64,000 nt of DNA, from positions 3,859,635-3,923,634 of the forward strand of contig CP139021.1 in the NCBI GenBank assembly GCA_034044135.1, given 5' to 3'. Of this stretch, positions 1 to 64,000 are shown piece after piece. How positions within the stretch are numbered: position 1 is the first letter of the stretch; every line of letters begins with the position of its first letter. The notes beneath the pieces are model-generated. The model had not been told where the DNA came from. It saw only the letters and a list, made by a program, of their open reading frames with translations, and made no database searches. The position numbers and the translations under genes are program-made. This DNA comes from Flammeovirgaceae bacterium SG7u.111. GTDB taxonomy: Bacteria > Bacteroidota > Bacteroidia > Cytophagales > Flammeovirgaceae.

Positions 1-135
1 AACAGGAGCATCTATTTGGGCTTAAGTGTAAAAGAAGTAAATTTGAAATAAGCTAGGGCCTATAGCAACCATACCATTATCCTCTCTCCTACCAATTACC
101 CATTTTTTATTCTAGAATCCACTGTACTAAAAATA

Positions 136-1461
136 TTGAAAGTGAACAACGAAGTAAAAGTAGAAAGCATAGCAATAGCGAAAAACCAGCCAAAGATCAT
201 CAATGCCTGGTGTTCGTACGATTGGGCCAACTCAGTATATGCACTTACCATTTCCTCCGCCATTTTCCCGGTATACTACAACAGCACTACCCGAGCTGCT
301 TTTGGTGGCGATAAGATCCAATTCTTCGGCTTTCCTATCGAAAACACTGTACTTTACTCCTATGCACTCTCTTTTTCATTTCTCATCATCGTATTTCTTT
401 CGCCTATCCTTTCGGGAATGGCTGATTATGGGGGGATGAAAAAGAGAATGATGAAATTCTTTACCGCATTAGGTTCAGCGTCCTGCATCGCCCTCTACTT
501 TTTCAATGGGCACAATGTAGAGTTTGGAATCATCGCTACCATTTTGGCAAGCACAGGCTGGGCTGGCGCACTGGTTTTTTACAACGCCTACCTCCCCGAA
601 GTCGCCACTGAAGATCGCTTCGATTCTATAAGTGCCCGAGGCTACGCCATGGGGTATGTTGGCAGCGTACTGCAGCTTATATTTAGCCTCATGATCATCA
701 TGAACCACGAATACTTGGGCATCACCGAGGCTTTTGGTTCTAAACTCGCCTTCCTTACCGTCGGGGCTTGGTGGTTTTTATTTGCCCAAATATCCTTTCA
801 CTACCTCCCCTCCAATGTGCACCAACGCCCGCCTAAGCGTACCAACCTGTTCAAAAAAGGGTACGGCGAACTTAAAAAGGTGTATTTCTTGGTGAAGAAA
901 ATGCCCGAAATAAAGCGGTTCTTACGCTCCTTCTTTTTCTACAACGCAGGGGTGCAGACCGTGATGTTGCTAGCAGCTACATTTGGAGAGAAGGAAATGA
1001 GCCTTACCGTTGACCAGCTTATCACCACAGTGCTACTCATTCAAATAGTGGCAATAGCAGGGGCATATCTTTTTGCCCAAATCTCAGCTTGGAAGGGGAA
1101 TAAATTCTCCATAGCCGTCATGGTCATCATTTGGGTGGGAGTATGCGCCTATGCTTACCTCATGCAAACTGTGTTGGATTTTTACATCCTCGCCTTTGTA
1201 ATAGGCTTGATAATGGGCGGCATCCAATCCATGTCTCGCTCCACCTACTCCAAGCTAATCCCCCGCGATACTTACGATACCGCATCCTTTTTCAGCTTCT
1301 TCGATGTAGCCGAAAAACTCTCCATCGTAATGGGAACTTTCCTTTATGGATTGATAGAACAAATTACAGGGAACATGCGCTTGAGCGCCCTGTCTTTAGT
1401 CGTACTTTTCGTTATTGGGTTTATTTTGCTTATGAGGTTCAAGATGCCTGAGAGGGAGTAA
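136..1461 (+). CDS. MFS permease, UMF1/Atg22-like family
   Basis: Probable inner-membrane permease of 441 residues with about twelve hydrophobic segments. The N-terminal signature WCSYDWANSVYALTI followed by FPVYY is typical of the UMF1 (Atg22-like) branch of the major facilitator superfamily, often annotated as an amino-acid or peptide exporter; the substrate cannot be read from sequence. The start is TTG at 136, with GTG at 142 as an alternative. It stands alone: the next gene is convergent and 57 bases away. Family assignment is fairly sure, function is not. Confidence 0.8.
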   Translation: MKVNNEVKVESIAIAKNQPKIINAWCSYDWANSVYALTISSAIFPVYYNSTTRAAFGGDKIQFFGFPIENTVLYSYALSFSFLIIVFLSPILSGMADYGGMKKRMMKFFTALGSASCIALYFFNGHNVEFGIIATILASTGWAGALVFYNAYLPEVATEDRFDSISARGYAMGYVGSVLQLIFSLMIIMNHEYLGITEAFGSKLAFLTVGAWWFLFAQISFHYLPSNVHQRPPKRTNLFKKGYGELKKVYFLVKKMPEIKRFLRSFFFYNAGVQTVMLLAATFGEKEMSLTVDQLITTVLLIQIVAIAGAYLFAQISAWKGNKFSIAVMVIIWVGVCAYAYLMQTVLDFYILAFVIGLIMGGIQSMSRSTYSKLIPRDTYDTASFFSFFDVAEKLSIVMGTFLYGLIEQITGNMRLSALSLVVLFVIGFILLMRFKMPERE

Positions 1462-1518
1462 AAGAGGGTACAGGCTTCTAGAGTACAGCTTTTTTAGCTT
1501 GGTTTCTTAATAAGAATA

Positions 1519-2517
1519 TCAAAAGTACTTTTTCAGTAATGAATGCTCGACCTTTGGAACAGTATTATATCTCTGAGTTAATACATTTATCTCTTGCGCA
1601 TTTTTATCGAATTCTTTCTTCGACACTTTTGGACCGATAAGGATGCTTGAAATAGTGATATTTGGAAAGATATGATCTAGCCTTTCTTGGGTAACTTTAT
1701 ATTTTTCAAAATCTTCTTTTCTAAGTTTTGATTCAAATTCAATTTCACAGCTATGTTTGAGCTTCAATTCTTTTTCATACAGTTTTCCTGTAAACAAAAG
1801 ACGAACTTCTCTTTCCGACTTATAAATACCTGATTTATGGTTCGATAACAGGTTTCTAAGTAACTCATCTATACCACGTATTTTAAAGCCATTATTTGAT
1901 TTAATAAATTCTTGGTATGCTTTTGAAAATGCAATTATCTTATCAACTCCTTCATGACCATATTTTACTTTAGAAAGCGCATAATGAACCCAATGATAAG
2001 AATAGGCTAAATCAAATTCAAGAACTAATCCAACTCCCCTACAGTTATCGCTATATATTCGCCACATATCGAGACTTTCCTCATTCTGCTCAACGTCAAA
2101 CTCACAAAGTGAAAGAGCGTATAAATCCTTTTTAATAAAATAGGATTCTCTTTCTTTTAGCCCTAAGGATTCAAAAATATTATGCAAATGATCTACCTCT
2201 AACTTATCATCCATTACAGATAGAGAACTCAATAGAAACTTTTTAGATTCTAAGATTTTTAAACAAGTCTCAAATGAAGTAAAATGGATAAATTTATTCT
2301 CTCCTCGGTAATGGTAAGAAGAACCATAATATGCATCAAAACAATCTGATTGCGAAAGGGTAGCGTAATTTGCCTTTGTTGCAGCAGCAGACACTATTGC
2401 CATAGATGAAGATATTTTAAAATTGGGCAATAGATATTTACGAACCAAATCGACAAATAATTCTACTTTATCTGATTGTATCATAGATTCTCTTGATGAC
2501 ATAAGTTCTAACTTCAT
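1519..2517 (-). CDS. DUF2971 domain protein
   Basis: Cytoplasmic protein of about 332 residues. The motifs FIHFTSFETCLKIL, the LSSLSVMDDKLE loop (replacing the common FNDPFE), MWRIYSDNCRGVGL and SEREVRLLF follow the order seen in DUF2971 proteins, whose biochemical role is unknown and which are often found in accessory or defence regions. The frame is open to 2556, but the ATG at 2517 is preferred because it lies 14 bases after the stop of the upstream DUF1573 gene. The coding sequence is clearly more AT-rich than both neighbours, which suggests acquisition by transfer. No catalytic motif is recognisable. Confidence 0.65.
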   Translation of the reverse strand: MKLELMSSRESMIQSDKVELFVDLVRKYLLPNFKISSSMAIVSAAATKANYATLSQSDCFDAYYGSSYHYRGENKFIHFTSFETCLKILESKKFLLSSLSVMDDKLEVDHLHNIFESLGLKERESYFIKKDLYALSLCEFDVEQNEESLDMWRIYSDNCRGVGLVLEFDLAYSYHWVHYALSKVKYGHEGVDKIIAFSKAYQEFIKSNNGFKIRGIDELLRNLLSNHKSGIYKSEREVRLLFTGKLYEKELKLKHSCEIEFESKLRKEDFEKYKVTQERLDHIFPNITISSILIGPKVSKKEFDKNAQEINVLTQRYNTVPKVEHSLLKKYF

Positions 2518-2530
2518 GTAAAACACCAAC

Positions 2531-3616
2531 TCAATCCCTAGCATCCAGTGTAACACTTAGCTTTTGGATGGGGTCGACAGGGTCGCTGCTGTAGATAATA
2601 AAGGAGCGGTCTTGCTTGCCTTTTTTGTTGATGTTCAGGATGGAAACGGTCAACGTTACGCTTTCCCCCGATGGAATGGTGGTTGGGAAGCCAAGGACTT
2701 CTCCTCCGTAGTTTGCCAAGGTTTTGTAGATCAGTAGGTCGTTTTCCCCTTCATTTTTTAGTTCGAAGTCCACGGTCTTCCCATCTCCTAACGTAGTCCT
2801 TCCCAAGTGGATGGTTTTGGTAGGGATGGAAAGCACGGGGCGCTTGGGGTCGAACTTGGACTCGGGCGAGAAGTACTGGGAAATATTGGCGGTGACAGCT
2901 AGGGAAAAGGCTTCGGTCTCCATTCCTTTCGTATAAAAGGTGAGGCTATCGAGCACCACTCCGTAGTCATTTTTAAGCTCGGGATGGTAAAACAGCACAA
3001 ATTTCCCCACCGAGTTTGGAGGAATCATTTCGGCTGAATCGAATATCACCTCTACAAAGTCAGGCCCTTTCACCGAATCGTCTAAGCTGATGGGAAAATT
3101 ATTGGGGTTATAAAATTCGATTTCTTTCCTGATGGGAGCTTCGTTGGTGATAGAGCCTAGCAACACCTGCCTGTGCTTGAACTGGAACTCCCCGTTTTTG
3201 TGGGGAAACTCTCGGTTCGGCTCAAAATCGAAAGGCTCGATGAACCCCGTAATCTTAATGACCGTGCTGTTAGGAATTGCCCCTTTGGCATATACTTTAA
3301 AGGTTTTCTCAAATGGTCCAGCCTTATAAGGCGAATAGGAAACTGTAATGTACCCATAATCCCCCTTTGCAATTTTTCCCTTGGAAAAATCGGCAATGGC
3401 GCAGGCACAATCAGGCTCTACCTTATAAACTTCCATAGGTGTTGCCCCTTCGTTCAGAAACCTAAAATCGTAGGTAATGGGAAACTGGTCTTGGGTGAAC
3501 TTTCCCAGAGGAGCAGTCGGCGTTTCAAAAAAGAAAGTGGTGTCTTGGGCAATTGCTTGAGAACTGCACATCAACACAAAAATGAATAAGAATTTTATTC
3601 TGTTAAGAATCGCCAT
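2531..3616 (-). CDS. Exported DUF1573 protein
   Basis: Protein of 361 residues starting at the ATG at 3616; the longer frame begins with GTG. It has a signal peptide (hydrophobic FLFIFVLMCSSQAIAQ, cleavage after AQ) and then a DUF1573 module with the typical VYKVEPDCACAIADF segment and GYITVSYSPYKAGPFEK. Further Ig-like repeats follow (YNPNNFPISL, LKNEGENDLLIY). DUF1573 domains are ASH/MSP-like beta-sandwiches, common in exported Bacteroidota proteins of unknown function. A DUF2971 gene follows 14 bases downstream, so the two may be co-transcribed, although base composition argues that they have different origins. Confidence 0.75.
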   Translation of the reverse strand: MAILNRIKFLFIFVLMCSSQAIAQDTTFFFETPTAPLGKFTQDQFPITYDFRFLNEGATPMEVYKVEPDCACAIADFSKGKIAKGDYGYITVSYSPYKAGPFEKTFKVYAKGAIPNSTVIKITGFIEPFDFEPNREFPHKNGEFQFKHRQVLLGSITNEAPIRKEIEFYNPNNFPISLDDSVKGPDFVEVIFDSAEMIPPNSVGKFVLFYHPELKNDYGVVLDSLTFYTKGMETEAFSLAVTANISQYFSPESKFDPKRPVLSIPTKTIHLGRTTLGDGKTVDFELKNEGENDLLIYKTLANYGGEVLGFPTTIPSGESVTLTVSILNINKKGKQDRSFIIYSSDPVDPIQKLSVTLDARD

Positions 3617-3683
3617 GGTTTTAAGTTCAGTTGGGTACACGTAGGATATTTTTTTTGATTTAATATGTAGGCTAGTATTTGAA

Positions 3684-3770
3684 CGGGGCTTTTTAAGCCC
3701 CGCCTATGAATGAGCTACGGATTTAATCCGCTGATTTCTATCAAAACATGTTTGGCTTTAGCCTAAATAT
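3684..3770. repeat. Cluster of three short hairpins (REP-like)
   Basis: Three palindromes lie in a row between the Gfo/Idh gene and the DUF1573 gene. The first is CGGGGCT-tttta-AGCCCCG (3684-3702), the second CGGAT-tta-ATCCG (3718-3730), and the third a weaker TTtGGC-ttta-GCCtAA around 3751-3767. All have loops of the ttta type. The first may serve as a terminator for the minus-strand operon ending at 3788, but it lacks a long T-run. The series resembles a dispersed repetitive extragenic element. Confidence 0.5.
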
Positions 3771-3787
3771 TTTGTAAAACATCTCTA

Positions 3788-4765
3788 TTATGCAGTAATC
3801 AAATCCAACACATTGGAAGTCCGCATAGCCGATTCCCCTTTGCTTGGGCAAGGCGCACCACCGTTCAATTCATCTACAATACTCTGGATCAACGGTTGCT
3901 GAATATGCTCAGGATTATCGAACCTAAAACCTTCGTTACCACTAGAGCTGGTCAGCATTACGGGCTTGCTCAGATCGAACGAAGGGAACTTCACCGTTCC
4001 TTTCGAACCTATAATTTCGGTCATATCTATTTGCGAAGACTTATCTGCAGTGAAGCACCAAATGCCCGACCCCACTACGCCCGACTCAAAGTTGAAAGCC
4101 GCTGTGGTGATATCTGGGGCATTATAAAAGCCTGCTTGATTGTGATTGATTCCGCCCGCATTGGCAATTGGACCTAGCACATAATCTAAAAAGTCGAACT
4201 GGTGCGATGCCAAATCGTGGAAATACCCACCGCCAGAAATACTTTTCTTTACACGCCAGTTATTTGGATCTCCTTTTATATCCTCTGGCTTTGGCGCCCA
4301 ATATAGGCGGATGTTCACCCCTCTCACTTCCCCAATAGTACCACTTTCTACTATCTCTTTCACCTTCAAAAAAGAAGGCAACATACGGCGGTAATATGCT
4401 ACAAAAAGAGGTACATCTGCATCTTTGCACACATTTACCATCTCACCGCACTGGCTCAAGGTCATTGCCATCGGCTTTTCCACATACACAGGTTTGCCAG
4501 CATTTGCCGCCATAATGGTATAGAGCGCATGGCTGGAAGGAGGTGTGGCAATATAAACAGCGTCCACCTCTTCGTCGTTTATCAACTCCTCGGCATCGGT
4601 GTACCACTTCGGCACTCCATGTCTTTCGGCATAATCTTTTACCTTCTCTTCATCCCTCCTCATCACTGCAACCAACCGTGAACCCCTTGCTTTATTAAAA
4701 GCCGGACCACTTTTCACTTCGGTTACATCTCCACAACCAATCATTCCCCATCTAATTTCTTTCAT
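3788..4765 (-). CDS. Gfo/Idh/MocA family NAD(P)-dependent oxidoreductase
   Basis: Cytoplasmic dehydrogenase of 325 residues. The N-terminal Rossmann fold is shown by WGMIGCGDV (residues 6-14). The family marker YVEKPMAMTLSQC with its EKP triad follows at about residue 94, and the C-terminal beta-sheet domain carries GGGYFHDLASHQFD, which has the H and D positions typical of the active site. These enzymes oxidise or isomerise sugars and inositols; the substrate is not readable here. The gene starts 43 bases after the kinase gene in the hldD operon, suggesting a role in sugar or envelope-sugar metabolism. Confidence 0.85.
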   Translation of the reverse strand: MKEIRWGMIGCGDVTEVKSGPAFNKARGSRLVAVMRRDEEKVKDYAERHGVPKWYTDAEELINDEEVDAVYIATPPSSHALYTIMAANAGKPVYVEKPMAMTLSQCGEMVNVCKDADVPLFVAYYRRMLPSFLKVKEIVESGTIGEVRGVNIRLYWAPKPEDIKGDPNNWRVKKSISGGGYFHDLASHQFDFLDYVLGPIANAGGINHNQAGFYNAPDITTAAFNFESGVVGSGIWCFTADKSSQIDMTEIIGSKGTVKFPSFDLSKPVMLTSSSGNEGFRFDNPEHIQQPLIQSIVDELNGGAPCPSKGESAMRTSNVLDLITA

Positions 4766-4808
4766 TTGTAATTCTAGATTTTTTATTCTTTAATACAATT
4801 ATGTTAAC

Positions 4809-5870
4809 TTAGGTATTTCCCTGATACATGCTTTGGATGTAGTTGGTAATATATGAAATATTTTGGTGTAAAACTTGCGCAAAAGCGAACTGGCATTTTG
4901 CCCTTACCAAATTATGTTTTTCATGCTTAATTGAATAATACTTGTTCCCACCCAAATAGTCGGTAAGGAAGCGCAAGCCCATAATAAACGTCATATAGGC
5001 TGGAGCAAAAGCTAAACTTTCAACCTCCTTTTTAGTAAAAACAGAGATTGTCTTTGCAGCAAATCCTTTTGCAAATCGCTCAAAAAACACCTTCTCAAAC
5101 TGCACCTTAGCCAAGTCTTTTTCGTCTTCTTCAGCTCGATTAGCAATTGTCCGGATCGCATCGCCAAAATCGAAGGCAACGTAGCCGGGCATCACCGTAT
5201 CTAAATCAACTACGCAGGGCATTTGCTGTTCGCCAACAAACAAAATATTATTGAGCTTGGTGTCATTATGAATCACTCGCAGCGGCAAAGTATTTTCATG
5301 CAAGCCCTTAAAATAAGCTTCCATTTTTTTTCGTTGGCTTTCCACAAACCCAATTTCATCCACACATTCTTCCAGCTTTTGACTTGAAGCGTTGCCCTTC
5401 GTCTCGTCCCACTGGCGAAACCGCCAGCAGATATCATGAAAATCGGGAATGGTCTCGCTCACCGCCGCAAGGGGCAAATCCGCTAGTTGAGAGATAAATT
5501 CGCCGAAGCCTTCCCCTGCCAACTCAGCCAAGCTTCCATCCGTAGGTTGGTCGTAACTTTTGCTATTTCCCACAAAATGGAACACCCGCCAAAGCCCTGC
5601 TTGTCCTTCGTAATATGGCTGACCTTGTTTGGTCAATACCAATTCCAACGCATTCCCTTTAGTGCCTTTCAAATGCTCGGAAACCGCTTGGATATTTTGC
5701 ATAAGCGAAGGCACATCGGCAAATACTTCCTCGTTTATTTCTTGCAACAAATAAGGTTTATCGCTGGTCGAAACTTTAAAGGTTTGGTGGATATGCCCAT
5801 TGCCAAAAAGCTCAGCAGAAAGAACTTCTCCTTCTATGGCAAATTGATTAATAACATTTGCCCATTCCAT
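4809..5870 (-). CDS. APH-family sugar kinase (NahK-like)
   Basis: Kinase of 353 residues with the aminoglycoside-phosphotransferase fold. Visible motifs are NGHIHQTFKV (nucleotide-binding loop region), LLQEINEEVFADVP, the catalytic loop VIHNDTKLNNILF with its HND Asp, and the metal-binding VDLDTVMPGYVAFDFGD. The NGHI and LLQxIN patterns recall N-acetylhexosamine 1-kinases rather than drug-resistance enzymes. The ATG at 5870 overlaps the end of hldD by 23 bases, which indicates translational coupling. A sugar-1-kinase role beside an ADP-heptose epimerase is attractive but inferred. Confidence 0.75.
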   Translation of the reverse strand: MEWANVINQFAIEGEVLSAELFGNGHIHQTFKVSTSDKPYLLQEINEEVFADVPSLMQNIQAVSEHLKGTKGNALELVLTKQGQPYYEGQAGLWRVFHFVGNSKSYDQPTDGSLAELAGEGFGEFISQLADLPLAAVSETIPDFHDICWRFRQWDETKGNASSQKLEECVDEIGFVESQRKKMEAYFKGLHENTLPLRVIHNDTKLNNILFVGEQQMPCVVDLDTVMPGYVAFDFGDAIRTIANRAEEDEKDLAKVQFEKVFFERFAKGFAAKTISVFTKKEVESLAFAPAYMTFIMGLRFLTDYLGGNKYYSIKHEKHNLVRAKCQFAFAQVLHQNISYITNYIQSMYQGNT

Positions 5871-6831
5871 CGCCAGCTCCTTCCATCAGGTAATTTTTTA
5901 CATAATCGGTTACACCATCTTCCAAGCTGGTAAACGGCTTATCATAACCAATGCCGATGAGCTTTGCCATGTTCGCTTCTGTAAAATATTGGTACTTGTC
6001 TCGGATATCGATTGGGGTGTCTATGAAAGAAATGTTCTCTTCCACTCCCATCGCCTTGAAAGTGCTTTTTACCAAATCGAGGAAAGTTCTCGCCTCACCA
6101 GTTCCCAAGTTGTAAATTCCCGAATCTTTGCGGTGGTGCATCAAGAACATCAACACTTCCAATAAGTCTTTTACATAAATGAAATCTCGCTGCTGTTCTC
6201 CGTCTTTAAAGTCAGGATTGTGCGAACGGAAAAGCTTCATCGCATTCGTTTTCTTTATTTGGTTGTAAGCATGGTAGATCACAGAAGCCATTCTACTCTT
6301 GTGATATTCATTGGGGCCGTACACATTGAAAAACTTCAGCCCAGCCCAAAAAAGAGGCTTTTCTTCTTGAGACAACGCCCAAATATCGAACAGGTTCTTT
6401 GAATCTCCGTAAGGGTTCAAAGGTTTCAGTTCGGAGATTTTTGACTCATCATCGTCGTAGCCCAACTCGCCCAGCCCGTAGGTGGCAGCCGAAGACGCAT
6501 AGACCAATGGGATTTGGTATTGGCAGCAAGCTTTCCATATTTTTTTAGAATAATCGATGTTCAGATGATCGAAAATAGACATATCAAATTCCGTGGTATC
6601 GGTACGAGCACCTATGTGGAAGATGAATTCTACTTTTGCCTCATTTTTCTCTAGCCAAGTAAAAAACTCCTCTCGCTCCACTCGCTCTTGGATGTTCTTA
6701 CCCTCAAGGTTGTGCAATTTCTCCGTTTTTGAAAAATCATCTACTGCGATAATATTATTGAAATTATCTTGGTTAAGGCGAGCCACCATGCAACTGCCAA
6801 TAAACCCTGCTGCTCCTGTTACAACTATCAT
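5848..6831 (-). CDS. hldD: ADP-L-glycero-D-manno-heptose 6-epimerase
   Basis: Extended SDR enzyme of 327 residues that converts ADP-D-glycero- to ADP-L-glycero-D-manno-heptose for the lipopolysaccharide inner core. Motifs are the NAD loop TGAAGFIG near the N-terminus, HIGARTDTTE, the SSAATYG serine region, PYGDSKN (catalytic Tyr and Lys), FNVYGPNEYHK and GEQQRDFIYVKD. The frame stays open to 6960, but the ATG at 6831 is chosen because the protein then begins directly with the Rossmann strand MIVVTG and is preceded by a purine-rich AAAAAGAA. It is the first gene of a three-gene minus-strand operon and divergent from lpxB. Confidence 0.92.
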   Translation of the reverse strand: MIVVTGAAGFIGSCMVARLNQDNFNNIIAVDDFSKTEKLHNLEGKNIQERVEREEFFTWLEKNEAKVEFIFHIGARTDTTEFDMSIFDHLNIDYSKKIWKACCQYQIPLVYASSAATYGLGELGYDDDESKISELKPLNPYGDSKNLFDIWALSQEEKPLFWAGLKFFNVYGPNEYHKSRMASVIYHAYNQIKKTNAMKLFRSHNPDFKDGEQQRDFIYVKDLLEVLMFLMHHRKDSGIYNLGTGEARTFLDLVKSTFKAMGVEENISFIDTPIDIRDKYQYFTEANMAKLIGIGYDKPFTSLEDGVTDYVKNYLMEGAGDGMGKCY

Positions 6832-7066
6832 TTCTTTTTGTTTTTGCTTTTTATATAAGCTGTTTTGAAATCTAATTCCCAAATAGCTTCGTACCAAACT
6901 TGGGTCGTTTATCTTTGAGCCCAAAATAGATTTTGCCCACAAGCGACTTGCTTGAAACACTACTTTTTAAAGAGCTTGCAAGTTAGTTGTTAATCTGTTT
7001 TTGCCCAAGAAAATAAAGATTGAAAACGGGTGGGAAGCAATTTTTAGAACTCAAAAAGAAGACACA

Positions 7067-8170
7067 TTGAAATACTACATTATATCAGGCGAGAAATCGG
7101 GCGACATGCACGCCGCCAAGTTGGTAAAACAATTAAAGTCACTTGATGTGGAAGGCGAATTTAGAGGCTGGGGCGGTGACCGAATGGAGGAAGAAGGCGT
7201 AGCTTTAGCCAAACATATCCGCGAAACTTCCTTCATGGGCTTCTTGGAAGTCGCCATGAACCTTCGCACCATCTCATCTTTCATAAAATACTGCAAATCA
7301 GATATAAAAGATTGGGACCCTGATGTAGTCATTCTGGTAGATTACGCTGGTTTCAACCTGAAAATAGCAGAGTTCACCAAAGCCCAAGGGATCAAAACCT
7401 ATTACTACATTTCCCCAAAAGTGTGGGCATGGAACACGAAACGGGCTTACAAAATAAAGCGCCTGGTAGACAAGATGTTTGTGATCATGCACTTTGAAAA
7501 AGCTTTTTACAAGAAGTATGATTTTGAGGTCGATTATGTGGGCAACCCCCTGTTCGATGCGGTAGCTGAATTTTCTCCCAACGCTAATTTCTTAGAAGAA
7601 AATAAGTTGGCAGATGCGAAACCTATTGTAGCACTTTTGCCAGGAAGTCGCAAGCAGGAAGTAAAATCTATCTTGGGAAATATGGTGGAAACGGCAAGCA
7701 AGTTTCCCGATTACCAGTTTGTGGTAGCTGGGGTTTCAGAGCTTCCCGATGAGCTTTACAAACCCGCCAAAGCATTGAACCTTCCTATTGTTTTTAACCA
7801 AACATACGACCTTCTCAACCACTCCAAAGCGGCACTGGTCACTTCCGGAACAGCAACTTTGGAAACTGCCCTGCTCAAAGTACCACAGGTAGTCTGCTAC
7901 AAAACAGGTACGGTTTCTTACCTCATTGCCAAGAATCTCATTCAAGTCCCTTACATTTCATTGGTGAACTTGATAGCCGACAAACCTTTGGTGAAAGAGC
8001 TGATACAAGCGGAGTTGAATGCGGAAAATCTGAAAGAAGAATTGGGGAAAGTATTAGGAAAAGAAAGAGAGAAGATGCTGAAAGGCTACGAAGAAATGAT
8101 AGAAAAGATCAAAACAGAAGGCGCATCGAAGCGAACCGCCAAGCTGATGTATGGTTACTTGACCGAATAA
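7067..8170 (+). CDS. lpxB: Lipid-A-disaccharide synthase
   Basis: GT19 glycosyltransferase that joins UDP-2,3-diacylglucosamine and lipid X during lipid A synthesis at the inner membrane. Motifs are YYIISGEKSGDMHAA at the N-terminus, RGWGGDRM, SFMGFLEV, YYISPKVWAWN, VGNPLFD, LLPGSRKQEV and SGTATLETAL. The TTG at 7067 is preferred because it places MKYYIISGEKSGD at the N-terminus as in the family; a longer frame opens at a TTG at 7001. That gives 367 residues. It is divergent from hldD, which is also an LPS gene, and ends in a bidirectional terminator. Confidence 0.93.
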   Translation: MKYYIISGEKSGDMHAAKLVKQLKSLDVEGEFRGWGGDRMEEEGVALAKHIRETSFMGFLEVAMNLRTISSFIKYCKSDIKDWDPDVVILVDYAGFNLKIAEFTKAQGIKTYYYISPKVWAWNTKRAYKIKRLVDKMFVIMHFEKAFYKKYDFEVDYVGNPLFDAVAEFSPNANFLEENKLADAKPIVALLPGSRKQEVKSILGNMVETASKFPDYQFVVAGVSELPDELYKPAKALNLPIVFNQTYDLLNHSKAALVTSGTATLETALLKVPQVVCYKTGTVSYLIAKNLIQVPYISLVNLIADKPLVKELIQAELNAENLKEELGKVLGKEREKMLKGYEEMIEKIKTEGASKRTAKLMYGYLTE

Positions 8171-8183
8171 AATAGGGCAAAAA

Positions 8184-8209
8184 AAGAGGCGCAACTAATT
8201 GCGCCTCTT
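8184..8209. terminator. Bidirectional terminator between lpxB and the epimerase gene
   Basis: A perfect 11-bp stem AAGAGGCGCAA / TTGCGCCTCTT with the four-base loop CTAA. An A-run lies on the left and an AT-rich tract on the right, so it can terminate both convergent genes. Confidence 0.85.
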
Positions 8210-8233
8210 CAATTATATATCAATAATTAAAAG

Positions 8234-9409
8234 CTATTTCACCGAAAAAGAATATACCGTTTTGGTATAATATTCTTCGCCAGGGTTCAACACTGTACTT
8301 GGAAAATCAGATTGGTTAGGAGAATCTGGATAGTGCTCTGGCTCAAGGCAAAGCGCATCTCTAAAATTATAACTGACACCACCTCTCCCTACAAATGAAC
8401 CATCAAGGAAGTTGCCCGAATAGAATTGGATAGCTGGTTCAGTAGTATAAAGCTCCATAAACCTACCACTCTCAGGGTCGTAAACTGTAGCAGCTAGCTC
8501 TAAACTATCTTGCTTTTCTTTTTTCAACACAAAGCAGTGGTCGTAACCCAAACCATATTTTAGCTGCTCATTTTCCTCTTCTATCTTCTCCCCAATTTTT
8601 ATTGGAATGTTGAAATCAAACGGAGTTCCTTCCACTGAAGTAAGCTCGCCAGTAGGAATGAGTGTTTCGTCAACAGGCACTAACTTATCCGAAGCAATCA
8701 TTACCTCATGGTCCAAAATATCGGTCTTTGCATTGTCCGTAAAGTTAAAATAGGCATGCTGTGTAAGATTTACAATCGTCTTCTTATCCGTAGTAGCCTT
8801 ATAGGTCACTTCCAATTCATCTGAGTTGGTCAAGAAATACAAAACCTCCACATTGAGATTTCCCGGGTATCCCTCTTCCATATCTTTACTAAGATAGGTC
8901 AAAGTCAAACCAGCACCTTCCTCGGTTTTAAATTCTTCAGCAGCCCAAACTACTTTGTCAAACCCTTTTGTTCCTCCGTGCAAGTGGTTCTTACCATTAT
9001 TTTGAACCAACTCATAGTCTACACCGTCTAGGCTAAACTTCCCATTGGCTATTCGGTTGCCGTACCTGCCTATAAGCGCTCCAAAATACGGGCTGTAGTT
9101 TTCATAATCTGCAACTGAATCAAAACCTAGTGTGATTTCACCAAACTCACCTGATTTATCTGGAGTAAGAATAGAAGTAATAATCCCACCATAATTTGTG
9201 ACTTTGACCACCATGCCGTTAGCATTTTCCAACGTGTAGAGATCAACATCAATCCCATCTTGTGTGGCGCCATATGCTTCTTTGGAAACAGATGCTTCTG
9301 CTTTAGGAGCTTCAGCTACTACCTCTTCCTTTTTTTCTTTTTTCTCACAAGCAGAAAAAATCGAGGCAATGGCCATCAAATAAAAAATCTTTAAAAAACC
9401 TCTTTTCAT
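8234..9409 (-). CDS. Aldose 1-epimerase (galactose mutarotase), lipoprotein
   Basis: GalM-family mutarotase of 391 residues that interconverts alpha and beta anomers of aldoses. The mature part shows GRYGNRIANGKFSLDG, NHLHGG, the catalytic His in NLTQHAYFNFT and the catalytic Glu in CLEPEHYPDSPN. The ATG at 9409 gives an N-terminus of hydrophobic residues ending in IASIFSAC, a lipobox, followed by a charged KKEKKEE linker. It is therefore exported and lipid-anchored, in the periplasm or outer membrane, unlike the cytoplasmic enterobacterial enzyme. Exported GalM proteins are common in glycan-degrading Bacteroidota. Confidence 0.9.
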   Translation of the reverse strand: MKRGFLKIFYLMAIASIFSACEKKEKKEEVVAEAPKAEASVSKEAYGATQDGIDVDLYTLENANGMVVKVTNYGGIITSILTPDKSGEFGEITLGFDSVADYENYSPYFGALIGRYGNRIANGKFSLDGVDYELVQNNGKNHLHGGTKGFDKVVWAAEEFKTEEGAGLTLTYLSKDMEEGYPGNLNVEVLYFLTNSDELEVTYKATTDKKTIVNLTQHAYFNFTDNAKTDILDHEVMIASDKLVPVDETLIPTGELTSVEGTPFDFNIPIKIGEKIEEENEQLKYGLGYDHCFVLKKEKQDSLELAATVYDPESGRFMELYTTEPAIQFYSGNFLDGSFVGRGGVSYNFRDALCLEPEHYPDSPNQSDFPSTVLNPGEEYYTKTVYSFSVK

Positions 9410-9622
9410 CTTTAATTTGTTCTGGGGTAAAAACATGAATACGACCCCAAATTACTCAAGAGAATCGGTTAAAAAAACTAATTCATCATAAGAAAAAACA
9501 CAGTATTTGAATTTAACTGTATTTCAGACATTTATATACAATAAATGTCACTACTAATGTGAAATCTAAGCCTCATGTTGTCGTTTATTGAAAGGAATGA
9601 ACTTAAAACGTAACACAATAAA

Positions 9623-9988
9623 ATGTCTGGATTCAATAAAATTACTCACAACGGAAAAGAAATTGTCTACATAGACTACAGAGGATGCAAGGGTGATGAT
9701 GCATTAATGGAGGTGTTAGTAGCGGCTCAAAAAGGGATAATTGAAGAGAACAAAGAATACTTACAACTCACTGATTTCAGAGATACTTTTGTATCACAGA
9801 CCTATATGAAAAAAGCTAAGGAGGCTGTAAAAGACACCCCGAAGCTAGCCATTAAAAGAGCGGTAGTTGGTATCAATAGCCCAGCAAAAAAAATGCTCTT
9901 GATGGCCTATAACCTCATATTGGGAAGAGACAAAGCTGTAAAGCCGTTTGAAGATATAGAGGATGCTAAAGATTGGCTGACCTCCTAG
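9623..9988 (+). CDS. Small protein, STAS/SpoIIAA-like fold possible
   Basis: Protein of 121 residues, soluble, with no signal peptide. The pattern of an N-terminal strand (KEIVYIDYRG), a helix (ALMEVLVAAQKGI), LQLTDFRDTFV, a second helix, KRAVVGINSPAKKM and a final helix (FEDIEDAKDWL) resembles SpoIIAA/STAS-like proteins that are common as orphans in Bacteroidota. I cannot identify a ligand or a catalytic residue. It is an isolated gene with its own terminator. Confidence 0.6.
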   Translation: MSGFNKITHNGKEIVYIDYRGCKGDDALMEVLVAAQKGIIEENKEYLQLTDFRDTFVSQTYMKKAKEAVKDTPKLAIKRAVVGINSPAKKMLLMAYNLILGRDKAVKPFEDIEDAKDWLTS

Positions 9989-10013
9989 ATGATAGGTTTA
10001 TTTCAAAAAACAA

Positions 10014-10046
10014 CCCTTAGTTTTCGAAAAACCAAGGGCTTTTTTT
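10014..10046 (+). terminator. Rho-independent terminator of the STAS-like gene
   Basis: Hairpin CCCTTaGTTTT...AAAAcCAAGGG (10014-10037) followed by a run of T residues. It sits 26 bases after the stop codon at 9988. Confidence 0.8.
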
Positions 10047-10052
10047 TATTTC

Positions 10053-10628
10053 TTATAATTCGATTTTAGTTCCTAGCACTTTCAAAAAAGCAGCGATCCA
10101 TTTGGGGTGCCCAGGCCATGCTGGCGATGTAACCAATTTCCCGTCCACTACTACATCATCTACGGCTACTTCTTTATATGTGCCACCAGCCATCGGCACT
10201 TCTGGCCCTACTGCTGGGTAACAAGTCAAGGTTTTCCCTTCCACCACTCCTGCCGCTGTCAAAATCTGAATACCGTGGCAAACTGCTGCAATTGGTTTGT
10301 CCTCCTTGGCAAAATGCTGTACCATTTCTATCACCTTGACATTTAGGCGAAGGTACTCCGGTGCACGCCCTCCGGCAATTACTATCGCATCGTATTCCCC
10401 AAATTCCACATCGTCGAATGAATAGTTTAACACGAAGTTATGCCCTCTTTTTTCACTGTAAGTCTGGTCTCCTTCAAAGTCGTGGATGGCAGTAGGTACA
10501 AAGTCTCCTTTCTTTTTTCCTGGGCAGACAGCATGTACATTGTGCCCCACCATCAGGAGCATTTGAAACGGCACCATCGTTTCATAATCTTCAGCATAAT
10601 CGCCTGTAAGCAACAAAATATTCTTCAT
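10053..10628 (-). CDS. DJ-1/PfpI family protein
   Basis: Protein of 191 residues of the DJ-1/PfpI superfamily (class I glutamine-amidotransferase-like fold). The nucleophile elbow [10 protein letters not shown] is visible, with the conserved Cys, preceded by [13 protein letters not shown] and followed by PAVGPEV. The segment [15 protein letters not shown] is typical of the subgroup annotated as protease, deglycase or glyoxalase-like; the real substrate is unknown. The ATG at 10628 gives [16 protein letters not shown], the usual family start; an ATG two codons upstream (10634) is equally possible. The open frame to 10775 runs through a terminator and is not coding. Confidence 0.85.
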
Positions 10629-10755
10629 TTTCATTAAAGGTTTAAGGATAGAAAAAAATGATGAAAGGAAGTTTGTTTGAAAAGCCGTAAGACTTGTTAC
10701 TAAATATAACAAACTGAAAGGAATATTGAAAGGAGTAGTTGGGGTAAAAATAAAA

Positions 10756-10782
10756 AAGCCCTTTGGAAATACCAAAGGGCTT
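10756..10782 (-). terminator. Terminator of the DUF2911 gene
   Basis: Perfect 11-bp stem AAGCCCTTTGG / CCAAAGGGCTT with a five-base loop. On the minus strand it is followed by a T-run, ending the DUF2911 transcript 24 bases after its stop codon and before the PfpI-like gene. Confidence 0.85.
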
Positions 10783-10805
10783 CGAAATATGCTAATCTTC
10801 GTCGA

Positions 10806-11411
10806 TTAGTTCAATGTCTTTTTGATGCCTTCTACTATCGCATCAGCTTTTGTATCTACATCAAATGCTATATAATAATCTGCCCAAAGCATTCCGACTT
10901 CCCCTACTTTGTTATCGCCGGCAGAAACATAATACATCAATCTTTCAGTAGGTTCAGGCATTTTAACAGGTTTCACTTTGATAGAAACAGCATCGTCAGC
11001 AGCAAGAGCGGCCTCATCTATTTTCCCATCTTTCATATAAGTAAATACACTATTTCCTTTGCTGTTGATATGCACTACCCAATCTTCATTTTCCATAGGA
11101 GTAATAAACAAGGTATAAGAACCAGCTCTTAAATCTTTGTCTCCAATTTTTACACCAGTGCTAAACGTGACTTTTGTAGCAGCATTGGCACCTGCTCTCC
11201 AAGTGACACCCCATTTCTCAAGCTCTCCGAAAACCTTACGTCCTTTCACTCCAGGTGAAGAATAATCGATGGTAATCTCGGTAAAACCTACAAGCTGAGA
11301 TACACTAGCTGAAGGGCTCGGCATAGGCATTTTAGCCTGAGCATGAGCAGAAAAGGCAAATAAGAAAGATAGTGCTAGCAAACTAAGTGCTTTAAACATG
11401 TTTTTTTTCAT
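10806..11411 (-). CDS. Exported DUF2911 protein
   Basis: Protein of 201 residues with a signal peptide (ALSLLALSFLFAFSAHAQ, cleavage after AQ). DUF2911 features are PSPSASVSQLVGFTEITIDYSSPGVKGR near the start, the WGVTWRAGANAATK motif, LRAGSYTLFITP and the EDWVVHINSKG segment. The family is periplasmic, widespread in Bacteroidota and functionally uncharacterised. An ATG at codon 5 could also serve as start. The gene has its own terminator downstream. Confidence 0.85.
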   Translation of the reverse strand: MKKNMFKALSLLALSFLFAFSAHAQAKMPMPSPSASVSQLVGFTEITIDYSSPGVKGRKVFGELEKWGVTWRAGANAATKVTFSTGVKIGDKDLRAGSYTLFITPMENEDWVVHINSKGNSVFTYMKDGKIDEAALAADDAVSIKVKPVKMPEPTERLMYYVSAGDNKVGEVGMLWADYYIAFDVDTKADAIVEGIKKTLN

Positions 11412-11493
11412 GGTATGAAATTGAGTTTATGTTAAAAAAATATAATGTGATAGAATGTATTACAAAGTCTATAAAAGGAAAAATGTTTCGAGA

Positions 11494-12210
11494 TTATTGA
11501 ACTTCTTCCAGCAAAGGCTTCAAAATTCCCCAAACTGTTTCAGCTACAATCTTCTGCCCTTCTACATTTGGATGGATTCCATCGGGCAAATTCAAATGCG
11601 ACTCACCTCCTACATCCTCGAGAAGAAAAGGGATGAGAGCTATGTTATTTTTCTCTGCAAGGGTTGGATAAATTTGCTGAAACTTTGTACCATAGTCTTC
11701 TCCCATGTTAGGAGGAGCCATCATCCCTGCCAGCACTATTTCCACATCGGGATATTTAGCCTTTGTTATATCAATAATCTTCTGCAAATTCTTTTGAGAT
11801 GATTCGGGGTCAATCCCGCGAAGGGCATCGTTACCACCCAACTCCAACACAAAAATATCCACTGGCTGCTTCAGCACCCATTCTATCCTATTTGTACCAC
11901 CAGCAGTAGTTTCTCCACTCAAACCCGCATTCACCACTTCATACTCCCAACCAAGCTCGTCTATCTTGTTTTGGATAAGTGCTGAAAAAGCTTGGTCAGG
12001 TTCCAGACCGTAACCAGCGGTCAAGCTATTTCCAAAAAACACAATTCTTTTCTTTCCGGCTTCCGAAGCAGATTGCACATCGCTGGCAGATGTCACGCTC
12101 TCTTTAGCCAAAGGTTGTTCAGCTATTGCTTCCCCACTCTCCTTTTTAGAGCTGTTACATGAAAAAAGTCCAAAGAGTAAAAAAGCTAACCACAGGTGAG
12201 TTGTTTTCAT
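11494..12210 (-). CDS. GDSL/SGNH arylesterase (TesA-like lipoprotein)
   Basis: SGNH hydrolase of 238 residues resembling TesA-type acyl-CoA thioesterase I, protease I or arylesterase. Block I is FFGNSLTAGYGL (nucleophile Ser in GNSL, replacing GDSL), block II GLSGETTAGG, block III LELGGNDALRG and block V PDGIHPNVEGQ with catalytic Asp and His. The ATG at 12210 gives a lipoprotein signal ending in LFSC, so the enzyme is anchored in the envelope. It probably hydrolyses esters or thioesters of lipids; the natural substrate is unknown. Confidence 0.88.
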   Translation of the reverse strand: MKTTHLWLAFLLFGLFSCNSSKKESGEAIAEQPLAKESVTSASDVQSASEAGKKRIVFFGNSLTAGYGLEPDQAFSALIQNKIDELGWEYEVVNAGLSGETTAGGTNRIEWVLKQPVDIFVLELGGNDALRGIDPESSQKNLQKIIDITKAKYPDVEIVLAGMMAPPNMGEDYGTKFQQIYPTLAEKNNIALIPFLLEDVGGESHLNLPDGIHPNVEGQKIVAETVWGILKPLLEEVQ

Positions 12211-12339
12211 AATTCCTATATCTATTCGTTTGTTTTTTGCTAATGAAATTGATACCACTTCAAATAAAGAGGTGAGTAAAAACTGTTTCATAAAGCTTAT
12301 TTAACTTCCTAAACCACTTTTTTCGATCTTGTGTTCGGT

Positions 12340-13254
12340 TTAGTTCGAATCATTTTTACCAAAAGAAGGATCGAACTTTACCTCGCCCAGTTGTTTCCCC
12401 CCTTTTATACCAAAATCCAACGTCCTGATTGGGAACGGTATGGTGATTTCATTTGCATCATAGGCTTTTTTGATGGCAATTACCACCAAGCTTCTCGCCT
12501 CCAAAAACTGGGTTTGATCATTGGTAGGCAGCCACAAAAACAACTCGAAAGTGATAGAACTATCATCAAAACTTCGAAAGCTCAAAAGTGGAGGAAGAGT
12601 GCTGTCTAACCCATTGATGTCCTTCACTGCATTTAATGTTATCTCTTTCACTCGCTCCAAGTCTTCTCCGTAGGATACCCCTACTTCTAGGTGCAGGCGC
12701 CTTTTCTGGCTAAGGCTATAATTGGTAAGAGGGCTTTCTATTATCTGCTTTGATGGCACCAAAATATCTTCCCCTGTGAAGGTTCTCAGGTGCACCACCC
12801 TAAGGTCAATTGCCTGAACCACCCCTGTTTCACCATTGGTAGAAATTAGGTCTCCTATGCTCAACGGCCGCTGGGCAGCAATGATGATCCCAGAAATAAT
12901 ATTGGCAGCAATGCTTTGGAAAGCGAAACTCAAACCCAAACCAATGATACCTGCACCAGCTAGCAATTGCGTGACTGTTTGGTCTAGATCTAGTGTATTG
13001 AGGGCAATAAAGAGCCCTTCGAACAATACAAAATAATAGACCGCCAGAGACAGGACGCCAAGAATAGTGTGATTGGTTATGACTTTTGAGAGCAATTTGA
13101 ATGTCAGATTTTTAGCCAGCTTAGCCAGTCTAAAAAATATAAACATCACGACGCCTGCTAAGATCATATCTGGCAGCATTTCTATCAACGTTTCCGCCCA
13201 GGTCATCAGCTTTTTCTTAAGCAACCCTATTCCATCAATAAATCCTTCTTCCAT
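12340..13254 (-). CDS. MscS family mechanosensitive ion channel
   Basis: Small-conductance mechanosensitive channel of 304 residues in the inner membrane, which releases solutes on hypo-osmotic shock. There are three hydrophobic segments. The pore-lining TM3 is GAGIIGLGLSFAFQSIAANI, with the Gly/Ala packing pattern of the family, followed by the beta-domain QRPLSIGDLISTNGETG, VVHLRTFTGEDILVPSKQI and a C-terminal alpha/beta domain. Its size is close to E. coli MscS (286 residues). It is a single gene, convergent with nothing and upstream of the GDSL gene on the same strand. Confidence 0.9.
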   Translation of the reverse strand: MEEGFIDGIGLLKKKLMTWAETLIEMLPDMILAGVVMFIFFRLAKLAKNLTFKLLSKVITNHTILGVLSLAVYYFVLFEGLFIALNTLDLDQTVTQLLAGAGIIGLGLSFAFQSIAANIISGIIIAAQRPLSIGDLISTNGETGVVQAIDLRVVHLRTFTGEDILVPSKQIIESPLTNYSLSQKRRLHLEVGVSYGEDLERVKEITLNAVKDINGLDSTLPPLLSFRSFDDSSITFELFLWLPTNDQTQFLEARSLVVIAIKKAYDANEITIPFPIRTLDFGIKGGKQLGEVKFDPSFGKNDSN

Positions 13255-13469
13255 TTATACTAGATGTTTCAATTAGATTCAATGTTCACAAATATTCTTG
13301 CCTGCGTATTTCTTTCTGCGAAAGATAGACAACTAGCATATAATACTAAAAGTTATATGCCTATTATTTTCCAGCAAGTTTTATGAAACAATAAATTCAT
13401 CACAAATAAGTACCTTACTCAACTTTCAGCTTTACTTTTGGGGCATTACATCAACAAAAACCACATTAT

Positions 13470-14510
13470 ATGACCAAAAATACCTTAATATCAATTCTTG
13501 GGTTAGCCCTCCTCGTTCTAGGGTTTACAAGCTGCGATAAACAAACAGAAAAAAACGAGGTAACTGAACCCGCTATCACCACCATTGCCTTTGGCTCTTG
13601 CAACGAACACAGACGAGACCAAGCCATGTGGAAATCGGTACTTAACCAACAGCCCCAAGCTTGGGTCTGGTTGGGCGACAATGTCTATGGCGATACTGAA
13701 GACATGAGCTTATTGAAAGAAAAGTACGATACCCAAAAGGCAAACCCTGACTACACCAAACTGAGAGAAAACACCAAGGTGTTCGGCATTTGGGACGACC
13801 ACGACTACGGCGTGAACGATGGTGGAAAAGAGTACCCAATGAAGAAAGAAAGCCGAGACCTCATGTTTGAGTTTTTGGATATATCCAGCACCGATCCCGT
13901 TTGGAACAGAGAAGGCGCCTATAATTCTTACCTTATAGGCGAAGGAGATAAAAAAGTGAAAATCATCTTATTGGATGCCCGATACTTCAGAGATACCTTA
14001 ACGCCCTCTCCCGATCCTGAACTCCGCTACCAACCCCGAGAAACGGGAACTATACTAGGCGAAGAACAATGGGCATGGCTGGAAAAGGAATTTGAGAAAA
14101 ACGAGGCGGCTATCCATTTGGTAGGCAGCGGCATTCAAATAATTCCCGACCAACACGGCTGGGAAAAATGGGGGAACTTCCCCCACGAAAGGCAACGCTT
14201 ATTCGATCTTATCCAACAAACCAAACCCAATGGGGCTATCTTGCTCAGTGGGGACAGGCACATTGCCGAGGTCTCTAAAGTTGAGCTGGAAGACTTGGGC
14301 TATCCACTATACGAAATAACTGCAAGCGGGCTTACCCATACTTGGGGCGAAGCTGGGGAAGAATATAATCCTCACCGAGAAGGCGAACTTATAATAAAGA
14401 AAAACTTTGGGCTACTGAACATCTACTGGGAGGAAAACCCGCTAAAAGTAGAAGTGGAGATAAGAGGACTAGCCGATTCCTTGTACCAACAAAATATTTT
14501 TTATTATTAA
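13470..14510 (+). CDS. PhoD-like metallophosphatase, lipoprotein
   Basis: Protein of 346 residues with a lipoprotein signal (LALLVLGFTSC, Cys22). The phosphoesterase motifs are IAFGSCNEHRR, WVWLGDNVYGDTE, VFGIWDDHDYGVNDGG, LLDARYFRD and LLSGDRHIAEVS, matching alkaline phosphatase D-type enzymes with a binuclear metal centre. It lacks the large PhoD N-terminal domain and is shorter than Bacillus PhoD. It probably releases phosphate from extracellular phosphodiesters or monoesters. It is followed by a clear terminator. Confidence 0.88.
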   Translation: MTKNTLISILGLALLVLGFTSCDKQTEKNEVTEPAITTIAFGSCNEHRRDQAMWKSVLNQQPQAWVWLGDNVYGDTEDMSLLKEKYDTQKANPDYTKLRENTKVFGIWDDHDYGVNDGGKEYPMKKESRDLMFEFLDISSTDPVWNREGAYNSYLIGEGDKKVKIILLDARYFRDTLTPSPDPELRYQPRETGTILGEEQWAWLEKEFEKNEAAIHLVGSGIQIIPDQHGWEKWGNFPHERQRLFDLIQQTKPNGAILLSGDRHIAEVSKVELEDLGYPLYEITASGLTHTWGEAGEEYNPHREGELIIKKNFGLLNIYWEENPLKVEVEIRGLADSLYQQNIFYY

Positions 14511-14551
14511 CGGCTATAGTACTTAGGTAAAATTCTGTAATATTTTGATTT

Positions 14552-14594
14552 AAAACGTTTATCTGTTTATATTGAGCAGGTAAACGTTTTTTTA
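14552..14594 (+). terminator. Terminator after the PhoD-like gene
   Basis: Ten-base perfect arms AAAACGTTTA (14552-14561) and TAAACGTTTT (14581-14590), with extra CTG/CAG pairing inside and a T-run after. Confidence 0.8.
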
Positions 14595-14621
14595 TTCTTT
14601 GGAAATACAAAAAATGCTCTA

Positions 14622-15620
14622 ATGGGAAAGAACATAGTAGTTTGTTACGATGGAACAGGCAATGAATATGGAAAGAACAACACCAATGTGGTAAAAACAT
14701 TTGAATCGATTATCCGAGACAAGGAGCAAATTGGTTTTTACGATCCTGGCGTGGGTACTTTTAGCGTGCTAGGCAGAAACTTGGGCAAAAAAGTAGGTAT
14801 AATACTGGGTCAGGCATTTGGCTCAGGCTTGCAACAAAACATTGAAGATGGCTACGAATACCTCATGAACCGATACGAGCCAGGGGACAAACTTTATATC
14901 TTCGGTTTTAGCCGAGGGGCTTTTACCGCTAGGGCTTTGGCAGGTATGCTCCACAAATTCGGTTTGTTGCAGAAAGGCAGCAAAAACCTAATCCCCTATG
15001 TTTCCAAAATGTACAACGAGAAAAGGTTTGGCGTTGCCAATGATTTCAAAAAAGGATTTTGCAATGAATGCAAGCCCCACTTTGTAGGCGTATGGGATAC
15101 TGTTGGCTCTCTAGGATCTATCCACAGCAAAACCTTTTACGACGCCAAGCTCAATCCTGACGTAACCTACGGCTATCATGCCATTTCCATAGACGAAAAG
15201 CGTTCGAAATTCCCTGTTAGCCTTTGGGATGAGCTTGCTCGCGAGCAAGCCTACCAAACTATAGAACAAGCATGGTTTGCTGGCGTACACTCCGATGTGG
15301 GCGGTTGGTATACCGAAACCGGTCTTTCCGACATAGCCTTGGGCTGGATGATGGACAAAGCACAAGCGGCTGGGCTTAAGCTCAAAGATGGTTGGGAGAA
15401 AAAGCTGAAGCAAGACTGCCACTGCAAATCACACGAATCGAGGGAAGGATTTTGGAAAGTATGGAAAGCAGTGATGAGGCAAATCCCCGAAAACTCCCTC
15501 ATACACAAAAGCGTGGTGGACCGCATGAACAAAAATCCAGCTTACCGACCTATCCTACCCGCCAACTTCGAGGTAGTAAGCAACCCAACCTATGATAACA
15601 TTCAGGCTCCGGGGGTTTGA
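14622..15620 (+). CDS. DUF2235 alpha/beta hydrolase
   Basis: Protein of 332 residues without a signal peptide. It starts with NIVVCYDGTGNEYGKNNTNV, contains the nucleophile elbow YIFGFSRGAFTAR (Ser in GxSxG), HFVGVWDTVGSLG (candidate Asp) and WFAGVHSDVGGWY (candidate His). This arrangement is DUF2235, the family that includes Tle1-type type VI secretion phospholipases. No secretion genes are nearby, so an effector role is unsupported; a cytoplasmic esterase is as likely. The PIN-like gene follows after 16 bases. Confidence 0.85.
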   Translation: MGKNIVVCYDGTGNEYGKNNTNVVKTFESIIRDKEQIGFYDPGVGTFSVLGRNLGKKVGIILGQAFGSGLQQNIEDGYEYLMNRYEPGDKLYIFGFSRGAFTARALAGMLHKFGLLQKGSKNLIPYVSKMYNEKRFGVANDFKKGFCNECKPHFVGVWDTVGSLGSIHSKTFYDAKLNPDVTYGYHAISIDEKRSKFPVSLWDELAREQAYQTIEQAWFAGVHSDVGGWYTETGLSDIALGWMMDKAQAAGLKLKDGWEKKLKQDCHCKSHESREGFWKVWKAVMRQIPENSLIHKSVVDRMNKNPAYRPILPANFEVVSNPTYDNIQAPGV

Positions 15621-15636
15621 TTTGAATAGCTAAAAA

Positions 15637-16749
15637 ATGAAACCAAAAATTATTATTGATACTAGCATTCTCAGAAAACATAAAACACTAAAGACTGATG
15701 CGATTTTACTATTAGCAGAATTATCAAAGCGTGAGTTTATAGAATTTATCATTCCTGAAATAGTTAGAATTGAGTTCTTATCACAACTCCAAGCTGAATT
15801 AGAAGAAGAGTATGACAAGATAATTAGCCATTTAAAGGCATTAACTCGAAAGTCTTTACTAAAAAACAACTCAATAACCTCTGATATTGAAAAATACAAA
15901 GCATTAAAAAATGAAGAGTTAAAGTTAATAGAAAGTAAATGGAGGAGCTTTCGCCGTAATAGCAATCTATCATATGAGAGTTATTATAGTGGCTTTCTTA
16001 TTTCGAGAGTATTTAATGATTATACTAAAGGTAACCCACCGTTTTCGTCAAAAAAAAATAGAAAAGATATTCCAGATGCATTTATCTACCATAATATAAA
16101 ATCAATCGATGGTAATAAATATTTCCTATGCAATGATCAAAATTTATCTAATGCTGTTATAACAATTAAAAACACTAAAGTTCTTGATTCTATAGATAAA
16201 TTATTTGAAGAAGAAGAATTAAAAGCTATAATTTCCAAGTTAGAAAGTTTAGGAAACGTCAAAAGCACTATTGATCTTCTGATAAAACATGAGAAAGAAG
16301 TCAAGTCTATAATTGAATTTCATTTGTTATCTTCAGTACCTTTTGAGTTACATAAGAGGTCTGGAAAAGCACCTGACCTTTTAACAAAAATCTCAACAAT
16401 AGAAGAACCTGAAATCCACTACTCGAAGGCAAGGTTATATGAAGATGGAAGTATTTTTATTCCCTTTGAATTAAAAATAGATTGTGTACTTGAGGAGGAA
16501 ATATCTATTGACAAATTTGAATCAATAAAAAGCAGTCCTTTTTTTTATCTAATTACAAATTACATTGAATTTATAGAGTTCGAAGACAAAGTCATTCAAC
16601 AAGATACATTTAGTGGAACTATTACTTCTTCACTAAAGATAAAAAAAGAGAATTCTTTCGATAGTATTAAAGAAAGTATTGATATTCTAGATTTTACTAG
16701 CGATTGGCTTGTTTCTAAATCTTTAAATAAATTAGCAGATGATATGTAA
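15637..16749 (+). CDS. PIN-like domain protein (DUF4935 type)
   Basis: Protein of 370 residues. The N-terminal half has PIN ribonuclease features: IIIDTSIL with the first acidic residue at the end of strand 1, IPEIVRIEFLSQL with the conserved Glu, KDIPDAFIYH and LCNDQNLSNAV with the remaining acids. The C-terminal part (from about residue 190) has no recognisable domain. This architecture matches DUF4935 PIN proteins, which may cleave RNA and are often found in accessory regions. No antitoxin gene is adjacent. The gene is markedly AT-rich compared with the DUF2235 gene 16 bases upstream, suggesting insertion. Confidence 0.65.
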   Translation: MKPKIIIDTSILRKHKTLKTDAILLLAELSKREFIEFIIPEIVRIEFLSQLQAELEEEYDKIISHLKALTRKSLLKNNSITSDIEKYKALKNEELKLIESKWRSFRRNSNLSYESYYSGFLISRVFNDYTKGNPPFSSKKNRKDIPDAFIYHNIKSIDGNKYFLCNDQNLSNAVITIKNTKVLDSIDKLFEEEELKAIISKLESLGNVKSTIDLLIKHEKEVKSIIEFHLLSSVPFELHKRSGKAPDLLTKISTIEEPEIHYSKARLYEDGSIFIPFELKIDCVLEEEISIDKFESIKSSPFFYLITNYIEFIEFEDKVIQQDTFSGTITSSLKIKKENSFDSIKESIDILDFTSDWLVSKSLNKLADDM

Positions 16750-16855
16750 TTGTTATTAACCCTCACAATCACACTTCGCCCTTGACTTCTAAACTCGATA
16801 TTCGTTAATCCTTGTTCGTGCATCATTTTCAGAAATATAATCAACCTCACTCCCA

Positions 16856-17113
16856 TTGAACACTACAGATTGGACAGGATTTATCGGCGTATTTCAAATC
16901 CTTTTGGCATATATCCTGAATGTGACTGGGAAGATTGGAAAGGATGATGTCGCTTTTATGGTGTTGAACCTGACAGGGGCAGGCATGGCTTGCCTCGCTT
17001 CCATCCTGATGGACTATTGGCCCTTTATTTTATTGGAAGGTGTATGGGCACTTGTATCTCTTATCTCATTGATAAAACATATAAGCAACCAAAGCACCGA
17101 CAGTACGAAATGA
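16856..17113 (+). CDS. Small membrane protein, CBU_0592-like
   Basis: Protein of 85 residues with three hydrophobic segments (FIGVFQILLAYILNV, AFMVLNLTGAGMACLASIL, FILLEGVWALVSLISLI). The LNLTGAGM and EGVWALVS patterns fit the CBU_0592-type small integral membrane proteins, whose role is unknown. The start is TTG at 16856; no ATG gives a complete protein. No partner gene is evident. Confidence 0.6.
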   Translation: MNTTDWTGFIGVFQILLAYILNVTGKIGKDDVAFMVLNLTGAGMACLASILMDYWPFILLEGVWALVSLISLIKHISNQSTDSTK

Positions 17114-17237
17114 TTATTAGGAGGTGGTCGCATTAAAAACAATTTCAATCAAGCATTTTGTTTTATCTCGGCAGGAGTATTTAAACTTGCAGCAGAATAG
17201 TTTAGTTCAACAACCATTTCATTCAGACTAAGGCAAA

Positions 17238-18269
17238 ATGAATCTTTCAAAAAACATATTATACATTTTTATTTTTTTCATATTGACAGCTTGCGGAAGC
17301 GAATCGGGCAGGCAGAACAGTACCATTCGTTTTTTCCAACGTGCCAAACTACACTTGGAAAAAGATGAATACAACGATGCCATCCGCTTTCTGGACCAAG
17401 CCATTCAAGAAGACAGCAACTTTGTAGATGCATACAACAATCGAGGGATTGCCTGGTTTGGCCTGAACGATTACATCCGTGCAGTGGAAGATTACAATAG
17501 TGCCATTAAAATTGATAGTGCTTTTGGAAATGCATATTACAACCGAGCCAATGCTTGGTTTGAACTTGGGGCATTTGAAAAAGCTTTGGAAGACCTAAAC
17601 CAAGCAGTCGTCATTTTACCCGATTCGGTGGATGTATATACGAACCGAGGTACGGTTTATCAAAAGCTAGGTCAGTTTGACGAAGCAATTGCCGACTTTG
17701 ACAAAGTGATAGAGCTTAACCCCGAAGACGTCACTGCCTACCTTAACAAAGGCTCTATTTATTTTTTCTTTAAAAAGTACGACGAAGCGGAAAGTCTTTT
17801 CAAAAAGTCGCTGGAAATGGGTGAAAACTCAGATTTTGCCTACAACAACCTAGGCTTGCTCATGGCGGAAAAAGGGGATTATGAAACTGCTCTCGATTAT
17901 TTAGAAAAAGCCCTAAAAATAAAACCCGCTGCTCCGTATTACCTCAACAATCGAGGCTTTGTAAAACTAATGCTCGGTCAGCTAGAAGCAGGGCAAGAAG
18001 ATATTAAAAACTCTTTTTTCTACGACCCAAACAACGCGATGGCTTTTAGAAACCTTGGGATTTACCAATACAAATCGGGCGATAGCACTGCTATTAGCAC
18101 TCTCCAAAAAGCCTTGGAGAAAAATCCTGCCATGGATGATATTCACTTTTACTTGGGCAATGCTTATTTCACCTTTGGCGATAAAACAAAGGCTTGCCAA
18201 GAATGGGAATTTTCCATTGAAAAAGGGGAAAAAGAAACGATAGAAGACTTCGAGAAGAATTGTAAGTAA
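17238..18269 (+). CDS. TPR lipoprotein
   Basis: Protein of 343 residues with a lipoprotein signal (ILTAC, Cys19) followed by about eight tandem tetratricopeptide repeats, visible as periodic AYNNRGIAWFGLNDY, AYYNRANAWFELGAF, VYTNRGTVYQKLGQF, AYLNKGSIYFFFKKY and so on. The repeats form a protein-binding superhelix on the periplasmic or outer-membrane side. Such proteins act as assembly or scaffolding factors; no specific partner can be named. Confidence 0.88.
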   Translation: MNLSKNILYIFIFFILTACGSESGRQNSTIRFFQRAKLHLEKDEYNDAIRFLDQAIQEDSNFVDAYNNRGIAWFGLNDYIRAVEDYNSAIKIDSAFGNAYYNRANAWFELGAFEKALEDLNQAVVILPDSVDVYTNRGTVYQKLGQFDEAIADFDKVIELNPEDVTAYLNKGSIYFFFKKYDEAESLFKKSLEMGENSDFAYNNLGLLMAEKGDYETALDYLEKALKIKPAAPYYLNNRGFVKLMLGQLEAGQEDIKNSFFYDPNNAMAFRNLGIYQYKSGDSTAISTLQKALEKNPAMDDIHFYLGNAYFTFGDKTKACQEWEFSIEKGEKETIEDFEKNCK

Positions 18270-18342
18270 AAATAAAAAGGGTTTCGAGTGCATGTTGCTG
18301 GCTTGGGAACTTAAGAATCTAGCACTTTTTCTTTTTGAGTCC

Positions 18343-19179
18343 CTATTTTTTCCCATCCAAAAACCATTGGATGAGCTTACCAGCAATGCTAATAGGTGGC
18401 GGAACAGGTGGCATATTTTCTGGCGTATACCAATCGGCATCGGTGAGCTCTACTGGATCGACTTTTATTTCACCCGAAGCATATTCGGCAGTAAACCCGA
18501 GCATAAGCGAATTAGGAAAGGGCCATGGCTGGCTTCCAAAATACTTTACATTTTTCACCTTGATCCCAACTTCTTCCATCACCTCACGGGCAACGCACTC
18601 TTCCAGTGTCTCTCCCATCTCTACAAAACCTGCCAACACACTGTAAAACCTTCGGTTAAATCTATTGGCATGTGCTAGTAAAATCTGATTTCCTCTGGTA
18701 ATGGCCACTATAATGGCTGGGTAAATAGAAGGGTAATGCACGCTTCCGCACTTAGGGCATTCTTTGGCAACTTCATCTTCCTTGCGCCTAGTTCTAGTAC
18801 CACACTTCCCGCAAAACTTATGCCTTCCAGCCCAAAAGAGCATATGGTTAGCCCTTCCGCAAAGCAACGCCGACTCATCGGGGATTTTCCCAAAAAGCTC
18901 ACGAATAGGCAGAAATGCCCAATTACTCGGAATTTCTTCTGAAGCTTCATGAAGCTCTACCACATAGCAGTTCGACTCATTGAGCAGACCGAGATATTCT
19001 TCGTTTATTATTTCCTGTTTTATCTTTTCGAATTTGTCCCTAGAAAAAAGCACCCTTGGCTGTTTTTTTACTTCCTCAACCAAAAGTTTTCCTTGGAAAA
19101 AGACAAAATAGAGATCGGGTAAGCCTACAGTAGGGTTAGCGCCAGGAGTAAAGCTGAATGGAGAAGTTAGAATGCCCAT
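18343..19179 (-). CDS. nudC: NADH pyrophosphatase / NAD-capped RNA decapping Nudix hydrolase
   Basis: Nudix hydrolase of 278 residues that cleaves NAD(H) to NMN(H) and AMP and removes NAD caps from RNA. A zinc ribbon is formed by Cys123, Cys126, Cys141 and Cys144. The Nudix box GFVEMGETLEECVAREVMEE runs from about residue 184, and the diagnostic SQPWPFP motif lies at residues 216-222. An N-terminal NUDIX-like domain precedes the ribbon. The order and length match NudC. It is a single minus-strand gene, convergent with the TPR gene. Confidence 0.93.
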   Translation of the reverse strand: MGILTSPFSFTPGANPTVGLPDLYFVFFQGKLLVEEVKKQPRVLFSRDKFEKIKQEIINEEYLGLLNESNCYVVELHEASEEIPSNWAFLPIRELFGKIPDESALLCGRANHMLFWAGRHKFCGKCGTRTRRKEDEVAKECPKCGSVHYPSIYPAIIVAITRGNQILLAHANRFNRRFYSVLAGFVEMGETLEECVAREVMEEVGIKVKNVKYFGSQPWPFPNSLMLGFTAEYASGEIKVDPVELTDADWYTPENMPPVPPPISIAGKLIQWFLDGKK

Positions 19180-19498
19180 TGTTAGAATGTTTCTTAATTT
19201 TCTGCGAAAATAGCTGCTTAATGCAAATAGCGGAAATTACTCACGTATTTTCTGTAAGAAGATTTTAATCCCTCAGAAGTAACAGCATGCTAGAAAAATG
19301 GCTCACAACCTACCTAAACAAATGTACAATGTCCTCCAGTCCTTCAAAGCCCTTATCTTCTAGGCTTTGAAAGGTTCAAAAAAAACTGGCATGTGAATAA
19401 CACCATTAATTCCTACCCAAAAATTCTGTTTTTTTTTTCGATACCCTGTAATAATCCTTTAGCTTCTGCCACTAACCTCTAAAAAAACAGAGATTCAC
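19180..19498. other. Gene-free region before the sigma factor, with a long hairpin
   Basis: This stretch separates the divergent nudC and sigma-factor genes. It contains an 11-bp stem with one bulge, CCTTCAAAGCC (19341-19351) and GGCTTTGAAAGG (19363-19374), with no T-run on either side. I see no ORF. The hairpin could lie in the leader of the sigma-factor transcript. Confidence 0.5.
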
Positions 19499-19972
19499 TT
19501 GAGCAGCGATTTTTATACTTCTTCCATTTTACCCTTTGCCGGCATCATCATCAAAATCTGTAGGGCTTATACCAATTCTCAAGAAGATTTTGAAGATTAC
19601 TACCAGGAAGTTTGTCTACAAATTTGGCGCAGCAGGGAGAATTTCAGCCAACAGTCAGAATGGTCTACTTGGATATATCGGCTAACCCTAAATGTGTGCC
19701 TCACTTTGCTAAAGAAAAAGAAAGGGCAACACTTTGCTTCCGATTATATCCCTGAGCTGTCGGTGGAAAACCATGCTTTCAAAAGCGAGGCATTGAACCA
19801 ATTATACAACGCCATTAGGCAACTTTCGGAAGTGGACAGGGCGGTGATTTTACTCTATTTGGAGGAAAAATCGTATCAGGAAATTGCCGAAATCATAGGA
19901 ACAAACCCAAACAACATAGGCGTGAGAATTTCAAGAATCAAAGAACGCCTAAAGAAAATATTGACCGCATAA
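19499..19972 (+). CDS. ECF-type sigma-70 family RNA polymerase sigma factor
   Basis: Protein of 157 residues. Region 2 is recognisable in DFEDYYQEVCLQIWRS and WIYRLTLNVCLTLLKKKK. Region 4 is recognisable in LSEVDRAVILLYLEEKSYQEIAEIIG and the recognition helix NNIGVRISRIKERLKKIL. Size and the absence of regions 1 and 3 fit an ECF sigma factor. The start is TTG at 19499, which gives a region 2 of normal length. The membrane-protein gene begins 31 bases downstream and is a candidate regulator of this sigma factor by position only. Confidence 0.87.
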   Translation: MSSDFYTSSILPFAGIIIKICRAYTNSQEDFEDYYQEVCLQIWRSRENFSQQSEWSTWIYRLTLNVCLTLLKKKKGQHFASDYIPELSVENHAFKSEALNQLYNAIRQLSEVDRAVILLYLEEKSYQEIAEIIGTNPNNIGVRISRIKERLKKILTA

Positions 19973-20003
19973 CCTTTATTCATTTCACAAAAAAGAAAAC
20001 AAT

Positions 20004-20645
20004 ATGGACAATTCGATAGAAAACACCTGGAAAGACGGCTTTTTGAATGACGATGCCATGATAGCTCCCAAAATAAATAATTTGTACACACAGAAATCGA
20101 AAAATATCATAGATAAGCTCATAAAGATGTTTAAACTCAATTTCCTGTTTATAATAGGGCTTGGGCTTTTTTTCTTTGCATGGTCAGTTTTTGCAGGTAC
20201 TATTTGGGTTGGTTTGTTTATGCTCCTGATCTTTATCGGCTTAGCCATGTATTCTAAAAAGCAATTTGATAGAATGGAAAACATTGAAAAAAACCTTAGC
20301 ACTTATCAGTATTTGAAAGCTTTTGATAATTGGTTACAAGAAGCCATTGCAAGTTTTACACAAATATTTCGCTTTTTCTACCCCTTGATCTTCATATCGT
20401 TTATGGTAGGCTTTCGGTTTTCTACTTACGGTGAACAGGTGATGGAAAAGTTGGCCACTAAATTCCCTGACCTCCAACTAGTTTGGGGCTTTCCCCTCTA
20501 CCCTTCCTTGGCTGTGCTTTTTATCGCTCTAATAATTGGAATCTTTGCTGGCCCGCTATATAGGCTTGACCTTAACCTTATGTACAAAAACTCTTTCAAA
20601 AAACTCAAAGAAATCATCACTGATATGGAAGAACTTAGAAAGTAA
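20004..20645 (+). CDS. Four-helix membrane protein co-located with the sigma factor
   Basis: Protein of 213 residues. A cytoplasmic N-terminus of about 45 residues precedes two hydrophobic helices (LFIIGLGLFFFAWSVF, IWVGLFMLLIFIGLAMY). A soluble loop with a helix follows, then two more helices (FFYPLIFISFMVGF, YPSLAVLFIALIIGIFAGPLY) and a short charged tail. I do not recognise a named domain. Its position 31 bases after the sigma gene suggests co-transcription and a possible anti-sigma or signal-sensing role, but no anti-sigma zinc motif is visible. Confidence 0.6.
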   Translation: MDNSIENTWKDGFLNDDAMIAPKINNLYTQKSKNIIDKLIKMFKLNFLFIIGLGLFFFAWSVFAGTIWVGLFMLLIFIGLAMYSKKQFDRMENIEKNLSTYQYLKAFDNWLQEAIASFTQIFRFFYPLIFISFMVGFRFSTYGEQVMEKLATKFPDLQLVWGFPLYPSLAVLFIALIIGIFAGPLYRLDLNLMYKNSFKKLKEIITDMEELRK

Positions 20646-20783
20646 CTAAATATCAATACTTTACATCATTCCCAATGTTAATTTTTAGCTTATCCCTCAA
20701 AACTTAACATTGGAATTTGATTCATTTAGTAACATTAGGTTAGCTTTGGGGAAATATTTAATTAACAAAAAATCCTAATTACC

Positions 20784-20999
20784 ATGAAAAAAGCGAAGTT
20801 GAAAAAGAAGTTAAAGAAAGCTGAAAAACAATTGAAAGCCTCTAAAAAGCAACTTGCCAAATCAATAGCAAAGTTTAAAAAAGCGAAAAAGAAAGGTAAG
20901 AAGAAAGAATTGGCTAAAGCCAAAAAGAGTGTAAACAAGCAAAAAGCTGTTTTCAAAAGCTCAAAATCTGACTTCAAAGCACTCAAAAAAGTAGCTTAA
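20784..20999 (+). CDS. Extremely lysine-rich small protein
   Basis: Protein of 71 residues with 32 lysines by my count (45%), plus Ala, Leu, Ser and Gln, only a few acidic residues and no Cys, His or Trp. It starts with an ATG at 20784 and ends before a strong terminator, so it is likely a real transcript. The K/A pattern resembles bacterial histone-H1-like C-terminal tails or a basic coiled coil, so nucleic-acid or ribosome binding is plausible. No family can be named. It is separated by 138 bases from the membrane-protein gene. Confidence 0.65.
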   Translation: MKKAKLKKKLKKAEKQLKASKKQLAKSIAKFKKAKKKGKKKELAKAKKSVNKQKAVFKSSKSDFKALKKVA

Positions 21000-21003
21000 A
21001 AAA

Positions 21004-21066
21004 ACCAGGCTTTTAAAGCCTGGTACAATAAAAAAGGGGAAGCCGCTAAGCAGCTTCCCCTTTTTT
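21004..21066 (+). terminator. Double hairpin terminator after the Lys-rich gene
   Basis: Hairpin ACCAGGCTT..AAGCCTGGT (21004-21024) is followed by a second, AAAAGGGGAAGC (21032-21043) / GCTTCCCCTTTT (21053-21064) with a T-run. The second can also terminate the convergent minus-strand gene ending at 21087. Confidence 0.85.
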
Positions 21067-21086
21067 GTCTCAAACGCAAATCAAGT

Positions 21087-22595
21087 TTATCTATGAAACC
21101 CGTTCCAAGTACCAGATGGTTTGTTTGAACCAGTATAGCCCCAAGTACCCGTAAATTTATTTTCCCCCTTTTTCATTTCAAATTGAAACCACCCACGGGT
21201 GTTTTTTTGTATCCATGTCCCTGTTAGGGAATATGAATCACCAGACTCACTTGCTTTTCCCATCATCTTACCACCCTCATGGTTGTACTCACCTTCTACT
21301 TTTCCATTGTCAACACGGATTTGGGTAAAAATCATGTCCTCTCCCCATGTTGTCTGCCAATCGCCTGCCCACACCGAAGCTGGGCTTGAAGGCGATTCGG
21401 GAGAGACTGGGTACACAACATCGTTTCCTATAACCTCATTTACCACACTTGGTCTGTTGGGGTTCTTGGTATATTTGTTATAAAGTGCCATCATCTCAGA
21501 AATATTCAACTTCCGTTCATACACCACAACATCATCGGCATATCCGTTTAAAATCGCACCCCAACCATAATTATAGAACTTGACCCCATCTGTGCCAACA
21601 CCATATTTTTTAAAAAACTCTATAAATCTGTTTGAAAGATGGATATCATCGTAACGTTTTCCATTTATTACTAAGTAAATCCTTTTCGAGTAAAAATCTG
21701 TGCTAATAATGAAACTGTTCCATTGATCATATTCAAAGGGTACTTCAGACAAATAGTAATTATCATCAGAATATTCATAATCCTCGGGAGCCAACTTTCC
21801 ATACAAATGGGCATTGAACATTAATTCGTCATCAAAAAGGCTAAATTCAAACTTTCTGTATCCCAGACCCAGCACAAATTTTCTTCGCTCCTCAGACTTG
21901 GAGACTTTTACATTTGCATGAACTGTGAACCCGTTTGGAAAGCCTTTTTCGCCATAGTCGAATGCTTGATAAGAACCACTTGTTCTGTTACTATCATACA
22001 CACCATCAGCATAAAAAGCTCCATCTACTACTTTTGCCGTACCATGAAGCCTGAACTCTTTCCGTTGACCGGTCTCATCTGCTAGTCCGTTGTCAAAGCG
22101 GTAAATCGCATTCAGCCCTTTATTTAGGTCTACCGGTCCATTATCAGCCAACGGTTTGAGCCTAGACTGCTCAGGAATCGCCATCCTAAATGCTATGTTG
22201 TGCTTTTTTAAGGTATTATATACCCAAATTCTCTTATGATTATAGCCTCCTAATTTAGCCCCACTTTCCTCAGAGCTTTCCAAAACTTTTCCATCTTGGA
22301 TAAGAACAATTGAAGATAGGTCATACGGCTTCCCTTGCATCATTTTACTAGCCGAATTTACATCAAAGGCAGAAACGTAAACCCCTTCTAAATCGTCTAA
22401 TGACTCTCTAAACATTTGAGATGAAAATGACCCGACATCGCAGCCCAATGACATATAAACCAAGACAGTCTTTCCCTTGAGCTTAGTCTCCCAATTGGTT
22501 GGAGAAAGTTCGAGTATGGGGGCAGCATTTAACCCAATTGCAAAAAACAGGGATAGTAACGTGAGGGATAATCGAAGATGTGTAAGTGCCTTCAT
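21087..22595 (-). CDS. Exported multidomain protein: thioredoxin-like, LamG-like, C-terminal beta module
   Basis: Protein of 502 residues with a signal peptide (LSLTLLSLFFAIGLNA). Residues 30-150 look like a thioredoxin-fold domain (TVLVYMSLGCDVGSF, GVYVSAFDVNSAS, SSIVLIQDGKVLE) but have only one Cys at the usual active-site position. Residues 165-385 resemble a LamG/concanavalin domain (LNAIYRFDNGLADETG, GFTVHANVKVS, ADDVVVYERKLNISEMMALYNKY). The last 90 residues have repeated GTW strands (SLTGTW, FTGTWGY, PSGTWNGF), as in lipocalin-like surface modules. The function is unknown, possibly glycan or surface binding. Confidence 0.65.
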   Translation of the reverse strand: MKALTHLRLSLTLLSLFFAIGLNAAPILELSPTNWETKLKGKTVLVYMSLGCDVGSFSSQMFRESLDDLEGVYVSAFDVNSASKMMQGKPYDLSSIVLIQDGKVLESSEESGAKLGGYNHKRIWVYNTLKKHNIAFRMAIPEQSRLKPLADNGPVDLNKGLNAIYRFDNGLADETGQRKEFRLHGTAKVVDGAFYADGVYDSNRTSGSYQAFDYGEKGFPNGFTVHANVKVSKSEERRKFVLGLGYRKFEFSLFDDELMFNAHLYGKLAPEDYEYSDDNYYLSEVPFEYDQWNSFIISTDFYSKRIYLVINGKRYDDIHLSNRFIEFFKKYGVGTDGVKFYNYGWGAILNGYADDVVVYERKLNISEMMALYNKYTKNPNRPSVVNEVIGNDVVYPVSPESPSSPASVWAGDWQTTWGEDMIFTQIRVDNGKVEGEYNHEGGKMMGKASESGDSYSLTGTWIQKNTRGWFQFEMKKGENKFTGTWGYTGSNKPSGTWNGFHR

Positions 22596-22706
22596 TCTAG
22601 ATTGTTTATCGTTTATGATTCATAAAAATGTTATGGTTATAAAACGATAATTCAGAATGATATTTCAGGAAAGCGATAAATCTGCGAAGAAAAAAGCCCT
22701 AAAGCA

Positions 22707-22744
22707 AAAGAGAGAGACTCCTTCCTAGGAACCTCTCTCTCTTT
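22707..22744. terminator. Terminator downstream of the DoxX-like gene
   Basis: Eleven-base arms AAAGAGAGAGA (22707-22717) and TCTCTCTCTTT (22734-22744). T-rich flanks lie on both strands. It probably terminates the minus-strand DoxX-like transcript before the LamG gene. Confidence 0.8.
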
Positions 22745-22767
22745 TTTATACTTTTTTCGAAGTGGGT

Positions 22768-23136
22768 TTATGTGATAGATGGAGTAAATACTTTTCTATC
22801 GAAGAAATAAGAAGCCGCCAGTAATACCAACGCCATAGCCGCCCCGTAAAACTCACCATCGTTCACTTTGAGATGAGCAATTAACGCTAGAGTGAAATTG
22901 ATTAAAAAACCTACATACGCTAGATTCTTCAGAAGAGCAGATTTTTTTGTGAGAATAGCTGTTATCCCCAATAACTTGGCAATAGCCAAAGGGTAAACCA
23001 ATGCTGCTGGATAGCCAAGCCTTTCGAAAGTTGCACTTACTTCAACATTGTTGAAAAAGTACATGCCCGCCGACATAAGCATCATAGCAGATAGCAAGCC
23101 CGTCGCTATCCAGTAAATAATTTTGTTCACGTTCAT
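22768..23136 (-). CDS. DoxX-like membrane protein
   Basis: Protein of 122 residues with four hydrophobic helices. The segments AMMLMSAGMYFF, ERLGYPAALVYPLAIAKLLGITAIL and GFLINFTLALIAHL are typical of the DoxX-like (DoxX_2) family, small inner-membrane proteins of uncertain function linked to quinone or redox processes. It is preceded by a 200-base AT-rich upstream region. No obvious operon partner. Confidence 0.8.
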   Translation of the reverse strand: MNVNKIIYWIATGLLSAMMLMSAGMYFFNNVEVSATFERLGYPAALVYPLAIAKLLGITAILTKKSALLKNLAYVGFLINFTLALIAHLKVNDGEFYGAAMALVLLAASYFFDRKVFTPSIT

Positions 23137-23315
23137 TTTAATAAAATTTAAAACAATTAATTTTTTTAGAGCCTTAAAAAATTGACCACTAATAAAGAAA
23201 ACAGGTCAGCCTAAATTTAGTTCAATGTATATACATATATTGTATAAAAACATTAAAGCTAAGCACTTTTTAAGTAAAAAACACAGTATTATAAAGTTAC
23301 TACGATTATGTATAT

Positions 23316-23346
23316 AAAAAAAGAGACATCCCGAAGGAAGCCTCTT
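23316..23346 (-). terminator. Terminator of the GH94 gene
   Basis: Arms AAGAGaC (23321-23327) and GcCTCTT (23340-23346), with one mismatch and a long T-run on the minus strand. It sits 27 bases after the GH94 stop codon. Confidence 0.6.
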
Positions 23347-23373
23347 ATACTGTTCAGTTATAAAATGAAGTAA

Positions 23374-25809
23374 TTAACCCATAATCACTTCAACAGAATG
23401 TTCCGTTCCAGCTTCAAAAATTGGAACTATGTTCCCTTCAACAGGATTGCCATCTACTATCATCTGCTTCACTCCTTTGCTTATATGGTCAGGGTTTTTC
23501 ACCTCTATGTTGTAAGTAGCCCCACGGAATTCACGCTTCATTTTGAAGCCATCCCATTTTGTAGGAATACATGGGTTAACCAAAAGCCCTTTGTAATCTG
23601 GCTTCACGCCAAGGATATACTGAGTAACTGTATAGAAGTTCCACGCTGCTGTTCCAGAAAGCCACGAATTTTTACCCTCACCCGGTTTAAACGCATCTTT
23701 ACCCGCAATCATCTGGCAATATACATACGGTTCTACTTTATGCAGATCAGAGATATCTTCAAGGTAAGCAGGGCAAATCTTCTGGAAATAATCCCAAGCC
23801 TGATCGCCTCTGCCAAGAACCGTTTCGCCAATCATTACCCAAGGGTTGTTGTGGCAGAAAATACCCGCATTTTCCTTGTAGCCTGCAGGGTAGGTAGAAA
23901 TCTCACCGTACTCTATGTAATACTTGGTGAAGGCAGGGTTGTTCAATACTATTCCGTACTCACAATCGAGGCGTTCTTTCACAGAGTCGAGTGATTTTTT
24001 GACCATGCCTTCTTCAAGTCCGATCTCCGCCATGGTACACCAGCCTTGCGACTCAATAAAGATTTTTGCCTCTTCATTTTCGTTGCTTCCCACTTTCTTT
24101 CCGAAATAATCGTAGGCACGCAAGTACCACTCACCATCCCAGCCGTGAGCTTTCACCGCTTCTATCATGTTATCCACATGCTTTTGAGCTTCGGCAGCTT
24201 CTTCGTCTTTTCCTATTTGCTTACAAAGGGTAATGTAATCTTTTCCATACACCACAAACAAACCGGCAATCATCACCGACTCGGCAGTATCTCCTTTTTT
24301 ATTTCCAGTAGTTTGGAACGATTCATTCGGATCGTCAGAAAAACAGTTCAAGTTCAGGCAGTCGTTCCAGTCGGCACGACCGATAAGCGGAAGCCCATGA
24401 GGACCTAAGTTATTTACCACATGGTAGAAAGAAACTTTTAGGTGGTCGAAATGTGTCTTCGCACGAGATTCATCATTGTCGAAAGGCACCATCTCATCGA
24501 GCAGACTGAAATCGCCCGTTTCTTTAATATACTCCGTGGTAGAAAGAATCAACCACATAGGGTCATCGTTGAAGTCCCCTCCTATTGCCGCATTTCCCCT
24601 TTTGGTAAGTGGCTGGTATTGGTGGTAGCAAGACCCATCTTCAAATTGGGTAGAAGCAATGTCAAAAATCCTTTCCCGAGCTCTTTCTGGAATCTGGTGC
24701 ACGAAGCCAATTAAATCTTGGTTGCTATCGCGGAAGCCCATTCCACGCCCTATCCCCGACTCAAAGAATGATGCCGAACGAGACATGTTAAATGTTACCA
24801 TGCATTGATACTGGTTCCAGATATTCACCATCCTATCCAGCTTTTCGTCGCCAGACTCGATGCTAACCTTGCTCAATAGGTTGTCCCAATACGCTTTCAA
24901 TTCTTCAAGAGCGGCATCCACTTTTTCAGCGGTATCGAAACGAGCCATCATTTCTTTTGCCTTCTTCTTGTTGATCACGCCCTTGCTTTCCCACTTATCA
25001 TCTGCTTCATTTTCCACATAGCCCAGTTGGAAAACAAGATCTTTGCTTTCACCCGGTTGCAGCTCTATTTCTATGTAGTGAGAAGCAATAGGAGACCATC
25101 CGTGGGCTTCCGTATTTTTTGGAGCTCCCTCTACTACTACCTGCGGATTTCCAAAACTATTGTACAACCCAATAAATGACTCCCTGTCGGTATCGTAGCC
25201 TTGAATAGGGACATTTACATTGTGAAATGCATAGTGATTCCTACGCTCTTTGTACTCCGTTTTGTGGTAAATAGTAGAGCCTTCAATTTCCACTTCGCCT
25301 GTAGAAAAATTTCGTTGGAAATTAGCCATATCATCTTCCGCATTCCAAAGCGCCCATTCTACAAAGGAGAAAAGCTTCAAGCTTTTTACCTCTCCCGTTG
25401 TGTTTTTAAGAGTTACTTTTCTCAGTTCTCCCCAAAACTTCAATGGAATAAAGGTCAAAACCTCAGCCTCAACTCCATCTTTCACACCCTTAATGTTAGT
25501 ATAACTCAAACCATGGCGGCACTCGTAGCTATCGAGCTCCGTTTTGCATGGTTTCCAGCCCGGATTCCAAATAGTATCCCCATCTTTTATGTAGAAATAC
25601 CTTCCGCCTTCATCCATCGGGACATTATTGTAGCGGTAACGAGTAAGTCTTCTAAACTTAGCATCTTTGTAAAAAGTATAACCTCCGGCAGTATTAGAGA
25701 TTAAACCAAAAAAATCTTCATTTCCAAGGTAATTGATCCAAGGCCACGGGGTTTGTGGATTGGTGATCACATACTCTCTTCTTTCGTCATTAAAATGTCC
25801 GTACTTCAT
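23374..25809 (-). CDS. GH94 cellobiose phosphorylase
   Basis: Cytoplasmic enzyme of 811 residues that phosphorolyses cellobiose to alpha-glucose-1-phosphate and glucose. The N-terminal segment [19 protein letters not shown] followed by [12 protein letters not shown] and [19 protein letters not shown] is close to characterised cellobiose phosphorylases (for example the Cellvibrio gilvus enzyme, about 820 residues). The (alpha/alpha)6 domain carries [16 protein letters not shown] (351-365) and the catalytic acid in [11 protein letters not shown] (Asp483). No signal peptide. No cellobiose importer or beta-glucanase is nearby, so the substrate must come from elsewhere. Confidence 0.93.
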
Positions 25810-26132
25810 GTTATAGATTAATAGTTAGATAAATTCATAATCATACCCTCAAACTTCTGTGAAAATATTAAATCTGACACAAAAAATAATTGATGGTCTT
25901 TCAAAAGCTGTTTGGAATGCTTACCTCTTCCCATACTAAATTTTCAAAAACGCTAAAAACAGCAGGCTTAAGTCTGTTTTTGAAAGTATGTCGAGCATTA
26001 ATAAAGACCTCAATAATATGTTTCCATTTTCTTTACTTTTACCGATTTTAAAAGCAAATTACGGTTTCAAGTGTTTTTTAAGAGCCATAAAACATTGTAT
26101 TCTTATTCTATCTTTTGTTAAAAACTAGCTCA
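25810..26132. other. Gene-free divergent region between GH94 and BamA-like genes
   Basis: AT-rich intergenic region of 323 bases separating two divergently transcribed genes, so it must hold both promoters. I find no convincing hairpin, direct repeat or ORF. Confidence 0.5.
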
Positions 26133-27515
26133 ATGCATTCTCAGAAAAAACTACTCAATTATTTTATTTTAGTATTCTTAACCTGCCTTTCGGGGCAACT
26201 TTTTGGTCAGCAAGCCGACAGCCTCAGCAGCGAAGAAACCAAGGAAAAGAAAATCAAAAAAGGTTGGACTTTTGGCGCCTTGCCCGCCATCTCTTTCGAT
26301 ACCGATGTAGGATTTCAATACGGGGCACTCGCCAACTTTTACAACTATGGCGATGGCACAAAATACCCCGAATACCTTCAGTCAATTTATATAGAATGGT
26401 CCAGGACTACCAAAGGAAGTGGAATTAACCGATTTTATTTCGATTCGGAATACCTTATCCCCAACATTAGGGTGACTGCCGATGTGAGTTACCTCACCGA
26501 GAAGGCCATCCAGTTTTTTGGATTTAATGGCTACGATGCCGTGTATAATGCCAACTGGGAAAATGACACACACGCTGACTACAAATCGAGGGTGTTTTAC
26601 CGCCACGACCGTCGCTTGTTCAGGGCGATGGCAACCTTTCAAGGGAAATTAAAAGCCGATACAGATAAGTTTAGGTGGCTAGCCGGCTTTGCCCACTACA
26701 ACAACAAAGTTGGCGCTGTGGACATTGATAACCTCAACCGAGGCAAGGACGAAGCCGATAAACTTCCCCCAATTGAAGGCTTGTATGACAAATATGTGAA
26801 ATGGGGCGTGCTAAGTCCAGAAGAGGCTACAGGTAACAAAACCACTTATCTTAAAGCAGGTTTGGTCTATGACTCCAGAGATTTTGAAGCCTTCCCTACC
26901 AAGGGTACTTGGGCGGAAGCTGTTTATTCCTATGCGCCAGGCTTTTTAGGAGATAGCAAGCACGATTACTCCAAACTCACATTGGTGCTGAGGCAGTACT
27001 TTTCACTTACTAATTCCAAAAATCTAGTACTAGCCTACCGCTTGGGTTACCAAGGAACTATTACGGGAAAAGTCCCTTTCCACATGCAGCCACACATAGT
27101 TCCCACCATCATGACCTCGGCTACTTCACAAGGATTGGGTGGGGCCAGTTCTCTTAGAGGTATTATGAGAAACAGGGTTGTTGGTGACGGTATCGCCCTT
27201 TTGAACACCGAGCTTCGTTGGAAATTTTTGAATACACAGGTATTCAACCAAAACCTTTACTTGGGTACAAACCTCTTCGCCGACATGGGGCAAGTAGTGC
27301 AAAAAATTGATGTAAACGTTACCCAAGCCGATATGGGCGAGGATAGGTTTGAGGATTACTTTGCCCCCGACACCGAAAAACTCCACGTAAGCACAGGCCT
27401 TGGTCTCAAAGTTGGGCTCAATGACAACTTCATCGTTTCTATCGATTATGGAGTAGCCCTAGATGAAAAAGACGGCGACTCAGGATTGTATATTAAGTTG
27501 AATTGGTTGTATTAA
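26133..27515 (+). CDS. BamA/TamA-like outer-membrane beta-barrel protein
   Basis: Protein of 460 residues from the ATG at 26133. A signal peptide (YFILVFLTCLSGQLFGQ) is followed by a short charged region and then alternating beta strands ending in SGLYIKLNWLY, an aromatic C-terminal residue as expected for barrel insertion. GWTFGALPAISFDTDVGFQYGA at the start and GLGGASSLRGIMRNRVVGDG with the conserved RG pair are hallmarks of the bacterial surface antigen (Omp85) family. No POTRA repeats are present, so it is a barrel-only homologue; its role in assembly or transport is unknown. Confidence 0.85.
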   Translation: MHSQKKLLNYFILVFLTCLSGQLFGQQADSLSSEETKEKKIKKGWTFGALPAISFDTDVGFQYGALANFYNYGDGTKYPEYLQSIYIEWSRTTKGSGINRFYFDSEYLIPNIRVTADVSYLTEKAIQFFGFNGYDAVYNANWENDTHADYKSRVFYRHDRRLFRAMATFQGKLKADTDKFRWLAGFAHYNNKVGAVDIDNLNRGKDEADKLPPIEGLYDKYVKWGVLSPEEATGNKTTYLKAGLVYDSRDFEAFPTKGTWAEAVYSYAPGFLGDSKHDYSKLTLVLRQYFSLTNSKNLVLAYRLGYQGTITGKVPFHMQPHIVPTIMTSATSQGLGGASSLRGIMRNRVVGDGIALLNTELRWKFLNTQVFNQNLYLGTNLFADMGQVVQKIDVNVTQADMGEDRFEDYFAPDTEKLHVSTGLGLKVGLNDNFIVSIDYGVALDEKDGDSGLYIKLNWLY

Positions 27516-27595
27516 GAACCAATAGTAATTATCTGAAGACAAGCCCTTTGAGCCTTTCGATTCAAAGAGCTTGTTTTTATGACAAAAGTTCGCTC

Positions 27596-28105
27596 ATGTC
27601 ATTTATTAATCAAACTTTCATATTTGTTCTTTTGCTGATTTCAATCTCCTGTGAAGCCCCATCAAAAGATAACAAAAAGAGTCTTGCAGGTAGTAAAACC
27701 GAGCAAGATGTCGCTATTCAGAAGGTTGGATTATCAAATCAGCTTTTTGATAAAAACACATTTTTTTTGATTAGCCAAATCACAAAAGGAAATGATTACC
27801 CCTCTTCGGAAGAAGATACTTCAATATGCATTGGTTGGACTCTCACTGAAGAAGAAATAAACTCAATCATAGTAAGCTCACAAGAGCTCAGCGGTTCTGA
27901 TTGGCACTATTTGTTCGATCATTTACCTTGCGAAATTTCAGGTAAAATAATTCAACAGCAGAATGAATTTAAGCTATCAATAAATGGAGGATCTTGGTTC
28001 ACATTAGCCTCAAAAGATACAACTGTATATTTTGGATGCTTTGATAGTTCAACTGACAAGTATTTTCTTTCAACCGTATGGAAAGAAGAATTAGAAGAAA
28101 ACTAA
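27596..28105 (+). CDS. Hypothetical lipoprotein
   Basis: Protein of about 169 residues from the ATG at 27596 (the frame is open from 27503). The N-terminus is hydrophobic and ends in ISISC, a lipobox-like sequence, then a Ser/Lys-rich linker. The rest is a small mixed alpha/beta domain with no recognisable motif. It is AT-rich relative to the BamA-like gene 80 bases upstream. Confidence 0.55.
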   Translation: MSFINQTFIFVLLLISISCEAPSKDNKKSLAGSKTEQDVAIQKVGLSNQLFDKNTFFLISQITKGNDYPSSEEDTSICIGWTLTEEEINSIIVSSQELSGSDWHYLFDHLPCEISGKIIQQQNEFKLSINGGSWFTLASKDTTVYFGCFDSSTDKYFLSTVWKEELEEN

Positions 28106-28216
28106 GGTTTTTAATAATTGAAACACCTTCCCAAAACTCTTTTTGATATATCTGCACAAGCTCCCTACATTTGAGCCGTATTAACCTAGTACCAACGAAC
28201 AGAACAAACCTAATAA

Positions 28217-29533
28217 ATGGAAAAAGGCAAAGTAATATTTGAAGTAGAGGGCGGTCATGCACTCAAAGGCGAAATAGAACCACAGGGAGCGAAAAACGAA
28301 TGTTTGCAGATTCTGTGCGCAATTTTACTCACCAAAGAAAAAGTTACGATCCATAATGTTCCCAATATTTTAGATGTGAACAACTTGATCACCCTCTTGG
28401 GTGACTTGGGCGTGGAGGTGAACAAACTGGACGAACACACTTACGAGTTCAAAGCCGAAAATGTAGACATCCACTACCTCGAAACCAAAGAATATAAAAA
28501 ACAGGCTGCATCGCTCCGAGGGTCAATCATGATCTTGGGCCCACTTTTGGCTAGGTTTGGCAAGGCAAAAATCCCTCGCCCAGGCGGGGATAAAATTGGA
28601 AGGCGTAGGTTGGATACACACTTTTTAGGTTTCCAAAAACTGGGCGCTCGTTTCGAATACAAAGACGACGATAAATTCTACACCATAGATGCTACTAATT
28701 TGCATGGCACGTACATGCTCTTGGACGAGCCTTCGGTAACGGGTACAGCCAATGTGCTGATGGCAGCTGTTTTGGCTAAAGGAACAACCACCATCTACAA
28801 TGCTGCTTGCGAGCCCTACATCCAGCAGCTTTGCAAAATGCTGATCCGCATGGGGGCTAATATTCAAGGAGCAGGCTCGAACTTGCTTACAATTGAAGGA
28901 GTTGGTTACTTGGGCGGAACTAGCCACACCCTCCTACCCGACATGATCGAGATTGGAAGTTTCATTGGCATGGCTGCCATGACCAGCTCGGAAATTACTA
29001 TCAAAAACGTAAGGCTAGATCAGCTTGGGCTTATCCCTTCTGTTTTCCAAAAACTTGGTATACAAATGGAATTTCGCAACGATGACATTTATATTCCTGC
29101 TCAAGAAAATTACACCATCGACACATTTATAGATGGATCGATGCTGACCATAGCCGACGGTCCTTGGCCGCTTTTTACGCCCGACCTCCTCAGTATCATT
29201 TTGGTGGTGGCTACGCAAGCAAAAGGCACAGTACTCATTCACCAAAAAATGTTTGAAAGCCGCTTGTTCTTCGTAGACAAACTCATTGACATGGGCGCTC
29301 AGATCATCTTATGCGATCCGCACCGAGCCAACGTGGTTGGGCTTAATAAACAGATAAAGCTAAAGGGAATCAACATGAGCTCGCCTGATATCAGGGCTGG
29401 GGTTTCTCTGCTCATAGCCGCACTTTCGGCAAAGGGAAAAAGCACCATTTTCAATGCAGAGCAGATTGATCGTGGCTATCAAAATATTGACACGAGACTC
29501 AAAGCACTTGGGGCTAAAATAGAACGGGTTTGA
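28217..29533 (+). CDS. murA: UDP-N-acetylglucosamine 1-carboxyvinyltransferase
   Basis: First committed enzyme of peptidoglycan synthesis, adding enolpyruvate from PEP to UDP-GlcNAc; cytoplasmic, 438 residues. Motifs are GAKNECLQ (Lys26, Asn27), RGSIMILGPLLARFG, PRPGGDKIGRRRLDTHF and the C-terminal SPDIRAGVSLLIAAL. The loop residue that is the catalytic, fosfomycin-reactive Cys115 in E. coli is Asp125 here (PGGD instead of PGGC). Enzymes with Asp at this position are known to be active and fosfomycin-insensitive. The alignment is unambiguous by motif. Confidence 0.94.
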   Translation: MEKGKVIFEVEGGHALKGEIEPQGAKNECLQILCAILLTKEKVTIHNVPNILDVNNLITLLGDLGVEVNKLDEHTYEFKAENVDIHYLETKEYKKQAASLRGSIMILGPLLARFGKAKIPRPGGDKIGRRRLDTHFLGFQKLGARFEYKDDDKFYTIDATNLHGTYMLLDEPSVTGTANVLMAAVLAKGTTTIYNAACEPYIQQLCKMLIRMGANIQGAGSNLLTIEGVGYLGGTSHTLLPDMIEIGSFIGMAAMTSSEITIKNVRLDQLGLIPSVFQKLGIQMEFRNDDIYIPAQENYTIDTFIDGSMLTIADGPWPLFTPDLLSIILVVATQAKGTVLIHQKMFESRLFFVDKLIDMGAQIILCDPHRANVVGLNKQIKLKGINMSSPDIRAGVSLLIAALSAKGKSTIFNAEQIDRGYQNIDTRLKALGAKIERV

Positions 29534-29843
29534 TATGAACAACAAAACTTAATTACTTGGTCAACCTTAAACCTTATACTAAAGTTTTAAGGTTGACACC
29601 AACTCATAACAACTATTCAGACTCTAAATTTCATCCGACCACTACCAATCATTTCAGAGGCGAAAATTCAGAAGTAAAAAAATCATCAATATCAGAATAT
29701 TTATTCATCCCCTTTCACAAACACTGTTTAAAAGTGTATTTTTTCTATGTTAATTCATAAAAGACTTGGTTTGTTCCATAATAAAGGGTAAAATTATAGG
29801 AATATAGATAAATTTAATTCCACAATTAAAGTCTTTAACTAGC
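29534..29843. other. AT-rich gap with a hairpin between murA and the giant NTPase
   Basis: Gap of 310 bases. A perfect 12-bp stem, GTCAACCTTAAA (29560-29571) and TTTAAGGTTGAC (29586-29597), has a 14-base loop and no T-run. It may be a weak murA terminator. The remaining 240 bases are AT-rich and presumably hold the promoter of the NTPase gene. The short frame from 29557 is not convincing. Confidence 0.5.
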
Positions 29844-32800
29844 ATGTCCCAGCGCAAGGATGAAGAAAAGAAATTCCAGTATTCCAAGATTAAAAACATA
29901 CTTATAGAACTCCCGGGCTTCCGTTACTTTCACAGCCCATCTGCAGTTGGTAAGGTAGATGATCGTTTCATTGGCAGGGAAGCTATCATAAAAAAGTTAA
30001 GATCAATTCTCTTAAATGCAGATACTAAATCTGGTGCATACTTAGTTGCAGGATTCAGGGGCATGGGTAAGACCAGTTTTGTGAACCATGTGTTGGACAG
30101 CATAAATAATACCTATTTTAGAAAATCTTTCAGAGCCAGAATACCACTAATAGCTATTCCCATGATTATTTATGGGTTTGCTGAGGTTGATTTATTCAAT
30201 TTTTATGGAGAACCTGAATTCCCTAGTTCCCTACAAAACATTTTATATCTTTTATCGCTACTCACATATATTATTATTTTATTACCCTTCTTGTATTTCA
30301 TTTATCTTAAAGATGAAATAAAGAAAAAAGCGCAAGGTTTTAAAAAGCTTTGGTTTAAAAAAATTCAAATATCATGGAATAAAACCTTACTAAGCAGGGC
30401 TTATCGTTACTGCTATGCGCTTTCATTGATATATTTATTTGAGATCGGTCATGTTAAATTATTGTATCTGATTTATTTGGTGTTTTTTGGCTTGGCGTTA
30501 CTCATATACAACTTTAAAAATTACCGTAATAACTTCAATAGAAATGAGAAGTGGAAAATCAAAATTTCTTCTTTTACACAACTTTTCTATTTTCTTTTAA
30601 ATATAGCATTCATAACAATATGTGGATACATACTGCACAGATTGTACTCGGTTGAATTGAAAGATAAGAACGTCCATTTACCTGTGATAGTAACTCTTGA
30701 TTTTCTAATAACAAAATACGTTTACTCTCACCTGGAAAATCTTAGCTATAAGAGGCGTGGGCAGATGCCTGTTTTTAAAGAATTTGTAGATAACCTAGGA
30801 AAAAAAATTAGGAGTAGCCAAAAGATATTCATCAAACTCAATCTTGGTAGAAGCGGTATGGAAGAAGGAAGAGTTTTGACTTTAATTCATAAAGCTGTTC
30901 TAGCCGAGTATAGGAAAATAAATCTCCCCTTTCTATCAATGTTTCGCACCAAAGGACAGTTGATTATTTTTTTAACTGTCATTTTATCTGCCTATATTTT
31001 TTATTCATCAGAGCGTATGTCGTATATGCTAGAAGAGGACATTAGGAATGCTCACTTGGTTGAGTTTTTCCCAAGTCAAGCGTTTTTGAAAGACTCAGTG
31101 GTGATGGTAGATCCAGTGGTATTTAAAAATTTAGATATATTCAATAGTTGCTGCTATTCAATCACTAAGGGAGACTCAGTAACGTATACTCATATAGATG
31201 GCTTCATTCACCGCTACGATTCACCCCAGCTTGCTTCTGCTGAAAATAATGGATGGAAATCACATGCTACTGCCTCCCTAAGACTTGTAGATTATACGAT
31301 TTTCTCCGTTAACAATTGGTTCTATCATTTCACAAAAAACATTCTAAACATCATCATACCATTTTCAAAAAAAAATAATCCTTGGGCTCTAACACTCCCA
31401 GTTCTAGACTACATTTATTTGTTTATCGTATTCCTATTTTGGATATTCCTTGTTGCCTTTACAAAACTTTTAACAAGTTTTGGAGGTGTAGTGACACATA
31501 GAAATATTTATAATCGCCTCAGAAGGTTGGATGAAATGATAGAGGCACAAGTGTCAAAAGAACATACTTCTGAATTAGGACCTAAAGGGAAAGGAATTGG
31601 AATTTTCAGAATTGGTATAAAAAAACAGTCTAGGTACCGGGTCAAAGGTAGTAGAGATATCGAATCTGAACTCATTGAAATCTTTGAAGATATGCAACGT
31701 GTTCCCAAGTTTTTTGGACGACCAGAGTTTGTTTTCATTTTTGATGAGCTAGACAAGGTACAACCAAGTTACACAGATGTAGAAAGGAATAACAAAGAGA
31801 AATTCGAATACGAGGACGAAAGAGGCAGCCTTTTTACAATAGAAAATTCCAGAAAAAGACAAGAGATGATTGCCAAACTACTCTCAGGAATGAAGCAGTT
31901 CTTCACTACTGCCATGGCAAAGTTTATTTTCATTTCTGGACATGAAATGTACGATGCGGCACTTGCGGACACTTCTGACAGAGAATCTTTCATTGGGAGC
32001 ATATTCCATGATGTAATATACGTTGATAGCTTTTACTCCGATGAAAAAGAGGAACAAAGTTCTGATATTACTGCTCTCACTGAAAAGTATGTTTGCAGGA
32101 TTTTATTAAATGAGACAGGTTATACAGATGCTAGCCTAGAAGGGGTCTCCGCTTATTTTAAAGAGCATGCAAAACGCCTTTTTCATAATACCGAGAATTC
32201 TCATTTTCTTGAGAAAAAGAGTGAGACTAACAACTACCATCAACGACTGATCTTGTCTAAAACCATGATGAGCCTGCAATTCTTCATCGTATATCTGGCC
32301 TACAGAAGCAACGGTGCCCCAAAAAAAATGACAAAGCTTTTTGAGAATCATATAGAAGAATGCAAAGCGGATGACCAAAAGTTGACAAATCCCAATTATC
32401 TTGTTGTAGGTACTATTACTAAGCCAAGCTTCTACTTAAATCTAGATTTCAAAGCTCAGTACAAACATGGTCTTACGACTAGGCTTTTCCATCCCTTCAT
32501 GTTAGCTAAAGGACGTTATGTTACTCACTTGAGTGATAAGCTTTTGGTCTCAACTTCCTTTCTAATAGACCACCTTTATAAGTATCATAAGTATGGCTTC
32601 TCATGGAAAAATATTGAACATTCACCCGAAATAATTAGCATTAACAAATCGCCACAGTTGAGAGGGTTTATTGAGGAACTGATCTTCTATTTGTCGAATA
32701 CCCATCTTAACGAAATTGTCAGTGGTCTTTACAATTTTAAGTTCGATGGGAAAATTCAAGCAGAAATTGAGTATGTGTCGAAGATATCTGAATTGGAAAG

Positions 32801-35696
32801 TGCTGCATTTAATTTCACTCTAGACGAATCTTTAAAGACCAAGCGATACTTCCTGAGAAAACTCTCGGAACTACGCAAGGTATACAGTGAATTACAACCC
32901 TATGGAAAGTACATTCATTCCATAGGGCTAGTGAACATGACACTTGGCGACCTCTATTACTACGACCAAGAGTACGATGTAGCGATATCCTACTACCAAG
33001 ATGCCATACAAGAATTAAGGTATAAACGAGGCAACAAACCAGACCCTTCTATTTCTATATTATTGATAAACAATATGCTTAAGCTGGGCTTAACTTTTGA
33101 GAGAAAAAAAGACTATACCTCTGCTTTGAACACCTATACCGATCTTACAGAAAGTGTTATAGATTTTAGAGCAATCGATGTAAAGAAATATGGTTATAAA
33201 GAATTAGTACTTGCAAAACAGGATTTCGAAAAAAACAGCAAGAAAATAGGGACACTTGAAAATGAAGTATTTCGAAAAAACCCTTGGTTATTAAATAGCA
33301 ATAACAAACTTTCCAAATGGGGTGAACATATATTTACTACAGGTAGAAGTGCCGACATGATAGTTAAAAATGAAAAAATAGAGGGGGAGAAAAAGGATAT
33401 TTTCCACTCTTTTATCAATAATTTTATTCACACACTACCTTCTATCAATAAAGAAAAGTACTACAACAAGCTAACGGTCTTTGAAAACCTGCGGTTGATG
33501 TACCAACCAATCCTCACAAAGCTACAGCTGATTGAAAAACTCTCAGGAATAACAAGGTCGGATTTGAAACGATCAGGGCAAGAGTTCGAATACCTAATCA
33601 AGGTTGCCAATAAACAGGAAAAGTTCACAATAACCTCCGAATATTACAACAAAGTTGGTGATCTACTATATTATAAGAATGGCACTTTAATACCTGGCCA
33701 TAAAAATAATGGTGATAGTAATGTATTACCTAAACCTATTGCTGCAAAGAATGAATATTTTAAAAGCCTACTCATTATTTACCATAGGTATTTATCAAAA
33801 AGCGATACTGAACCATCATTGGATTTAGATAATAAACTTAAAAACGAAAAACTTTTTAAAGATGACTTAAGAGTGTACTATAGAAATAGAAATAAGGATT
33901 TTCATGCCGATTCATTTGAGTGTGAAAGTCAATTTCATATAATGAAAGTTATATATGAAACTTTTTCTTTAAACAAAAGGCCCTTAGCTGAAATACATAT
34001 TAATTCAGTTCTAGTTACATTAGCGAATACTCTATCAGATTTGGGAGATACTTTTTTATCTCTTGATAAAGAACAATTTGGACAATGGGATATTGACATG
34101 ATTTTGAGTGCATTAAAAAAAGAAGGAAATGAATGTCCCATTTCGCTACCAATCCCTGTCAAAATTGATAATAACTATTTGAACTATGCAGTTCTATCCA
34201 ATATATATGCAGCAACTGTTTATAAGAAAGCGGGGAAACATCAAAAAAGCGCATTTCAATATATAAAGATACTATACGCTATCCATATCTACTTAGCTTC
34301 TGAAAAACATAATAATATTAACAATAACCTAAAAAATAAAATATCGGATCATAATAAGTTGCCCGAATTAGTAAACAAACTATTCGAACTTGCGATCAAA
34401 GATTATCACTTTTCCACAGAACATTCCTATAGGCTGGAAGAAGAGCGTTATAAAGAAATATTTTCCATCTCACAACAACCTACTAGTGGCATCTCTACTG
34501 ATTTGGGACGTCTTATGTTTGAATACTCTGCCAATAATGCCGATATCAGAGAATTAGTCATATTATACTGTGCCATTGATGCTCAGCTTACCAAAGATGA
34601 GGACACAAGTATAAGATTTCCACTTGACAAGAATATAATTAATGCCTACAATAGCATGGGTAGTATGTATGACAGGATATTAGAACTACTATTAAAGGGC
34701 TATGTGAACAAAAAGCATTTCAGATATAACAAAAAACATTATGGGAATCATATTTATATCATAGAAAAGTTCAAAAAATTTCTTGACAATATAAAAATTG
34801 ACGGGGAGACACTGAGTTATGAACATACTGCCTTAAATTCTTTTTTAGAAGCTAATTTTTTTACACACAACAATAGCCTGATTGAAGAAAAGTTCAAAAC
34901 CTTTTTGAAATCTATAAAAGTAAGAGGTAAAAATATACATCAACTAAATAGCATCCCCAGGAGTCTTTTACAACAAATAACATCTCCTATTATCCGTTTC
35001 AATCCCAGTTGCTTACGCAAAGTATTACTTGATTTACATAAAGCTATCTTCTCCAAATATAATCTAACATTTAAGGGGAAATCGTTTAAGAATATTCAAT
35101 TTTTTGAATTAGAGAGTTTTAATAAAATCAATCATCCTCCATCAATCAATAATTATTCTAATAAAAAGTATGAATATCTAATATTAGATTCTATTTTTTG
35201 TCTGTTTGATGTATTGAACTTTGCAAGCCTTTTTAGTAACCGTTATATAGTTAGGCATTCTGTGTTGGCTCACGCACATAAAGAAATGGGATTTTGGTGT
35301 GGACAATTGTGGCATTATGTAAAGGTAATGGATGGCGAAACTGTCAACTCTATAAAAAAAGGAAGTACTAGATTGCGTATGGAAGTAAATCTTGACAAAC
35401 TTATTGGAAAAAAAGAACTCAAGTACTTAAGCAAATATTACCATTACGAACAAGCTATTTCCCATTACGAAAAAGCTAAGCAGATGCACTCTGCAGGTGA
35501 AGCTTATACCCACCAACTGGACAGTATGTATTATCTAGATGATGACTTCAATGACGAACTGAGCCATTTTTTCGCAGCACTTGAACGTTTCAAAATACAA
35601 TTGGGCATTGTGGATAGTAACATAGAAGAACTACAGAAAGAGCTCGAAAAGAGTGAACTTTACAACCCCAAAAGGTATACTGACTTGAAAGTCTAA
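29844..35696 (+). CDS. Giant membrane P-loop NTPase, KAP-like topology, TPR-containing tail
   Basis: Protein of 1950 residues. Walker A is GFRGMGKTSF (70-79), just after an FIGREAIIKKL segment as in STAND/AAA+ proteins. Walker B is FVFIFDELDK (629-638), with a later KFIFISGHE strand (693-701) and RSNGAPKKMTKLFENH (821-836), resembling the NPRRIKRF sensor region of KAP NTPases. Between Walker A and B lies an insert of about 550 residues with roughly six or seven hydrophobic helices (about 97-115, 131-154, 190-223, 244-266, 371-389, 521-541) and a probable external loop (about 395-500). TPR-like helices occur at 1020-1100; the rest of the tail is helical and unrecognised. Much more AT-rich than neighbours and adjacent to an IS cluster, so probably acquired. 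Function unknown; anti-phage or stress signalling is a hypothesis. Confidence 0.75.
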   Translation: MSQRKDEEKKFQYSKIKNILIELPGFRYFHSPSAVGKVDDRFIGREAIIKKLRSILLNADTKSGAYLVAGFRGMGKTSFVNHVLDSINNTYFRKSFRARIPLIAIPMIIYGFAEVDLFNFYGEPEFPSSLQNILYLLSLLTYIIILLPFLYFIYLKDEIKKKAQGFKKLWFKKIQISWNKTLLSRAYRYCYALSLIYLFEIGHVKLLYLIYLVFFGLALLIYNFKNYRNNFNRNEKWKIKISSFTQLFYFLLNIAFITICGYILHRLYSVELKDKNVHLPVIVTLDFLITKYVYSHLENLSYKRRGQMPVFKEFVDNLGKKIRSSQKIFIKLNLGRSGMEEGRVLTLIHKAVLAEYRKINLPFLSMFRTKGQLIIFLTVILSAYIFYSSERMSYMLEEDIRNAHLVEFFPSQAFLKDSVVMVDPVVFKNLDIFNSCCYSITKGDSVTYTHIDGFIHRYDSPQLASAENNGWKSHATASLRLVDYTIFSVNNWFYHFTKNILNIIIPFSKKNNPWALTLPVLDYIYLFIVFLFWIFLVAFTKLLTSFGGVVTHRNIYNRLRRLDEMIEAQVSKEHTSELGPKGKGIGIFRIGIKKQSRYRVKGSRDIESELIEIFEDMQRVPKFFGRPEFVFIFDELDKVQPSYTDVERNNKEKFEYEDERGSLFTIENSRKRQEMIAKLLSGMKQFFTTAMAKFIFISGHEMYDAALADTSDRESFIGSIFHDVIYVDSFYSDEKEEQSSDITALTEKYVCRILLNETGYTDASLEGVSAYFKEHAKRLFHNTENSHFLEKKSETNNYHQRLILSKTMMSLQFFIVYLAYRSNGAPKKMTKLFENHIEECKADDQKLTNPNYLVVGTITKPSFYLNLDFKAQYKHGLTTRLFHPFMLAKGRYVTHLSDKLLVSTSFLIDHLYKYHKYGFSWKNIEHSPEIISINKSPQLRGFIEELIFYLSNTHLNEIVSGLYNFKFDGKIQAEIEYVSKISELESAAFNFTLDESLKTKRYFLRKLSELRKVYSELQPYGKYIHSIGLVNMTLGDLYYYDQEYDVAISYYQDAIQELRYKRGNKPDPSISILLINNMLKLGLTFERKKDYTSALNTYTDLTESVIDFRAIDVKKYGYKELVLAKQDFEKNSKKIGTLENEVFRKNPWLLNSNNKLSKWGEHIFTTGRSADMIVKNEKIEGEKKDIFHSFINNFIHTLPSINKEKYYNKLTVFENLRLMYQPILTKLQLIEKLSGITRSDLKRSGQEFEYLIKVANKQEKFTITSEYYNKVGDLLYYKNGTLIPGHKNNGDSNVLPKPIAAKNEYFKSLLIIYHRYLSKSDTEPSLDLDNKLKNEKLFKDDLRVYYRNRNKDFHADSFECESQFHIMKVIYETFSLNKRPLAEIHINSVLVTLANTLSDLGDTFLSLDKEQFGQWDIDMILSALKKEGNECPISLPIPVKIDNNYLNYAVLSNIYAATVYKKAGKHQKSAFQYIKILYAIHIYLASEKHNNINNNLKNKISDHNKLPELVNKLFELAIKDYHFSTEHSYRLEEERYKEIFSISQQPTSGISTDLGRLMFEYSANNADIRELVILYCAIDAQLTKDEDTSIRFPLDKNIINAYNSMGSMYDRILELLLKGYVNKKHFRYNKKHYGNHIYIIEKFKKFLDNIKIDGETLSYEHTALNSFLEANFFTHNNSLIEEKFKTFLKSIKVRGKNIHQLNSIPRSLLQQITSPIIRFNPSCLRKVLLDLHKAIFSKYNLTFKGKSFKNIQFFELESFNKINHPPSINNYSNKKYEYLILDSIFCLFDVLNFASLFSNRYIVRHSVLAHAHKEMGFWCGQLWHYVKVMDGETVNSIKKGSTRLRMEVNLDKLIGKKELKYLSKYYHYEQAISHYEKAKQMHSAGEAYTHQLDSMYYLDDDFNDELSHFFAALERFKIQLGIVDSNIEELQKELEKSELYNPKRYTDLKV

Positions 35697-35749
35697 AAAT
35701 AGTATATGTTAAATTTTATAGGCACGTCTATTTTTATCCTCTAATAACT

Positions 35750-36445
35750 ATGAAAAACAAAATAATCCTTCTGACAGGAGCCACCTCAGGAATTGGCAGA
35801 AGCCTTGCCAAACAATTAGCAGCCGAAGGGGCAATTTTAGCCCTGTGCGGTCGCTCAGAAGAAAAGATGGCTTCCCTTCTAGAAGAGCTTTCACTACCAA
35901 AAGGTCAAATATTCTCTAAATGCTTTTCCATCACTTCCGAGGAAGAAATCATCCGCTTTGTGGAGGAAACAAACCAAGAGCTTGGAAACATCGATACGTT
36001 GATCAACTGTGCAGGAGCAAACTCGGCACGGGGGAAGGTAGAAGAAATGAAAACCGAAGATTTGGACTACATGTATGCGCTCAACTTCCGTGCTCCCATG
36101 ATTTTTATGAGAGAAGCGTATAAAAAAATAAAGGCAGTGGAAAGCGGAACTATCGTCAATATCCTCTCTACCGTCTGCCTTTTTTCCAATGAAGGAATTG
36201 GTGCTTATACCGCCACTAAATCGGGGCTAGATTCCCTCACAAAAGTATTTCGCAAGGAAGCCCGCAAAGATGGGGTTAAAGTAATCTCTGTCTATCCTGG
36301 CGGTGTCGACACCGACTTCAGAGCCGCTGACCGACCCGAATACCTCAGCCCAGAACCTGTAGCCGAATCGATCGTTTCTATGCTCAAGCTACCTGCCGAG
36401 GTGCACGAGCTAGTGCTCAGACCGATGGTGGAGGAAAATTTTTAA
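35750..36445 (+). CDS. Short-chain dehydrogenase/reductase
   Basis: Classical SDR of 231 residues. The cofactor loop is TGATSGIG (residues 9-16), followed by NCAGAN (86-91), the catalytic Ser140 in NILST, and Tyr153/Lys157 in YTATK. The R at position 35 (LCGRSEEK) favours NADP. It lacks a C-terminal substrate-specificity extension, so the substrate cannot be inferred. Its base composition is typical of the window, unlike the upstream giant gene 53 bases away. Confidence 0.88.
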   Translation: MKNKIILLTGATSGIGRSLAKQLAAEGAILALCGRSEEKMASLLEELSLPKGQIFSKCFSITSEEEIIRFVEETNQELGNIDTLINCAGANSARGKVEEMKTEDLDYMYALNFRAPMIFMREAYKKIKAVESGTIVNILSTVCLFSNEGIGAYTATKSGLDSLTKVFRKEARKDGVKVISVYPGGVDTDFRAADRPEYLSPEPVAESIVSMLKLPAEVHELVLRPMVEENF

Positions 36446-36474
36446 ACTAACGTGAGGTTTTTGAAAATCGAGGA

Positions 36475-36613
36475 CTACTTTAAAAGATTAGGGAATGAGA
36501 CCTTTGGTTTATCTTCTTGATAATTGTAGGCGATGAGCGCGCATGTCATGTGCGCGATTGCATTGACAGGGCTTCTGTGCCTGGTATGGTCTATGTCGCA
36601 TACGGTCATCAAG
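36475..36613 (-). pseudogene. IS982 transposase remnant, C-terminal piece
   Basis: Read on the minus strand, the bases encode LMTVCDIDHTRHRSPVNA followed by IAHMTCALIAYNYQE and end at a TAG at 36475. CxIxHTRHRSP is the C-terminal signature of IS982-family transposases. The piece is cut at 36613 by the left end of an IS3 element; its reading frame rejoins exactly with the fragment at 38716-38803 across the AAG target duplication, giving VNDI-LMTVCDID. Confidence 0.82.
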
Positions 36614-36675
36614 TGGAATGTCTACATTTATTGGTACGGAAATAAGAGGTCGCAATCACGTATATTGCGATAATT

Positions 36676-36975
36676 ATGAAACAGTACGAAAAGGGATTTA
36701 AAACAATGATAGTGGGCCTGCTCGAATCCGGACAACCAGCCAGGCAAGTGGCGGAAGACTACGGTTTGAGTGCGAGCATGATAAGGAGATGGCGAAGGGA
36801 GTCGAGGGGCGGAAAGGAAGCCTTCACCGGAAAGGGGGTGGCCTCCCTGACACCCGAGCAAAAGAAGATACAACAATTGGAAAAAGAACTTCGGGAGTCC
36901 AGGATGGAGGCCGAGATATTAAAAAAAGCCATCGGCATCTTCTCCCAAAAAGGCGGGACAAATACCGGTTCATAG
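36676..36975 (+). CDS. IS3-family transposase OrfA
   Basis: Protein of 99 residues with a helix-turn-helix (ESGQPARQVAEDYGLSASMIRRW), which binds the element ends, followed by a leucine-zipper region (IQQLEKELRESRMEAEILKKAIG) used for OrfA/OrfAB dimerisation. It appears intact. OrfB starts in another frame at 36978, as usual in IS3 elements that make OrfAB by frameshifting. Confidence 0.88.
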   Translation: MKQYEKGFKTMIVGLLESGQPARQVAEDYGLSASMIRRWRRESRGGKEAFTGKGVASLTPEQKKIQQLEKELRESRMEAEILKKAIGIFSQKGGTNTGS

Positions 36976-37503
36976 AGATGAACCGTCACCGGTATCCTGT
37001 TGGGAAAATGTTGGGTTGTCTAGGGGTGAGCAAAAACGGGTAAAGTGTGGGTGCCAGATATCACATATATAAGGGTAAATGACGGCTGGTGCTACCTGAC
37101 CAGTATACTCGACCTTGCCGACAGGAAAGTGGTAGGCTGGTCGCTTTCAAGCGATATGACGGCCGAGAACACGGTGATAGCGGCTTGGGTGAATGCGAGG
37201 AAAAACAGGCAGATAAAAGACGGGTTCGTCCTCCATTCGGACAGAGGTGTGCAATACGCCTGCAACAAGACAACAAGTGTTTTTTCTTTCAACAGAAAAA
37301 TGAAACAGAGCATGTCAAGGAAAGGAGACTGTTGGGACAACGCCGTGGCCGAGAGTTTTTTCAAGAGCATCAAGTACGAGTGGCTCAACAGGTTCGAGTT
37401 CACTTCCTACGACGAGGTTTACAGGCAGGTGGCATGGTATATCAACTGGTACAACACCAAAAGGCTCCACGCTAGCCTTGGCTACAAAACACCTAAAGAA
37501 AAA

Positions 37504-38637
37504 GGTTCTTTATGAATTTACTTGAAACTGGTATTTTGCAAATACAAAGTAAATCATCTTGATGAAGTTGTCTTTAGACCGAAACCCTCTAGCAACCCGT
37601 TTAATGATTTGAATTTTAGAATTGAGCCCCTCTAAGATACCGTTATTAATCTTAGATTGAGCGTATTGAACAATTCCATCAAAATGGCTTTTAATCGATT
37701 TAGTGATCGGATTGGTTTCCATGGTTTCCTGGGCGAGGTCCATAATGAAGCACAGTTGGGCTTTTAGCTCTTGAAATTGATCTTTCCGATAAAAAGTACC
37801 TATCCTTTCCATTGATAGTTCAATTTGAGCTTGAAAGCAATAAGCCTTTTCCCCAAGTCGATCTAGATGTTTGTAGAGAAGTTTGATCACATGCCATTTG
37901 TCAAAAGTAACCTTAGCCTGTGGAAAACACTGTTTGGCCCCCTTGATGAAGGCAGGGGACATATCAATGGAAATTTCTTCTACTGCTTCTGGATAGGGAT
38001 GATCTTGCTTAAATCGGGCAACACATTCAGAAGATCTACCTTCGTAACTACCGGGTAGTTGCCAAGTATCTAGATCAAAAAAGCTGGTGATGTATCCATG
38101 TCCCTTACGGGTAGAGGTTTCATCATAAGCAATCCTAGAGGCTGTATGCTGACTATAGTAGTCATCTTCAAGATGTTGGGTATAATGATGATAAATATGC
38201 TCAACCCGTTGGACTCGAATGCCAAGTGTCCTGGCTACTGCCGTAAAACAATGGTGGATATGCATCAAACGCATGACTTCTTGCTCAAACATAAGTGTGA
38301 ACCGCGAATAATCTCTAGAAAAGGAAACCTCTGCCTTAGATAGTTTACCGGTATCCCTATCTTTGTATATAGGAAGCTTACAATGGATAAAACAGCGGTA
38401 TTGAAAAAGCTTTAAGTGTTCCCAGGTACGGTCGTAATAGCTATGAATAGAGCATTTTTTTGGGGTAGCTTCAGGTGGAACCTCTAAATATAGATGTACG
38501 GTGTTGCTAGGCTCGTCACGTTCTGCTAGAACTAACTCAAAAGGTGGTAGAACAGGAAGTAAGTCACTAAATTGAGATAGAAAATTCATCGTTTTTTGAA
38601 TACAAAGATAAGCGTTCAAGTAAATTCATAAAGAGCC
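37504..38637 (-). mobile_element. ISL3-family insertion sequence, intact, 1134 bp
   Basis: Terminal inverted repeats start GGTTCTTTATGAATTTACTT on the left and GGCTCTTTATGAATTTACTT (reverse complement) on the right, matching over 23 bases with one mismatch. An exact 8-bp target duplication AAGAAAAA is present at 37496-37503 and 38638-38645, the length expected for ISL3. The near-perfect ends and intact transposase suggest this is the youngest insertion in the cluster. Confidence 0.93.
37510..38589 (-). CDS. ISL3-family transposase
   Basis: Protein of 359 residues from the ATG at 38589. The DDE core is visible: RIAYDETSTRKGHGYIT (first Asp), EEISIDMSPAFIKGAKQCFPQA (second Asp) with FDKWHVIKLL, and NNGILEGLNSKIQIIKRVARGF (Glu). 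An N-terminal zinc-finger/HTH region has Cys/His residues (KKCSIHSYYDRTWEHLKLFQYRC shortened form of the family). The stop codon lies in the left inverted repeat. No frameshift, so probably active. Confidence 0.92.
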   Translation of the reverse strand: MNFLSQFSDLLPVLPPFELVLAERDEPSNTVHLYLEVPPEATPKKCSIHSYYDRTWEHLKLFQYRCFIHCKLPIYKDRDTGKLSKAEVSFSRDYSRFTLMFEQEVMRLMHIHHCFTAVARTLGIRVQRVEHIYHHYTQHLEDDYYSQHTASRIAYDETSTRKGHGYITSFFDLDTWQLPGSYEGRSSECVARFKQDHPYPEAVEEISIDMSPAFIKGAKQCFPQAKVTFDKWHVIKLLYKHLDRLGEKAYCFQAQIELSMERIGTFYRKDQFQELKAQLCFIMDLAQETMETNPITKSIKSHFDGIVQYAQSKINNGILEGLNSKIQIIKRVARGFRSKDNFIKMIYFVFAKYQFQVNS

Positions 38638-38715
38638 AAGAAAAAGAAGCGGAACTTAATTTTATTCAATCAATGGCGGCCTAATCTTTTTGTACCAAAT
38701 TTTGTTGCAATACCA

Positions 38716-38803
38716 AAGATATCATTGACCGATTCGATCATCACCCTCTTCATGAGCCTATATCTTTCATGTAAGGGCACCAAGGCGTTCTTCATGTTCT
38801 TCC
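38716..38803 (-). pseudogene. IS982 transposase remnant, middle piece
   Basis: Minus-strand translation gives KNMKNALVPLHERYRLMKR followed by VMIESVNDI, the segment that precedes the HTRHRS motif in IS982 transposases. It continues in frame into the piece at 36475-36613 if the IS3 element is removed. Its 5' side is cut by the IS3 copy that begins near 38804, so the N-terminal two thirds of the gene are missing. Confidence 0.8.
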
Positions 38804-39252
38804 TGTTCCAAACCGCTTTAAAAGTTGGACTGGTTTAGTAGCCTAAAACCAGAAGTAGAATGATAGAAGACTTATTGAAGAACGCCCGCAGGACGGCAAG
38901 TGGCAGAAGGGTCCTAAGCTCGGCACAAAAAGCGACGGTTGTTGAGGATTGGGAAGGTTCCGGGCTATCTTGTCCCGAGTACTACCGCAGGTACGGGTTA
39001 ATCGCCAGCCAACTCTACAAATGGCGTTCGGACGCAAAATCAGGGGCAATCATGGGGATCAAGAATGATGGGGACCTACATTCCAGGTCAGAGCTGGAAA
39101 TGCTCAGGAGACAGAACGAGGAGCTTAAGAAAGCTTTGGGTGAGGCTACGCTGGACATCAAGATCCTAAAAAAAAAGCTGGAATGGGACGCACAGAGAAA
39201 CAAGAGGTAGAATCGCTATCCCAACAGTTCCAAGTAAGCATGAACAGGGCCA
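38804..39252 (+). mobile_element. Second IS3-type element, copy 1, 5' fragment
   Basis: Left-end sequence TGTTCCAAACCGCTTT then TTGGACTGGTTTAG, near-identical to the start of copy 2 at 39253. It contains the complete orfA and about the first 20 codons of orfB (MGRTEKQEVESLSQQF in the -1 frame), and ends where copy 2 begins. The remaining orfB is absent, so it is a dead remnant. It differs from copy 2 at many positions, so the two are not a recent tandem duplication. Confidence 0.75.
38860..39210 (+). CDS. IS3-family OrfA (copy 1)
   Basis: Protein of 116 residues with an HTH region (QKATVVEDWEGSGLSCPEYYRRY, SQLYKWRSDAK) and a coiled coil (LEMLRRQNEELKKALGEATLDIKILKKKLEW). The A-run CTAAAAAAAAAGC near its 3' end is the usual -1 frameshift site to orfB. 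Intact, but without a partner in this copy. Confidence 0.85.
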   Translation: MIEDLLKNARRTASGRRVLSSAQKATVVEDWEGSGLSCPEYYRRYGLIASQLYKWRSDAKSGAIMGIKNDGDLHSRSELEMLRRQNEELKKALGEATLDIKILKKKLEWDAQRNKR

Positions 39253-39308
39253 TGTTCCTAACCGCTTAAAAAGTTGGACTGGTTTAGTAGCCTAAAACCA
39301 GAACGATA

Positions 39309-39660
39309 ATGATAGACGATCTACTGAAGAATGCCCGCAGGACAGCAAGTGGCAGAAGGGTCCTAAGCTCGGCACAAAAAGCCACCATTGTTGAGGATTG
39401 GGAAGGTTCCGGGCTATCTTGCCCCGAGTACTGCCGCAGGTACGGGTTAATCGCCAGCCAACTTTACAAATGGCGTTCAGACGCAAAATCAGAGGCCGTC
39501 ATGGGAATCAAAAATGATGGGGAACTACATTCCAAGTCCGAGCTGGAGATGCTCAGAAGACAGAACGAAGAACTCAAGAAAGCTTTGGGAGAGGCTACGC
39601 TGGATATCAAGATCCTTAAAAAAAGTTGGAATGGGACGCACAGAGAAACAAGAAGTCGAA
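39309..39660 (+). CDS. IS3-family OrfA (copy 2), frameshifted at the 3' end
   Basis: The sequence is close to the copy 1 OrfA up to DIKILKK. There the A-run has seven residues instead of nine before G with one net base lost relative to the frame, so translation leaves the family sequence and continues to 39746 as unrelated residues (SWNGTHRETRS). The functional part is residues 1 to about 105. Whether this shortened A-run still allows ribosomal frameshifting is unclear. Confidence 0.7.
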
Positions 39661-40490
39661 TCGCTATCCCAACAGTTCCAAGTAAGCATGAACAGGACTA
39701 TCAAGGCACTGGGAGTTGCCAAGTCGACAATATATTACAAGCCTAAATCTTGCGTACTCCCCGCAAGAAGCCCACGCCTGAAGCAGGGGAGGCGATATTG
39801 GCTATCACTGGCAGGAAATCGACTTATGGGGTGCCCAGGGTGAGGGCTATACTGAAAAGGGACTATGGGATAGAGCTTTCCAGGTATATGGTGCATAAGT
39901 TCATGAAACAGGAGAACCTATTGGTGAAAAGGGGACGCAAGCGAGGGGCGGGCCGCCCGCATACAGGCAAGATAGCAGTAGGCCAGCCCAATACCAGATG
40001 GGCAAGTGATATTACTTCCATCAAGTGCTGGAATGGGCAGAAAGTACGCTTTGCGTACGTTTTGGACTGCTGCGACAGGTCCATCATTGCATGGACGGCA
40101 GGCATCCATATCCAGGCCTGCGACATCGAGCTGATGCTCCAGGAAGCAATATTTAACCGCTTTGGAGAGGCTCTCCCCGAAAAGGGAAAGCTCCAATTCT
40201 TGCATGACAACGGGCCTGAGTATATAGAGAATAACCTAAGAAAGCAGATCGCGTTATGGCATATTGCCGATTGCAGCACACCCCTTTACTCTCCGCAGTC
40301 AAATGGCATGTGCGAGGCTTTTAATGGCACTTTCAAAAGAGATTACGTATATGAGAGCTGTCTGGACAATCCTGAAATGATATATAGCCAGATACGGGGA
40401 TGGATAGATGAATACAACCAATATGCGCCACATTCGGCATTGGATATGAAAACACCGAATGAATTTTATAACTTTAAAACCGCTGCTTAG
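39630..40490 (+). pseudogene. IS3-family OrfB (copy 2) with a frameshift
   Basis: The orfB reading begins with MGRTEKQEVESLSQQFQVSM and runs to IYYKPKS at about 39746. It then shifts frame and continues from about 39750 to 40490 as RTPRKKPTPEAGEAI, STYGVPRVRAIL, WASDITSIKCW (first Asp), LQFLHDNGPEY (second Asp) and SNGMCEAFNGTFKRDY (Glu). The DDE core is intact in the second part (246 residues). The frame break near 39746 is either a mutation or an assembly error. Confidence 0.78.
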
Positions 40491-40937
40491 CTAGTCCAGT
40501 TTTAGAACGGAAAGAGCAACATCATACCCTACAATTTTTTTAGAATATGCATCGGTAACCAAGGATAGATACATGGGGTTTTCCCTATTCCCGATGTAGG
40601 TGATGTCAGATACCCAAACTTGTTCTGGCCCCTTTATATCAAGGTTTTCTATGAGGTTCTTATGCTTTCTAAATCGATGGTGGGAGTCGGTGGTGATATG
40701 GTATCGCCGTTTTGGGACGATAAGCATATGGTTTGCTTTCATGATAGCAAACAGCCTGTCCCTACCTGCCCCAAGTTCTCTGGGCCGGTCTTTAAGCATG
40801 TGATATAGTTTTCTTATCCCGGTACGTGGCATCTTCATACGGATTTTTTCTGCCATAGCCACTACTTGTGTGGCTATCTCTTGTTTTTGCTTAATCTTTT
40901 TGACGGATCGATAATAGGCCTGTCTATTGGTCCCCAA
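40491..40937 (-). pseudogene. IS3-family OrfB, truncated (third element)
   Basis: The frame encodes the HTH_21-type region (TNRQAYYRSV, MPRTGIRKLYHML) and the start of the integrase core VWVSDITYIGNRENP and SLVTDAYSKKIVGYDV. It then runs into the end of the adjacent element, adding foreign residues ALSVLKLD. The second Asp and the Glu of the DDE triad are missing, so it is inactive. The real orfB start lies upstream of the apparent TTG at 40937. Confidence 0.8.
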
Positions 40938-41428
40938 CAGTCTACAGGTCTGGGCTACCCCTTCTTTTTGTTCGATCTTGAATCGATCGACTGTTCGGGC
41001 AAAGACTTTTTTCTGATAGGCAGTTTGAATTCTTCTTCGGCCATGTCTATCATCATATCAAAGAAGACAGCTTTCTTATCTGCATGCTCCACTTGCTTCT
41101 CAAGCTCCTTCTTTTGCTTTTCAAGAAGCCTGACTTTCTGTTCAAGCTCATAGAGCTTTTGGTCTTTGGGCTTTGGCATCTTCAATGTAGACTTGTTCAC
41201 CCAGTCAAAGTTACCATATTTTCTCAACCAATTGGTGACCGTAGAGTGGGATTGGATCCCATACTTGCGCGCGGCGGCTTTTATGCCTAATTCTCCGCGC
41301 TCAACTTCTGCTACCACGGACAACTTAAAAGCATAGCTGTAATCTTGTTGGGTACGTTTAACATACTCGTTCTCTTGTCTTTTATTCATTACGTTACTTT
41401 TTGTGTATCGCTATTTCAGGACGGGACA
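40519..41428 (-). mobile_element. Third IS3-type element, 3' end missing
   Basis: The minus-strand element begins with TGTCCCGTCCTGAAATAG at 41428 (terminal TG) and carries orfA and the first half of orfB. It is cut at about 40519 by the right end of the neighbouring IS3 copy 2. The missing 3' half is not found elsewhere in the window. Confidence 0.72.
40955..41389 (-). CDS. IS3-family OrfA (third element)
   Basis: Protein of 144 residues: HTH (YAFKLSVVAEVERGELGIKAAARKYG, HSTVTNWLRKYG) and a long coiled coil (YELEQKVRLLEKQKKELEKQV). It is of a different IS3 subgroup from the two plus-strand copies. Intact but orphaned by the truncation of orfB. Confidence 0.85.
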   Translation of the reverse strand: MNKRQENEYVKRTQQDYSYAFKLSVVAEVERGELGIKAAARKYGIQSHSTVTNWLRKYGNFDWVNKSTLKMPKPKDQKLYELEQKVRLLEKQKKELEKQVEHADKKAVFFDMMIDMAEEEFKLPIRKKSLPEQSIDSRSNKKKG

Positions 41429-41432
41429 GAAA

Positions 41433-41526
41433 GAAAATAAAAAAGTCCCTTGGAAAACCAAGGGGCTTAGCGTGTTATTATATGTTTGTCAAATGGCAAT
41501 TAGGTAATCCTATAGATCAATTATTT
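41433..41526. repeat. 94-bp direct repeat, copy 1, containing a terminator
   Basis: This stretch is identical to 48323-48416 except for three substitutions, in the same orientation. It includes the stem CCTTGG-aaaa-CCAAGG extended by GGGGCT on one side, an intrinsic terminator on the minus strand, and then the shared unstructured tract GCGTGTTATTATATGTTTG onwards. Copy 2 directly follows the stop codon of the AEC permease gene, so copy 2 is in its native place. Confidence 0.9.
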
Positions 41527-41614
41527 GTAGCAGCTATAACTTGCTCTACTTCACCTTTTGATGCCACTATAGCCTGCTTGGGATTGGAGGGTTCTTGTGG
41601 CTTCCATTTAAGTA
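41517..41614 (-). pseudogene. C-terminal coding remnant beside the IS630 element
   Basis: The minus-strand frame gives LKWKPQEPSNPKQAIVAS then KGEVEQVIAATNN and a TGA at 41517, immediately before the terminator repeat. It abuts the IS630 insertion point and is probably the severed 3' end of the PepSY gene on the other side. Simple removal of IS630 with one TA leaves the two frames one base apart, so either a single-base change occurred or the native end is the alternative frame (YLNGSHKNPPIPSRL). Confidence 0.5.
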
Positions 41615-42668
41615 AGTGGACAAAAGAAACCGTATAATAAAAAAGCGTTAAATTAGTGAGATGGAAAGACGCTATATCACACTAAGTGCGTCAGAAGAGA
41701 TGGAACTAAAATCCTTGGAAAAGCATGGCGACTCTGGACGCGGGCGGGACCGTGCCCATGCGTTGCTGTTGAGCAACAAAGGGTATACGATAGATATGCT
41801 CAGGGACATATTCGAGGTGCGCAGGGCCACCATCTCGGAGTGGTTTGACAGATGGGAATCCTCAAAGGCGGCAGGATTGATGGATGCCCCCAAGAGTGGG
41901 CGGCCGAGTATCTATACGGTGGAAGAGCAAAAAAAATAGCATCCCTTGCCCGGGAAGGGCCTGTCACCTGTCTCCGTTTTTTTGCCCAAGAGGTCTCCAC
42001 CAAGTTCGGCAAGGACGCCTGTGGGAAGACCGTCAAGCGGATATTGAAAAAGTCGGGTCTTGTCTGGAAGCGCATGCGCAACTCCCTGGAAAACAACCGT
42101 GACGAAGAGATGTTCCGTTTCTTCCAACAAGAACTCGACTGTCTGGGACAGCAGGCCCGGCAAGGGGAGATCGACCTGTGTTATTTTGACGAGACGGGGA
42201 TAAGCCTGTGCCCGAACGTTCCGTATGCGTGGCAGCCCGTTGGCACGGCAAACAAGCTGCCCGCCCGGCGGGGCAACGGGGTCTCCGTCTTGGGCATACT
42301 CGACCCGTTGGCCAACACCTTCACGGGGAGCTATTACCATGGCGCGGCAAACTCGGCATGTGTCATACAGGTACTGGACAGTTTCTCCGAGACGATCAAG
42401 AAGAAAACCGTACTGGTCTTGGACAACGCCGCGATCCACAAATCCAAAGACGTAAAGGGATATATAGAAAAATGGAAGGGAAAAGGGCTGTACCTACAGT
42501 TTATCCCCGCATACTGCCCCGAGCTCAACCTGATAGAGGTCTTATGGAAGATGCTCAAGCACTATTGGATCAAACCAAGGCATTATACCTCCATGAAATC
42601 TCTCATTGAGGCCACCTTGTCAATCCTACAAAATTATGGAAAACAATATTCGATTTCTTTTGGGTAGG
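41615..42668 (+). mobile_element. IS630-family insertion sequence
   Basis: Element of 1054 bases flanked by TA on both sides (41613-41614 and 42669-42670), the IS630 target duplication. Inverted ends are AGTGGACAAAAGAAACCG and CCTACCCAAAAGAAATCG (reverse complement of the right end). The insertion is in the 3' part of the PepSY membrane-protein gene. The surrounding target reads TTTAAG-TA-CTTAAA, a palindrome. Confidence 0.85.
41661..42667 (+). CDS. IS630-family transposase, two frames joined by a probable -1 frameshift
   Basis: Frame 1 (41661-41939, 92 residues) holds the N-terminal HTH domain (GYTIDMLRDIFEVRRATISEWFDRW, SGRPS). Frame 2 continues after EEQKK at an eight-base A-run (about 41929-41936) with IASLAREGPVTCL, VKRILKKSGLVWKRMR, LCYFDETGISL (first Asp), VLVLDNAAIHKS (second Asp) and YCPELNLIEVLWKMLK (Glu). 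The catalytic DDE core is complete. An A-run frameshift is a known way to make full-length IS630 transposases, so the element may be active. Confidence 0.85.
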
Positions 42669-44212
42669 TACTTAAATACTGCTATTGTACTTAAACTAGA
42701 TAGGACAATCCAAAAAATATCGATAAACCAAATTTGCTGCAAGCCTTTTTCTAAACTTACCCATAGCCAATTACCACTTACAATACCATTGACAATAGGG
42801 ATCATAAACCCAAAAACACTACCCAATATCAATGAGTATTTGACAGTAAAAACATTGCTTCTTTTGAAATAAAAAAACACGCTCAATACTAACCAGCCAA
42901 TGAAAAATGTTTGATAAATAAAAGTCATCCCAGCATTTTGAAACACTTTCACTACTATGAACTCAAGGGCAGTCATAGGGTACATGCTCAGGCAAATTGC
43001 CAGGTACCACCAAACCACCTTCTCATTAAAACGCCTTTGTTTTTCAGGTATATTTTTTTTATCCCTTGCCACAAGCCAAATCATTACACCTGATAAAATC
43101 ACATAACAGGAAATCAAGCCAAGTACAAAGGAGATAATCCTCAAGCCATAATTTGCATAATCAGCAAAATGTAAGCGATACAATAGGTTTTTGACTATAT
43201 CTAAGTAACTACTAGCTAAAAGCGGATCTTTTTCATAAACTACACTACCATCAGCAACCTTATAAATAATTTTCCCTACACCATTCATTTTGTTTTCATA
43301 GGGAATATTCCCAGAAAGTGCAACATGCATGTTGGCATCACCATAGTTGAAGATTTGTACATTAGTAACCCTAAAACCTCCCCATTGGTCCTTAGTATCA
43401 TCTATAAAGCTATTAATAGATACATCTGTTGGCAGCCTTTTATAATGTAGTTCATAAACTGGCGTATCATATTCCAAATCTTTGTATAGCTTTTTTTGGT
43501 CACCATCGTATAGCGCAAAAAGCACTGGGGCAATCACCATCGCTTTTAACATAAAAAAAGCCCCTGTTAAGGCATAAACAAACTGAAATGGAAAACCGAT
43601 AAGCCCTAACGCTGTATGTGAATCGGTCCACAATGTCTTGAGTTTTGCCCAAGGACGAAAGACGTAGAAGTTAGAAATTATTTTGTTCCAGTGAACGATA
43701 ATGCCAGTCAAGATGGCAAACAGAAAAAAGAAAGCAGTAAATCCTGAAAGGTAATAACCTACAGGATATGGGATTTGAGTAAAAAAGTGTAACCGATATA
43801 AAAACTCACCTAAAGTATAAGACTCTCGATAGGTTGCAGTGGATTTGTCACTAGTATCCATATAAAAAAAAGCACTGGATTGAGCCTCCTCACCTGCAGT
43901 AGAGTCTTTGGTAACAGCCAAGCTAACACTTATCCTTCTTTCATTATAAATATGACGCAACCCTATGTCTCTACCATAAAGCTGGTAGGTCTCACCAAGG
44001 TTTTGAATGACTGTATCTGCGTTCACATCTAGTTCATCTGTCACTGGAAAACTATGACCCCGCTCCCAGTTGACAATTTCATCTCTAAAAAAAGAAAAAG
44101 AACCCGCAAAGAAAATAACATAAAGCCCCACGCTAATCACTATACCACTAACTGTATGAGTATGAAATAATATATTGTAGATTCTTTTACCAATATTCAT
44201 AGTACTATTCAA
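42626..44212 (-). CDS. PepSY-associated membrane protein, 3' end replaced by IS630 sequence
   Basis: Inner-membrane protein of 528 residues starting IGKRIYNILFHTHTVSG, the hallmark N-terminus of PepSY_TM proteins. There is one N-terminal helix, PepSY-like periplasmic domains, several helices in the middle (FFFLFAILTGIIVHW; LIGFPFQFVYALTGAFFML) and four near the C-terminus. Such proteins reduce or handle ferric siderophores after uptake. The last 15 codons lie in the IS630 right end (TAC of FKY spans the junction), so the native tail is lost; the core domains remain. Three bases separate its start from the stop of the preceding gene. Confidence 0.85.
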   Translation of the reverse strand: MNSTMNIGKRIYNILFHTHTVSGIVISVGLYVIFFAGSFSFFRDEIVNWERGHSFPVTDELDVNADTVIQNLGETYQLYGRDIGLRHIYNERRISVSLAVTKDSTAGEEAQSSAFFYMDTSDKSTATYRESYTLGEFLYRLHFFTQIPYPVGYYLSGFTAFFFLFAILTGIIVHWNKIISNFYVFRPWAKLKTLWTDSHTALGLIGFPFQFVYALTGAFFMLKAMVIAPVLFALYDGDQKKLYKDLEYDTPVYELHYKRLPTDVSINSFIDDTKDQWGGFRVTNVQIFNYGDANMHVALSGNIPYENKMNGVGKIIYKVADGSVVYEKDPLLASSYLDIVKNLLYRLHFADYANYGLRIISFVLGLISCYVILSGVMIWLVARDKKNIPEKQRRFNEKVVWWYLAICLSMYPMTALEFIVVKVFQNAGMTFIYQTFFIGWLVLSVFFYFKRSNVFTVKYSLILGSVFGFMIPIVNGIVSGNWLWVSLEKGLQQIWFIDIFWIVLSSLSTIAVFKYLPKRNRILFSIIL

Positions 44213-44215
44213 CTG

Positions 44216-44506
44216 TTACATTAATGAATTTTTCAATAATACGATAGCTATAAACAATAAGGACACCCCTATATACAGCGCCCATAGTTTCCAGCCATTT
44301 CTAGCCAAAAAAGATAAGACCATCAAGCCCGACCAAGTTAAAAAGAAGGTGAAAGAAGCTGTTATGATCACATTTGTTCTGTCAAACCATGCAGCTATGG
44401 CAATATGTAAGGAGGCACTCACTAAAAAACCGCCTACAAAGCCTGCCGATATTTTAGCAAAACGCTGCCATTTGGAACGAGTAAGATATTTAGAATTCGC
44501 TGGCAT
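44216..44506 (-). CDS. Small three-helix membrane protein in the metal-uptake operon
   Basis: Protein of 96 residues with three hydrophobic helices (ISAGFVGGFLVSASLHIAIAAW, VIITASFTFFLTWSGLMVLSFL, LWALYIGVSLLFIAIVLL). Its place directly before the PepSY gene is where DUF3649-type small proteins sit in siderophore operons of other bacteria, and its helix layout is compatible, but I cannot confirm the family. Start and stop abut both neighbours, so it is surely co-translated with them. Confidence 0.65.
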   Translation of the reverse strand: MPANSKYLTRSKWQRFAKISAGFVGGFLVSASLHIAIAAWFDRTNVIITASFTFFLTWSGLMVLSFLARNGWKLWALYIGVSLLFIAIVLLKNSLM

Positions 44507-44836
44507 TTATAGTAGAGTTTCAAAAATTACGGATAGCAACGATACCACCAAAAACGTAGGCTTATTCAAAATCCCTAGTGGTATAAATAAAATAACAAGA
44601 CTCAAAATAGTCATCAATACAACAGAGAAAGTGAATATTCCAGCCCCAATGCCAAACTGAGCAATAGCAAGCCCACACCCTGCCAGTAAACCAAGAGAAC
44701 CCAACAACTTGGATACTCTTGGATTTTGTTTTGACCATGCTTCTACTCCAAAGACGTTCTGAACTTCTATTCTTTTGGTAGTTCCATACCACAAATAAAA
44801 GCCTATAAACACTAGTATAAAAATAAATGACACCAT
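44507..44836 (-). CDS. DUF3325-like small membrane protein
   Basis: Protein of about 109 residues from the ATG at 44836 (an ATG at 44854 overlaps the upstream gene). There is an N-terminal helix (FIFILVFIGFYLWYG), a basic loop (KRIEVQNVFGVEAWSKQNPRVSK) and three helices. The pattern fits DUF3325, which accompanies PepSY proteins in iron operons. Its role is unknown. Confidence 0.6.
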   Translation of the reverse strand: MVSFIFILVFIGFYLWYGTTKRIEVQNVFGVEAWSKQNPRVSKLLGSLGLLAGCGLAIAQFGIGAGIFTFSVVLMTILSLVILFIPLGILNKPTFLVVSLLSVIFETLL

Positions 44837-44840
44837 AGTG

Positions 44841-45566
44841 TTACAGGTTTGCATTAACAGAAACTGTTGTAGCGTGCCAGATGAACTCATAGGCAACATC
44901 TTTATAAGTCCCAGGAACTTCTTCTTTTTTGGTAACTTCTACTACATACTTCGTTTTCCAGGGTAAGTCAAAAGAGGCAATACCATTTTGATCTGTTTCA
45001 AGAGTTTTACTCCACTGATCAGCCACAAAAACCGTTATCTCACTTTCTGGCAAAGCTTTACCTTTATAAAACACCTTTAATTTCACTTTACCTTTTTCTT
45101 CCGAAATGTTTTTTATAGCAACCCCTTCTGCATTATCTGCCACAGTATGATTTGCCTTATCACCCACCTGAATTTTAGAGACTGCGTGATAGTGGGTTTT
45201 GAAAATCCCAAAATTGTATTTTGTAAAATCAACAACGTCAATTTTGTCATTGTCTAATATTACTGTATAAGTCCCTTCGGCATCAGGAGTAAAAGCAGCC
45301 GCATAATAATCGTCTTTAGGCTCAATATTTAAACGTATCTTTTTGCCTTGGGCATCCACAACCCAGAGTGTAAAGTCTTTGACTTTCATATACGCCTCCC
45401 CTTTTATCTTTTCCTTCACTCCATAAGTATATTCACCAAAGTACACTCGAATTTCTTGTTCTTTCCCTATTTCCCCTTTTGCGCTGGTCTCAATCCAAAG
45501 ATAATGCGCAAAGGACTGGACAACAGCAAATAGCATAACCCCTATAGTTAGGATAATTTTTCTCAT
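44841..45566 (-). CDS. Exported DUF4198 protein
   Basis: Protein of 241 residues starting at the ATG at 45566, with signal peptide MLFAVVQSFAHYLWIETSA. The AHYLWIE motif at the mature N-terminus, the strand-rich body, and a C-terminal WHATTVSVN are typical of DUF4198, periplasmic proteins linked to metal (nickel, cobalt or iron) transport. FEH-type metal ligands such as FKTHYHAVSK are visible. It lies 200 bases after the TonB receptor, with a stem-loop between. Confidence 0.8.
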   Translation of the reverse strand: MRKIILTIGVMLFAVVQSFAHYLWIETSAKGEIGKEQEIRVYFGEYTYGVKEKIKGEAYMKVKDFTLWVVDAQGKKIRLNIEPKDDYYAAAFTPDAEGTYTVILDNDKIDVVDFTKYNFGIFKTHYHAVSKIQVGDKANHTVADNAEGVAIKNISEEKGKVKLKVFYKGKALPESEITVFVADQWSKTLETDQNGIASFDLPWKTKYVVEVTKKEEVPGTYKDVAYEFIWHATTVSVNANL

Positions 45567-45710
45567 TTGTTCTGATTTTTTATGAAAGCAATAGATTATT
45601 TGAATTATATAAGTAGGCACAAAGCTTTTAGAGGGGGCATATCGGTTCATCACACCTTTTGGCAGCATGACTCAACTTTCACCCATTACAAAGCTTCTGT
45701 AAAATATTTA

Positions 45711-45752
45711 CCACCAGCCGGGCAAATGGTGTTAATACACCACGCCCGCCAG
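45711..45752. repeat. Stem-loop between the TonB receptor and DUF4198 genes
   Basis: Core TGGTGT-taat-ACACCA (45727-45742), flanked by GGGC/GCCC and looser CCAGC/GCCAG pairing. There is no T-run on the minus strand, so it is probably not a terminator; it could be a processing or stabilising element that sets the ratio of receptor to downstream mRNA. Confidence 0.55.
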
Positions 45753-45765
45753 TAGTACAAGGAAA

Positions 45766-48117
45766 TTATTTGAATTTGTAAGAAACCCTCAAGCGTCCAT
45801 TGACGCCAGGCTCTGACTGCCAATATAAATATGAACCATAATTAGCTCCAGAATATAGATATTCGTCTAATATGTTATTCACATTCAGTTGGACTTTCAT
45901 CTTCTCATTTCCCCAAAAAAGCCCGCCATCTAGCCTAAAATAATCGGGCAAGTCTGACTGATTATCAGCTGTCCAAGCCCAAGTTGAGCGATCGACCTGA
46001 TACTGATAGCCAAGAGAAGCACCGAAACCTTTTACAGGGGAATTGTCTGAAAATGAATAAGTCAACCAGCCATTGGTTACGTGTTTAGCATGTCCTGCCA
46101 CTTTTGTCCCTATTCTTTCAGTGTTTGTATCTTCAGTGATTTCTACATTAGTATTTGCGTAATTGAATACTACGCTGAGCCCTGGAGCAACTTCACCTTG
46201 CAAATCAAACTCAAACCCTTTTGATGTTACCTCTCCCAGTTGAACTTGAGCGTTGGGGTATTCCGGATCTGGCTCAGGATCGCCCACCAACATATTCTCT
46301 TTTGTTATTTGGTAAACACCAATCGATGTCCTTAATCTTCCATCAAAAAAGGATTTTTTAACCCCTCCTTCAATATCAGCTCCTATTATTGGCACAAAAG
46401 GCTCCCCTTCTTTCGTTTCACCTCCTTGAGGGATAAAAGACTGGTCATAAAGCGCGTAGGCAGTCATGCCTGGCAATACATCTACGTTCAGCCCTAGCCT
46501 TGGAGTGAACTTGCTATCGTCTTCATCTTTCCAATTTGAGTTTACATGTGTATATCTACCAGCAAGAGTCAAACGTACTTTATCATTCAAAAACCCAAGC
46601 TCGTCTTGTAGATAAAATGCCGTTGACTTATATCCATTATAAGGGCTTTCCGACCTATCTTTCAGCTCCTTTGACCTATCAAAAACTGGGGTATCATAAC
46701 CATACGTTGGATTGTAAATATTGAAAGGAGTTGTATATGGAACGCTCTGAGACCAATCGGCCCAATATTCCTTATCTGTAAAATCTAAACCTCCTAAAAT
46801 GGTATGGCTAACACTTCCTGTATTTGCTTCTCCATTTACAAAAGCTTGCGCATAATTACCTACTGAAAGCGCATCCCAAATACTTGCATATCGGATAGCA
46901 TCTCCATTATCAGCCATACTAACCAACCAAGTTGAGTTTCCTTCTTGATCAAATGTTAGATGGGAATAACGAATAGTTCCTTCCCAGTTATTCGAAAACC
47001 GATGGGTAAAATCGGCAAAAAATGTTACCTCTGAGATATCTGTTGCAGGGTAGTTAGTGTCCACCATTTTAAAATTTTTGTCCACACTTGCATACCCATC
47101 AGAAGCTGGTGCAAACACATATGCTGCTCCTATGTAACTCTCAGCTTGTTGGTAATTCAGCTCTGCGGTAAGAGATGTTTTCTTCGAAAACTTATAAGTT
47201 AAAGCTGGAGCTATTGCAAAACGTTGCACATCCTCATCTCCTCTATGGCTATCTGAAGTTTGGTACATTCCATTGAACCTATAAAGCAGTTTTTTATCTT
47301 CTGTTAAAGCTCCACCTAAATCAACTTCACCGCGGTAAAGATCAAAGCTACCAACGGTTAGGGCAACATTTGCTATGGGTGTTGCTGTTGGTTTTTTAGT
47401 TACCACATTGTAAAAACCTCCTGGCTCACCAGCAGCAAGCATAAACCCAGCTGGCCCTTTTACGAATTCAACTTGTTCTACCAATGACATATCTTCTGAC
47501 AAGGGTCCCCATGTGTCGTTTACATTAAACCCGTTACGAAAAGCTGGCAACCTAAAGCCTCTCATATTGACTCTAGCAAAGTGCCCCCAATGCTCTAGCA
47601 TCGTCACCCCACTTACATTTCGAACCAGCCCGTCCATGATACTTGTGACTTGTTGATCTCCCAAAAGGGAACTACTTACCACCTGAATATTTTGTGGCAA
47701 TTTAAGAATCTCCGTTTTTTGGCGTAACGATAAGGACGTGTTATCTGCCACGTATTTATTCTTACTCCCTACGACTGTTACTTCGGCCAGCTCTTCTGAT
47801 TTTGATTTCAACTTTAACTGAGAAACGGTAGTGGTTTGTCCAGCTACTACTTCAATATCAGTTGACAATAGTTCATACCCAACCGCAGAAACAAGTAGGC
47901 TATATTTCCCAGGGGCGACCTCATCAATTTGAAATAAACCATTTTCATTGGTAGTAGCACCTTTCTTTGTTCCTTTAATACTTACATTGATCAATTCTAA
48001 AGGGCTTCCATTTGTGCTGTAAATAGAGCCTTTAACAATTCCTGTATTTTGTGCCAATACACCACTTGGCACCAATAATAATAGTATAGAGAGTACACTA
48101 AGTATTCGTTTCATCAT
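45766..48117 (-). CDS. TonB-dependent siderophore receptor
   Basis: Outer-membrane receptor of 783 residues. A signal peptide (ILSVLSILLLLVPSGVLA) is followed by a carboxypeptidase-regulatory-like domain (about 24-108, GIVKGSIYSTNGSPLELINV), a plug (about 120-235: LPQNIQVVSSSLLGDQ, VRNVSGVTMLEHWG, VEFVKGPAGFMLAAGEPGG) and a 22-strand barrel ending in LRVSYKFK. The VKGPAG and GEPGG motifs in the plug are typical of ferric-siderophore receptors (FhuA/FecA class). It heads the metal-uptake operon, with an inverted repeat in its control region. Confidence 0.93.
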   Translation of the reverse strand: MMKRILSVLSILLLLVPSGVLAQNTGIVKGSIYSTNGSPLELINVSIKGTKKGATTNENGLFQIDEVAPGKYSLLVSAVGYELLSTDIEVVAGQTTTVSQLKLKSKSEELAEVTVVGSKNKYVADNTSLSLRQKTEILKLPQNIQVVSSSLLGDQQVTSIMDGLVRNVSGVTMLEHWGHFARVNMRGFRLPAFRNGFNVNDTWGPLSEDMSLVEQVEFVKGPAGFMLAAGEPGGFYNVVTKKPTATPIANVALTVGSFDLYRGEVDLGGALTEDKKLLYRFNGMYQTSDSHRGDEDVQRFAIAPALTYKFSKKTSLTAELNYQQAESYIGAAYVFAPASDGYASVDKNFKMVDTNYPATDISEVTFFADFTHRFSNNWEGTIRYSHLTFDQEGNSTWLVSMADNGDAIRYASIWDALSVGNYAQAFVNGEANTGSVSHTILGGLDFTDKEYWADWSQSVPYTTPFNIYNPTYGYDTPVFDRSKELKDRSESPYNGYKSTAFYLQDELGFLNDKVRLTLAGRYTHVNSNWKDEDDSKFTPRLGLNVDVLPGMTAYALYDQSFIPQGGETKEGEPFVPIIGADIEGGVKKSFFDGRLRTSIGVYQITKENMLVGDPEPDPEYPNAQVQLGEVTSKGFEFDLQGEVAPGLSVVFNYANTNVEITEDTNTERIGTKVAGHAKHVTNGWLTYSFSDNSPVKGFGASLGYQYQVDRSTWAWTADNQSDLPDYFRLDGGLFWGNEKMKVQLNVNNILDEYLYSGANYGSYLYWQSEPGVNGRLRVSYKFK

Positions 48118-48125
48118 TATTTATT

Positions 48126-48212
48126 TTTATTTAGACTAATTACTAATAGAAGCAAATGTAAACCCACTTCCTGTGATTCCAAAATTAATTATTAATAATT
48201 AGTCTAAATAAA
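48126..48212. promoter_or_regulatory. Long inverted repeat in the control region of the TonB receptor
   Basis: Two 23-base arms, 48126-48148 and 48190-48212, match in inverted orientation with one mismatch; the perfect core is TATTTAGACTAATTA. They are 41 bases apart and lie 9-95 bases upstream of the receptor start. Each arm itself contains TTTAGxCTAA, which resembles the half-palindromes bound by DtxR/MntR- or Fur-type metal regulators. It is likely the iron-responsive operator; the regulator is inferred. Confidence 0.7.
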
Positions 48213-48322
48213 CATTATAGCAATACAAACAAAGTACCCATTCGCTAAAAAAACTATTCCAATAGTATTATATGACTGATACAGCTTACAAAGTATATAC
48301 AGAAAGGGAAAATATGAGGATT

Positions 48323-48416
48323 GAGAATAAAAAAGCCCCTTGGAAAACCAAGGGGCTTAGCGTGTTATTATATGTTTGTCAAATGGCAATTAGGTAATCC
48401 TATAAATCAATTATTT
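48323..48416. repeat. 94-bp direct repeat, copy 2, terminator of the AEC permease gene
   Basis: Contains AGCCCCTTGG-aaaa-CCAAGGGGCT, a perfect 10-bp stem followed on the minus strand by a T-run, so it terminates the permease transcript ending at 48421. The 94 bases match 41433-41526 with three substitutions. The copy here keeps perfect stem complementarity (gCCCC), whereas copy 1 has one mismatch. Confidence 0.9.
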
Positions 48417-48420
48417 ATTT

Positions 48421-49563
48421 TTACGCTTTTTCTTCAACTACTTTCATTTCTCCTTCTATCGCTTCTTCTCCTTTAGACCTTTCTTTTAGCTTAGTGATGA
48501 TGAAAGGCAACGCCCCAGCTGATACCATGATGAAGCCCAATGCCATAAGGTTGAACGGAGAGGCAAAGAACACTCCACCAATAGAACAGATGGCCAAGAT
48601 GGTCATAGTTGAGAATGGAAGTGAGAAAGCCAATACGGCTAGTGCCAAATCTTTGTCAAAAGTCTCTCCTCCTTCAGTTTTGTTGGCAGTTTCCATAGCG
48701 CTAATTGCAGAGATATGGGCAAAAGGCCAGAAACTTGCAGAACTCTGAGGGAAAGCTACAGCTAACAACAATACCGCTACCGGAGTAGCTTCTGGTAAGA
48801 AAAAGATTAGTGCTGCACTACACACAAATGCCAATCCTGATCTCCAAATCAATAAACTTACTATCGTTTTCAATTGGCTACGCTTCACCCTTACTGCCAA
48901 ACCGATGAACAAGAGGATTAACGGAGTCATCATAGCGCTAAGTCTGCCTGCGGCATTTTGCAAGAAGTATGGCAGAGAGTCCAAGTTCAAGCCAAGGCTT
49001 AGCAAGATCAACGCAGTGATAATTACCATATTTACAGGCTCGTTGATGAGCGAAACTAGCAGAGATTTCAATTTTGCATTTTTGGAAACCGTGGTAGTAC
49101 CTGATTGTCTTTTGTAGAACCAGCTCATGGCCAACATGTACAAAATGATCAAGACAAATACTTTATTTCCTACGTCGGCCAAGGCAGCCCAAGCAAACAT
49201 ATCTTCTCCCAAGTATTCTAAAAGATAAGGGAAACAAGATAAGCCCGGCGCCAAAGATGGCAGCAACATACTCAGTGTCCTATTGGTAGATGAATCTTTT
49301 TCAATTCCAAAAACGGGCAACATGTACTTAGTAGCAAACAACATGATGAAGTTGAACGCAAGAGCCAAAATTGGCAGATAAAGCAAAGTCAACTCAATTT
49401 TAATATTTAGCAAGGCCACAAAGATCATTGCGGGAAGCGCTAGGCTTAAAATCAGCATCTTTATCCCACCAATTTGCTCTTTAGCTGGTAATTTTTTTCG
49501 GAGCAGGTAGCCCAATAAGATCAATAAAAGAAATCCGATAGTTTTTTGAAGAGCGAGATTCAT
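48421..49563 (-). CDS. AEC-family (auxin efflux carrier-like) permease
   Basis: Inner-membrane protein of 380 residues with ten hydrophobic helices in two sets of five. The N-terminal KTIGFLLLILLGYLLRKK and LILSLALPAMIFVALLNIKI are typical of AEC carriers, which transport organic anions such as malate. The central loop holds KRQSGTTTVSKNAKL, and the C-terminus is a charged tail ending KVVEEKA. The transported compound is unknown. Its terminator is the direct repeat just downstream. Confidence 0.75.
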   Translation of the reverse strand: MNLALQKTIGFLLLILLGYLLRKKLPAKEQIGGIKMLILSLALPAMIFVALLNIKIELTLLYLPILALAFNFIMLFATKYMLPVFGIEKDSSTNRTLSMLLPSLAPGLSCFPYLLEYLGEDMFAWAALADVGNKVFVLIILYMLAMSWFYKRQSGTTTVSKNAKLKSLLVSLINEPVNMVIITALILLSLGLNLDSLPYFLQNAAGRLSAMMTPLILLFIGLAVRVKRSQLKTIVSLLIWRSGLAFVCSAALIFFLPEATPVAVLLLAVAFPQSSASFWPFAHISAISAMETANKTEGGETFDKDLALAVLAFSLPFSTMTILAICSIGGVFFASPFNLMALGFIMVSAGALPFIITKLKERSKGEEAIEGEMKVVEEKA

Positions 49564-49729
49564 AAAATTGTTGTTTTTGACAAAAGATTGGCAGGGTCAG
49601 GAACTATTAGAACCTACCGACTAAGTAATTGTAATCTGTATTTTGAGAGCTAAAGAAATGATGGGCAAACTTGGGCTTTATTATGCAAAAGCATTTACTT
49701 GCCCATCATTGTAGTAATTATTCGATTGA

Positions 49730-50911
49730 TTAACCAATGGTTTTTTCAAATGCCGAAGCAAATAGTTTCATTTCATCCATAGTAGCGATACTTACACGAG
49801 ACCATGTGGTATCCCAGAAGTTGAATACTCTAATACCAACACTCTGCTCGTACATTTTTTTCATGTAATCTTTACCGTCCATTTCTATTGGGAAGATGAT
49901 AAAGTTTGTTTGAGAAGGCATTACATCAAAACCTTTGGCAGTAAGCATGTCCACAGCGAATTTTCTACCTTCAGCTATTTTAGCTTTAGTTGATGTCAAG
50001 AACTCAGTATCGTCCATACTTGCAGAAGCAGCCATGATAGAAGGTCCAGAAATACCCATTCCACCTCTTGTGATCGCCTGAATGTCTTTCAATGTTTCTT
50101 CAAGACCTACCATGTATCCTACACGAATACCAGCCATACCGTGGATTTTTGAGAATGTCCTTGAAACAATCACATTTTTACCTTCGGCAACTAGTGATAC
50201 CATACTTGCATCTAAACCGTCATCAGCTAGCTCAAGATAAGCTTCATCAACAAATACCAATACTTTTTCTGATACCTTCGCACAGAATTTTTTAAGTTTC
50301 TTGGTATCAGTAATTGTACCAGTAGGATTATTAGGGTTAGTGATGTAAACAATTTTCGTTTCATCATCAATTTCCGCTTCCATCTTCTTCAAGTCATGCT
50401 CGTAGTCATCAGTCAATTTGACTGGCTTCCAAGTACCACCCATTTTCTTTGCAACGTTAACCAAAGACATATAAGGAGGGTCACCAGATACTATGTTACC
50501 ACCATCCATAAATGACACAAGTCCAGTTTTCTCCAACAAATCTGAAGAACCAGGCCCCATCATGACATTGCTAGTCTTCACACCTTCGAAGTCTGCAATT
50601 TTATCCATCAAGTCTTTCAAAAGTGGCCATGAGTAATAGTTACCCTCAGAAGCTTGCTTTATAAAAGCCTCTAATGCTTTTGGAGATGGACCGTATGGGT
50701 TTTCGTTTGCATTTAACTTCGCTTTCAAGTCAGAAAAGCTAGGTGGTGTTAATTTCAGCTCTCTCAACCCATTACCATAGTCAATATAATCGGTAGTTTC
50801 GCCTTGAGCGTATCCTAATGAACTAAACGGAAGCGCAGCTCCTAATCCTAATGCCCCGCCAGTTGCAAGACCTCTTCTTAGCCATTCTCTTCTTGATAAA
50901 TTTTTCGACAT
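49730..50911 (-). CDS. HisC-like PLP aminotransferase with a Tat signal
   Basis: Fold-type I aminotransferase of 393 residues resembling histidinol-phosphate aminotransferase. LNANENPYGPSPKA (66-79), TNPNNPTGT (191-199), VDEAYLEL (221-228), the PLP lysine in SRTFSKIHGMAGIRVGY (Lys255) and a C-terminal FWDTTWSRVSIAT are all present. The first 35 residues carry SRREWLRRGL followed by a Gly/Ala-rich hydrophobic stretch, a twin-arginine export signal, so the folded PLP enzyme is probably exported. No other his genes are nearby, so it is not the biosynthetic HisC. Physiological substrate unknown. Confidence 0.88.
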   Translation of the reverse strand: MSKNLSRREWLRRGLATGGALGLGAALPFSSLGYAQGETTDYIDYGNGLRELKLTPPSFSDLKAKLNANENPYGPSPKALEAFIKQASEGNYYSWPLLKDLMDKIADFEGVKTSNVMMGPGSSDLLEKTGLVSFMDGGNIVSGDPPYMSLVNVAKKMGGTWKPVKLTDDYEHDLKKMEAEIDDETKIVYITNPNNPTGTITDTKKLKKFCAKVSEKVLVFVDEAYLELADDGLDASMVSLVAEGKNVIVSRTFSKIHGMAGIRVGYMVGLEETLKDIQAITRGGMGISGPSIMAASASMDDTEFLTSTKAKIAEGRKFAVDMLTAKGFDVMPSQTNFIIFPIEMDGKDYMKKMYEQSVGIRVFNFWDTTWSRVSIATMDEMKLFASAFEKTIG

Positions 50912-51460
50912 CTCTCTGATTTTTTAGTGAATAATACTGTTACCTTTTATTTTAAACAAGCATATAAATATGCTAATACCATTTTATTCCATTCTAGCAT
51001 GTGCACTATACTAAGTAGTGCCAAGTGTCTTAATGATTAATTAAATTATTTGGCAAGATGATCAGCCAATTTGCTAATGGTAATACAGCGATTTTTTAAT
51101 AGCCTACTGTATTTTATGGTATAATATAAGGTGAGTGAAGAAAGGAAGGCGTTCTTAGTCGTTTTGGTGTGTTTTACTTCCTATCTGACAACTAAATTAG
51201 AGGATTAAATTCACAAAACAAAAGTTGTCTGTCGTGCAAAATCACGGCTATCTCTCTCAAATCGCATACTTTCATGCATTATGTAGGGAAATCAGGTTCG
51301 TTTGTCCTGAATTTGATGTGATTCGTCTGCACTAAAAAAAGTGTATTTTTTTTGAAATTTTCTTAAAAAAAAATGAGGTTCTCTTCAAAACTGAGTCATT
51401 TCAGGCTTATTTCTACAAAATAACGGTAAAACTCCCCTAGCAAAAACTTGTTGTTAAATT
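50912..51460. other. Gene-free AT-rich region
   Basis: 549 bases upstream of the Tat aminotransferase gene and downstream of the minus-strand Nudix gene. I found no ORF, hairpin terminator or repeat worth naming. It presumably contains the aminotransferase promoter and a long leader. Confidence 0.5.
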
Positions 51461-51919
51461 TTATTTCATACACCTATATATACTGTCTTTGTAACCTTGG
51501 GGCATCGGGAGTTTTGAAACCTCGTCCAAAGTAAAAAGTCCGAGCTCTTTATGCTCGTGGCTTATAATCAATGAATCTTCGCTAAGCTCAGCATGCTTGC
51601 AACTATACGTAACGATCAGCACTTCCACTTTTCCAAGTATATTATATAACCAAGCATCCAGAATGGTAGTCACTTTGACTTTTACCCCTAATTCCTCTTC
51701 CACTTCCCGTTCAAGACATCTCTCTGGCGGCTCCCCACTTTCCAGCTTCCCACCAGGCAGCTCCCATTCCTCTCGCTCATTTTTCAGTAACACTACTTTA
51801 CCCCTTATTATAATTACTGCCTTGATAGAAACAGGATATTTTTTGGCAAACATGTCGGTAGGTACAATTGGGGAGATAATCTTTAGCAACCAAAATTTTA
51901 ATTTTCCTAACATTTGCAT
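51461..51919 (-). CDS. Nudix hydrolase
   Basis: Protein of 152 residues. The Nudix box GGKLESGEPPERCLEREVEEELGV matches GX5EX7REUXEEXGU, starting at about residue 56 (WELPGGKL). The N-terminal segment VSIKAVIIIRGKVVLLKNE is the usual first strand pair. Substrate cannot be predicted. It has an unusual 25-residue N-terminal extension (FWLLKIISPIVPTDMFAKK). A second ATG two codons downstream of the first is possible. Confidence 0.88.
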   Translation of the reverse strand: MQMLGKLKFWLLKIISPIVPTDMFAKKYPVSIKAVIIIRGKVVLLKNEREEWELPGGKLESGEPPERCLEREVEEELGVKVKVTTILDAWLYNILGKVEVLIVTYSCKHAELSEDSLIISHEHKELGLFTLDEVSKLPMPQGYKDSIYRCMK

Positions 51920-52288
51920 CGTATTTTCACGCCTCTACTACTTCAATTTTAAATTTCCAAAGTAGACTAAAAGTTACCCAAACTAATGAATATGAGTCAG
52001 CTATTCCAGCTTGCTATATTTTTATTTCAAAAAAAAGGGAACGCAAAAGAGGAAAACTGGTTTTGATGGTTAATTAAAAGAAGCGATCAATAGCCTATAA
52101 ATTTATCCTTGTAAAAACGGTCTAGTTGATAAGCGTTCTTTTTTAGGGTGATTTTTATCCTTTCATGAAAAGAACAAACCTTATAGATTGCAATACTTTT
52201 GGAATTGGAAGTTAGCCCAAGCTCACAAAAAAATCATAACTTTGACCAAATTCTCCACCACAAATGGGGAGCAAACACATAAAAATTA
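51920..52288. other. Divergent region upstream of ribBA with candidate -7 boxes
   Basis: 369 bases between divergent genes. Two matches to the Bacteroidota -7 consensus TAnnTTTG are present on the plus strand, TACTTTTG (52194-52201) and TAACTTTG (52237-52244), 88 and 45 bases before ribBA. The conserved FMN riboswitch core was looked for and not seen. Confidence 0.4.
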
Positions 52289-53515
52289 ATGGAAGAGAAA
52301 ATCAAGCTTGATAGTATTGAAGAAGCCATAGAGGCAATAAAAAATGGAGAGATCATCATAGTAGTGGATGATGAAGACCGAGAAAATGAAGGCGATTTTG
52401 TATGTGCCGCAGAAAAGGTCACTCCTGAAATAGTTAATTTTATGGCCAAAGAAGGCAGAGGGTTGATCTGCGCACCTTTAATAGAGGAGCGCTGCGACGA
52501 ACTCAACCTCGAACTGATGGTGGGAAAGAACACGGCTATCTACGAAACTCCGTTCACCGTTTCAGTTGATCTGAAAACCGATGGCTGTACCACAGGTATT
52601 TCTGCAAGTGACCGCTCCAAAACGATCCAAGCACTCGCAAACCCAAACACCGATCCTGACACCTTAGGCAAGCCAGGGCATATTTTCCCCTTGAAAGCAA
52701 AAAAAGGCGGGGTGCTTAGAAGATCGGGCCACACCGAAGCGGCAATCGACTTAGCAAGGATGGCAGGTTTACAACCCGCTGGCGCACTGGTTGAGATCAT
52801 GAACGAAGATGGGACGATGGCTCGCTTACCTGACCTTAAAAAAGTAGCGGAAAAGTTCAACCTCAAACTTATCAGCATTGAGGACCTTATTAAATATAGG
52901 CTAGACAAAGAATCTCTTATCCAAAAGGAAGTAGGGGTTGACCTGCCTACCCATTGGGGAAGCTTTAGGCTAACGGCTTATAGACAAACCAACACAGGCG
53001 ACCTTCATCTAGCTCTTACCAAAGGCACTTGGGATGAAAACGAACCTATACTCGTTAGGGTACACTCTTCATGTATGACTGGAGATATTTTTGGTTCGCA
53101 CCGCTGCGATTGTGGGGAGCAGCTCCACGGCGCTATGCAAATGATAGACAAAGCTGGCAAAGGTGTAGTGTTATATATGAACCAAGAAGGGCGGGGAATT
53201 GGTTTGGTCAACAAACTTAAAGCCTACAAGCTACAAGAAGAAGGCATGGACACTGTAGAAGCAAACCATGCACTAGGTTTCAAAGCCGATGAACGAGACT
53301 ATGGCGTAGGTGCGCAAATACTAAGGGACTTGGGCATAAGAAAAATGAAAATCATTACTAACAACCCAAAAAAGCGTGCAGCACTTTTGGGATACGGTTT
53401 AGAAATAACAGAAAGAGTCGCTATTGAATTTGCCCCTAATACGCATAACTATCGCTACCTATCTACTAAAAGAGATAAAATGGGGCACTTTATACTAGGT
53501 GACGACAGTTTTTAA
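52289..53515 (+). CDS. ribBA: Bifunctional DHBP synthase / GTP cyclohydrolase II
   Basis: Riboflavin synthesis enzyme of 408 residues that makes 3,4-dihydroxy-2-butanone 4-phosphate from ribulose 5-phosphate and opens GTP. The N-terminal DHBP synthase has [13 protein letters not shown] (about 27-39), the acidic loop, and [15 protein letters not shown]. The C-terminal GTP cyclohydrolase II domain (from about 205) has [24 protein letters not shown] (shortened: zinc Cys in C-x11-C-x-C), [13 protein letters not shown] and [11 protein letters not shown]. Both active sites look complete. Transcript ends at a strong terminator. Confidence 0.95.
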
Positions 53516-53577
53516 AAACTTAAAGCCCGTTTAAATTGTAAACATGCTCATATCACACATATATAAAGCTTAGCCAA

Positions 53578-53607
53578 GCCTGATCGTTCTCCGATCAGGC
53601 TTTTTTT
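53578..53607 (+). terminator. ribBA terminator
   Basis: Perfect nine-base stem GCCTGATCG / CGATCAGGC with a short loop, followed by seven T residues. Confidence 0.9.
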
Positions 53608-54444
53608 CTTTTAAAACAAAGGCATAGTTACTTTAATGAGCATAACCTTATCTATCTCCTCAAATAATAAGGTCACAATTCAAAAAACAACTATTCCTTG
53701 CTTGAACTTTAGGCAAGCAAATCTTTTGTAAGTGGTATTTGTTACGTTAGTATGCTCTTCTCAAGAATTTGATCAAATCTTTCAGAAGTTCTCTTTGCCA
53801 GCTAGTTTTAGCATAAATCAGAAAATCAAGTTACAGAAAAGAGAGGAAGGATCAAAATCTAAAAATACTGGTTTAAAACACAGAAAAACAAATTTCATAC
53901 TGATTTTCAATACTTTATAAAAATCGATACGACAACGCTATAAAAGCTAGATTCAGGAAGCATATAAGGCGTGTAGAAACAAATACATAACAATAGTTTG
54001 CAACCAGCTCAATCAACAGCATATCGTGTAACCCAAGAGATGTTATTACAGAAAAGGGCATTTTATTGCCCTCTACATGTTAACACTTGTTAATCAGTCA
54101 TTGAATCTCTTTGAGTGATTAAAACTATTGCGTAAATCCGCTTAATAAAAACATGAAACCACTAACAAGTTGATTGAGAAATCAAAAAACGAATAAGGCT
54201 TGCAACTCTACTTTTTTCAAGAAACTCCTCTATATTTGCAGCTCAAAACAGCTTGCTTCAAAGCATTTCCTACAACAAGACATAGGCGAACTAGAGGGTC
54301 TGGCAATAAATTATCACTGAAAACCTGATAAAAAGACCGATTTATCTAAGTTTTTCTTCATTTACTGAAAATTATTGCTTGTTTTTATGGGAATATACCA
54401 TTAGCTTTGCAGCCTTTAATTCGAGATTAATAAAACATCATAAA
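53608..54444. other. Long gene-free region upstream of rplU
   Basis: About 840 AT-rich bases without a convincing gene. A 62-codon frame at 53732 has no recognisable features and poor start context. A small hairpin AGGGCA-ttttat-TGCCCT lies at 54055-54072. The region likely holds the ribosomal operon promoter and a long leader; nothing marks a non-coding RNA with certainty. Confidence 0.5.
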
Positions 54445-54756
54445 ATGTACGCAATAGTAGAGATAGCAGGACAGCAGTTCAAGGTAGAAAAAGATAAGTA
54501 TATCTATACCAATAAGCTTAGCCAAGATGAGGGCGAAGGTATTTCTTTTGACAAAGTTCTATTGCTAGATGACGAAGGTAGTGTGAATGTTGGCACGCCA
54601 GTAGTATCAGGAGCAACCGTAAAAGGAAAAGTGTTGGAGCACGTTAAAGGTGACAAAGTACTCGTTTTCAAAAAGAAAAGAAGAAAAGGGTACAAAAAGA
54701 AAAACGGTCACAGACAACAGTATAGCAAAGTATTAATTGAAGAAATTGTAAAATAA
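54445..54756 (+). CDS. rplU: 50S ribosomal protein L21
   Basis: Protein of 103 residues starting MYAIVEIAGQQFKVEKD at the ATG at 54445. KVLEHVKGDKVLVFKKKRRKGYKKKNGHRQQ is the conserved basic rRNA-binding C-terminal half (given in part). The standard bacterial pair rplU-rpmA follows with eight bases between. Confidence 0.96.
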   Translation: MYAIVEIAGQQFKVEKDKYIYTNKLSQDEGEGISFDKVLLLDDEGSVNVGTPVVSGATVKGKVLEHVKGDKVLVFKKKRRKGYKKKNGHRQQYSKVLIEEIVK

Positions 54757-54764
54757 ATTAGATC

Positions 54765-55028
54765 ATGGCACATAAGAAAGGAGCTGGTAGTTCTCGAAAC
54801 GGAAGGGAGTCGGAAAGTAAGAGACTCGGTATCAAGAAATTTGGAGGTCAGGATGTTATAGCTGGAAATATTTTGGTTAGACAGCGTGGCACAACACATC
54901 ACCCTGGTGTAAACGTAGGAATGGGCAAAGACCACACCCTATTTGCACTAACTGATGGTAAAGTGGAATTCAAAATAGGTTATAGAAAAAAATCTTATAT
55001 CTCTGTAGTTCCTGCAACTGCTGAATAG
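54765..55028 (+). CDS. rpmA: 50S ribosomal protein L27
   Basis: Protein of 87 residues. [21 protein letters not shown] is the conserved N-terminus near the peptidyl transferase centre, followed by [24 protein letters not shown]. There is no N-terminal cleavable extension of the Firmicutes type. It is the second gene of the rplU-rpmA operon. Confidence 0.96.
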
Positions 55029-55045
55029 ATTTTCTCTTATACCGC

Positions 55046-55084
55046 AAAAAAAGAGGCTTGTTTAAAACATGCCTCTTTTTTTAT
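55046..55084 (+). terminator. Terminator of the rplU-rpmA operon
   Basis: Stem AAAAGAGGC ... GCCTCTTTT with a loop of about 13 bases (itself containing TTG/CAT-like pairing) and a long T-run, starting 18 bases after the rpmA stop. Confidence 0.85.
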
Positions 55085-55295
55085 ACCCCTACCCTACATT
55101 TTTCACACTTCATAAAAAAGCAACAGAAGGATTTTCTGTTTTTGTACTGCTACAAAATAAAGATTACTTACTTTTGAACACCTTATTTATACATCATAAG
55201 TTTACCACTCAATTTTATCTACACCTACCTTATTTTAATTAGCAATAACCAAATTAAAGAAACTTCATTAAGCTAACCTTTAACCATTTCTCAAT

Positions 55296-56057
55296 TTGAA
55301 AACTTGGATATTTGCCCTTCTGCTGATTCTTGGCACAAACTCTTGTCAAAAAAGGTATGTATACCAACATGTCCGCTACCCTGATGATGCAATAAACATC
55401 AACTCTGATTTGGCTGAGCAAGACTCTGCTATTCTTACGATGATCACTCCCTATAAACAACAAATGGGCGACAGGTTAGAAGAAGTGATAGGAGAATTGG
55501 ACAAGGATATGCCCAAAGGGTATGGAACCGAAACCTTATTGGGCAACTTCACCAGTAATTTGATGATCGATTTTGTAGAGCAAAAAGAGGGGGTAAAGCC
55601 AGATATGGCAGTAATGAACTTTGGCGGGCTTCGCAGAGACTTGTATAAAGGTGAATTAAAAGTGGCTGATATCTATGAGCTAATGCCTTTTGACAACATT
55701 ATAGTAGTCCTCACTCTTTCGGGAGAAACTGTGCAAAAGTTGTTTGAATACACCATTGAAGATGGAGGTGTCACCATAGCTGGGTCAAAAATAGTGGCAA
55801 AGGACAGTACTTTCAGTTCAGCAGAGATAGGCTCTGCCCCATTCGACAAAAGTAAAACATATGTGATTGCCGTTTCTGACTATCTTGCAAATGGCGGTGG
55901 AAACATGACATTTTTCTCAGAAGCAATCGCCACCCAAAATACGGGAGTGATGATGAGAGATGCAATCATAGAATTCTGCAAAGAGGAAACAAAAAAGAAA
56001 AAAATGCTAACGAGCAAGCTGGAAGGCCGATTGATAAAAGATTCGGATAGACTTTAA
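55296..56057 (+). CDS. 5'-nucleotidase C-terminal domain protein, lipoprotein
   Basis: Protein of 253 residues starting at a TTG at 55296; the signal ends in GTNSC (Cys17, probable lipidation). The body matches the substrate-binding C-terminal domain of UshA-type 5'-nucleotidases: TLLGNFTSNLMIDF, AVMNFGGLRRDLYKGEL, ELMPFDNIIVVLTLSGE, and SDYLANGGGNMTFF. It lacks the metallophosphatase half, which is encoded by the next gene, so the two polypeptides probably form one enzyme. Confidence 0.85.
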   Translation: MKTWIFALLLILGTNSCQKRYVYQHVRYPDDAININSDLAEQDSAILTMITPYKQQMGDRLEEVIGELDKDMPKGYGTETLLGNFTSNLMIDFVEQKEGVKPDMAVMNFGGLRRDLYKGELKVADIYELMPFDNIIVVLTLSGETVQKLFEYTIEDGGVTIAGSKIVAKDSTFSSAEIGSAPFDKSKTYVIAVSDYLANGGGNMTFFSEAIATQNTGVMMRDAIIEFCKEETKKKKMLTSKLEGRLIKDSDRL

Positions 56058-56191
56058 GGTTAATACGAAATTATATACTACGCTAACAAGGAGTAATACA
56101 AAATCAGATTTAGCCAAATGTTTCTTATTTGAAGATGGCAAAACAAGAAAAAATACTATCATCTCGTAAAAAAATAGTAAAGGTAAAAAAG

Positions 56192-57097
56192 ATGGAACGA
56201 CGTATATTTATAAAAGCTTCAGGACTGGTGTTGGCAGGCGGTCTTAGTGGACTTCACTCCTACGCAAAACCCTTCTCTGAAGACATAAAGTTGACTATTT
56301 TACACACGAACGATATGCACTCACGCATAGAGCCGTTTCCCAAAGGAAGTGGGAGGAATGCGGGAGCTGGCGGAGCTGCGAGAAGGGCAACGCTCATCAA
56401 GCAAATAAGGAAGGAGGTAGACAATGTTTTGCTACTAGATGCGGGAGATATTTTCCAAGGAACACCCTACTTCAATTTCTTTGGTGGAGAACTGGAAATG
56501 AAGCTGATGTCAGAAATGGGCTACGATGCTGCCACCATGGGGAACCATGACTTCGACTTAGGGATAGAAGGCTTCGTAAAACAGCTCCCCCATGCCAATT
56601 TCCCCTTTTTGGTGGCCAACTATCAATTTGACGACCCTGTATTGAAAAAGGAAATCGCACCTTATAAAATCTTCAAAAAAGCAGGGCTGAAGATTGGCGT
56701 ATTTGGGTTAGGAATTGAACTGGAAGGTTTGGTGCCAGACAAGCTTTACAAAGGCACGGTTTACCAAGACCCCATCGCTATTGGAAAAGAAATGACAGCT
56801 GAGTTGAAGAGAAAAAAATGTGATTTGATCATCTGCCTTTCCCACCTTGGAAATGCTTACAGAGAAGATAAAATTTCAGATCAAGACCTAGCAAAACAAG
56901 TACCTGGATTAGATCTTATCATCGGTGGGCATACCCATACATTTTTGGACAAACCCACTGAGTTGATCGGCCCTGAAAACAAGAAAGTTTTGGTCAATCA
57001 AGTCGGTTGGGCTGGGCTTCGTCTTGGCAGGATAGATTATAAATTCAGTCCCGAAAAATCGTTAAAAAATGCGTCGGGCAGGGCTTTGGCGGTTTAG
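56192..57097 (+). CDS. 5'-nucleotidase metallophosphatase domain protein
   Basis: Protein of 301 residues from the ATG at 56192. The N-terminus MERRIFIKASGLVLAGGLSG is a twin-arginine-type signal. Metal-binding motifs of the calcineurin-like phosphoesterase are ILHTNDMHSRIEPF, LLLDAGDIFQGTPYF, TMGNHDFDLG, LICLSHLGN and IIGGHTHTFL. This is the catalytic half of a periplasmic nucleotidase/UDP-sugar hydrolase; the partner domain lies 135 bases upstream. The frame is open from 56129 but the RR signal favours 56192. Confidence 0.88.
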   Translation: MERRIFIKASGLVLAGGLSGLHSYAKPFSEDIKLTILHTNDMHSRIEPFPKGSGRNAGAGGAARRATLIKQIRKEVDNVLLLDAGDIFQGTPYFNFFGGELEMKLMSEMGYDAATMGNHDFDLGIEGFVKQLPHANFPFLVANYQFDDPVLKKEIAPYKIFKKAGLKIGVFGLGIELEGLVPDKLYKGTVYQDPIAIGKEMTAELKRKKCDLIICLSHLGNAYREDKISDQDLAKQVPGLDLIIGGHTHTFLDKPTELIGPENKKVLVNQVGWAGLRLGRIDYKFSPEKSLKNASGRALAV

Positions 57098-57458
57098 CAA
57101 AAATAAAACCAATTTCCAGTATGGTATTTTTTCAAAAAAACCTTTAAATATTTTCCCTTTGATTATCAATAAGTTACATAAGACAGATATCAAACCAACG
57201 TTTTGGTTATCAATTAGTTATTAATTAATTCACATTACCTGTCTTTTTTTTGAAGGCATGTCAACCTTTGTTTCTTGCCTTTTTTTTCAGACTTTTGTAC
57301 TTACCTAATTAGCAAAAATCAGTCAGCGTAAAAATCTGAATTAATCTCCTCAAGATTGTAAATGCAACCTGCTCGTTCGAAGGAAATGAGTACAGGTATT
57401 TTTTGCGGCATTAAAAAAAGTTGAGGGAATAAAGTTTTCACCATATAAATAAAAACAT
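57098..57458. other. dnaA upstream region with a probable terminator
   Basis: 361 AT-rich bases between the nucleotidase and dnaA. A weak terminator AAGGCA...TGCCTT (57253-57281) with a T-run ends the nucleotidase transcript. Sequences TTATCAATA and TTATCAATT near 57164 and 57209 resemble, but do not match, DnaA boxes (TTATCCACA). I do not claim an origin here. Confidence 0.45.
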
Positions 57459-58931
57459 GTGTTGGATCAGATGTTAAAAAATTGCCAAGCAGTTTGGAGG
57501 AACTGCCTTGAAATCATAAAGTCGGAAATACAAGAGCAGAGCTTTACAACATGGTTTGCTCCTGTAAAACCGATAAAACTTGAGGGAAAAATATTAACTA
57601 TAGAAGTGCCTACACCGTTCTTTTATGAGTGGTTGGAAGAGCATTATGTTTACTTATTGAAAAAAGCCATCACCCATGAACTTGGGCCAGATGCAAAGCT
57701 TGAGTACTCTGTGGTAGTAGATCAAGGCGGCGCTTACAATGAACCAATTAGGGTAAAACTAAAAGGAGAGAACAAGCAACACCCCTCTGCACCTGCTACA
57801 AGGCAAACCAGAGAGCCTAGTATCAATAAGCCTGCACCTAAGTCTAATGCAAAATTTTTAAACAGCCCATTTGACCTACCTCATTTGGAGCCTGAGGTAG
57901 TTGACTCTCAGCTAAATCCTAGCTATACTTTCGATACGTTTATTGAAGGCGACTGTAACCGTTTGGCTCGCTCAGCGGGAATGGCCATCGCCAACAAGCC
58001 TGGCTATACTGCCTTCAACCCATTGGTTATTTATGGAGGTGTAGGTTTAGGCAAAACACATTTGGCACAAGCTATAGGGAATGAAATCAAAAGGAGTCAC
58101 CCTGAAAAAGTAGTGTTATATGTCACTACTGACCAATTCACTACTCAATTCATTGATTCATTACGAAACAATAATGTTCAAAACTTTACAAATTTCTACC
58201 TCCAAGTAGATGTTTTGATCATTGACGATATTCAGTTTTTATCTAAGAAAGAAAAAACACAGGAAAACTTTTTCCATATTTTCAACCGTCTGCACCAGAG
58301 CAACAAGCAAATAATAATGACTTCTGATAAGCCTCCACGCAGTTTGGAAGGCTTGCAAGAGCGTTTGCTTTCTAGGTTCAAATGGGGGCTTACTGCCGAT
58401 GTACAAACCCCTGACTATGAAACTAGGGTGGCAATTGTAAAGACCAAAATGGATTTTGAAGGAGTGGATGTTCCTGAAGATGTGGTAGACTTTTTGGCAC
58501 AAAGCGTTGATTCCAACATACGTGAGCTAGAGGGTGTATTGATCTCCCTTATAGCAAATGCATCGCTTATGAGGAAGGATATCGACCTTGACCTTGCCAA
58601 AAGTACACTAATTCATTTGGTTACTTCTTCTGAAAAAGAGATCACGGTTGAGTTCATTCAACAACTCATCTCCGATTACTTTAAAGTTTCGATTGACGAA
58701 CTTAAATCGAAAACAAGGAAAAAAGATATTGCCACGGCTCGTCAGGTTGCGATGTATTTTTCACAACAATATACCAACCAACCTTTAAAAGTGATTGGCG
58801 ACAGGTTTGGAGGTAGAGACCACAGTACGGTGGTTCATGCTAGCAAAACGGTAAAACAAAAATCTAGCTCCGATGCTATCTATGGTAAAATGATCAAAGA
58901 TATAACGGAACAGATGGAAGGGAAAGCTTAA
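57459..58931 (+). CDS. dnaA: Chromosomal replication initiator DnaA
   Basis: AAA+ initiator of 490 residues. Domain I begins VWRNCLEIIKSEIQEQSFTTWFAPVKPI. The linker (about 105-150) is low-complexity. Walker A is GGVGLGKTHL (193-202), Walker B is LIIDDIQFL (253-261), and the DNA-binding domain IV carries GGRDHSTVVHASKTV. The start is GTG at 57459, with ATG at 57471 as an alternative. Ends in a strong terminator. Confidence 0.95.
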   Translation: MLDQMLKNCQAVWRNCLEIIKSEIQEQSFTTWFAPVKPIKLEGKILTIEVPTPFFYEWLEEHYVYLLKKAITHELGPDAKLEYSVVVDQGGAYNEPIRVKLKGENKQHPSAPATRQTREPSINKPAPKSNAKFLNSPFDLPHLEPEVVDSQLNPSYTFDTFIEGDCNRLARSAGMAIANKPGYTAFNPLVIYGGVGLGKTHLAQAIGNEIKRSHPEKVVLYVTTDQFTTQFIDSLRNNNVQNFTNFYLQVDVLIIDDIQFLSKKEKTQENFFHIFNRLHQSNKQIIMTSDKPPRSLEGLQERLLSRFKWGLTADVQTPDYETRVAIVKTKMDFEGVDVPEDVVDFLAQSVDSNIRELEGVLISLIANASLMRKDIDLDLAKSTLIHLVTSSEKEITVEFIQQLISDYFKVSIDELKSKTRKKDIATARQVAMYFSQQYTNQPLKVIGDRFGGRDHSTVVHASKTVKQKSSSDAIYGKMIKDITEQMEGKA

Positions 58932-58956
58932 AGAGATATACAAGAGGGTAACTCTT

Positions 58957-58998
58957 GCGGGAAAATGCAAATGATTGCGTTTTCCCGCATTTTTTTTT
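58957..58998 (+). terminator. dnaA terminator
   Basis: Long interrupted stem GCGGGAAAA-t-GCAA / TTGC-g-TTTTCCCGC followed by nine T residues. Confidence 0.9.
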
Positions 58999-59166
58999 AT
59001 TACCTGACTATATTTGTATTTTCATTTTTAAAGCAAGTAATTCCCTTATAGTTTTTTGGTTAATTCTTCGAAAGACCAAAAATTATTCGTGTAATTTGCG
59101 AGAACAGGCAAAGCAACTGGCTGTTTCATCTAAATAACTATAATAATTAACTAATTTGAAGGTGCA

Positions 59167-60855
59167 ATGAGCAAACCTGAAGAAACAACACCAAAACCGA
59201 CCCTCAATTTCATCGAACAAATAGTAGAGGATGACTTGAGGACGAACAAGTGGGAAGGCAGGGTGAACACGAGGTTTCCACCCGAGCCCAATGGTTATTT
59301 GCATATAGGACACGCCAAATCCATATGCCTCAACTTTGGTTTAGCTCAGAAGTACCAGGGCATTTGCAACTTACGCTTTGACGATACCAACCCTGTTACC
59401 GAAGACACCGAATATGTCGACTCTATACAAGCTGATGTAAAATGGCTGGGTTTCGAATGGGACGACAGAAAATATTACGCATCTGACTATTTTGACAAGT
59501 TGTATGCGTACGCTATGCAACTTATCAAAAAAGGCAAAGCGTATGTGGATGATTCTACTGCCGAAGAAATTGCAAATTTGAAAGGCACGCCCACCAAGCC
59601 TGGGCAAGAAAGTCCTTTCAGAAACAGAAGCATAGAAGAAAACCTTGAGCTATTTGAGGGCATGAAGAAGGGCAAGTTCGACGAAGGCTCAAAAATTTTG
59701 AGAGCTAAAATCGATATGGCCTCCCCAAACATGCATCTGCGTGACCCTGCTATTTACAGGATCAAAAAAGTGCATCATCACCGCAAGGGAGACGAATGGT
59801 GCATCTATCCAATGTACGATTTTGCCCACTGCCTTTCCGATTCTATCGAAGGCATCACGCATTCAATCTGTACTTTGGAGTTTGAAGTGCACAGGCCACT
59901 TTACGACTGGATTTTGGATGCGCTTGAGGTATATCACCCACAGCAAATCGAATTTGCAAGGCTGAACCTCAACTATACCGTAATGAGCAAAAGAAAGCTC
60001 TTACAATTGGTAAATGAAAAGTATGTTTCGGGCTGGGACGACCCCCGTATGCCTACCATTTCGGGTATGAGGAGAAGAGGTTTCACTCCTGAATCTATCC
60101 GAAACTTTGCCGAGAAAGTTGGAGTTGCTAAAAGGGACAACATCATTGATGTTGCACTCTTAGAGCACAGCATTCGTGAGGATTTGAACAAGAAAGCACC
60201 GAGGTTGATGTGCGTGCTTAACCCACTAAAAGTTGTAATTACCAACTGGGAAGAGGGAAAAGTAGAAGAGGTAGAAGGAACGATCAATCCTGAGCAACCT
60301 GAGCTTGGCAAACGCAAAATCCCTTTTTCAAATGTAGTTTACATTGAAAGAGACGATTTTATGGAAGATGCTCCCAAAAAGTTCTTTAGGTTGGCGCCAG
60401 GCAGGGAAGTCCGCCTCAAGTATGCTTACATCATAAAGTGTGAAGAAGTAATAAAGAACGCTGCAGGAGAAGTAGTTGAGCTTAGGTGTACCTACGACCC
60501 TCAGACGAGAAGTGGGCAAGATACGTCTGGAAAGAAAGTAAAAGGAACGCTTCACTGGGTTTCTGAAGTGAATGCACTAAAGCCAGAAATCAGGCTATAT
60601 GACAGGCTTTTCCAAGACGAAGATCCTGCGGGAAACAAGGAAGTTGACTTTAAAGAGTTGATCAACCCTAACTCGCTAGAAGTACTGGACAACTGTTACT
60701 TAGAGCCAAGTGCAGCAAATTCACCTGCAGGTTTCCAATGTCAGTTCGAGCGTAAGGGTTATTTCTGTGTAGACCCTGATTCTACAGACGGGAAATTAGT
60801 CTTTAACAGAACCGTTAGTTTGAGAGATTCTTGGGCTAAAAAAGCGAAGAAATAG
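59167..60855 (+). CDS. glnS: Glutaminyl-tRNA synthetase
   Basis: Class I aminoacyl-tRNA synthetase of 562 residues charging tRNA-Gln. [17 protein letters not shown] contains the HIGH motif (46-49), [14 protein letters not shown] follows, and VMSKRKL (about 272-278) is the KMSKS-type motif. The C-terminal anticodon-binding barrel has [14 protein letters not shown] and GTLHWVS. GlnRS of the eukaryote-derived type is present in many Bacteroidota. Complete length. A terminator follows. Confidence 0.95.
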
Positions 60856-60882
60856 CATTACGCTTTTCTATAAAAAACAAAG

Positions 60883-60909
60883 GTCGTCAAAGTAATTTGA
60901 CGACTTTTT
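60883..60909. terminator. Terminator between glnS and rhaT
   Basis: Perfect nine-base stem GTCGTCAAA / TTTGACGAC with a GTAA loop and a T-run; serves glnS and, on the other strand, possibly rhaT. Confidence 0.85.
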
Positions 60910-60931
60910 CTATTTCTACTGGCACCAAAAA

Positions 60932-62002
60932 TCAATGCCCTGCATCTGACAATTCTCCTATATAACTTCCGTAAGTCATTACCACAAAGGAAATTACTAA
61001 TACGAACAAAGCGATAATTAGCGATGTATATGTCTTTTTATCTACGCCTTTCCACTCTTTCATCACTACACCTATGATGTAGCTGAAGAAGATCAGCATG
61101 GACATGTGCAATACCCAACTTGCAAACTGGAAGCTACCCATACGTACATGGCCCAAGCCGTAGAAGAAGAATTGGAAATACCACAATGAACCCGCCAAAG
61201 CAGACAGTGAAAAGTTGCTAGCATAGCGCTTGCCCCCTACTTCCTTCACACTAAATAAGTCTTTGATAGAGCCATCCCGAATGGTGCTCACCAAAAACCA
61301 AATAAGATTCGTTGCCAAACAGCCCAACGAAGACACGATCAGCTTAGCATTCCCTTCAAAGTGACCAGCACCGTGTTCGGCAGCAATATCGGCAATGGGC
61401 TGTCCTACTTCCAAAGACACTCCCCAAATGGCTGAAAGCGTACCAGCAATCAATGTCAACAACAAGCCTTTCCCCATGTTAAAACCTGTTGATCCTTTTC
61501 CAGTAGTTTTTGCAAGAAAACGCTCTTTCATGAAACCTGCTTTCCCACACAGAGCTACCCCAGCTATTGAAACTAACATTCCAACGAGTACGATTCCCCC
61601 TCCAGTTTTGGTAAATTGCTCCACCAATTGTCCATTAATAATCAATGGAATAACCGTTCCTAAAACAGCAGAAATTCCAATGGAAATGGTGTAGGTAAGT
61701 GAGTAACCAATGTTTCGGATAGCATATCCAAATGACAAGCCTCCAAACCCATAAACAGCCCCGAGCAGCAAGGCTGACCAAAAAACAGAATTCGGTGCAG
61801 CCGATAATACTTTAAATAAATCTGGAACCGTAAAATAACCTATTACAAGTGGCATTATCAGCCAAGCAAAAAATGATTGGACGATCCAAAACACGCCCCA
61901 CGACCATTGTTTTACTTTCTCGAAAGGCATATAGCAACTTGCTGCGGAAATCCCCCCTACAGCATGTAAACCTGTACCAACTATTGGGTTTGGTGTTATC
62001 AT
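60932..62002 (-). CDS. rhaT: L-rhamnose/proton symporter RhaT-like
   Basis: Inner-membrane protein of 356 residues with ten helices. PIVGTGLHAVGGISAASCYMPF, LGAVYGFGGLSFGYAIRNIGYSLTYTISIG (in part) and GWGVSLEVGQP-like stretches (AIWGVSLEVGQPI) match RhaT of the drug/metabolite transporter superfamily. The ATG at 62002 is preferred over the frame start at 62083. Upstream is a divergent AraC regulator, which probably controls it. In Bacteroidota this family may carry related deoxy-sugars. Confidence 0.88.
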   Translation of the reverse strand: MITPNPIVGTGLHAVGGISAASCYMPFEKVKQWSWGVFWIVQSFFAWLIMPLVIGYFTVPDLFKVLSAAPNSVFWSALLLGAVYGFGGLSFGYAIRNIGYSLTYTISIGISAVLGTVIPLIINGQLVEQFTKTGGGIVLVGMLVSIAGVALCGKAGFMKERFLAKTTGKGSTGFNMGKGLLLTLIAGTLSAIWGVSLEVGQPIADIAAEHGAGHFEGNAKLIVSSLGCLATNLIWFLVSTIRDGSIKDLFSVKEVGGKRYASNFSLSALAGSLWYFQFFFYGLGHVRMGSFQFASWVLHMSMLIFFSYIIGVVMKEWKGVDKKTYTSLIIALFVLVISFVVMTYGSYIGELSDAGH

Positions 62003-62205
62003 ATTTACTATTGGTTTTTCTGTTTGTTCGAAAAGGTGAGTGAGCGAAACCTCTCTCACCTCTTTTATGATGTTTACAAACATATAGAATAGGCTATCTT
62101 TTTTGATGCATAATCACGCTTATATTTTATACTATTTCGACATCTGTTTAATAATAAATTTTGCATTTTCATAAATAATTTGATATTTGTACAAATAGAA
62201 ATAGC

Positions 62206-63069
62206 ATGACACCTTACCTTATAGAAGAGCTTAAAGTACAATTGCTCAACACCGCTTTTTGTAATTTGGACAGCTCTTGGAACTATACAAATATTGAAAG
62301 CCCCTTCACTCGAATCTATCTTATCACGGAGGGAAAAGGTTTTATTTACCCGAACAATCAAAAAATCGAGCTAAAGCCTCAGCATTTGTACATAATCCCC
62401 AGTTATGTACATTGCAGCTACAAATGCAATTCATCCTTATCGCAGTATTACATCCATTTCACAAACCAACTTTCCGATGGCTTCAATATCTATGACAGCA
62501 TTCCTATTTACCACGAAGTAGCAGCCCAAGCACTGGATTTCCAACTATTCAGGCGCTTGATCGAAATAAATAAAAATGCAGGACTTGCTCAGAGTGACCC
62601 AAGTGTATATCAACGAAAAAATTGGGCTCCTGCCCTACCTCGCCAAAATAGCAGTAGCGCCTTGCTGGAAACCAATGGCATCCTAAAACAAATCTTCTCC
62701 AGGTTCATCAGTGACAGCAATAAAAGCACTGGAAATATTACCCAGATCTCACGCCTAAGAAAAGTATTCAAACACATAAACACTCACCTTAAAAATGAAA
62801 TAAGGGTAGACAAGTTAGCAGAAATAGCCTGCTATTCAGTCGACCATTTCACACGCCAATTTAAGCAGACCACTGGTCTGCTCCCCATAGAATATGTCAA
62901 TAGAAAAAGAGTAGAAATGGCCCAGCTTCTTTTGCTCACCTCAACCAAAACCCAAAAGGAAATCAGCGAACAAACAGGATTTAGCAGCCAACAATACTAT
63001 AGCAGGGTTTTTAAAAACCAAGTAGGATGTTCGCCAGCTCAATACCGTAAGCAAGGCGGATTTGCATAA
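62206..63069 (+). CDS. AraC-family transcriptional regulator
   Basis: Regulator of 287 residues. The N-terminal cupin-like sensing region has FTRIYLITEGKGFIYPNNQKIELKPQHLYIIPSYV. The C-terminal 100 residues form the double HTH: RVDKLAEIACYSVDHFTRQFKQTTGLLPIEYVNRKRVEMAQLLL and KEISEQTGFSSQQYYSRVFKNQVGCSPAQYRK (partial forms). It is divergently placed from rhaT, with 204 bases between, so it likely senses a sugar and activates rhaT and the downstream genes. Confidence 0.88.
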   Translation: MTPYLIEELKVQLLNTAFCNLDSSWNYTNIESPFTRIYLITEGKGFIYPNNQKIELKPQHLYIIPSYVHCSYKCNSSLSQYYIHFTNQLSDGFNIYDSIPIYHEVAAQALDFQLFRRLIEINKNAGLAQSDPSVYQRKNWAPALPRQNSSSALLETNGILKQIFSRFISDSNKSTGNITQISRLRKVFKHINTHLKNEIRVDKLAEIACYSVDHFTRQFKQTTGLLPIEYVNRKRVEMAQLLLLTSTKTQKEISEQTGFSSQQYYSRVFKNQVGCSPAQYRKQGGFA

Positions 63070-63299
63070 GCTCCTTTTATCTGATATAGACAGCAATCCC
63101 CCCTGATAGGAAATCATTGTTGCCAAATAATCGGAATAGTACAAAAACACGTCGGAACTCAACAAGACAGTAATCCTCAAACACCCCACCTTTGTTCAAG
63201 GAGGATATAAGACCTTTTCTCTCAAAGTATCTTGCTCCAAGAGCAAGCAAACTCTTGGCAGAATATGCTCACTATACTGTTCGCTCACCTTGTACCGAC

Positions 63300-64000
63300 A
63301 TGAATAAAAAATTCAGAATAGCTGTAAGGAAATTTGACCCTTTTGAGTCCGCTATTGAAAAAATATGGGAGGCTTATTGCAAAAAAACAGGCTGTATTCT
63401 TACGCTCGATGCCGTACCTATGGACTTACACCCGCTGTATGATACTATTTTAAAAAATGGGGGGCTAAAAAGAGGCGACTGGGACATTGCCCTTATCAAC
63501 ACCGACTGGATAACCGAAGCAGTCGAGAACAATCATATAGAAAACCTTTCCCCTTTTATTTCTGAAAAGAAACCAGAGGGCTTTCCACAAGGTTGGTCAG
63601 CTTCGCTCAGGGAGATGCAAAAATTTAAAAACAACACCTACGGATTGCCTTTCCACGACGGCCCTGAATGCCTGATTTACCGTAAGGACTTATTCGAATC
63701 TAAAGTTGAAAAAGACGTTTTTTTAAAAAAACATGGAAAGAAACTTCAAGTCCCCAAAACTTGGGATGAGCTAAAGGAAGTAGCCAGTTTTTTCCACCGC
63801 CCCGAACAAAACCTTTATGGGACAACCTTCGCCGCTTACCCCGACGGGCACAACACTGTTTTTGATTTTTGCCTGCAACTATGGACACGTGGAGGGGAAC
63901 TTCTCACGAAAAACAGTCAGGTTGTGGTCAATTCGGTTGAAGCACTGGAAGGAATGCAGTTTTACCGCAGCATTTTGCAAAACACGAGTGCCATCCACCC
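63300..64000 (+). CDS. Solute-binding protein-like, partial (runs off the window)
   Basis: Frame open from the ATG at 63300 to the window end (233 codons). The sequence RIAVRKFDPFESAIEKIWEAYCKKTG, WDIALINTDWI, YGLPFHDGPECLIYRKDLFE, PKTWDELKEVASFF and YGTTFAAYPDGHNTVFDFCLQLW match the fold of family-1 extracellular sugar-binding proteins. It lacks a signal peptide in the visible frame, which is unusual for this family. It follows the AraC gene by 231 bases. The start remains uncertain because the upstream frame is open and the C-terminus is unseen. Confidence 0.75.
   Translation, partial: MNKKFRIAVRKFDPFESAIEKIWEAYCKKTGCILTLDAVPMDLHPLYDTILKNGGLKRGDWDIALINTDWITEAVENNHIENLSPFISEKKPEGFPQGWSASLREMQKFKNNTYGLPFHDGPECLIYRKDLFESKVEKDVFLKKHGKKLQVPKTWDELKEVASFFHRPEQNLYGTTFAAYPDGHNTVFDFCLQLWTRGGELLTKNSQVVVNSVEALEGMQFYRSILQNTSAIH

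Follow-up and report, generated by a model that had tools for sequence, protein, structure and literature searches.

A patchily distributed, membrane-inserted P-loop NTPase with a TPR-like tail: a possible single-protein immune switch

The 64,000-nucleotide stretch of DNA analysed here (the window) encodes a 1950-residue protein that we read as belonging to a new family of membrane-inserted, ORC/STAND-type NTPases, KAP-like in topology and not a member of KAP. Counting the window, the searches turned up eight copies in seven genomes, and the distribution of the family is patchy, with few and scattered relatives; the literature surveyed contains no description of this membrane-inserted NTPase family, which does not in itself prove that none exists. 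It is tentatively suggested, with somewhat less than even confidence, that the family represents a single-protein membrane immune switch in which the tail acts as the sensor and the inserted helices as the effector.

The gene is a single copy in its own 7.72 Mb genome, and the open reading frame and motifs reported in an initial annotation, made from the letters of the window, were verified: a 1950-aa frame at 29844-35696 (+), with GFRGMGKT at residues 70-77, FIFDELD at 631-637 and NGAPKKMTKLF at 823-833. The gene and its closest surroundings are arranged as follows.

28217-29533: murA, upstream of the window NTPase gene
29560..29597, + strand: inverted repeat 3' of murA with 16-base arms, a possible end of the murA transcript, absent from the terminator-scan list
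29844..35696, + strand: CDS of 1950 aa with ATG start, membrane-inserted P-loop NTPase with helical tail
35750..36445, + strand: SDR-family dehydrogenase gene, 53 bases 3' of the NTPase stop

The AT-richness ascribed to this copy is borne out by a GC content of 33.8%, compared with 40.5% in the rest of the window, the third lowest among 40 listed open reading frames, and by a GC3 of 33.4% versus 49.9% in murA. The gene had also been described as alone in its transcript, a claim that was not confirmed: the SDR-family dehydrogenase gene follows on the same strand after 53 bases, and no + strand terminator-like site between the two appears in the terminator scan; this dehydrogenase is not clearly a component of the NTPase system. 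The IS cluster noted nearby is real, with transposases of ISL3, IS3 and IS630 type at 37510-42667, past the intervening SDR gene, and two frames directly after that gene (36676-37515) resemble, by eye, pieces of an IS3-type element. When ten window neighbours were compared with PADLOC, a single match, to a generic TPR, was obtained. Elsewhere in the window, genes for a PhoD-like phosphatase, a protein with a Tle1-like phospholipase domain and a PIN_12 protein stand in a row at 13470-16749, the PIN_12 gene having the lowest GC content of the 40 listed frames (27.9%). An insertion of the NTPase gene next to murA is unproved: no empty site could be demonstrated from 15 murA regions of relatives, because none of the other 12 window proteins was matched there at 1e-10.

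The homologues measure 2171 aa (L007), 1434 aa (L002, from an uncultured Dokdonia MAG), 1446 aa (L069), 1876 aa (L070) and 1757 aa (L071 and L073 alike), and the remaining copy, L072, which shares a genome with L073, is broken by a stop. Gene content and the relative in the Dokdonia MAG point to Bacteroidota as the origin of the window. Across overlapping draws of genomes, a match was present in one of 97 (the window's own genome), two of 395, one of 294, three of 397, three of 395 and one of 42. Weaker matches with E values of 4.2e-5 to 8.7e-4 (five in the draw of 294, six in that of 397 and five in the draw of 395 with three matches) were set aside because their coverage was limited to profile positions 352 to 535 and nearly always to the TPR end. 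Identity of the window protein to each of the six further rows in the core alignment is 39.7-48.9%, and the core tree places L002 and L069 as sisters, with L070, whose genome was drawn from the family of L002, tentatively apart from them.

The elements follow each other in one order in all eight copies: the GR box and Walker A come first, then insert 1 (which may be reduced), strand and helix 2, and insert 2, and after these Walker B, the sensor-1-like strand, the GxP-type segment and the tail. In the window protein these elements are placed as listed below.

29964..30011, + strand: GR box, residues 41-56 (RFIGREAIIKKLRSIL), as in AAA_16/STAND-type NTPases, with the AAA_16 match starting at residue 41
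30051..30074, + strand: Walker A, residues 70-77 (GFRGMGKT), with invariant positions in 8 rows
30117..30818, + strand: insert 1, residues 92-325, four TM helices predicted from hydropathy (100-118, 133-151, 204-222, 247-265)
30819..30926, + strand: core strand 2 and helix 2, residues 326-361, with the model strand at 326-333, the helix from 341 and a conserved alignment block
30927..31634, + strand: insert 2, residues 362-597, TM helices predicted from hydropathy (371-389, 520-538)
31011..31400, + strand: extracytoplasmic loop predicted from hydropathy, residues 390-519 (130), with an FPSQ motif at 409-412
31728..31757, + strand: Walker B strand and motif, residues 629-638 (FVFIFDELDK), from alignment and model
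31920..31955, + strand: strand 4/sensor-1-like segment, residues 693-704 (KFIFISGHEMYD), from alignment and model
32310..32342, + strand: GxP-type segment, residues 823-833 (NGAPKKMTKLF)
32706..35693, + strand: helical tail, residues 955-1950, a TPR-like solenoid according to AlphaFold2 and structural matches
32934..33152, + strand: recognisable TPR repeats, residues 1031-1103, Pfam TPR_7 at 7.3e-5 and TPR_2 at 8.3e-4, both below the cut-offs

The Walker motifs are not chance occurrences, because G70, R72, G73, G75, K76, T77 and S78 of Walker A and D634, E635, L636, D637 and K638 of Walker B are invariant in all eight aligned copies; the same holds for G44 and R45 of the GR box. A GxP motif in the helical domain that follows the core is a defining mark of STAND NTPases, and the segment described at first as KAP-like, NGAPKKMTKLF, proved to be a conserved segment of GxP type with G824 and P826 invariant in the 8 rows. 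In the broken copy (L072:2-5710) one TAA lies close to this segment, and its 5' end is missing at the contig border. At the sensor-1-like position, residue 700 (31941-31943), the window copy carries His and all seven others carry Arg. The GR box is reached after only about 40 residues, which leaves no separate N-terminal effector domain.

Transmembrane helices were called by hydropathy (Kyte-Doolittle, 19 residues, cut at 1.5), and six of them lie between Walker A and Walker B in the window protein. The insertion of membrane helices into the P-loop domain, seen earlier as one large insert, is thus upheld, but it consists of two inserts, the first after the Walker A helix and the second between helix 2 and Walker B, separated by strand 2 and helix 2 at about residues 326-361. 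Insert 1 varies in its predicted helices, with four in the window, L007 and L073, six in L070, two in L071, three in L072 and none in L002 and L069, where it is reduced to 12 and 23 residues, respectively. Insert 2, by contrast, is present in all eight copies, with two predicted helices in seven and one, at this cut-off, in L071, where the insert is short (102 residues). Even helix numbers are expected because both inserts start and end at the cytoplasmic core, and the exceptions at this simple cut-off are insert 2 of L071 (one helix) and insert 1 of L072 (three). For the seven copies in which both insert 2 helices were called, that is, without L071, the loop between them measures 130 residues in the window, 327 in L007, 36 in L002, 35 in L069, 159 in L070, 152 in L073 and 162 in L072.

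This loop is central to an alternative close to the one first put forward, according to which the external loop would be the sensor of an event in the membrane or periplasm, relayed by the NTPase to the TPR tail, which in turn would recruit cytoplasmic partners. Such a receptor would be expected to vary, and the alignment does reveal strong variation of the loop in both length and sequence; moreover, the five of eight copies with a loop of at least 130 residues (130-327) have a PSQ motif in common after the first insert 2 helix, mostly as F-P-S-Q. We nevertheless regard this reading as unlikely, and external sensing fails as the shared function because the loop is short in L002 and L069 (two of the eight copies) and insert 2 is short in L071, yet core and tail remain. 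The compact L002 and L069 lack insert 1 and most of the loop and retain the NTPase, one TM pair and the tail, so the hairpin together with the tail is taken to be the conserved unit.

The fold of the core was modelled with AlphaFold2 for residues 1-1010 from the eight-row alignment, giving a mean pLDDT of 52 and a pTM of 0.48, with the core blocks at about 70-86 and the inserts below 50. In this model the strands 64-70, 326-333, 627-634, 693-699 and 723-727 fit one P-loop core in AAA+ order. Among the matches listed by VIA-align, where the absence of a family does not exclude it, were ORC (7jgr_A, Z 13.5, rmsd 5.0, 259 aligned), RdrA (8hr8_H, Z 12.3, rmsd 6.5, 276 aligned), TnsC (7ufi_1, Z 12.0, rmsd 4.3, 254 aligned) and CED-4 (4m9s_B, Z 11.2, rmsd 4.3, 229 aligned). 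The expectation that Walker A and Walker B pack into one NTPase core is therefore supported by a model of modest quality that aligns to ORC-type AAA+ proteins across residues 22-913, and an ORC/Cdc6-type AAA+ fold, of ORC/STAND type, is predicted for the core. Foldseek searches with the models gave no match at E <=0.001 (best E 0.026, for the core), a structure search of viral structure models gave none at E 0.001 or better, and sequence searches against solved structures yielded one chance-level hit and, in a further search, one hit at E 0.73.

For the tail a TPR-like solenoid is predicted. The TPR-like helices noticed earlier correspond to Pfam matches at residues 1031-1103 that are real, although below the cut-offs, and the remaining tail, as had been thought, is modelled as helical: the AlphaFold2 model of residues 955-1950 is nearly all helix (mean pLDDT 57.6, pTM 0.60). 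Its best structural matches are TPR proteins, led by 4a1s_A (Z 13.5, rmsd 4.1, 177 aligned), at scores near the level that the tool itself warns is common for helical models.

The relationship of this NTPase to known families lies close to what sequence comparison can detect. In Pfam, counted over seven members, AAA_16 matches all seven and NACHT three, all of them weakly, and KAP matches one at E 0.098. The window protein reaches E 1.1e-6 with AAA_16 (29.8 bits against a cut-off of 32.6, and 32.8 bits in the genome search). Over the members NACHT reaches 0.0073 at best and nSTAND1 0.21, and the match is confined to the P-loop part. Pfam KAP (PF07693) is not listed for it at E up to 10, and a KAP search of its own genome lists two other places and not this gene; a plain Pfam KAP member is thereby ruled out. 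Profile-profile comparison, in which reversed controls scored at most 1.6%, gave 93.0% for AAA_16 on the P-loop part and a local 63.8% for KAP with the first sets, and 81.6% for AAA_16 with a tighter set; a tighter KAP set without TM members reached 91.9% locally and 81.6% globally over 351 columns with low alignment confidence, and no match was obtained with a pair of TM-bearing KAP proteins (0.9%). These comparisons suggest that the P-loop is related to both KAP and AAA_16, at the limit of detection.

In topology the family resembles KAP: TM helices interrupt the P-loop domain between its two Walker motifs, and a GxP-type segment comes after the core. The position of insert 2 is the same as that of the TM pair in two of ten KAP proteins (L081 and L082, TM-bearing), which by reading follows strand 2 and helix 2 and precedes Walker B. 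The family differs from KAP in its additional insert, placed behind the Walker A helix, in its solenoid tail of about 1000 residues, and in that Pfam KAP does not match. STAND NTPases have a separate effector domain, usually N-terminal, and superstructure-forming C-terminal repeats. With those of AAA_16/NACHT type (Avs, bNACHT, TIR-STAND-TPR) the family shares the GR box, Walker A, the GxP-type motif and a C-terminal TPR-like solenoid, but it lacks the N-terminal effector domain and has membrane helices within the NTPase core instead. A report on RdrA of the RADAR system describes an AAA+ core of the ORC/Cdc6 kind in which a large insertion follows strands 2-3, takes the place of helix 2 and forms a soluble four-helix crown, together with a large helical C-terminal domain (PMC9994260). 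The present family has a similar core, a large insertion in the same region and a large helical C-terminal part, and differs in that its insert is transmembrane whereas the RdrA crown is soluble. At E up to 1 PADLOC returned 0 families for the window protein, its RdrA models included, and no deaminase partner of RADAR type was recognised among the scanned neighbour genes. The KAP/STAND hybrid proposed earlier thus survives in its TM insertion, its KAP-like insert 2 position, its GxP-type segment and its TPR-like tail, but not as formal KAP membership (one of seven, E 0.098). The family is filed as ORC/STAND-type with KAP-like topology because of a P-loop at the detection limit to both, the position of insert 2 and the insertion of RdrA.

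Turning to gene neighbourhoods, one of seven loci stands beside a recognised defence system, namely Pycsar. In L007 the NTPase gene is followed by same-strand genes of 112, 472 and 258 aa and by PycC (4.8e-108), which is co-oriented with the NTPase homologue at about 5 kb from it, and PycTM (5.8e-23) lies past a transposase. The transposase gene that splits the Pycsar pair (L007:18047-19938, L135:422-1990) has, by eye, the look of IS30, and the cluster is on the same strand as the NTPase. A PDC-S01 ATPase (2.9e-99), a defence candidate, is found near L071, and proteases with PADLOC similarity near L069. In the latter stretch the NTPase is flanked by two similar-looking pairs, read as TPR kinase and response regulator (L069:2494-5009 and 15020-17454), as well as by a subtilase and a trypsin-like protein. 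The surroundings of L070 and L073 are ordinary genes, and the L069 gene is not AT-rich (0.389 versus 0.358), so that a home of the homologues in housekeeping operons of normal composition, an arrangement that would speak against the first interpretation, is only partly excluded.

In three of the seven loci the nearest larger same-strand upstream gene reads, by eye, as encoding a secreted protein with a helical part and a barrel-like C-terminal part:

L002:1304-2959, same strand as the NTPase: secreted-looking gene with barrel-like C-terminus
L007:15223-16641, same strand as the NTPase: secreted-looking gene with barrel-like C-terminus
L069:6427-7638, same strand as the NTPase: secreted-looking gene with barrel-like C-terminus

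Such neighbours would fit a trans-envelope machine in which the NTPase of the inner membrane has a partner protein in the outer membrane and serves transport, envelope repair or surface display rather than defence. We think this rather unlikely, given that the three proteins, when considered as one family, are not detectably related to each other by blastp or hhalign, that two of them have no meaningful Pfam match, and that no such gene adjoins the NTPase in L070, L071 or L073. In the window an Omp85-type gene (at 26115) does lie upstream, but past murA and another gene, a separation by which it was rejected as a partner of the NTPase. The L069 frame overlaps another (5942-6442), and the two together read as one outer-membrane-type protein, which would reflect a frame change, a sequencing error or two genes.

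Mobile genes accompany several copies: the L002 stretch holds a HerA/mad8-like (HerA/TraD-like) ATPase and two genes named by reading, one for a recombinase and one dprA-like and seemingly truncated, an integrase-like gene lies about 4 kb from L071, and IS elements are found near the window copy and beside the L007 cluster. They would be accounted for if the NTPase were cargo serving the mobile element itself, for instance in transfer, stability or exclusion of related elements. This explanation appears quite improbable, since tblastn found no relative in 72,556 plasmid records or in phages, nor was there one in the viral contigs searched, and the stretches read around L070 and L073 contain no mobile genes.

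The reading that we prefer, an infection-triggered membrane switch, is proposed by analogy with STAND-TPR defence proteins, TM effectors and Tmn. TIR-STAND-TPR defence proteins are thought to sense through their TPRs and TM proteins to be effectors (PMC9122126), and Tmn is presented as a KAP NTPase with two TM domains and as a phage-defence system whose mechanism is unknown (PMC11846954). In the proposed switch, two insertions would hold an ORC/STAND-like P-loop NTPase core in the inner membrane, each of them starting and ending on its cytoplasmic face. One, the helical hairpin that separates helix 2 from Walker B, would be obligatory, and the other, a bundle following the Walker A helix, optional. 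A cytoplasmic ligand, most likely a phage product, would be recognised by the C-terminal solenoid (about 1000 residues), and its binding would release the NTPase to assemble into a complete or partial ring. The hairpins in the membrane may then come together, so that the membrane is disturbed or permeabilised and the infected cell stopped. A solenoid sensor with a hairpin anchor or effector is favoured over a loop sensor because the conserved unit of NTPase, one TM hairpin and solenoid can be read off the two short homologues. Against this reading count the 0 PADLOC families for the window protein, the single locus of seven beside a recognised defence system, the ordinary surroundings of L070 and L073, the lone generic TPR match among the ten window neighbours, the L069 gene that is not AT-rich, the missing N-terminal effector domain, the lack of relatives among the plasmids, phages and viral contigs searched, the lack of a demonstrable empty insertion site and the Foldseek result. 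Our confidence in the switch stays short of even because assembly, ligand or trigger, pore formation or membrane damage, and defence itself are inferred, and because only one locus in seven has a recognised defence neighbour.

A more specific possibility, which we consider unlikely, is a ring-forming ORC/STAND-type NTPase with a built-in pore, in which the TM hairpin occupies the position of the RdrA crown and, as the ring assembles, the membrane helices would themselves form a crown that opens the cell; the cytoplasmic solenoid would gate it, and the second bundle and external domain would tune the longer members. If this were true, immune sensor, motor and effector would be combined in one polypeptide. 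In any case, the two compact members, of about 1440 residues and with a single TM pair, and the several long ones form a natural deletion series in which the obligatory hairpin can be told apart from the optional bundle and loop; with this family the role of membrane helices inside a P-loop domain becomes directly testable.
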